From a virus: a stretch of DNA of 27,061 nucleotides. The stretch is taken from positions 1 through 27,061 of the IMG/VR virus record IMGVR_UViG_3300029787_000263. The stretch is one strand, 5' to 3'. The first letter of the stretch is position 1. Each line of letters begins with the position of its first letter. This document shows, piece after piece, positions 1 through 27,061 of this stretch. The notes under the pieces are model-generated. The model searched no databases, was not told where the DNA came from, and saw only the letters and a list, made by a program, of their open reading frames with translations. The translations under genes and the position numbers were made by a program.

Positions 1-1
1 C

Positions 2-28
2 AAATACGCTGATCCAATCTTTGCTTAA
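2..28 (+). CDS. C-terminal end of an upstream gene (partial)
   Basis: Reading the frame that ends in TAA at 26-28 gives a C-terminus KYADPIFA followed by stop, and this stop shares its last base with the ATG at 28 (TAATG). The same stop/start arrangement recurs at two other junctions in this window, which supports a real gene end. Only eight residues are visible, so the product cannot be named; in T4-like cyanophages a structural or morphogenesis gene would be expected here. Confidence 0.45.
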   Translation, partial: KYADPIFA

Positions 29-933
29 TGTCCTTTCTTTATTCGTTATTACTTTTGATTATGCCACTCACACACATTGAACATCCAGAAGATACGATCC
101 TTACAGGGGATCTATCCGCTCTTGAGTGCATGGGCAGTAAAGGTAATCTATCAGCAAAAATTGATGGGTCGCCCGCTGTCGTATGGGGAAACGATCCGAA
201 AGATGGTCGTTTTTTCGTTGGTACGAAGTCCGTTTTTAATAAGCGTAATCCAAAGTTAATGAAGTCGTATGATGACATAGACGCAAATTATGAAGGTGCA
301 TTACATGAAATACTTACAGCGTGTTTCCGTTGGTTGCCTTCCAGAGATAAAAGCATATATCAGGGGGATTTTATTGGTTTCGGTGGCAGTAATACATGGA
401 CACCCAACACCCTAACTTATACTATCCCCACAGTGGCAAGTGAGCAGATCGTAATTGCACCGCATACAGAATACTATGAGAACAGACCGTACCCACTACA
501 TAATAATCTATCAGACAGAAGCGGGTTTGTCAAGTTCATTCGCCCAGAGGTTGCAGAAGGGGATCTATGTGAACTTCGCTCCCTGATCCAGTTTGCCCAG
601 ATATTCGCAAAGACAGTTGACTTTTTAGAAGATGATAAAGAGGTAGCAGCACTTAAGAAGGAATTAAATTCGTATATTCGTGAAGGTAAAGAGATAAAAC
701 CACAGGAGTTTGCTAATAGTCGCTTGGTGTTCTTATGGAAATTAATATCATCTCTGAAGGAAGATTATATGGACACTTGTAAAGTAGATGATGAATTACA
801 GGCAACGCTACACGGGGAACAGCATGAAGGCGAAGGGTTTGTAAAGTTTAATGAGTGGGGACATATCAAATTAGTGAGGAGGGGTTCGTTCAGTTATGCA
901 AACTTTAACAACCCTCGGTTCGTTCGTTCGTGA
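28..933 (+). CDS. Nucleotidyltransferase/ligase-fold protein (KxDG motif)
   Basis: The 301-aa product has the ordered motifs of the covalent nucleotidyltransferase superfamily (DNA ligases, RNA ligases, capping enzymes). Motif I is AKIDGSP with the candidate nucleotidyl-accepting Lys44, a motif III-like segment is YQGDFIGF (111-118), motif IV is EGFVKF (269-274), and a motif V-like KLVRR is at 281-285. Family knowledge says such proteins transfer AMP or GMP to the lysine and then to a nucleic-acid 5' end. Whether this one ligates DNA or RNA, or is inactive, cannot be read from sequence, and no C-terminal OB domain is seen. Two starts are possible. ATG 28 overlaps the upstream stop (TAATG) but gives a hydrophobic leader; ATG 61 gives MPLTHIEHPED, which looks more like a natural soluble N-terminus. 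The gene is clearly richer in G+C than the large genes downstream. Similar proteins of unknown function occur in marine T4-like phages. Confidence 0.75.
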   Translation: MSFLYSLLLLIMPLTHIEHPEDTILTGDLSALECMGSKGNLSAKIDGSPAVVWGNDPKDGRFFVGTKSVFNKRNPKLMKSYDDIDANYEGALHEILTACFRWLPSRDKSIYQGDFIGFGGSNTWTPNTLTYTIPTVASEQIVIAPHTEYYENRPYPLHNNLSDRSGFVKFIRPEVAEGDLCELRSLIQFAQIFAKTVDFLEDDKEVAALKKELNSYIREGKEIKPQEFANSRLVFLWKLISSLKEDYMDTCKVDDELQATLHGEQHEGEGFVKFNEWGHIKLVRRGSFSYANFNNPRFVRS

Positions 934-1008
934 ATCAGCAGCGGTATATATAATTTTCAAGGTACCGTTAGTCTACAAAGTGTTACGAAAGCGAGTTAAA
1001 TCTAACCC

Positions 1009-1037
1009 TTGACTTTCAAAAATTTTCCCGCTACTAT
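1009..1037 (+). promoter_or_regulatory. Sigma70-type promoter upstream of the AbrB-like gene
   Basis: TTGACT (1009-1014, 5/6 match to the -35 consensus) is followed after exactly 17 bases by TACTAT (1032-1037, 4/6 match to -10). An alternative -10, TATAAT at 1037-1042, would need a 22-base spacer and is less likely. The site sits in the 131-base gene-free stretch 934-1064, just before the AbrB-like gene. No convincing terminator hairpin was seen in that stretch. Confidence 0.55.
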
Positions 1038-1064
1038 ATAATCTGATAAAGGTTGATAGTCATT

Positions 1065-1244
1065 ATGAAAAAATTTTCTGGTAAAATTTTTAGCACAGTA
1101 GAGATTGATCCAGTAAGCGACGAGTACATTACCAAAATTCCAGAATCCATTATTAATGAAATGGCATGGTATGAGGACACTGAACTAGAGTGGACGTTTG
1201 ACGGTGATGCCCTAATTATCAAAGAAAAGGAAGATGACGACTAA
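1065..1244 (+). CDS. AbrB/MazE-like small protein
   Basis: The 59-aa product has the signature of the SpoVT-AbrB swapped-hairpin fold: a central IPESIINEMAWYED segment, then a beta strand (LEWTFDGDALIIK) and an acidic tail. AbrB-fold proteins are usually small dimeric DNA binders or antitoxins. Here a DNA-binding regulator is a reasonable inference, but no toxin gene is adjacent. The ATG at 1065 is preferred because it gives MKKFSGK with an AAAGG about 12 bases upstream; an in-frame TTG at 1053 would add only four residues. The last 11 bases overlap the next gene, which implies translational coupling. Short AbrB-like proteins are common in T4-like cyanophages, and their targets are unknown to me. 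Confidence 0.7.
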   Translation: MKKFSGKIFSTVEIDPVSDEYITKIPESIINEMAWYEDTELEWTFDGDALIIKEKEDDD

Positions 1245-1416
1245 CACAGAAACAAAGTCTTATCACATATACATTGAGGATAAATGTATATTCAAAAATT
1301 TAAATCAAAGCGAGTTTGAATTAATTTGGAGTAAATTATATACATCTTACCATACAGAAGATATTACATACTCGGAGGTTACAGATACGGATATTACACA
1401 TGAACATTCTTATTGA
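1234..1416 (+). CDS. Small conserved phage protein, paralogue of the 55-aa gene
   Basis: The ATG at 1234 lies inside the preceding gene and overlaps it by 11 bases. The 60-aa product begins with a beta-like stretch YHIYIEDK, then FKNLNQSEFELIW, probably strand-turn-helix. It aligns by eye with the 55-aa protein encoded at 2222-2389: both have YxIxI[DE], then FxNL, then a [QE][YF]-centred helix and a C-terminal I..(S/T)E[IV]. I recognise this as a cyanophage-type small protein with no assigned function. The tail is rich in T, E and D. Its 3' end carries the -35 element of the next promoter. Confidence 0.7.
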   Translation: MTTNTETKSYHIYIEDKCIFKNLNQSEFELIWSKLYTSYHTEDITYSEVTDTDITHEHSY

Positions 1417-1441
1417 CATTGTATAGATAATGTTGTATGAT
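1413..1441 (+). promoter_or_regulatory. Near-consensus sigma70 promoter for the glycosyltransferase-like gene
   Basis: TTGACA (1413-1418, 6/6) is followed after exactly 17 bases by TATGAT (1436-1441, 5/6). The -35 overlaps the stop codon of the preceding gene. Transcription would start near 1448, giving a very short leader before the ATG at 1464. This is the best host-type promoter in the window. Confidence 0.75.
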
Positions 1442-1463
1442 ATGAATGTAATTAAAAATCATT

Positions 1464-2222
1464 ATGGCCAAAGGATTTACAGTTAAAGCAAAGACCCCAA
1501 AGAAAACACAAAAAGCCCCAGAGTGGGACTACGATAAAGCAAAAGAAATTATGAGAGGAAAGACAGTAGTGTTCTGTCTACCTGGTAGAGGAGTTTCATA
1601 TACATTTCTAAAAAGTTTTGTACAGTTATGTTTTGATCTCGTACAAAACGGATCAAGTATACAGATATCACAAGATTATTCATCAATGGTAAATTTCGCC
1701 CGATGTAAATGTCTGGGTGCTAACGTTCTTCGAGGACCTGATCAATTACCTTGGGATGGTAAGTTAAACTATGACTATCAGTTATGGATTGACTCTGATA
1801 TTGTTTTCAACTCTGAAAAGTTCTATCAGATTGTATTAATGGAAAAAGATATCGCAGCAGGATGGTATTGTACAGAAGATGGTAAGACAACTTCAGTTGC
1901 ACACTGGTTAGAGGAAGAAGACTTCCGTGCAAGTGGTGGTGTGATGAATCATGAAACAATTGAAAGTATCAGTAAGAGAAAGAAACCATTCACAGTAGAC
2001 TATACAGGTTTTGGTTGGTTACTGATTAAGAAAGGTGTCTTTGAGCACAACGAAATCAAGTATCCGTGGTTCGCACCCAAGATGCAAGTATTTGAATCTG
2101 GCGAAGTACAGGATATGTGTGGCGAAGACGTATCTTTCTGTCTTGATGCCAAGGAAGCAGGATTTGAAATATGGTGCGATCCTCGTGTACGTGTCGGTCA
2201 TGAGAAGACTAGAGTGATTTAA
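1464..2222 (+). CDS. GT-A-fold glycosyltransferase-like protein
   Basis: The 252-aa product looks like a compact GT-A nucleotide-sugar transferase. A beta strand and turn TVVFCLPGRG (34-43) opens the Rossmann-like half. WIDSDIVF carries a DxD motif (DSD at 110-112), which in this fold binds metal and the nucleotide sugar. GED at 220-222 is positioned like the acidic acceptor/catalytic element, and GHEK near the C-terminus (245-248) fits the terminal metal-ligand histidine seen in related enzymes. The first 20 residues are basic and probably disordered. It is a stand-alone gene behind its own strong promoter, and its stop overlaps the next start (TAATG). Marine T4-like phages often carry such a gene near gp25. 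The acceptor is unknown: virion protein, host lipopolysaccharide and phage DNA are all possible. Confidence 0.75.
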   Translation: MAKGFTVKAKTPKKTQKAPEWDYDKAKEIMRGKTVVFCLPGRGVSYTFLKSFVQLCFDLVQNGSSIQISQDYSSMVNFARCKCLGANVLRGPDQLPWDGKLNYDYQLWIDSDIVFNSEKFYQIVLMEKDIAAGWYCTEDGKTTSVAHWLEEEDFRASGGVMNHETIESISKRKKPFTVDYTGFGWLLIKKGVFEHNEIKYPWFAPKMQVFESGEVQDMCGEDVSFCLDAKEAGFEIWCDPRVRVGHEKTRVI

Positions 2223-2389
2223 TGGATCGCTACTACATCACGATAGATGGTAGAGGTGGATTTGATAACCTTTCGGAATCACAATATTTTGATATTATGA
2301 ACGACTTGGCAATCGAATTCTACCGCACAGGTTTTCCAAGACCTGATCAAATACACACAGAAATTAAAAAAGAGAATTATGGCAACTAG
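2222..2389 (+). CDS. Small conserved phage protein (55 aa)
   Basis: The ATG shares its A with the stop of the glycosyltransferase-like gene (TAATG at 2220-2224), and the ORF ends at TAG 2387-2389. The product starts MDRYYITIDGRGGF and continues NLSESQYFDIMNDLA, a probable beta hairpin followed by a helix. It aligns by eye with the 60-aa protein at 1234-1416, so the two are probably ancient paralogues. The tight overlaps on both sides argue that it is a real gene in a translationally coupled chain. Function unknown. Confidence 0.65.
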   Translation: MDRYYITIDGRGGFDNLSESQYFDIMNDLAIEFYRTGFPRPDQIHTEIKKENYGN

Positions 2390-2519
2390 ATTTGCAATGA
2401 CTGGTACGACCATTGAGTCAAAACCGAAAAAAACTCGTCAAGGTCGGGGAAAGCACTCGAAATACTCGGCAACGTCCCGTAACTCGGCTCGTAAAAGGTA
2501 TAGAGGGCAGGGAAAGTGA
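2379..2519 (+). CDS. Very basic 46-aa conserved phage protein
   Basis: The ATG overlaps the end of the 55-aa gene by 11 bases, with AAGAGA just upstream as a ribosome binding site. The product has 14 Lys/Arg residues out of 46 and only one acidic residue, with the core KPKKTRQGRGKHSKYSATS and a C-terminal RKRYRGQGK. I recognise this as a strongly conserved small protein of T4-like cyanophages. Its composition suggests nucleic-acid binding, or a ribosomal-protein-like or packaging role, but that is inference. It is predicted to be unstructured in isolation. Confidence 0.7.
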   Translation: MATRFAMTGTTIESKPKKTRQGRGKHSKYSATSRNSARKRYRGQGK

Positions 2520-2668
2520 ACTGTTGGCACTGCGGAACTCAATTGATATGGGGTGCCGATCACGATATGGAAGATATAAATGATGGAGAGGAGTCTGAAT
2601 ATGACTTCTTTTCTAATTTTACCTGTCCTAAATGTAAATCATACGTAGAAGTTTTTCATCATAGATAA
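2516..2668 (+). CDS. CxxC zinc-ribbon small protein, GTG start
   Basis: The start is GTG at 2516, overlapping the previous stop as GTGA. The 50-aa product begins MNCWHCG and has a second pair CPKC, so Cys3, Cys6, Cys37 and Cys40 form a CxxC-x30-CxxC zinc ribbon. The linker is acidic (EDINDGEE). The stop overlaps the next ATG (TAATG at 2666-2670). Short zinc ribbons of this kind with a CWHCG start are familiar in T4-like cyanophages. A role in nucleic-acid or protein binding is plausible but not shown. Confidence 0.7.
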   Translation: MNCWHCGTQLIWGADHDMEDINDGEESEYDFFSNFTCPKCKSYVEVFHHR

Positions 2669-3369
2669 TGTCTTGTTTAATTGCGAACCTACCTTCTTAT
2701 GAGGTATGGGTAAGAAAAGAATACTTAACCGACCATCAGAGTGGTCATGGCGAATTTGTAAAAGGAGTATGGGTATCTGCGAAAAGTATACCTGGTAGGG
2801 CATTTTACTTTGAGACCTACTTACCAGAGTATGCTGCAATGTTTGATAAACTGCCGATTTCAGCGTTTTGCTCGGATCCAGAGACACCAACACCTGATAT
2901 GACACTTCATAATCTTCAGTTTTGGAACTGTATGGACTATGGAGTCGTTGCAGTACAGAAGCAATTCATCGGTTCGATGCACTATGAGGTGATGACAAGA
3001 GACTTTGGAACGCAAACTGGTACTTATATCTGTACTTTAGATAACTATCATCAAGATGTGGACGCAGTTGACTACTCTACAAGCGAACAACCTGCCGAAC
3101 ATAAGTCTCATAACCTACTTGAACTCGATAATGGGCAGTTTTGCCTCTATCCAAACAACAGAATGCGTATCTATGATAACAGTTTGACTCCAGAAACACC
3201 TAAAGTGCCTGATTTCAAAGTTTCAACAGTTTATTATCAAGTTGAGAACGGTCATGATCGTGATGGATTGGGTTCAGAAGAGAATTATTTCTGGCAAACA
3301 GCAAAAGAAAGGGCAATTGACATGAATGTAGGTGCTGGAAACACTGCTTTTGACATAAATTTGGGTTAA
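2668..3369 (+). CDS. Conserved cyanophage protein upstream of gp25, function unknown
   Basis: The 233-aa product starts MSCLIANLPSYEVWVRKEYL and has a compact N-terminal domain (about 1-115) rich in aromatic residues, including SIPGRAFYFETYLPEYAAM and LQFWNCMDYGV. A more polar C-terminal half (120-233) contains YYQVENGHDRDG. There is no signal peptide or membrane segment and I recognise no catalytic motif. The ATG shares a base with the stop of the zinc-ribbon gene, so translation is probably coupled. The gene ends 53 bases before gp25, and the late promoter lies in that gap. I recall homologues in this same position in T4-like cyanophages, annotated as hypothetical. Its location suggests a baseplate or assembly role, but that is positional inference only. 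Confidence 0.65.
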   Translation: MSCLIANLPSYEVWVRKEYLTDHQSGHGEFVKGVWVSAKSIPGRAFYFETYLPEYAAMFDKLPISAFCSDPETPTPDMTLHNLQFWNCMDYGVVAVQKQFIGSMHYEVMTRDFGTQTGTYICTLDNYHQDVDAVDYSTSEQPAEHKSHNLLELDNGQFCLYPNNRMRIYDNSLTPETPKVPDFKVSTVYYQVENGHDRDGLGSEENYFWQTAKERAIDMNVGAGNTAFDINLG

Positions 3370-3392
3370 AAATAATTTTTAGTTGAAACTGA

Positions 3393-3400
3393 CATAAATA
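3393..3400 (+). promoter_or_regulatory. T4-type late promoter (CATAAATA) before gp25
   Basis: CATAAATA lies 22 bases before the gp25 ATG, in the 53-base gap after the preceding gene. The T4 late promoter is a -10-only element, TATAAATA, read by RNA polymerase carrying the phage sigma gp55, and marine relatives use NATAAATA. It probably starts the baseplate operon. Confidence 0.7.
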
Positions 3401-3422
3401 AAACAAGAAAACTCATATTCTG

Positions 3423-3824
3423 ATGGCAGTTACACGAATATCTCAAGGATTTAAGGATATTAGTCTGTCTTTTGAACCTCATCCAGTAACAAAAGACATT
3501 ACTATAATCAAAAATGAGAACGCAATCAAGCGTTCGATAAGAAATTTAGTGCAAACTATTCCCACAGAGCGATTTTTTCAACCAATTATTGGTTCAGGTG
3601 TTCGAGAGAGTCTATTTGACTTTGTAGATTTCGGAACAGCATCAGTAATTCAGAAAGAAATCGAAACTGTGATTGAAAACTTTGAACCAAGAGTCGATAA
3701 TGTCAATGTGGAGGCAATTGCTCGTCCAGATGACAACGAATTCGAGGTAAATGTCTATTTTAACATCGTTGGAAGTGAGTTCCCGACCCAAGAATACACA
3801 TTTATGCTAGAAGCAACAAGGTAA
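3423..3824 (+). CDS. gp25: gp25-like baseplate wedge subunit
   Basis: The 133-aa length matches T4 gp25 (132 aa), the lysozyme-like baseplate wedge protein of the GPW/gp25 family. The protein has the family layout: an N-terminal strand region (DISLSFEPHP), KNENAIKRSIRNLVQTIPTERFF at about 28-50 with the conserved helix followed by the R-F-x-P loop, and a C-terminal beta unit (FEVNVYFNIVG). In T4, gp25 binds the gp6-gp7-gp53 wedge and helps nucleate the sheath. The next gene is gp6, as expected. The ORF ends TR-stop, and the AAGG inside those last codons is the ribosome binding site of gp6. Confidence 0.93.
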   Translation: MAVTRISQGFKDISLSFEPHPVTKDITIIKNENAIKRSIRNLVQTIPTERFFQPIIGSGVRESLFDFVDFGTASVIQKEIETVIENFEPRVDNVNVEAIARPDDNEFEVNVYFNIVGSEFPTQEYTFMLEATR

Positions 3825-3828
3825 TATG
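3815..3828 (+). promoter_or_regulatory. gp25/gp6 coupling junction with ribosome binding site
   Basis: AACAAGGTAATATG contains the last codons of gp25 (ACA AGG TAA), one spacer base and the gp6 ATG. AAGG is the Shine-Dalgarno sequence, four bases from the start. The same 14 bases recur at 5739-5752 at the gp6/giant gene junction. Confidence 0.7.
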
Positions 3829-5748
3829 CCTTTTACCAAATTTTCAAACCTAGATTTCGATCAAATTAAGACATCGATCAAAGATTACATCCGTTCAAGT
3901 TCAGATTTTACTGATTTTGACTTTGAGGGATCAAATTTATCTGTTTTAATTGATACTTTAGCATATAATACGTATATTACGGCTTTTAATTCAAATATGG
4001 TCGTAAATGAGTCATTTTTAGACTCTGCAGTTTTAAGAGAGAACGTAGTTTCGCTTGCAAGAAATATAGGTTATGTACCACGCTCCAGAACCGCTGCAAA
4101 AGCAGATATTACATTTCCAGTATCAATCAATACCACTACATATGACACCGCTACAGTGACCTTAAAGGCAGGTTTAGTGTGTTTAGCAAGTTCAGTCGAA
4201 GATTCATATACTTTTTCAATTTCTGAAGATATTACAACTACAGTTGTCAATGGAGTTGCAACTTTTGGTACTTCTGATGCTCCAGTTTCAGTTTATCAAG
4301 GAACTTATGTACAACAAACGTTTGTAGTTGATGGATCATTAGATCAAAGATTCATTATTGATAATGCTTTTGTGGATAGTTCTACAATTGTTGTTTATGT
4401 AAAGGGTTCATCTGATGCAGGACGAGGATTACAATATTCCAAGGTAGATAATATTGTTGGTGTAACAGGAACTTCATTAACTTACTTAATTCAAGAAGTT
4501 CAAGATCAAAGATATGAATTATTATTCGGAGATGGTGTTTTTGGTAAAAAATTAGAAAATGATACCGAAATTACTGTTGGTTATATTATTACCGATGGGA
4601 AAGATGGAAATGGTCCTTCTAATTTTTCATATTCAGGAACAATTACAGATTCTCTTGAAAATATCATACCTCCTTCTTCACTTCCTTTAATTACAACAGT
4701 CTCAAAGGCATCTAATGGTGGTGAAATCGAATCTATTGACTCTGTTAAGTATTTTGCTCCTAGACTTTACTCGGCACAGTATAGAGCAGTTACAGGAAGA
4801 GATTATGAAGCAATAATTCAAAATATTTACCCAAACACTGAAAGTGTTTCTGTTGTTGGAGGAGAAGAATTAGATCCACCAGAATTTGGAACAGTATTAA
4901 TTACAATCAAACCAAAAAATGGTGATTATGTATCTGATTTTGATAAACAACTCATTTTAGCAGATTTAAAGAATTATTCACTTGCAGGAATCAATCAAAA
5001 AATACTTGATCTTAAATTACTTTATGTTGAACTTGAATCTTTTGTATATTATGATGCATCAAAAGTTAGTAACGTAAATGCACTGAAAACAAGAATTACA
5101 GAAGGTCTTACAACATATTCTAAATCAACTGATGTAAATAAATTTGGTGGTAGATTTAAATATAGTAAGGCATTGAATATTATTGATGATATTGATACTG
5201 CAATCACTTCAAACATCACAAGAGTTAAAATAAGAAGAAATTTAAGAGCAGTTTTAAATTCATTTGCTCAATATGAACTTTGTTTTGGTAATAAATTTAG
5301 AATCAATCAAGAAGGTAAAAATATTAAGAGTACTGGATTTACTATTGAAGGTGAAAATGAAATAGTATATATTACTGATATTCCAAATAAAAATTCAAGT
5401 GGTAATCTTGATGGATCAGGAAAAGGTGTTTTATCAATTATAAGAGAGGACTCATTAAAAAATGTTGTAGTTGTAGTTAAGTCTGCTGGAACTGTTGACT
5501 ATACTCACGGTGAAATTACACTTACTACTGTTAATATCACATCTACAGTACAGGAAAATAACGTAATTGAAATGCAAGCATTCCCAGATTCAAATGATGT
5601 TGTTGGATTGAAGGATTTATATCTCGATTTTAGCATCTCCAGTACTACCATAAATATGGTTAAGGATACAATTACATCAGGTGAACAAATATCAGGTGTA
5701 GGGTTCAAGGTCACTTCCAGTTATTCAAACGGAGCATTAACAAGGTAA
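3826..5748 (+). CDS. gp6: gp6-like baseplate wedge subunit
   Basis: The 640-aa product matches T4 gp6 (660 aa) in length and in position between gp25 and the gp7 slot. The N-terminal region has the family's conserved block: FSNLDFDQIKTSIKDYI, then DFEGSNLSVLIDTLAYNTY, then NESFLDSAVLRENVVSLAR, then IGYVPRSRTAA (about residues 5-90). A mid region QRYELLFGDGVFGKKL (about 225-240) and RAVTGRDYEAIIQNIYPNT (about 318-336) are the baseplate-J-like features. In T4, gp6 dimers form the inner ring that links the six wedges. The C-terminal part (about 500-640) is a beta-rich extension. The ORF ends in TR-stop with the gene 7-slot start two bases after the stop. CATAAATA at 5649-5656 inside its 3' end may be a late promoter for the next gene. 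Confidence 0.93.
   Translation: MPFTKFSNLDFDQIKTSIKDYIRSSSDFTDFDFEGSNLSVLIDTLAYNTYITAFNSNMVVNESFLDSAVLRENVVSLARNIGYVPRSRTAAKADITFPVSINTTTYDTATVTLKAGLVCLASSVEDSYTFSISEDITTTVVNGVATFGTSDAPVSVYQGTYVQQTFVVDGSLDQRFIIDNAFVDSSTIVVYVKGSSDAGRGLQYSKVDNIVGVTGTSLTYLIQEVQDQRYELLFGDGVFGKKLENDTEITVGYIITDGKDGNGPSNFSYSGTITDSLENIIPPSSLPLITTVSKASNGGEIESIDSVKYFAPRLYSAQYRAVTGRDYEAIIQNIYPNTESVSVVGGEELDPPEFGTVLITIKPKNGDYVSDFDKQLILADLKNYSLAGINQKILDLKLLYVELESFVYYDASKVSNVNALKTRITEGLTTYSKSTDVNKFGGRFKYSKALNIIDDIDTAITSNITRVKIRRNLRAVLNSFAQYELCFGNKFRINQEGKNIKSTGFTIEGENEIVYITDIPNKNSSGNLDGSGKGVLSIIREDSLKNVVVVVKSAGTVDYTHGEITLTTVNITSTVQENNVIEMQAFPDSNDVVGLKDLYLDFSISSTTINMVKDTITSGEQISGVGFKVTSSYSNGALTR
5649..5656 (+). promoter_or_regulatory. 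Candidate internal late promoter (CATAAATA) upstream of the giant gene
   Basis: CATAAATA lies in the gp6 coding sequence, 93 bases before the giant gene ATG. It matches the NATAAATA late consensus and is one of only four such sites seen on the plus strand. It is also the centre of a short palindrome (ACCATAAATATGGT). Being inside a coding region in AT-rich DNA, it could be chance. Confidence 0.35.
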
Positions 5749-5752
5749 TATG
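5739..5752 (+). promoter_or_regulatory. gp6/giant gene coupling junction with ribosome binding site
   Basis: AACAAGGTAATATG is identical to the gp25/gp6 junction. The AAGG within the last gp6 codons serves the ATG at 5750. Confidence 0.7.
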
Positions 5753-8700
5753 ATTACTACTGGTATTGATGCGAGGGTACAGATACAACAAATATTAGAA
5801 AATCAACTTCCCGAATTTCTTTTATCTGAAAACCCTAAAGCAGTAGAATTTTTAAAACAATACTACATCTCTCAAGAGCATAGAGGTGGGCCGACTGATC
5901 TTGTCGATAATTTAGATCAATATTTAAAATTAGATAATTTAACACCCGAAGTTATTGTTGGAATCACATCTTTAAGTGTTGGGATTGGTACCACTGCTGC
6001 ATTAAATTCTGTTAATGTATCAAGTACAAAGGGATTTCCAGATAAAAATGGTTTATTTAAGATAAATGATGAAATATTTACATATACTGGATTAACTACC
6101 AATACATTTACAGGAGTCACTCGTGGATTTAGTGGTATTACTTCATATAGAGCAGATAATTCTCCAAATGAATTAGTATTTTCACAATCTACACCTTCTA
6201 CTCATGCAGGTGATTCTACTGTTATAAATTTAAGTTCTCATTTTTTAAAGGAATTTTATAATAAAATAAAGTTTACTCTTACACCAGGATTAGAAGATAC
6301 AAGTTTTGTGTCCAATCTTGATGTAAGTAATTTTATAAAAGAGTCAACATCACTATACAGATCAAAAGGAACTGAAGAATCTTTCAAAATACTGTTTGGT
6401 TCCTTATATGGAGTTGATCCAAAGATTGTAGATCTTGAAGATTACTTGCTTAAACCTTCCACTGCAGAATTTACTCGAAGAGAAGTTTTAGTTGTTGAAA
6501 GAATATCTGGTGATCCAAATAAACTAGTAGGACAAACTGTTAGAAAATCAACTGATGTTAGAACACAAGGTTCTGTATCAGAAGTTGAAATATTCAGCAG
6601 ATCCTTTGGTAGGACTGGGATTAGCACATATTATAAATTAAATTTATTTGTAGGATATAATGATGAATCTCTTATTGAAGGTACATTTACAGTACCAGGT
6701 AAGACAAAGGTAATTGGTAATGTATCAGTTGGTTCATCTGTAATTACTGTTGATTCAACTGTAGGATTTGGAACAACAGGTACATTTATATGTGGAGTTA
6801 ATACTGCTGTAAATTATACTGAAAAGACTGTTAACCAATTCCTAAACTGCGACGGAATTACAACACAAATTTATTCAACTGATAATTTGAGATCTGATGA
6901 ATTTATTTTTGGATATGAAAATGGTGATATAAGCAAAAAAGTAGAAATGAGAATAACAGGTGTTATTAATGATTTTGTTCCAATATTAAACACAAATAAA
7001 TCTTCCATCGGTGAAAAAATTAGTGTTAGAAATCTTGGAGAGAGTATACCTAATCCATCAGTAAATAAAACATATAAAGAAATATTTGCAAATTCGTGGA
7101 TTTACAATACATCATCCACTTTTGAAATAGATAAAATAAATGGAACATCATTTACATTAAAATCAGATACTGATAAATCAAGTTTAAAAATAGGTGATAA
7201 TGTAGAAATAATTCTTCGTAAACAATATTCAATAAGTGCTACTGGTGTAATAGGTGATATTGATGTATCAAATACAAAACAAATTACAGTAAACAATCTC
7301 ACCTTTGTTGGTATAACTACACAAGGTTTCCTTGAAACAGAAATACATGATTTAAGAAGAGTTTTAAATAAAGCGACTAGTACTGTAACTCCAATTCAAT
7401 ATGGTAATAATGTTGTTACAACTGATGTTCAGAATGTATATAATGAACTTGATGATAATTTTTATGTGGCATCTAACTCTTTACCATCTTATAATATAAA
7501 CGTAGGAACATCAAAAACTTTCATATCGCAAGCAAAGGGGACACAAAATAATGGAACTCAATTACAACAATTTAATGCTGCGACTTCCAAATATCAAATT
7601 ATATCATTTCCAGGTCCTGTTCCATTTTTAACTGGTGATGAAATTGTTTACACATCAGGTATCTCAACAGACCCAATTCAGGGTTTAGAATCAGGTAACA
7701 CATATAATGTAAAGGTTTTAGGTAATACTAACCAAATTAAAATATATAAATCACTTTCGTTTATTGTAGGTGATGATTTTGTAGAAATTACAGAACCACT
7801 TGGACTTGGTGCTAATGCTACTCATACTTTTGAATTAGCAACTCAAGCAAATAAGAACATAGGACCTGAAAAGGTTTTAAAGAAATTTCCTATAGGACAA
7901 GATGTTAGATCTGGAGATGGTGTAAAGACAAATCCTGGTTCTGTTGGAATGTTAAAAAATGGTGTTGAGATATTAAGTTATAAGAGTGAAGATAAAATAT
8001 TTTTTGGATCTATAACCAATTTAAACGTCTTAAACACTGGTTTTAATTATGATGTGATCAATCCACCTACGATTGATTTAACAGATCCTCCAGTCGGTAT
8101 TGGGACTGGTACAAAGGCATTGATTCAACCTGTTGTTTCTGGAGAAGTTACAAATATAGTTGTAGACCCACAAGAGTTTGATTTAATTGATGTGAAGTCA
8201 ATTACTATAACTGGTGGTAATGGTGAAGGAGCAGTTTTCCAACCATTTTTAACTCAAAGATATAGAGAAATAAGTTTTGATGCTCGCCAATCATATTTAC
8301 CTGGTGATGGTGGAGTTGATATTCAACATGATCAACTTGAGTTTATTAGAGAGCATAACTTACACAACGGACAAGCATTAGTTTATGATCGTAATGGTAA
8401 TGCAGAATTAGGAATTGGAACAACTGGTGGAGGATTTGGAGGATCTGATACAGATTCAGGAAGAACATTAAAAGATGGTAGTGTATATTACCCACAGGTT
8501 GTTGGTTTAAGTTCAATAAGACTTTATGAAACTGTTTCTGATTTCCAAGCAGGTATTAATACAGTTGGATTCACAACAATATCTACAAATGGTATTCATA
8601 AATTTAGAATGTATGAACCACAAAATACTCTAAATTCAGTAAAAGTTTTAAATTCTGGTAGTGGTTATACAAACAGACAATTAATAGTAAAACCATCTAA

Positions 8701-11700
8701 TGTATCTACAATTGATAATACAATTACTTTTGAAAATCATGGATTTAAAAATGGTGAAAAAATAATATATTCAAGCACTGGATCACTTGTAACAGGATTA
8801 TCAACTACAATTCAATATCAAATTATTGAAATTGATGATAATACTTTTAGACTTGCAGATGCTGGAGTTGGTGGAACTATAACTACAAACTATACAAGAA
8901 AAGAATATGTAAAAATTACTGGTATTGGAACTGGTTCACACACATTTAAATATCCATCAATACAGTTAAATGTAGAAGTTGAGTATGTGGGAGTTTCTAC
9001 AGGTCCTACAGGAATCAATACTACTCCAGTTGGTATTCTTACAGTAACACCTCTTATTAGAGGTACTATTGATCAGACTTATGTTTATGAAGGTGGTGCA
9101 GGATATGGATCAACTGTTCTTAACTTTGAGAGAAAACCACTTGTTACTATTAAAAATGGTAAGAAGGCTGAACTAAAACCAATTATTGCAAATGGTAAAA
9201 TCATCACTGTTCAGGTACAAAAAGGTGGTGAAGAATATAATGCTGCTCCAGATTTAGAAGTTGTTGGTTTTGGAACCGCAATCGGTGCAAAATTAAGAGC
9301 AGTGGTTGAAAATGGTGAAATTGTAAACGTTGTCGTTATAAAATCTGGTATTGGATATGCTACTACCAATACATCAATTAAAGTTACTGCACCTGGTTCT
9401 GGTGTTATTTTAGAACCAGATGTAAGAGGATTATCAGTAAGTAGATTTGATAGATTTGGTGATGAATTATTAACCGAATCAGAAAATGCCACAGATCAAC
9501 TTCGTTATAGTCTTGTTGGATATCCTGCAAATGTCAGAGTTGCTTTAGGAGATACTGGAGCATCACATTCTCCTATTATTGGTTGGGCATATGATGGAAA
9601 TCCAATTTATGGTTCATATGGATATACAACCTCAAATGATGAGAATTCTACTATCGGAATTATAACTTCAAGTTATAAATCTAATGCTGCAAATATTGTT
9701 GATAGACCAGTTGGATTTTCAACAGGATTTTTTGTTGAAGATTATGCATTTGATGCATCTGGTGATTTAGATGAAAGTAATGGTAGATATTGTAAGACAC
9801 CTGATTTTCCAAATGGAATATATGCATACTTTGCTTCTATAGGAGTTAATCCATCTAATAATGTTGTTGAAACTACATTCCCTTATTTTATTGGAGATGT
9901 TTATAGATCAAATCCTATCGATGAAAATTTCTCAATCAATCAAGAAAACTTTGAATTTAATTCATCAGATTTAATTAGAAATACCTTCCCTTACGGACTT
10001 GCTGACAATTTTGCTGATAATGATTTTATTGTTGAATCGAATGAGTTAGTAGAACAAACAGCAGAGATAGAATCAACAACTAAAGGTAATGTTACATCAT
10101 TTAGTGTTGTAAGTCCTGGTATTGGTTATACTGTTGGAGAGGGAGTTTTATTTGATAATACGGATACCGAGGGTAATGGTCTTAATGGGGAAATTGGTAG
10201 AATTACTGGTAAATCAATTATTGATATTAATACTACAATAAGTACATATCAAGATGTAGTATTTGTTTGGAACAGTCCAAATCAAATATCTGGATACATA
10301 TCAACATCACATACTTTAAATCAAAATGATAACGTTGTTGTATCTGGTGTATCAACTTACATTAAAAATCTAACTAATTCTCATAATATTGGAGTTGAAA
10401 CTGCAAGAACTGTTTTATATAAGGACATTCCTACAAATAATACTGCTGGTATTGTAACTGATATATTTGTATCAAGTATTCCAAATAATGTTTCTGTTGG
10501 TAGTAGTATTGGTATAGGAACTGAAAAATTCTTGGTTCTACAGAAATTTGATGATAGAGGTGTTTTAAGAGTTAAAAGAGGTGTAACTGGTTCTGCTCAT
10601 ACAACATCAACTTTAGTTGAATTAATTCCTAGTTTCTTCTCATTACCAGTAAAGAGTGATTACTTTGATTCTAAAGTAAATGATAAAGTATATTTCAATC
10701 CAGTAAGTTCTGTTGGTGTAAGTACAAACGTTGGAATTGGTACAACATTAAGTTATACTGTCGGTGAAGTTGAAACTATAATTGATGCACAAGCTCAAAG
10801 CATATACTTACCTAATCATCCGTTCAAAACAAGTCAAGAAGTTACATTCACAAAATTAGGACCACAGAATGCAATAACTGTATCTAATACTTCTGGTGGT
10901 GCTCAATTTAATATTCCATTACTTGGAAATACCCAAACTCTTTATATAATCAATAAATCAAAAGATTATATTGGTCTTACCACCCAAAGAGAGTTAGCAT
11001 CAACTAGTGGTGGTCTTTTGTTTGTTTATAATGGATCTGATAATAATGAATATCTTTTAGAATCTAATTTTACTCAAGTTACTGCAAAAACACAAAAGAT
11101 TACATCAAAAGTAGCAGTTTCAACCTCACATGGTTTACTTAATAATGATGTTATTAATTTAACAGTAAGTCCTAATCAATCAGGAGTAACTACAGTTAAA
11201 TATGATGCATCTTCAAATAAATTATTAATTAATCCAATTTCATTTACAAATTCATCAGTAAGAACTAATGATTTGAATTTAAGTAAGCACAAATTTAAAA
11301 CAGGTGAAAAGGTATTCTATGATGGAAGTGCTGTTGGGTTGTCTACTGGATCTTACTATGTTTATAGAGTTGATGATGATATTATACAATTAGGAAAAAC
11401 CAGATATGATGTTGTTACATTTCCACCAAACGTAGTTGCAATAACAACAAATACAGGTGGATCTGGACAAGAACTATCTAAAATTAATCCAGAAATAGAA
11501 GTCGTTAAAAATAATAATATTACATTTGATTTATCAGATAGTTCTTTAAATGACTATAACTTTAAACTTTTTTATGATAATGAATTTAATAATGAGTTTA
11601 TATCTACAGGATCTACAGAAACATTTGCAGTAACTGGTGCAGGTACTACAAATCTTACATTAACTTATCAAAATACAAATCCTGTCGAATTATTCTATTC

Positions 11701-14700
11701 TATAGAAAAATCTGGGTTTATAAGCACATCTGATACTGATGTAAGTAATAGATCAAAAATATTATATGTTGATAGTGAATATGATTCATCATATTCTGTA
11801 TTTGGTGTTGGAACAACTACCTTTAATGTTTCATTATCAGGAGAACCAGAATCTTTATCATATACAACTTCAAATATTGGTATTGGTACATTTAAATATT
11901 CCACATCATCTAAAAATACAACAGGTGGTGTAGACCATGTTAAATTAAACTTTGGTGGATATGGATATCAAACACTACCTGTATTTGTTAGTATGGCATC
12001 TACCACTGGATCTGGTGGACAAGTTATTCCGTTATCAAATAATATTAACCAAATAAAATCAGTTAAGATATTAGATCCTGGTTTTGAATATTCATCAGAT
12101 AAAACTTTAAGACCTGAAGCATCAATATCACCATCAATTACAGTAAGAAATTCAAATCAAATTACTAAAATAGATGTTTTATATGGTGGAAGAAATTATC
12201 AAAGTGATCCAATTTTAGTAATAGTAGATCCTGAAACAAAACAAGTTGTCAATACAGGTGCTATAGAACCAGAAATAACAGGAAATTCAATAACAGATGT
12301 TAATATTATTTCTTTACCAAATGGGTTAAAACCATTAACTCACTCAATTTTTGCTACTAGCAATAGTAATGGATTCTCTATTCAAACTGTTGTTGGTCCT
12401 TCAACTACTAATATCACTGGAGTTGTAACATGTGCTTTAGTTACTCCAACACTAGGTTTTAGTAATAGTCCACCTCCTTTTGCTGTTGGAGATCAAATAT
12501 ACGTAGAAGGAATACAAAAATTTAGTTCAATTGGTGATGGATTTAATTCAGAGGATACTGGATTTAACTTCTTTACTATCAGCAAGTATACTGCACAAAA
12601 TGCTCAAACAGGATTAGCAGAAGTAGAATTTGACTTAACAGAATTCACATCTAATACAGGTATTGCTGTAACAGATCAAAAGGGATTCGCATCGATTATT
12701 AAATATGATGATTATCCTCGTTTTGAAGTAACTCAAAATTCCTCACAATTTATAACAGGTGAAGAAGTTGTAGTATTGATTAATGGAGTTTATACATCTC
12801 AAGGATTAAGTGTTGCAGAAAGTGATGGAGAAAATCTTAAAGTATATGGAATTTACAGATTGTCTGTAAATGATACTCTAAAAGGTGTTTTAAGTGGAAC
12901 CATTGCTACAATTAATACTCTAGTGAGAAACACTGGAAGATTTGATGTAGATTATTCTTTAGAGAAAAATAATGGTTGGTCTAATAATATTGGTAAGTTA
13001 AGTGAAGATTATCAGGTATTACCTGACAATGATTATTACCAGAATCTATCTTATAGTATAAAGAGTCCTATAGGATATGAAGAATTTGTAAATCCAGTTA
13101 ACAGACTTGTTCATACTAGTGGATTAAAGAATTTTGCTGATACTGGAATCACAACATCAATTGGTGTTGGTAGAACGACTAACGAAAATATAAGTGTGAT
13201 TGTTCGTGATTTGATTGATGAAAGAAGAGTTGATACAATCAATAATTTTGATTTAGTTCTTGATACAGACAGTCTTGCAAATAAATCTAGATTCTTAAAA
13301 TTCAAAAATATTAAACTTTCTGATTATATTAATAACAAAACTAATAGAACTTTACAAATTGATGATATTAGTCCCCTATTTTCTAACTCTGAAGTTTCAA
13401 CACAAGGATTTAGTCAATTAATTGTTCCTGAAGACTTTGCTAGATTTTTAGTACAACTAAAAAATCCAAATACAAATGAAAGTCAACTTACTGAACTTTT
13501 AGTTTATAGAGATAATAACGATACATTTACTCTTGAAAAGGGTAGTTTATTTACAGGATCAAATGAATTGGTATCTGTAACAGGTGACGAAACTGTTCTT
13601 AAATTTACACCAGCAGATATTTTCAATGATGATTTTGATATTAAAGTATTAAAGAGTTCTGTGATAAGCACTATTGCAGGAATTTCTACAAGATCTGTTG
13701 GATTTGTAAATTTAGTAAGTTCTAATAGAGTTGTTGGATCTGGTGTTACTTTTGAAATTATTGCAAATTCAAGTTCTAGTCTTGACTCTTATTTTGTTAC
13801 TTCTGAAATAAAAGATCAAACAACAAACGAAAGAAGCGTTGTTGAACTTTATGTAACTCATGATGATACAAATTCCTATGTAACTCAATACTTTGCTGAT
13901 AGTGGAATATCAAGTGCTTTCTCATCAAACTTCATTGGCACATTTACTTCAAGTTTAGAGTCTGGTGTCATTTCATTAAATTATGAAAACACTTCATCAA
14001 ATCAAGTAGATGTGAGATCCAGAATAGTTGGGTTTGGAACTACTGCTACTGGTATATCAACTTATCATTTTACTGCAAATAATCAAACTGCTGGAACAGA
14101 AAGAAGTTTAAAATATGAATCCAAGTTCTTTAATATAACAAATTCCAATTCAAATACATCATATGGTCATGGTGTAGGAATTGATACTTCTATAATCACT
14201 GGTGTTAAGAGTATGATTAGAGTGTCACTGGGTGGTACTAGTGCTGTTCACCAAACATTACTCATGTTTGATGGCAGTGATACTCATTTATTACAATATC
14301 CATTTGTTTCAATAGGAACAACATCTGGAATCGGAACCTTTACTACATCATCTTCGGGTGGAAAAACATTCTTGAAATTTAATCCTGAATCTGCATTTAA
14401 CGGTTCAAGTATAGAAGTACGACAATATGATGAAATAATTTACACTGAATCAGATTCATTTAATATCCCATCAGATTTACTGTATGGTCAAATTTCAGAA
14501 TCCATAACTTTAGTTGGATATAATGCTATTAATGGTAATAGAATTAATAGAACATCTTTTGATCTAAAATATCTCGGAACTTCTATTTTTGAAAAAACCT
14601 TTGATCCTTCAGATACTTCAATATTAAATCCAGCAACAGGAACATTTACAATACCAAATCATTTCTTCAGAACTGGTGAAAAATTAATTTATACTCCTAA

Positions 14701-17700
14701 ATCAACCTTAACTGGTATAGGTAGTACTGCTATGCAGCATGTTTCTGGTACAGATTTACCTGAAGACGTATTTGCTATTAGAACTAATAAAGATCAATTT
14801 AGATTAGCAACATCAGCAGCAAATGCAAATGCTGGTACAGGTGTTACATTCTTAAGTCTTGGTAGTGGAAATGTTCATGAATTAGAAATGGACTTAAAGA
14901 ATGAAAAAGCACTAATGTCAATTGATGGTATTATACAGTCACCAATCGCATTTACACCAGTAAGCACAACATTAACAAGTAATGGTGCTCATATTTCTAC
15001 AAGCAGAACTATATTTGAAGTAGCAGGTATAGCAACAATTACTTCAAATGACATTGTTAAAGTAGATGATGAATACATGAAGGTTGTATCTGTTGGTATC
15101 GGAACAACTGCATTAGGTCCTATAAGTGGATCTGGATCTGCCAACTTATTAGAAGTTGAAAGAGGATTTGTTGGATCATCAGCAACAGCTCACGCTGATA
15201 CTGCTGTTGTTAGAAGGTATGTGGGATCTTATAATATTGTTAACGGTCAAGTACATTTTGTAGAATCTCCATTAGGATCGAGCACAACACAATTAAATCA
15301 ATTAAATTTACCATTTGCAAGATCTACATTTAACGGAAGAGTATATTTAAGAGATGATTATACAACAAACGCAATTTTTGACGATATATCAACAGAATTC
15401 ACTGGAATAGGACAAACTTTTGCAATTACAAAAGAGGGAGTTGGTATAGGTTCAACATCACTATTGATAGGAAGTTCTCTTTTAGTTGTAAATGGTATGT
15501 TCCAAAAACCAACTACAGTTAATAACACAGGTAATAATTATTCTTTTGCTGCAGTTGGAACTACAGAATCAAATATTATATTTACAGGTATAACATCTGA
15601 TGATAATTCTACAATTATAGATCAAATAGATGTCAATCAAAACCAATTACCTAGAGGTGGTAAAATTGTATCACTTGGATTTACAGGTGGATTAGGTGTT
15701 GCACCATTAGTAGGATCAGTTGTTCATCCTGTCATAGGTGCTGCTAAATCAATATCTGAAATAGTTGGTATTCCAACTTCTGATGTTGATATATCTTTAG
15801 GAATTGCTACAGCATCCTATAACAATAGAACTGGATTATTAGAAGTTACTACAGTTAAATCTCATAAGTTTAGAACTACAAATGAGCAGGTTAGATTAGT
15901 TGGTCTTGAATTTACTTGTAGTGGAAGTTTCAGTGTTTCCGATGCAGATTATGATCCTTATACTGGTGTATTAAATCTAACCATAGGTCAACATAATTTA
16001 CAAGTTGGTACAAATGTTGGAATTGCTACATCATCTTTAGTATTCCAATGTAGTAAAGACAATTATGGTAGTGAACATAGTTATCCTCGTCATGGAATTG
16101 ACCCAATTGCTGGAATTGGTACACCTATTATTGCTGCAACAAGTCAAACTATCACTATTAATGTTGGAATAGGAACTACCGCTGGTGACAGATATCTTCA
16201 CAAGTATGTAAGTGGTGGAACAGTGACATTTGGTACTGATCACATTGGTGTAACTACTACAATATTCCCAGATTCTACTAATGATCGCCCATTCTCAATC
16301 ACTGGAATAACATCTGAAAAAACATTTACTGCTGATGTTGGAATATGTACAATTCCACATACTTACGTTGGACAGGGAACTGCTTCTCCGTATTATTCAG
16401 ATTTAACATTCGGTTCAGGATATCGTGGATCAGTTGCAATTGGAATTACTGATGAAGTTTACAATCATAAGTTTGTTAGAGCAGGTATTAATTCAATTAC
16501 TGCAAATACTGGTGCAACATTTACTCCTACAAATGCAATCTATGAATCTCATACTGGTCAATTATTATTAACTATTGCAAATCATGGTTTAGTTGCTGGT
16601 ACAAATACAATTGGTATTTCAACAGAATCATTAGTCTTTAGTTGCTCAAGAGACAATTATAAAACTGATCATGGTTATCCACGTACAACTGATCCTGCAC
16701 ATAATGCCAATTTAGCAATTGGTGCTACTTCAATTAATACTCTTACTGTAAATGTCGGACCTGGTGGTGGATCTGGAACAGGTGCAAATATAACTGCTAC
16801 AGTTGGTCTTGGTGGAACTCTTGCATATGCAATAGGTGCTGGTGGTACTGGTTATATTAATCCAATTGTATTAGTACCACAACCAGCATATGAGAATCTA
16901 TCTGTGACTGGTATTTCTAGATTGGGTGTTGGAGCAACAACAGATACTGGTGTTGGGCAATTAGTTAATATTGAAGTTGGTCCATCTGGTATTGTAACTG
17001 GTATAGGATCTACTTTATCAACAGCAATATCATTTAATGTTATGAGAGAAGGACACTCATTTAAAATTGGAGATAAATTCAAACCTGTAGGATTAGTAAC
17101 AGCAAGAGGTGTTACAACCATGACTGATGTTGAATTTACTGTTTTAGATACATTCTCTGATAGGTTTACATCATGGAACTTTGGACAATTCGATTACATT
17201 GACAATACAAGCGATCTTCAAAATGGTGTTAGAACAAGATTCCCCTTAAGATATAACGGTGAATTATTATCATTTGAAATAGATCCTACAGATGCAGACT
17301 CTCAACTTATAGATTTGGATAGTTTATTATTAATATTCATTGATGGTGTAATTCAAAATCCTAAAGAAGCATACACATTTGAAGGTGGAACTACATTTAC
17401 ATTTACAAATGCTCCAACTCCTGAAGATAATATTGATATATTCTTCTTTAGAGGAACAACTGGTGAAGATAGTACTGCTGTTTCAGTTAAAGAGACGATT
17501 AAAAAAGGTGATGTATTACAAGTATCTAATTTAGGTATAACAACTGCACAAACATCTAGAACTGTTGCTGGTATCACTACTTCTGATACTTTACAAACAA
17601 ATGTTTATGTTGGATTGGGTATAGATGAAAATAATTACAAACCTCTTAATTGGACAAAACAAAAGACTGATAAGATCATAAATGGCGAAATTGTCTATAA

Positions 17701-18685
17701 ATCTAGAAATTCTATTGAAACATTAGTATATCCATCAGCGAAAATTATAAAAGATGTATCAACAACTGATAATGCAATCTATGTGGATAATGCTCAATTC
17801 TTTAATTATGAGGAAAACGAATCATCTATTAATATACTTGATCAAGTATCTGGATTAATTCTTCCATCTGTAGATCCAGTTGGTGCTGGTATAACTGCGG
17901 TAATTGCTGCCAATGGTACAATTTCATCGCTTGTAATTAACAATGGTGGTAGTGGATATGTTGGATCATCTGCTACAATATCCATTGCATCTCCCGTAGG
18001 AGTAGGAACAACTGGTACTGCAACAGTTACTGTAAGTAATGGTGCTATAAATGGATTTACAATTACTAACGCTGGAGGTGGATATTCAGTATCAAATCCA
18101 CCAGCAGTGATTGCATCTTTCCCTAAATTCTCAAATGAAGTTGTTGCTTCAATTGAAACTATTGAAGGATTTTCTGGTATCGTAACTGGTATTACTACAA
18201 CCACTGTAGGAGTATCAACACTAGGATTGAAGTTCTTCTTGAATAAACCAGCATCTAACTGGGGAAATCTTTCTGCAGGTGATCCGATATATATCTATGA
18301 CACTACAATCGGTGCAGGTGTAACATCACTTGCCACTAGTGGTATTGATGGTAATGTTGTTGGAATAGGAATTTCCTTCTTCGATAATATATACCATATA
18401 CAATCTATAACCTCATCAGGAACTAATGCTGAAATAATTACAAACATTCATTCAAATGCTGGATCGAGTGTAAGTGGTATTTCATCTCTTGGTTCAGTTG
18501 AAATGGGTAAATTCTCATGGGGTAAATTATCTACCGTGACTAGATCATCAACACCTATATCAATAGGTGTAACTGGACTTACTGTTGGACTAGCAACAGC
18601 GTCTGGAATATCCACATTCCCAACCATCCAAAGACGTAATTATGGCATCAATAATGGCGGTGCGTTAAAAGCGGATCTTGGGTAG
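5750..18685 (+). CDS. Giant modular baseplate/virion protein in the gp7 position (4311 aa)
   Basis: This uninterrupted 4311-aa protein lies between gp6 and gp8, exactly where T4 has gp7 (1032 aa), the wedge-initiating subunit. The N-terminus (1-55) is helical with LPEFLLSENPKAVEFLKQYY. A beta module (about 65-155) interrupts it, and then comes SLYRSKGTEESFKILFGSLYG (about 201-221), a helical phage baseplate signature. The rest is beta-rich mosaic: at least twelve GGxGY-type repeats, several HxFxxGExxxY turns, a YHYH-like domain (about 1270-1390), recurrent [DE]E...RG and NGxxQxP modules, and a tandem repeat near 3357-3680. Glycine-rich G[IVF]GT turns recur throughout. There is no signal peptide or transmembrane segment. 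The late-promoter candidate upstream and the shared ribosome binding junction tie it to gp25 and gp6. I infer a wedge protein whose C-terminal mosaic forms extended peripheral structure, perhaps fibre- or receptor-facing. Direct homology to T4 gp7 is not obvious to me. Confidence 0.85.
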   Translation: MITTGIDARVQIQQILENQLPEFLLSENPKAVEFLKQYYISQEHRGGPTDLVDNLDQYLKLDNLTPEVIVGITSLSVGIGTTAALNSVNVSSTKGFPDKNGLFKINDEIFTYTGLTTNTFTGVTRGFSGITSYRADNSPNELVFSQSTPSTHAGDSTVINLSSHFLKEFYNKIKFTLTPGLEDTSFVSNLDVSNFIKESTSLYRSKGTEESFKILFGSLYGVDPKIVDLEDYLLKPSTAEFTRREVLVVERISGDPNKLVGQTVRKSTDVRTQGSVSEVEIFSRSFGRTGISTYYKLNLFVGYNDESLIEGTFTVPGKTKVIGNVSVGSSVITVDSTVGFGTTGTFICGVNTAVNYTEKTVNQFLNCDGITTQIYSTDNLRSDEFIFGYENGDISKKVEMRITGVINDFVPILNTNKSSIGEKISVRNLGESIPNPSVNKTYKEIFANSWIYNTSSTFEIDKINGTSFTLKSDTDKSSLKIGDNVEIILRKQYSISATGVIGDIDVSNTKQITVNNLTFVGITTQGFLETEIHDLRRVLNKATSTVTPIQYGNNVVTTDVQNVYNELDDNFYVASNSLPSYNINVGTSKTFISQAKGTQNNGTQLQQFNAATSKYQIISFPGPVPFLTGDEIVYTSGISTDPIQGLESGNTYNVKVLGNTNQIKIYKSLSFIVGDDFVEITEPLGLGANATHTFELATQANKNIGPEKVLKKFPIGQDVRSGDGVKTNPGSVGMLKNGVEILSYKSEDKIFFGSITNLNVLNTGFNYDVINPPTIDLTDPPVGIGTGTKALIQPVVSGEVTNIVVDPQEFDLIDVKSITITGGNGEGAVFQPFLTQRYREISFDARQSYLPGDGGVDIQHDQLEFIREHNLHNGQALVYDRNGNAELGIGTTGGGFGGSDTDSGRTLKDGSVYYPQVVGLSSIRLYETVSDFQAGINTVGFTTISTNGIHKFRMYEPQNTLNSVKVLNSGSGYTNRQLIVKPSNVSTIDNTITFENHGFKNGEKIIYSSTGSLVTGLSTTIQYQIIEIDDNTFRLADAGVGGTITTNYTRKEYVKITGIGTGSHTFKYPSIQLNVEVEYVGVSTGPTGINTTPVGILTVTPLIRGTIDQTYVYEGGAGYGSTVLNFERKPLVTIKNGKKAELKPIIANGKIITVQVQKGGEEYNAAPDLEVVGFGTAIGAKLRAVVENGEIVNVVVIKSGIGYATTNTSIKVTAPGSGVILEPDVRGLSVSRFDRFGDELLTESENATDQLRYSLVGYPANVRVALGDTGASHSPIIGWAYDGNPIYGSYGYTTSNDENSTIGIITSSYKSNAANIVDRPVGFSTGFFVEDYAFDASGDLDESNGRYCKTPDFPNGIYAYFASIGVNPSNNVVETTFPYFIGDVYRSNPIDENFSINQENFEFNSSDLIRNTFPYGLADNFADNDFIVESNELVEQTAEIESTTKGNVTSFSVVSPGIGYTVGEGVLFDNTDTEGNGLNGEIGRITGKSIIDINTTISTYQDVVFVWNSPNQISGYISTSHTLNQNDNVVVSGVSTYIKNLTNSHNIGVETARTVLYKDIPTNNTAGIVTDIFVSSIPNNVSVGSSIGIGTEKFLVLQKFDDRGVLRVKRGVTGSAHTTSTLVELIPSFFSLPVKSDYFDSKVNDKVYFNPVSSVGVSTNVGIGTTLSYTVGEVETIIDAQAQSIYLPNHPFKTSQEVTFTKLGPQNAITVSNTSGGAQFNIPLLGNTQTLYIINKSKDYIGLTTQRELASTSGGLLFVYNGSDNNEYLLESNFTQVTAKTQKITSKVAVSTSHGLLNNDVINLTVSPNQSGVTTVKYDASSNKLLINPISFTNSSVRTNDLNLSKHKFKTGEKVFYDGSAVGLSTGSYYVYRVDDDIIQLGKTRYDVVTFPPNVVAITTNTGGSGQELSKINPEIEVVKNNNITFDLSDSSLNDYNFKLFYDNEFNNEFISTGSTETFAVTGAGTTNLTLTYQNTNPVELFYSIEKSGFISTSDTDVSNRSKILYVDSEYDSSYSVFGVGTTTFNVSLSGEPESLSYTTSNIGIGTFKYSTSSKNTTGGVDHVKLNFGGYGYQTLPVFVSMASTTGSGGQVIPLSNNINQIKSVKILDPGFEYSSDKTLRPEASISPSITVRNSNQITKIDVLYGGRNYQSDPILVIVDPETKQVVNTGAIEPEITGNSITDVNIISLPNGLKPLTHSIFATSNSNGFSIQTVVGPSTTNITGVVTCALVTPTLGFSNSPPPFAVGDQIYVEGIQKFSSIGDGFNSEDTGFNFFTISKYTAQNAQTGLAEVEFDLTEFTSNTGIAVTDQKGFASIIKYDDYPRFEVTQNSSQFITGEEVVVLINGVYTSQGLSVAESDGENLKVYGIYRLSVNDTLKGVLSGTIATINTLVRNTGRFDVDYSLEKNNGWSNNIGKLSEDYQVLPDNDYYQNLSYSIKSPIGYEEFVNPVNRLVHTSGLKNFADTGITTSIGVGRTTNENISVIVRDLIDERRVDTINNFDLVLDTDSLANKSRFLKFKNIKLSDYINNKTNRTLQIDDISPLFSNSEVSTQGFSQLIVPEDFARFLVQLKNPNTNESQLTELLVYRDNNDTFTLEKGSLFTGSNELVSVTGDETVLKFTPADIFNDDFDIKVLKSSVISTIAGISTRSVGFVNLVSSNRVVGSGVTFEIIANSSSSLDSYFVTSEIKDQTTNERSVVELYVTHDDTNSYVTQYFADSGISSAFSSNFIGTFTSSLESGVISLNYENTSSNQVDVRSRIVGFGTTATGISTYHFTANNQTAGTERSLKYESKFFNITNSNSNTSYGHGVGIDTSIITGVKSMIRVSLGGTSAVHQTLLMFDGSDTHLLQYPFVSIGTTSGIGTFTTSSSGGKTFLKFNPESAFNGSSIEVRQYDEIIYTESDSFNIPSDLLYGQISESITLVGYNAINGNRINRTSFDLKYLGTSIFEKTFDPSDTSILNPATGTFTIPNHFFRTGEKLIYTPKSTLTGIGSTAMQHVSGTDLPEDVFAIRTNKDQFRLATSAANANAGTGVTFLSLGSGNVHELEMDLKNEKALMSIDGIIQSPIAFTPVSTTLTSNGAHISTSRTIFEVAGIATITSNDIVKVDDEYMKVVSVGIGTTALGPISGSGSANLLEVERGFVGSSATAHADTAVVRRYVGSYNIVNGQVHFVESPLGSSTTQLNQLNLPFARSTFNGRVYLRDDYTTNAIFDDISTEFTGIGQTFAITKEGVGIGSTSLLIGSSLLVVNGMFQKPTTVNNTGNNYSFAAVGTTESNIIFTGITSDDNSTIIDQIDVNQNQLPRGGKIVSLGFTGGLGVAPLVGSVVHPVIGAAKSISEIVGIPTSDVDISLGIATASYNNRTGLLEVTTVKSHKFRTTNEQVRLVGLEFTCSGSFSVSDADYDPYTGVLNLTIGQHNLQVGTNVGIATSSLVFQCSKDNYGSEHSYPRHGIDPIAGIGTPIIAATSQTITINVGIGTTAGDRYLHKYVSGGTVTFGTDHIGVTTTIFPDSTNDRPFSITGITSEKTFTADVGICTIPHTYVGQGTASPYYSDLTFGSGYRGSVAIGITDEVYNHKFVRAGINSITANTGATFTPTNAIYESHTGQLLLTIANHGLVAGTNTIGISTESLVFSCSRDNYKTDHGYPRTTDPAHNANLAIGATSINTLTVNVGPGGGSGTGANITATVGLGGTLAYAIGAGGTGYINPIVLVPQPAYENLSVTGISRLGVGATTDTGVGQLVNIEVGPSGIVTGIGSTLSTAISFNVMREGHSFKIGDKFKPVGLVTARGVTTMTDVEFTVLDTFSDRFTSWNFGQFDYIDNTSDLQNGVRTRFPLRYNGELLSFEIDPTDADSQLIDLDSLLLIFIDGVIQNPKEAYTFEGGTTFTFTNAPTPEDNIDIFFFRGTTGEDSTAVSVKETIKKGDVLQVSNLGITTAQTSRTVAGITTSDTLQTNVYVGLGIDENNYKPLNWTKQKTDKIINGEIVYKSRNSIETLVYPSAKIIKDVSTTDNAIYVDNAQFFNYEENESSINILDQVSGLILPSVDPVGAGITAVIAANGTISSLVINNGGSGYVGSSATISIASPVGVGTTGTATVTVSNGAINGFTITNAGGGYSVSNPPAVIASFPKFSNEVVASIETIEGFSGIVTGITTTTVGVSTLGLKFFLNKPASNWGNLSAGDPIYIYDTTIGAGVTSLATSGIDGNVVGIGISFFDNIYHIQSITSSGTNAEIITNIHSNAGSSVSGISSLGSVEMGKFSWGKLSTVTRSSTPISIGVTGLTVGLATASGISTFPTIQRRNYGINNGGALKADLG
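8034..9430 (+). repeat. GGxGY beta-module array, first cluster in the giant gene
   Basis: Related segments of the form [ST]GxGY followed by a short strand occur near 8034 (NTGFNYD), 8652 (NSGSGYT), 9092 (EGGAGYG), 9223 (KGGEEYNAAP) and 9344 (KSGIGYA). They are typically followed by a stretch ending in NG[EK]I[IV]x[VI]xV. The last three sit close together (43 and 40 codons apart). DNA identity is low, so this is an old protein-level repeat and not a recent duplication. Confidence 0.65.
9530..9905 (+). other. YHYH-like domain inside the giant protein
   Basis: The segment contains HSPIIGWAYDGNPIYG (starting at residue 1273), then LDESNGRY, then PNGIYAYFAS, then FPYFIG. This is the order of conserved blocks in the YHYH domain family as I know it. 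At the position of the signature tetrad the sequence is YAYF (residues 1358-1361, bases 9821-9832), so both histidines are absent. Function of the family is not established. Confidence 0.7.
11951..12235 (+). repeat. GGxGY beta-module array, second cluster in the giant gene
   Basis: Three spaced copies are seen: FGGYGYQTLP (about 11951), LDPGFEYSS (about 12076) and YGGRNYQSDP (about 12183). Each starts a short beta unit that ends in a strand such as ILVIVDP. An isolated copy, SPGIGYTVG, lies at about 10110. Confidence 0.6.
14910..15513 (+). repeat. NGxxQxP and [DE]E...RG modules in the giant gene
   Basis: The NGxxQxP module appears as SIDGIIQSP (about 14918), VVNGMFQKP (about 15487) and, further on, FIDGVIQNP (about 17336). 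The last is followed by AYTFEGGTTFTFTNAP. The second recurrent module, an acidic DE/TE hairpin then an RG turn, appears near 6065-6135 (NDEIFTYTG ... RGFSG), 10516-10590 (GTEKFLVLQ ... RGVTGS) and 15062-15180 (DDEYMKVVS ... RGFVGSS). Their reuse shows internal module duplication in the protein. Confidence 0.55.
15818..16786 (+). repeat. Tandem ~198-residue repeat in the giant protein
   Basis: Two clear copies share YxxxTGxLxLTIxxHxLxxGTN, then SLVFxCSxDNY, then HxYPR, then DP, ending in a TxNVG or TVNVG strand. The CS of copy 1 is at 16049 and of copy 2 at 16643, a spacing of 594 bases or 198 codons. A degenerate half copy precedes them (15818-15920; YNNRTGLLEV ... LEFTCS). Conserved Cys, Asp and His could form a metal or structural site. 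HKYVSGG- and HKFVRAG-type segments between the copies look related to each other. Confidence 0.7.
16838..18110 (+). repeat. GGxGY beta-modules near the giant protein C-terminus
   Basis: Copies occur as GAGGTGYINP (about 16838), NNGGSGYVGS (about 17941) and NAGGGYSVSNPP (about 18071). The last two are a close pair separated by a strand with GTATVTVSNGAING. They resemble the gp8 and DUF4815-protein copies most closely. Confidence 0.6.
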
Positions 18686-18693
18686 TATAAATA
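18686..18693 (+). promoter_or_regulatory. Perfect T4-type late promoter (TATAAATA) before gp8
   Basis: TATAAATA starts one base after the giant gene stop and ends 19 bases before the gp8 ATG. It matches the T4 late consensus exactly. It would let gp8 and the genes after it be made independently of the 13-kb giant gene. Confidence 0.75.
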
Positions 18694-18712
18694 TAGAAAA
18701 AAGCTGACAATA

Positions 18713-20305
18713 ATGGCTGCAATTGTAACAGATCAATTTAGAATATTAAACGCAAGTAACTTTGTAGAGTCCGTTGAGAACTCTTCAAATTCATATTATG
18801 TCTTTGCTAGTCTTCCTAATCCTGCTCCAGCAACAGTCGGATTTGGAAGAACTGGTTCAGATGTAGCAAATTATAATTCTAATGTCCCATCTCCAGTAGA
18901 TAGTATTAATAATACTAATCATGTTTCCGATACAATGTTATTCGGTAGAAGAATTGGTGATGCCAATGTAAGAAGATTGGTTAAAAAACGTACTTGGACA
19001 TCAGGTACCACTTATGAAATGTATCGTCATGATTATTCAATTAATACACAATCTCCTCTAACACAAGAGTCTAGACTTTATGATACAAACTACTATGTAA
19101 TGAATAAAGACTTTAATGTCTATATTTGTGTTGATAATGGATCATCAGGAATTAATACAAATGGTAATGCATCTAAAGACGAACCATTATTTACTGATGT
19201 AGAACCAAGTAAGGCAGGTGAAAGTGGTGATGGATATATTTGGAAGTACTTATTTTCTGTAGCACCAAACGACATTATTAAGTTTGATTCTACAGACTTT
19301 ATAGCAGTTCCTAATAATTGGTCATCTTCAACTAATGCACAAATAACTGCAGTTAGAGATAATGGAAATTCTTTAGTAAATAATAACCAAATTAAAAAAG
19401 TTTATATTGAAAATCAAGGATCTGGATATTCACCAAACATCAGTGGTTTGGAAGTTAATATATTAGGAGATGGTAGTGGTGGAAAAGTTGTTGTAGATAC
19501 AAACAATCTTGGTAAAATTACAAGTGCTACTGTATCTGCTGGTGGTAAAGGATATAGTTTTGGTATGGTTGACTTGGGAACCATAAATTCTGGTGTTTCA
19601 ACTGTTAATGCTGCTAAATTAGTTCCAATCATTCCACCATCAAATGGACATGGTTATGATCTTTATAAGGAACTTGGTGCAGATAAAGTTTTAGTATATG
19701 CTCGTTTTGACGATTCTACAAAAGATTTTCCAATTGATACAAAATTTGCTCAAATTGGAATAATTAAAAATCCAAATCAAGCAGGATCATCAACAACTAC
19801 ATTTACAGATGCTAAATTTTCATCTTTATCTGGCATTAAATTTAGTAGTGTAAGTGGAACATTACCTACTGCTGGAACTGTAATTAGACAAAGACAGGTA
19901 AGTAGTGGTGGAGATACTGCTAAAGGTTATGTTGCATCGTATGATTCTGAAACTATGGTTTTAAAGTATTTTCAAGATAGATCATTATTCTTTAATCAAG
20001 ATACTGACGACCAATCTGATTATGTTGGAGTATCTACAAGTGCAAAAATTGAACCGTTTTTATCTTCAGTCGATGCTGTAGAAACTTCTGAAGGTTTTTC
20101 TGGTACAATTGATACTACATTTACTGATAGTAAAGTTAATCCAACTGGTAATAAGGTTATCAGTCTAGATACAGAGTTTACATCAGGTCTCTCAATTCCA
20201 GAGATAAATAAAGGAACAGGTGATATAATTTATCTGGATAATCGACCACTTATCTCCCGAAACTCAAGGCAGAAGGAAGACATCAAAGTTATATTGGAAT
20301 TTTAA
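18713..20305 (+). CDS. gp8: gp8-like baseplate wedge subunit, enlarged
   Basis: The N-terminal part (1-205) carries T4 gp8 family features: FRILNASNFVESVENSSNSYYVF at the N-terminus, the DTMLFGRRIGDANVRRLVKKR block (about 73-93), TSGTTYEMYRHDY, YVMNKDFNVYICVDN, and GDGYIWKYLFSV (about 172-183). In T4, gp8 is a 334-aa wedge protein that dimerises and joins gp7 and gp10. This one has 530 aa. The extra length includes two GGxGY modules at about residues 235-285 (IENQGSGYSP and SAGGKGYSFG) that match those in the neighbouring giant protein. The rest of the C-terminal part (about 315-530) is beta-rich and ends in a region with RPLISRNSRQKEDIKVILEF. The gene sits 28 bases after the giant gene and behind a perfect late promoter. 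Confidence 0.9.
   Translation: MAAIVTDQFRILNASNFVESVENSSNSYYVFASLPNPAPATVGFGRTGSDVANYNSNVPSPVDSINNTNHVSDTMLFGRRIGDANVRRLVKKRTWTSGTTYEMYRHDYSINTQSPLTQESRLYDTNYYVMNKDFNVYICVDNGSSGINTNGNASKDEPLFTDVEPSKAGESGDGYIWKYLFSVAPNDIIKFDSTDFIAVPNNWSSSTNAQITAVRDNGNSLVNNNQIKKVYIENQGSGYSPNISGLEVNILGDGSGGKVVVDTNNLGKITSATVSAGGKGYSFGMVDLGTINSGVSTVNAAKLVPIIPPSNGHGYDLYKELGADKVLVYARFDDSTKDFPIDTKFAQIGIIKNPNQAGSSTTTFTDAKFSSLSGIKFSSVSGTLPTAGTVIRQRQVSSGGDTAKGYVASYDSETMVLKYFQDRSLFFNQDTDDQSDYVGVSTSAKIEPFLSSVDAVETSEGFSGTIDTTFTDSKVNPTGNKVISLDTEFTSGLSIPEINKGTGDIIYLDNRPLISRNSRQKEDIKVILEF
19405..19580 (+). repeat. GGxGY beta-module pair inserted in gp8
   Basis: Two copies, ENQGSGYSP (about 19411) and SAGGKGYSFG (about 19537), flank a glycine-rich strand pair (LGDGSGGKVVVD, then LGKITSATVS). 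The arrangement repeats the close pair at 17941-18071 of the giant gene. Confidence 0.65.
20203..20210 (+). promoter_or_regulatory. Candidate internal late promoter (GATAAATA) upstream of the DUF4815 gene
   Basis: GATAAATA lies inside gp8, 98 bases before the next ATG, and fits NATAAATA. The placement parallels CATAAATA at 5649-5656 inside gp6. It could be chance in an AT-rich coding region. Confidence 0.35.
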
Positions 20306-20308
20306 GAA

Positions 20309-23300
20309 ATGCCACAAAAAACTAATTTAAACATAAGTCCATATTACGATGACTTTGATAAGACTGATAATTTTTATAAAGTCTTATTTAAGCCAGGATT
20401 TCCAGTACAAGCAAGAGAATTAACATCATTACAATCAATATTACAGAATCAAGTTGAATCATTTGGTTCTCATATGTTCAAAGAGGGATCAATGGTGATT
20501 CCTGGTGGTATTGCATATGATTCAGAGTATTATTCAATTAAACTTAATTCAGAACATTTAGGTGTTCCTATCTCATTATATGTTGATAAATTAGTTGGAT
20601 TAAGATTAACAGGTCAAAATTCAGGTGTAAGTATCGTAATTGACAAATATTTGTTACCATCAGATTCTACAGAAGTATCAGATATTACATTCTTTATCAA
20701 ATATGTAAGTTCAGGTGCTAATAATGATGGTTCTTCTCTAGAAGATGGTGAAAGATTATTAACTGAAACTACATTTGCTTATGGTAATACGGTGTTTAAC
20801 GTGGGTGATAGTGTAGTAACTCTTATATCTGATAATGCTTCTTCAGTTGGTTCAGCAGCAGCAATATCAAACGGTGTTTACTTTATAAGGGGAACTTTTG
20901 TTGATGTATCTGCAGATAAAATAGTTTTAGATCCATATACAAATACACCATCATATAGAGTTGGTTTAAGTATTCAAGAAGAATTAGTAACTGCTAAAGA
21001 TGATGATGGTTTATATGATAATGCCAGAGGATTTACTAACTTTGCAGCACCAGGTTCTGATAGATTAAAAATAGCTCTCATTTTAACAAAGAAATCTATT
21101 AACGATACAAGTGATAAAACATTCGTAGAATTATTAAGATTAGATCAAGGAGAAGTTAAAGTATTAAATAATAAACCTCAATATAATTTAATTCGTGATT
21201 ACTTTGCAAAAAGAACTTTTGAAGAGTCTGGAGATTATACTGTAGAAGGTTTTGGAGTTCAAGTTGCTAATTCATTAAATGATGGTTTATCAAATGAGGG
21301 TGTATTTAAATCTGACCAAAAAACAGATCAAGGTATAGAACCAACTGAAGATTTAATGGCAGTTAAGGTATCTCCAGGTAAGGCATATGTTAGAGGATTT
21401 GATATTGATAAAGCAGGAACAACAATATTAGACGTAGAAAAACCAAGAGATAAGGGAAAAGTAGATTCTGCTTTAGTTCCTTTGGCATTAGGAAATAAAA
21501 TAAAGGTTAATAATGTACAGGGAACACCATTTATAGGTATTAACAATAATCATACCATTAGTTTATCTAATTCAAGATTGGGATCTGGTACTATTACAGG
21601 TGCTCCTGGTACTGTAATTGGAGAGGCAAGAGTATATTCATTTAGTTTAAGTGATGCTGCCTATAGTAATGATGCTACTTCATGGGATCTATACTTATTC
21701 GATGTACAGACATATACTCAAATAACAACTAATTTAGCACTTTCTAATACTGAATTACCTGCAACTTCATATGTTGAAGGTATTAGTAGTGGTGCTTTTG
21801 GATATGCTGTAAGTCAGGGTGGTGGAAATACATCTCATATGTTAGTCCAAACTTCTGGAACATTTATAAAAGGTGAACCAATTAGAATTAACGGATCTAT
21901 TGAAATTCCTAGATCCATTGAAGAAGTAAAAGTATTTGGAACTCAAGATATCAAATCAGTGTATCAAAATGCTGGTGGTTCTGGAGGAATCATTGATACA
22001 TCAACAGTTGACTTTGCTGCTGATACAGTCTTAAGTCGTGTAATACCAAAAGGATTTACCGTTGCAGATCAATTAGTAATTAACTCTGCTGGTATTACAA
22101 GTTGTGCTGGAAAGAATTTCTTGGGTATTAAGAGTGATACTATTATTCGCTATCAACGACCTAATTTTGGCGAGATATTTAACAGAGTTCGCCATGTATC
22201 TGCAGATGGATTAACAATGGATCTTGATGCAGTTGAAAATGTAACAGGAGTTTGTACTGGTGCAATACCTGCTACTGGACAAGAGACTGTAACTTTCTCA
22301 ATTGGTAGACCATCTATAACAAATGACGAAGATTCTGGTTTATTTGCTCCATTATCTAATGAAAATATATCTGACATTAATCTATCACAATCAACTCTAG
22401 TTGTATCAAAACAACTTACAGGAAAATCTACTGGTGCTGCTGGTACATTTTCATTGTACGTAAGTGATCTTACTGGAATTTCAAGTGCTTTTTATGAGAA
22501 TTTTGATGAGGATAGATATTCAATTCATTATTCAGATGGTGCAATAGAAGATCTTACATCTGACCAATTCACATTAAGTGCTGATGGAACAACTGTAAAT
22601 TTAACAGGATTAAGAACTGGTCAAAATAATGTAGTTATAAACAGCACTGTAAGAAAAAAAGATATTGTAAGTAAACAGAAAAACTTTGTAAGAAGTGATA
22701 AAATTACAATAGACAAAACAGTTTCTGCTGCTTCTACAGAGGCAGGTGGATTAACTGTGAATAGTTACTACGGTTTAAGAGTTGAAGATAAAGAAATATC
22801 ATTAAACGTTCCAGATGTTATTAATATTGTCGGTGTTTTTGAATCTGTAGATACCTCTGCACCTTCTTTTGATAAATTAACATTCATATCTGGATTAAGT
22901 TTAGATACAACATCGATTCTTGGAGAAAAAATTATTGGGTCTGTAAGTGGAGCAATCGCACAAATTACAAATAGAACTTCAGCAACTCAAGTTGAAATTG
23001 TATATCTAACTCAAACTAAATTTAATATTGGTGAAACAGTTACTTTTGAAGAGTCAAACATTACTACAAATTTACAGAATATAACTTATGGTGTCTATCA
23101 AGATATTTCAGATAGATTTACTTTAGATAAAGGTCATAAAGAACAATATCTAGATTATTCTAGAATTGTAAGAAGTGCTGGATTCCCTAAACCAACAAGA
23201 AAAGTTACTGTAGTTTTCAACCGTTATGATGTTCCATCAACTGATAATGGTGATATATTTACTGTTTCCTCTTATGATCTTGATAGATTTACAAAAGATA

Positions 23301-26300
23301 TTCCAATATTAGAAAATAATATCAGAGCATCCGATACACTTGATTTTAGACCAAGAGTATCTTCTTTAGCATCTGGAATAACAACAGCATCTCCATTTGC
23401 ATTTTCAATGAGAGCATTTGGTGTTTCTGGAAATAATCCAACATTAGTTGTATCTCCAGAAGAAAGTTCTATATTAGGATATAGTTTCTATCTACCACGA
23501 ATTGATAAAGTTGTTTTAGATAGTTTAGAAAATTTATCTGTTATTAAAGGAGTATCTTCTCTTGATCCAAAAGAACCTTTAAATGTTGAAGCTGCAATGA
23601 CAATTGCAACTATAGAATTACCTGCATACTTATATGATCCTGATGATGCTAAAGTCATTATGATTGATAATAAGAGATTTACTATGAGAGATATTGGTAA
23701 ATTAGAAGATAGAATTGAAAATTTAGAAACAATTACTTCTTTAAGTTTACTAGAATTAGATACAAAAACACTACAAATACAGGATGCTGATGGATTATCA
23801 AGATTTAAAACAGGTTTCTTTGTAGATGATTTTAAAGATAATAATTTACTTGATATAACAAATCCAGATTGTAAGTGTGATGTTAATTCTGAAACAAAAG
23901 AATTGGAAACACCTCTTGATTTCTATTCAATTAAACCAGAAATTGCCCTTCTTCCAACATTAAATTCGGATGAAGTTGATCTATCTGCAGATTTAGAATT
24001 ACTTGATTCAAATCTTAAGAAAACTGGTGATATTGTCACATTAGATTATAGCGAAACAACACTTCTTGATCAACCATTAGCGTCTAGAACAGAAAACGTA
24101 AACCCATTTAACATCGTTAAGTTTGATGGAATAGTCACATTAAATCCAGCAGCAGATAACTGGACTCGTAATGTATTCATTCAAGGTGGTGAGAGAACGG
24201 TCACAGGAGATACAGAAGGAACATTTATTACTGAAGTTAAAAGTGGTAGCAGACCTGATGACCATATACGCTCAAGAAACGTAAAGTTTGAAGCAAATGC
24301 ACTTAAACCATTCACAAGATACTATCCATTCTTTGATGGCACCAGTGGAATTGATATTATTCCAAAACTAGTAGAAATTACAATGGTATCTGGTTCTTTC
24401 CAGTCTGGTGAAACTGTAACTTCAAATGATAATGATATTATTTGTAGAATTTGTCAACCAAATCATAAAACAGGAGATATAAATTCACCATCCACTACAT
24501 TTGCAAACAATCCATATAATACATCTATCACACTTCCAACAGGATATTCAGCATCTGCTACAGTTCTTAACGTTGATATAGCATCATTAGCAGAAGAAGC
24601 ACAGGGTAGATTCTTTGGAAGAATTGAAAATGGAATGACATTACTAGGTCAAACCAGTGGTGCAATTGCTACTGTATCTAATATTAGACTTATAAGTGAT
24701 ACTTTTGGAGATACAATTGGATCTTTCTTCTTTAGAGATCCTCTTGCAGTTCCAGAACCACCATTGAGATTTAGAAATGGTACAAGAACATTCAAATTAA
24801 CATCAAGTTCAACAAATGCAATAGCATTAGCAGGAACACCATCTATAAGCAGTGCTGAAACATCGTATAGAACTAGTGGTATTGTAGATGAATTTGTTCA
24901 AACAACGGTTACTATCAGAACTCCACCACCACCTCCTGTTCCTGTTGTAATTAACGTAACAAATATTACGCAAGAAATTACAAATGTTACAAATATCACA
25001 GAGGTACGAGTAGTACGAAATAGAGATCCATTAGCACAGACATTTACTGTGGATGAAACAGGTGCTTTCTTATCCTCCGTAGATCTATTCTTTGCAGAAA
25101 AAGATAACAATGAAAAATTACATGTTCAAGTTAGAACAACTGAATTAGGTACACCAACTAATAAAATAGTTGTTGATTATGCTCATGTTTCTCTTGAACC
25201 ATCACAAATCAATGTGTCAACTGATGCGTCAGCTGCAACAACAGTTACTTTCTCATCACCAATATACCTACAAGCAAATGAAACATATGCAATAGTTCTT
25301 CTTGCTCCAACTACAAATAATTATTTACATTGGATTGCAAGAATGGGTGAAGCAACAGTTGATACTCAAAGTTTACCTAATACTGAAAGTGTAATTATAA
25401 CAAATCAGTATCTTGGTGGTAGTTTGTTTAGATCACAAAATGGATCAATCTGGACAGCAAACCAGTTTGAAGATATGAAACTTAAATTAAACAAATGTAG
25501 TTTTACATCTACTTTAGGAACTTTATATCTTTATAATCCAAAACTTGGAAATAGAAATGCTCAAACAGCAAGATTATTACCAAATTCAATTACAACATTA
25601 CCTCGAAAGTTAAAAGTTAAAATTGATGCAACAAATAATGCAAATTTAACAATTGGAAGAAAGGTTAGTGAAGGTTCAACAACAGGACCAACTGGAATTA
25701 TTGAACAGAAAGGTGCTTCTTTAACATCTACAGCGATCACTAACGCTGGTATTGGATATTCCAATGGTTCTTTTGCTGCAGTTCCACTATATAACATCAC
25801 TGGAAATGGTACAGGTGCTCAAGCAACTATAACCATAACAAATAATATTGTTGCCAGTGTATCAGTTTCTGCTAATGGATCAGGATATGTCAAAGGTGAT
25901 ATTTTAGGAATTACTACATCAAATGTAAGCAAAGGAAAAAGTGCACAACTTTCAGTATCTGCTATTAATGCAAATACAGATACACTTTATCTTACAAATG
26001 TTCAAGGTCAAGAATTTACTAATGATGAAGATGTATTTTATTTTGCAGATAATAATACAAGAACACCAGTTCAAGCAGGTGTTATCAAAGTTGATGGTGC
26101 TTCAAGTGTTATTAGTCCTTTATATGAAGGAAACGTATTTGAAGTTCAACAGTATAGTCATGGAATGAAAGCAGATAATAACAAAGTTCAAATATCTGAT
26201 ATTCATCCTGATACTGTTCCTACACCATTGATTGATAATTCAACAATTACATCAAATACGATTAATGTTGGAGCAGCAAATACTTCATACTTTAATACTT

Positions 26301-27061
26301 ATGAAGGAATTACAACCTCATTTGGTTATGTAAAAGTAGGACAAGAAATAATGTTCTACAATAGTATCAGTGCAAATGGAACACTTGGTATTGGTACCAG
26401 AGGAATTGATAATACTGTTGCTCAACCACATGATGTAGATGCTTTAGTTTACAAGTATGAATTAAATGGTATTTCATTGATAGGAATTAATACTACACAT
26501 GATATGCCAACAGATTCTACGTTAAGTGCTTCTAAAGATATTGATAAGTTCTATCTTTCTGCTGGTAGATCAGTTAGAAATACTGGCGATAATCAAGTTA
26601 GTTTCACAAATGAAAAGACAGCAGGTGGATCAAATACATTTGCATCTAAAAACTTCCAATATAATGCAATACTACCTAGATTTAATGTTCTTACACCTGG
26701 TGAAACTACTGGATTATCAGCACAATTAAGATCCGTATCTGGAACAAGTGCTGGTGGTTCTGAAGTATCATTTATTGATCAGGGATATGAAAATGTAGAA
26801 ATAAATCAACTTAATCGTTTATCATCTACTCGAATTATTTGTTCTGAAGTAAATGAGTTATCAAAATTAACTAATTTACCTAAAAATAGATCAACCACTT
26901 TAGCAGTTCAGTTGACATCTCAAGATTCAAATCTTTCACCTATGGTAGATTTACAGAATGGAACATTAATTTTACAAAGAAATAAATTAAACAAACCAAT
27001 TTCTGACTATACAAACGATTCAAGATCTAATGAATTATCTGGTGATCCACATGCTGCTATT
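20309..27061 (+). CDS. Giant DUF4815-containing baseplate/tail-fibre protein (partial, at least 2251 aa)
   Basis: The ATG at 20309 follows gp8 by three bases, with AAGAA as a weak ribosome binding site, and the spot-checked frame stays open to the window end. The N-terminus NISPYYDDFDKTDNFYKVLF, then FPVQARELTSLQSILQNQ, then FKEGSMVIPGG, is the DUF4815 family hallmark, as is VSPGKAYVRGFDIDK (about 353-367). Later blocks are a short predicted coiled coil near 1125-1145 (IGKLEDRIENLETITSLSLLE), RSRNVKFEANALKPFTRYY (about 1321-1339), a proline run and Asn/Thr-Ile repeat (about 1538-1560), DPLAQTFTVDETGAF (about 1573-1587), and two GGxGY modules (about 1810 and 1855). It is in the gp9/gp10 slot and most likely a virion protein that connects wedge and fibres; that role is inferred from position. 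The 3' end lies outside the window. Confidence 0.85.
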   Translation, partial: MPQKTNLNISPYYDDFDKTDNFYKVLFKPGFPVQARELTSLQSILQNQVESFGSHMFKEGSMVIPGGIAYDSEYYSIKLNSEHLGVPISLYVDKLVGLRLTGQNSGVSIVIDKYLLPSDSTEVSDITFFIKYVSSGANNDGSSLEDGERLLTETTFAYGNTVFNVGDSVVTLISDNASSVGSAAAISNGVYFIRGTFVDVSADKIVLDPYTNTPSYRVGLSIQEELVTAKDDDGLYDNARGFTNFAAPGSDRLKIALILTKKSINDTSDKTFVELLRLDQGEVKVLNNKPQYNLIRDYFAKRTFEESGDYTVEGFGVQVANSLNDGLSNEGVFKSDQKTDQGIEPTEDLMAVKVSPGKAYVRGFDIDKAGTTILDVEKPRDKGKVDSALVPLALGNKIKVNNVQGTPFIGINNNHTISLSNSRLGSGTITGAPGTVIGEARVYSFSLSDAAYSNDATSWDLYLFDVQTYTQITTNLALSNTELPATSYVEGISSGAFGYAVSQGGGNTSHMLVQTSGTFIKGEPIRINGSIEIPRSIEEVKVFGTQDIKSVYQNAGGSGGIIDTSTVDFAADTVLSRVIPKGFTVADQLVINSAGITSCAGKNFLGIKSDTIIRYQRPNFGEIFNRVRHVSADGLTMDLDAVENVTGVCTGAIPATGQETVTFSIGRPSITNDEDSGLFAPLSNENISDINLSQSTLVVSKQLTGKSTGAAGTFSLYVSDLTGISSAFYENFDEDRYSIHYSDGAIEDLTSDQFTLSADGTTVNLTGLRTGQNNVVINSTVRKKDIVSKQKNFVRSDKITIDKTVSAASTEAGGLTVNSYYGLRVEDKEISLNVPDVINIVGVFESVDTSAPSFDKLTFISGLSLDTTSILGEKIIGSVSGAIAQITNRTSATQVEIVYLTQTKFNIGETVTFEESNITTNLQNITYGVYQDISDRFTLDKGHKEQYLDYSRIVRSAGFPKPTRKVTVVFNRYDVPSTDNGDIFTVSSYDLDRFTKDIPILENNIRASDTLDFRPRVSSLASGITTASPFAFSMRAFGVSGNNPTLVVSPEESSILGYSFYLPRIDKVVLDSLENLSVIKGVSSLDPKEPLNVEAAMTIATIELPAYLYDPDDAKVIMIDNKRFTMRDIGKLEDRIENLETITSLSLLELDTKTLQIQDADGLSRFKTGFFVDDFKDNNLLDITNPDCKCDVNSETKELETPLDFYSIKPEIALLPTLNSDEVDLSADLELLDSNLKKTGDIVTLDYSETTLLDQPLASRTENVNPFNIVKFDGIVTLNPAADNWTRNVFIQGGERTVTGDTEGTFITEVKSGSRPDDHIRSRNVKFEANALKPFTRYYPFFDGTSGIDIIPKLVEITMVSGSFQSGETVTSNDNDIICRICQPNHKTGDINSPSTTFANNPYNTSITLPTGYSASATVLNVDIASLAEEAQGRFFGRIENGMTLLGQTSGAIATVSNIRLISDTFGDTIGSFFFRDPLAVPEPPLRFRNGTRTFKLTSSSTNAIALAGTPSISSAETSYRTSGIVDEFVQTTVTIRTPPPPPVPVVINVTNITQEITNVTNITEVRVVRNRDPLAQTFTVDETGAFLSSVDLFFAEKDNNEKLHVQVRTTELGTPTNKIVVDYAHVSLEPSQINVSTDASAATTVTFSSPIYLQANETYAIVLLAPTTNNYLHWIARMGEATVDTQSLPNTESVIITNQYLGGSLFRSQNGSIWTANQFEDMKLKLNKCSFTSTLGTLYLYNPKLGNRNAQTARLLPNSITTLPRKLKVKIDATNNANLTIGRKVSEGSTTGPTGIIEQKGASLTSTAITNAGIGYSNGSFAAVPLYNITGNGTGAQATITITNNIVASVSVSANGSGYVKGDILGITTSNVSKGKSAQLSVSAINANTDTLYLTNVQGQEFTNDEDVFYFADNNTRTPVQAGVIKVDGASSVISPLYEGNVFEVQQYSHGMKADNNKVQISDIHPDTVPTPLIDNSTITSNTINVGAANTSYFNTYEGITTSFGYVKVGQEIMFYNSISANGTLGIGTRGIDNTVAQPHDVDALVYKYELNGISLIGINTTHDMPTDSTLSASKDIDKFYLSAGRSVRNTGDNQVSFTNEKTAGGSNTFASKNFQYNAILPRFNVLTPGETTGLSAQLRSVSGTSAGGSEVSFIDQGYENVEINQLNRLSSTRIICSEVNELSKLTNLPKNRSTTLAVQLTSQDSNLSPMVDLQNGTLILQRNKLNKPISDYTNDSRSNELSGDPHAAI
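23700..23830 (+). other. Short coiled-coil segment in the DUF4815 protein
   Basis: The stretch MRDIGKLEDRIENLETITSL, followed by SLLELDTKTLQIQDADG, has hydrophobic residues with heptad-like spacing and charged flanks. It precedes FKTGFFVDDF. It probably oligomerises the protein or forms a helical hinge between the DUF4815-like region and the distal region. Confidence 0.55.
24914..25020 (+). other. Proline run and Ile/Val-Thr repeat in the DUF4815 protein
   Basis: A run of five consecutive prolines followed by VPV (PPPPPVPV) is followed by NVTNITQEITNVTNITEVRV. The second piece alternates beta-branched residues with Asn/Thr at short period, as in triple-beta-helical shafts. It probably marks a rigid linker and a trimeric shaft between the coiled-coil half and the DPLAQTF domain. 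Confidence 0.55.
25736..25920 (+). repeat. GGxGY beta-module pair in the DUF4815 protein
   Basis: TNAGIGYSNG (about 25739) and SANGSGYVKG (about 25871) flank a strand pair with GNGTGAQATITITNN. The order and spacing match the pairs in gp8 and at the giant protein C-terminus. Confidence 0.65.

Follow-up and report, generated by a model that had tools for sequence, protein, structure and literature searches.

An inserted two-unit beta module in gp8, gp7-like and DUF4815 virion proteins of a T4-like marine phage, and its possible likeness to T4 gp18 domain I

Introduction

The tail sheath protein gp18 of phage T4 carries a domain, domain I, that protrudes from the sheath, makes no sheath-sheath contact, touches the baseplate and binds the retracted long tail fibres (PMC3004832). 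The gp18 mutations G106S, S175F and A178V inhibit fibre retraction (PMC3004832). Another inserted domain, D3*, belongs to the tailspike depolymerase Dpo31 of the marine podovirus Carin-1 (PDB 28LX, 8CK1). The crystallographers defined D3* as an Ig-like insert comprising residues 434-536; expressed alone, it was soluble and monomeric (PMC13317679). They likened it to sugar-binding domains on the basis of a distant DALI likeness (Z 2.9; PMC13317679). Accessory beta domains on virions are already known, with gp18 domain I and Dpo31 D3* having been described separately.

The window analysed here, a virus record of 27,061 bases, holds the structural block of a T4-like marine phage, in which the genes for gp25, gp6, the gp7-like giant and gp8 are followed by that for a DUF4815 protein, which is cut off by the window end. 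The nearest relatives of its gp8 were found in Synechococcus phages such as Sf-CH5 and ACG-2014f (53-58% identity to the window gp8); a megablast search for close phage records returned none. The three proteins of interest are as follows.

5750-18685, plus strand: giant gp7-like baseplate wedge protein, 4311 aa, with 11-12 units (phrog_2885 baseplate wedge subunit, E 0; Pfam YHYH; unit HMM)
18713-20305, plus strand: gp8 baseplate wedge protein, 530 aa (Pfam Phage-Gp8, E 2.3e-11; AlphaFold model against T4 gp8, 1n7z, VIA Z 17.0)
20309-27061, plus strand: DUF4815 protein, 2251 aa seen, open at the window end (Pfam DUF4815, E 3e-60; PDB 9euf of phage phi812, E 8.3e-42)

A PDB sequence search using the whole giant protein as the query gave nothing useful, and a literature search for DUF4815 found nothing relevant. 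Elsewhere in the window, a DUF6267 protein (28-933; Pfam E 2.5e-69) adjoins the tail genes, and minus-strand open frames of 88-120 aa lie opposite large genes (2639-2905, 9211-9492, 16852-17121 and 17842-18204); these frames are probably mechanical.

Results

Repeat units in the giant, gp8 and DUF4815 proteins

A preliminary description of the window had proposed about 16 copies of a [ST]GGxGY unit, 12 of them in the giant and two each in gp8 and the DUF4815 protein, between positions 8034 and 25920. No literal [ST]GGxGY was present in the window proteins. The shorter GGxGY occurred five times (four in the giant, one in gp8; shuffled mean ~0.2) and GxGY 15 times, with nine occurrences in the giant, four in gp8 and two in the DUF4815 protein (shuffled means 1.6, 0.1 and 0.45, respectively), some of which fall outside the module. 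The motif was corrected to [small/P]-G-x-[G/E/N]-[Y/F] within a unit of ~42 aa, which is laid out as a strand, the motif, a strand and a glycine-rich strand.

A profile HMM of this ~42-aa unit identified 11 units in the giant, two in gp8 and two in the DUF4815 protein. Those in the giant were located at residues 753, 959, 1105, 1149, 1189, 1446, 2059, 2100, 2136, 4056 and 4098, scattered across 3,350 residues. A twelfth giant copy, at about residue 3696, has the motif only; at this site a full pair is present in relatives at two loci. The number of copies found, 15-16 (11-12 + 2 + 2), and the span of the mapped units agreed with the earlier description, even though its motif did not hold. The units and modules are listed below.

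8006-8104, plus strand: unit, giant residues 753-785 (NTGFNY; iterated unit HMM, 17.8 bits)
8624-8707, plus strand: single unit, giant residues 959-986 (GSGY; unit HMM)
9062-9427, plus strand: run of three units immediately preceding the YHYH domain, giant residues 1105-1226 (unit HMM, 35.7, 35.6 and 27.6 bits, seed members; spacing 41-44 aa)
10085-10210, plus strand: unit, giant residues 1446-1487 (unit HMM, 30.8 bits, seed member)
11924-12283, plus strand: three consecutive units, giant residues 2059-2178 (unit HMM, seed members)
16835-16930, plus strand: motif-only unit, about giant residues 3696-3727 (GAGGTGY; motif)
17840-18169, plus strand: two-unit module at the giant C-terminus, units at 4056-4095 and 4098-4124 (AlphaFold model of residues 4031-4140, pLDDT 82.3, six strands)
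19385-19603, plus strand: gp8 insert of two units, residues 225-297 (seed member of the pair HMM, E 1.1e-23; pLDDT ~90; VIA Z 5.8)
25718-25960, plus strand: two-unit module, DUF4815 protein residues 1804-1884 (unit HMM, 37.2 and 31.5 bits, seed members)

The giant also contains other recognisable elements. A YHYH domain (residues 1257-1365, positions 9518-9844; Pfam E 6e-27) lies directly behind the first three-unit array, and a second type of repeat, TGxLxLTIxxHxLxxGTN...SLVFxCSxDNYxxxHxYPR, is present in two copies, at about residues 3385-3465 (15900-16150) and 3585-3665 (16500-16740).

Similarity among the copies

The close pairs of units in gp8, the DUF4815 protein and the giant C-terminus had been described as enclosing a similar glycine-rich strand. 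Smith-Waterman comparison against composition-preserving shuffles bore this out, giving z-values of 5.7 for gp8 against the giant C-terminus, 8.2 for gp8 against the DUF4815 pair and 5.4 for the giant C-terminus against the DUF4815 pair; in each comparison 0 of 500 shuffles scored as well. When unit HMMs were built with one protein left out, the scores obtained were low, but mostly above those of decoys. The pairs are similar to one another beyond composition, which supports the proposal that one repeat module is common to the three proteins.

No match better than E 0.014 was obtained when 14 module sequences were compared with Pfam-A. The module belongs to a family that has no Pfam model, and is not a known Pfam immunoglobulin-like or other curated family. 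A literature search combining the motif GGSGYT with phage returned nothing.

Occurrence of the module in related phages

The HMM search suggested in the preliminary description was carried out on cyanophages and other relatives, in which the module recurred in virion proteins. Among 901 ORFs of relatives, matches to the window-trained unit HMM were found nearly only in such proteins, including gp14 neck proteins, which were outside its seed. Matches were present in six of the 623 ORFs outside the four families, and for at least four of these six, either the position pointed to a gp7-like protein or the annotation to another structural protein. The matches that were checked comprised the gp5 hub lysozyme, a tail fibre and gp14; gp14 of S-SSM7 also bears the module. 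In whole-record profile searches, five cyanophages had 12-26 matches each, whereas four other relatives had 2-5 and T4 had 0; alignment A2 contains sequences of records L001-L004, so the counts for those records are partly training data.

The distribution differed between carriers. Each of the 11 non-T4 phages examined had the module in both gp8 and the gp7-like protein, compared to 6/11 phages for DUF4815 and 3/6 for gp14. There was no module in T4 gp14. The sequence family is nearly restricted to virion proteins, and is absent from T4 gp8 and gp14. All three adjacent baseplate proteins of the window do carry the module, as first described, but that account was too narrow, since further virion proteins of relatives, among them gp14, gp5 and tail fibres, carry it as well.

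Relationships between copies

It had also been proposed that the module was shuffled among neighbouring genes, and that a tree might group the gp8 and DUF4815 copies with specific giant copies. A total of 279 two-unit modules were classed by protein and site and their nearest neighbours determined. Another phage supplied the nearest neighbour, from the corresponding protein and site, for 89/89 gp8 modules, 40/40 at the giant C-terminus, 37/37 at giant 2100, 46/47 at giant 1100 and 45/46 in DUF4815. The nearest copy from outside the class came from the same phage four times, compared to 3.3 expected. In a tree of 71 columns, in which few deep forks were resolved, there were nine label changes versus 50 in shuffles. 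The DNA of the window copies had negligible identity and was unrelated beyond short words.

The close adjacency of the genes that bear the module, and its patchy presence in DUF4815 and gp14, are what recent shuffling or gene conversion within a phage lineage might be expected to leave. Such a history is nevertheless highly improbable, because the copies cluster by protein and site across phages and not by phage, out-of-class neighbours are not enriched within phages and the DNA similarity between copies is negligible; old duplications are possible. As judged from these comparisons, the spread of the module is old, and the order of the genes today does not point to recent exchange.

Predicted fold

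The AlphaFold model of gp8 had a mean pLDDT of 84.6, rising to ~90 in the module, in which strands were predicted at residues 230-234, 246-252, 258-263, 269-276, 284-286 and 302-305. The giant C-terminal pair, folded in isolation, gave a pLDDT of 82.3 and strands at positions 17-22, 28-35, 44-49, 60-66, 69-77 and 89-92 of the folded piece. We read the six predicted strands of the giant pair as a-b-c twice, so that two units would make up one six-stranded domain; the strand order is similar in the gp8 and giant models. Each repeat would then be half of a small beta-barrel (Ig-like) domain, two a-b-c units per domain, with GxGY placed where strand b turns into strand c.

Insertion into gp8 and the DUF4815 protein

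The window gp8 belongs to the T4 gp8 wedge family and shares the core fold of T4 gp8 (PDB 1N7Z; Z 17.0 over 268 residues). Its residues 2-200 align to T4 gp8 residues 9-211, and residues 496-530 to T4 300-334. Between these blocks T4 gp8 has 88 residues where the window gp8 has ~295, supporting the earlier remark that T4 gp8 has no room for the pair. In the AlphaFold model the surplus of ~207 residues corresponds to the module (~80) plus a second barrel (~124), neither of which is present in T4 gp8.

19826-20197, plus strand: the other insert in gp8, residues 372-495, a small, unrelated beta-barrel that resembles EF-Tu domain 2 and the N-terminal barrels of F1-ATPase (VIA Z 4-5)

The gp8-like arm protein of phi812, of 172 residues, also has no insert of this size. 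The baseplate protein ORF65 of phi812 (PDB 9EUF), a DUF4815 protein of 1152 aa, shares four homology blocks with the window protein, including window residues 1565-1735, whereas the window module (1804-1884) lies outside the common blocks. The gp8 surplus relative to T4, together with the presence or absence of the module in DUF4815 and gp14, is the pattern of an insertion into core proteins that work without it in other phages.

The same data bear on whether the module is mainly a structural spacer or clamp that stabilises the large wedge proteins and has no dedicated partner. The 11-12 units spread over 3,350 residues of the giant, and the constant presence of the module in gp8 and gp7-like proteins of the 11 non-T4 phages, would suit such a part. 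This is rather unlikely to be the main role, since T4 gp8 and the phi812 arm protein do without an insert of this size and the presence of the module in DUF4815 and gp14 is variable.

Comparison with domain I of the T4 sheath

By VIA, gp8 residues 228-306 were superposed on T4 gp18 residues 99-185 with a Z of 5.8. Four entries of T4-like gp18 domain I were matched in all (Z 5.3-5.8, 71-73 residues, 2.9-3.1 A), values at which chance arrangements are possible. Foldseek and VIA searches of the PDB with the isolated giant model gave no match above noise and did not list gp18, although a likeness to gp18 is still possible; because this model had no PDB match, the structural match comes from the gp8 copy only. 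When compared with predicted viral structures, the giant copy had numerous matches among phage proteins, such as P22 gp10-like proteins, the Sinorhizobium phage phiM9 tail sheath, a neck protein and a protein of long tail fibres.

Direct sequence similarity to T4 was slight. The best match of the unit HMM among T4 ORFs was gp18 residues 102-118, which was weak; Smith-Waterman comparison of the window copies with T4 domain I was not significant (z 0.4-0.8), and hhalign gave a probability of 18% over only 20 columns. The phiM9 sheath has two units of the module, at residues 92-175, and in the sheath alignment they occupy the T4 domain-I site (T4 98-188). Sequence similarity to phiM9 domain I was clear, with z-values of 4.1-6.8, and an hhalign comparison of the 279-module profile with domain I of phiM9/LG08 covered 66 columns at a probability of 90%. 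The alignment of phiM9 domain I with the T4 group spanned 43 columns at a probability of 75% (z 4.0 by Smith-Waterman, with 3 of 500 shuffles scoring as well). If gp18 is numbered without the initiator Met, the T4 sequence has the expected letter at all three mutated positions, G106 being the glycine that opens GSNY, at the motif position.

In the same sheath alignment, the tail sheaths of Sf-CH5 (L001, 37987-40164) and phiM7 (L008, 35400-37214) had no T4 domain-I insert at the usual site.

Likeness to Dpo31 D3*

Profile A2 matched Dpo31 residues 430-516 (best stretch 450-516, E 2.3e-4), a region that corresponds to the D3* insert, and profile A4, built from giant copies only, also ranked Dpo31 first (E 0.059). 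At the level of sequence profiles, Dpo31 provides a second, independent link for the module besides the phiM9 sheath.

These matches also weigh against the copies being convergent, low-complexity glycine-rich sequence and not one domain. Convergence is very improbable: the composition is rich in glycine, serine and threonine and the single-protein leave-one-out scores are low, as it would predict, but the composition-preserving shuffles never equalled the three pairs, the matches are nearly restricted to virion proteins, the strand order is repeated in two independent models (gp8 and the giant) and a boundary of a solved domain, D3*, coincides.

Discussion

We favour, as a fairly probable reading, an accessory inserted barrel akin to gp18 domain I and D3* that works as an exposed docking domain. 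Its places of insertion would be exposed parts of core virion proteins, here gp8, the gp7-like giant and the DUF4815 protein, with gp14, gp5 and tail fibres added in relatives. The domain would belong with, or be closely analogous to, domain I of T4 gp18 and D3* of Dpo31, and most likely works as gp18 domain I does, standing out from the particle, dispensable for core assembly, with a lateral face for the docking of fibres or neighbouring proteins. Two copies have the strand pattern in their models, and the module occupies the sheath domain-I site in phiM9; surface exposure in this phage, a docking function and common descent with T4 domain I are inferred. The docking reading gains indirect support from the likeness to gp18 domain I, since that domain binds the retracted long tail fibres (PMC3004832). 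A common docking surface, also suggested in the preliminary description, is plausible by this analogy, although the carriers are not confined to neighbouring baseplate proteins. The module is probably an old, reusable surface docking part.

The main rival to docking is that the module binds glycans weakly and helps the phage in this way to stick to the host surface, a role that has been put forward for Ig-like domains of virions. It draws on the distant DALI likeness of D3* to sugar-binding domains (PMC13317679), on the suggestion that added sheath domains, which are commonly Ig-like, are adhesion aids (PMC9230969), and on the tail fibre among the module-bearing proteins of relatives. We consider it unlikely, given that gp14, which also bears the module, is at the neck and far from the cell surface, that the D3* likeness reaches only Z 2.9 and that T4 domain I has a known protein-binding role.

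More tentatively, gp18 domain I, the Dpo31 insert and the gp8, gp7, gp14, gp5, DUF4815 and fibre modules of marine phages may all be members of one unnamed barrel family, a general-purpose part for fibre docking or side contacts that is used in many virion proteins of the Kyanoviridae and in T4 only on the sheath. In the literature examined, the gp8, gp7-like, gp14 and DUF4815 members appear to be undescribed. If the link is true, the role supported by mutations in T4, that of keeping hold of retracted fibres, could be put to the test as a hypothesis for many unexplained tail domains of marine phages, and gp7-like proteins of very large size could in part be read as strings of such domains.

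Comparison with the two described domains shows where the likeness lies. Domain I of T4 gp18 (residues 98-188; PDB 3FO8, 3FOA) is likewise inserted and has six beta-strands, with GSNY (PGSNY) where the modules have GxGY; VIA placed it on the gp8 copy over 72 residues (Z 5.3-5.8), and in phiM9 a two-unit module stands at the same site. It differs in an extra helix, which is absent from the module models, in a longer second half, in its weak direct sequence likeness to the window copies and in its host, which is the sheath, whereas the hosts in the window are gp8, the gp7-like giant and the DUF4815 protein. D3* of Dpo31 also has two GGxGY-type units in ~100 aa and also protrudes as an insert from a core virion protein; its host, in contrast, is a trimeric beta-helix tailspike, and it has been described only as Ig-like, with no family named.
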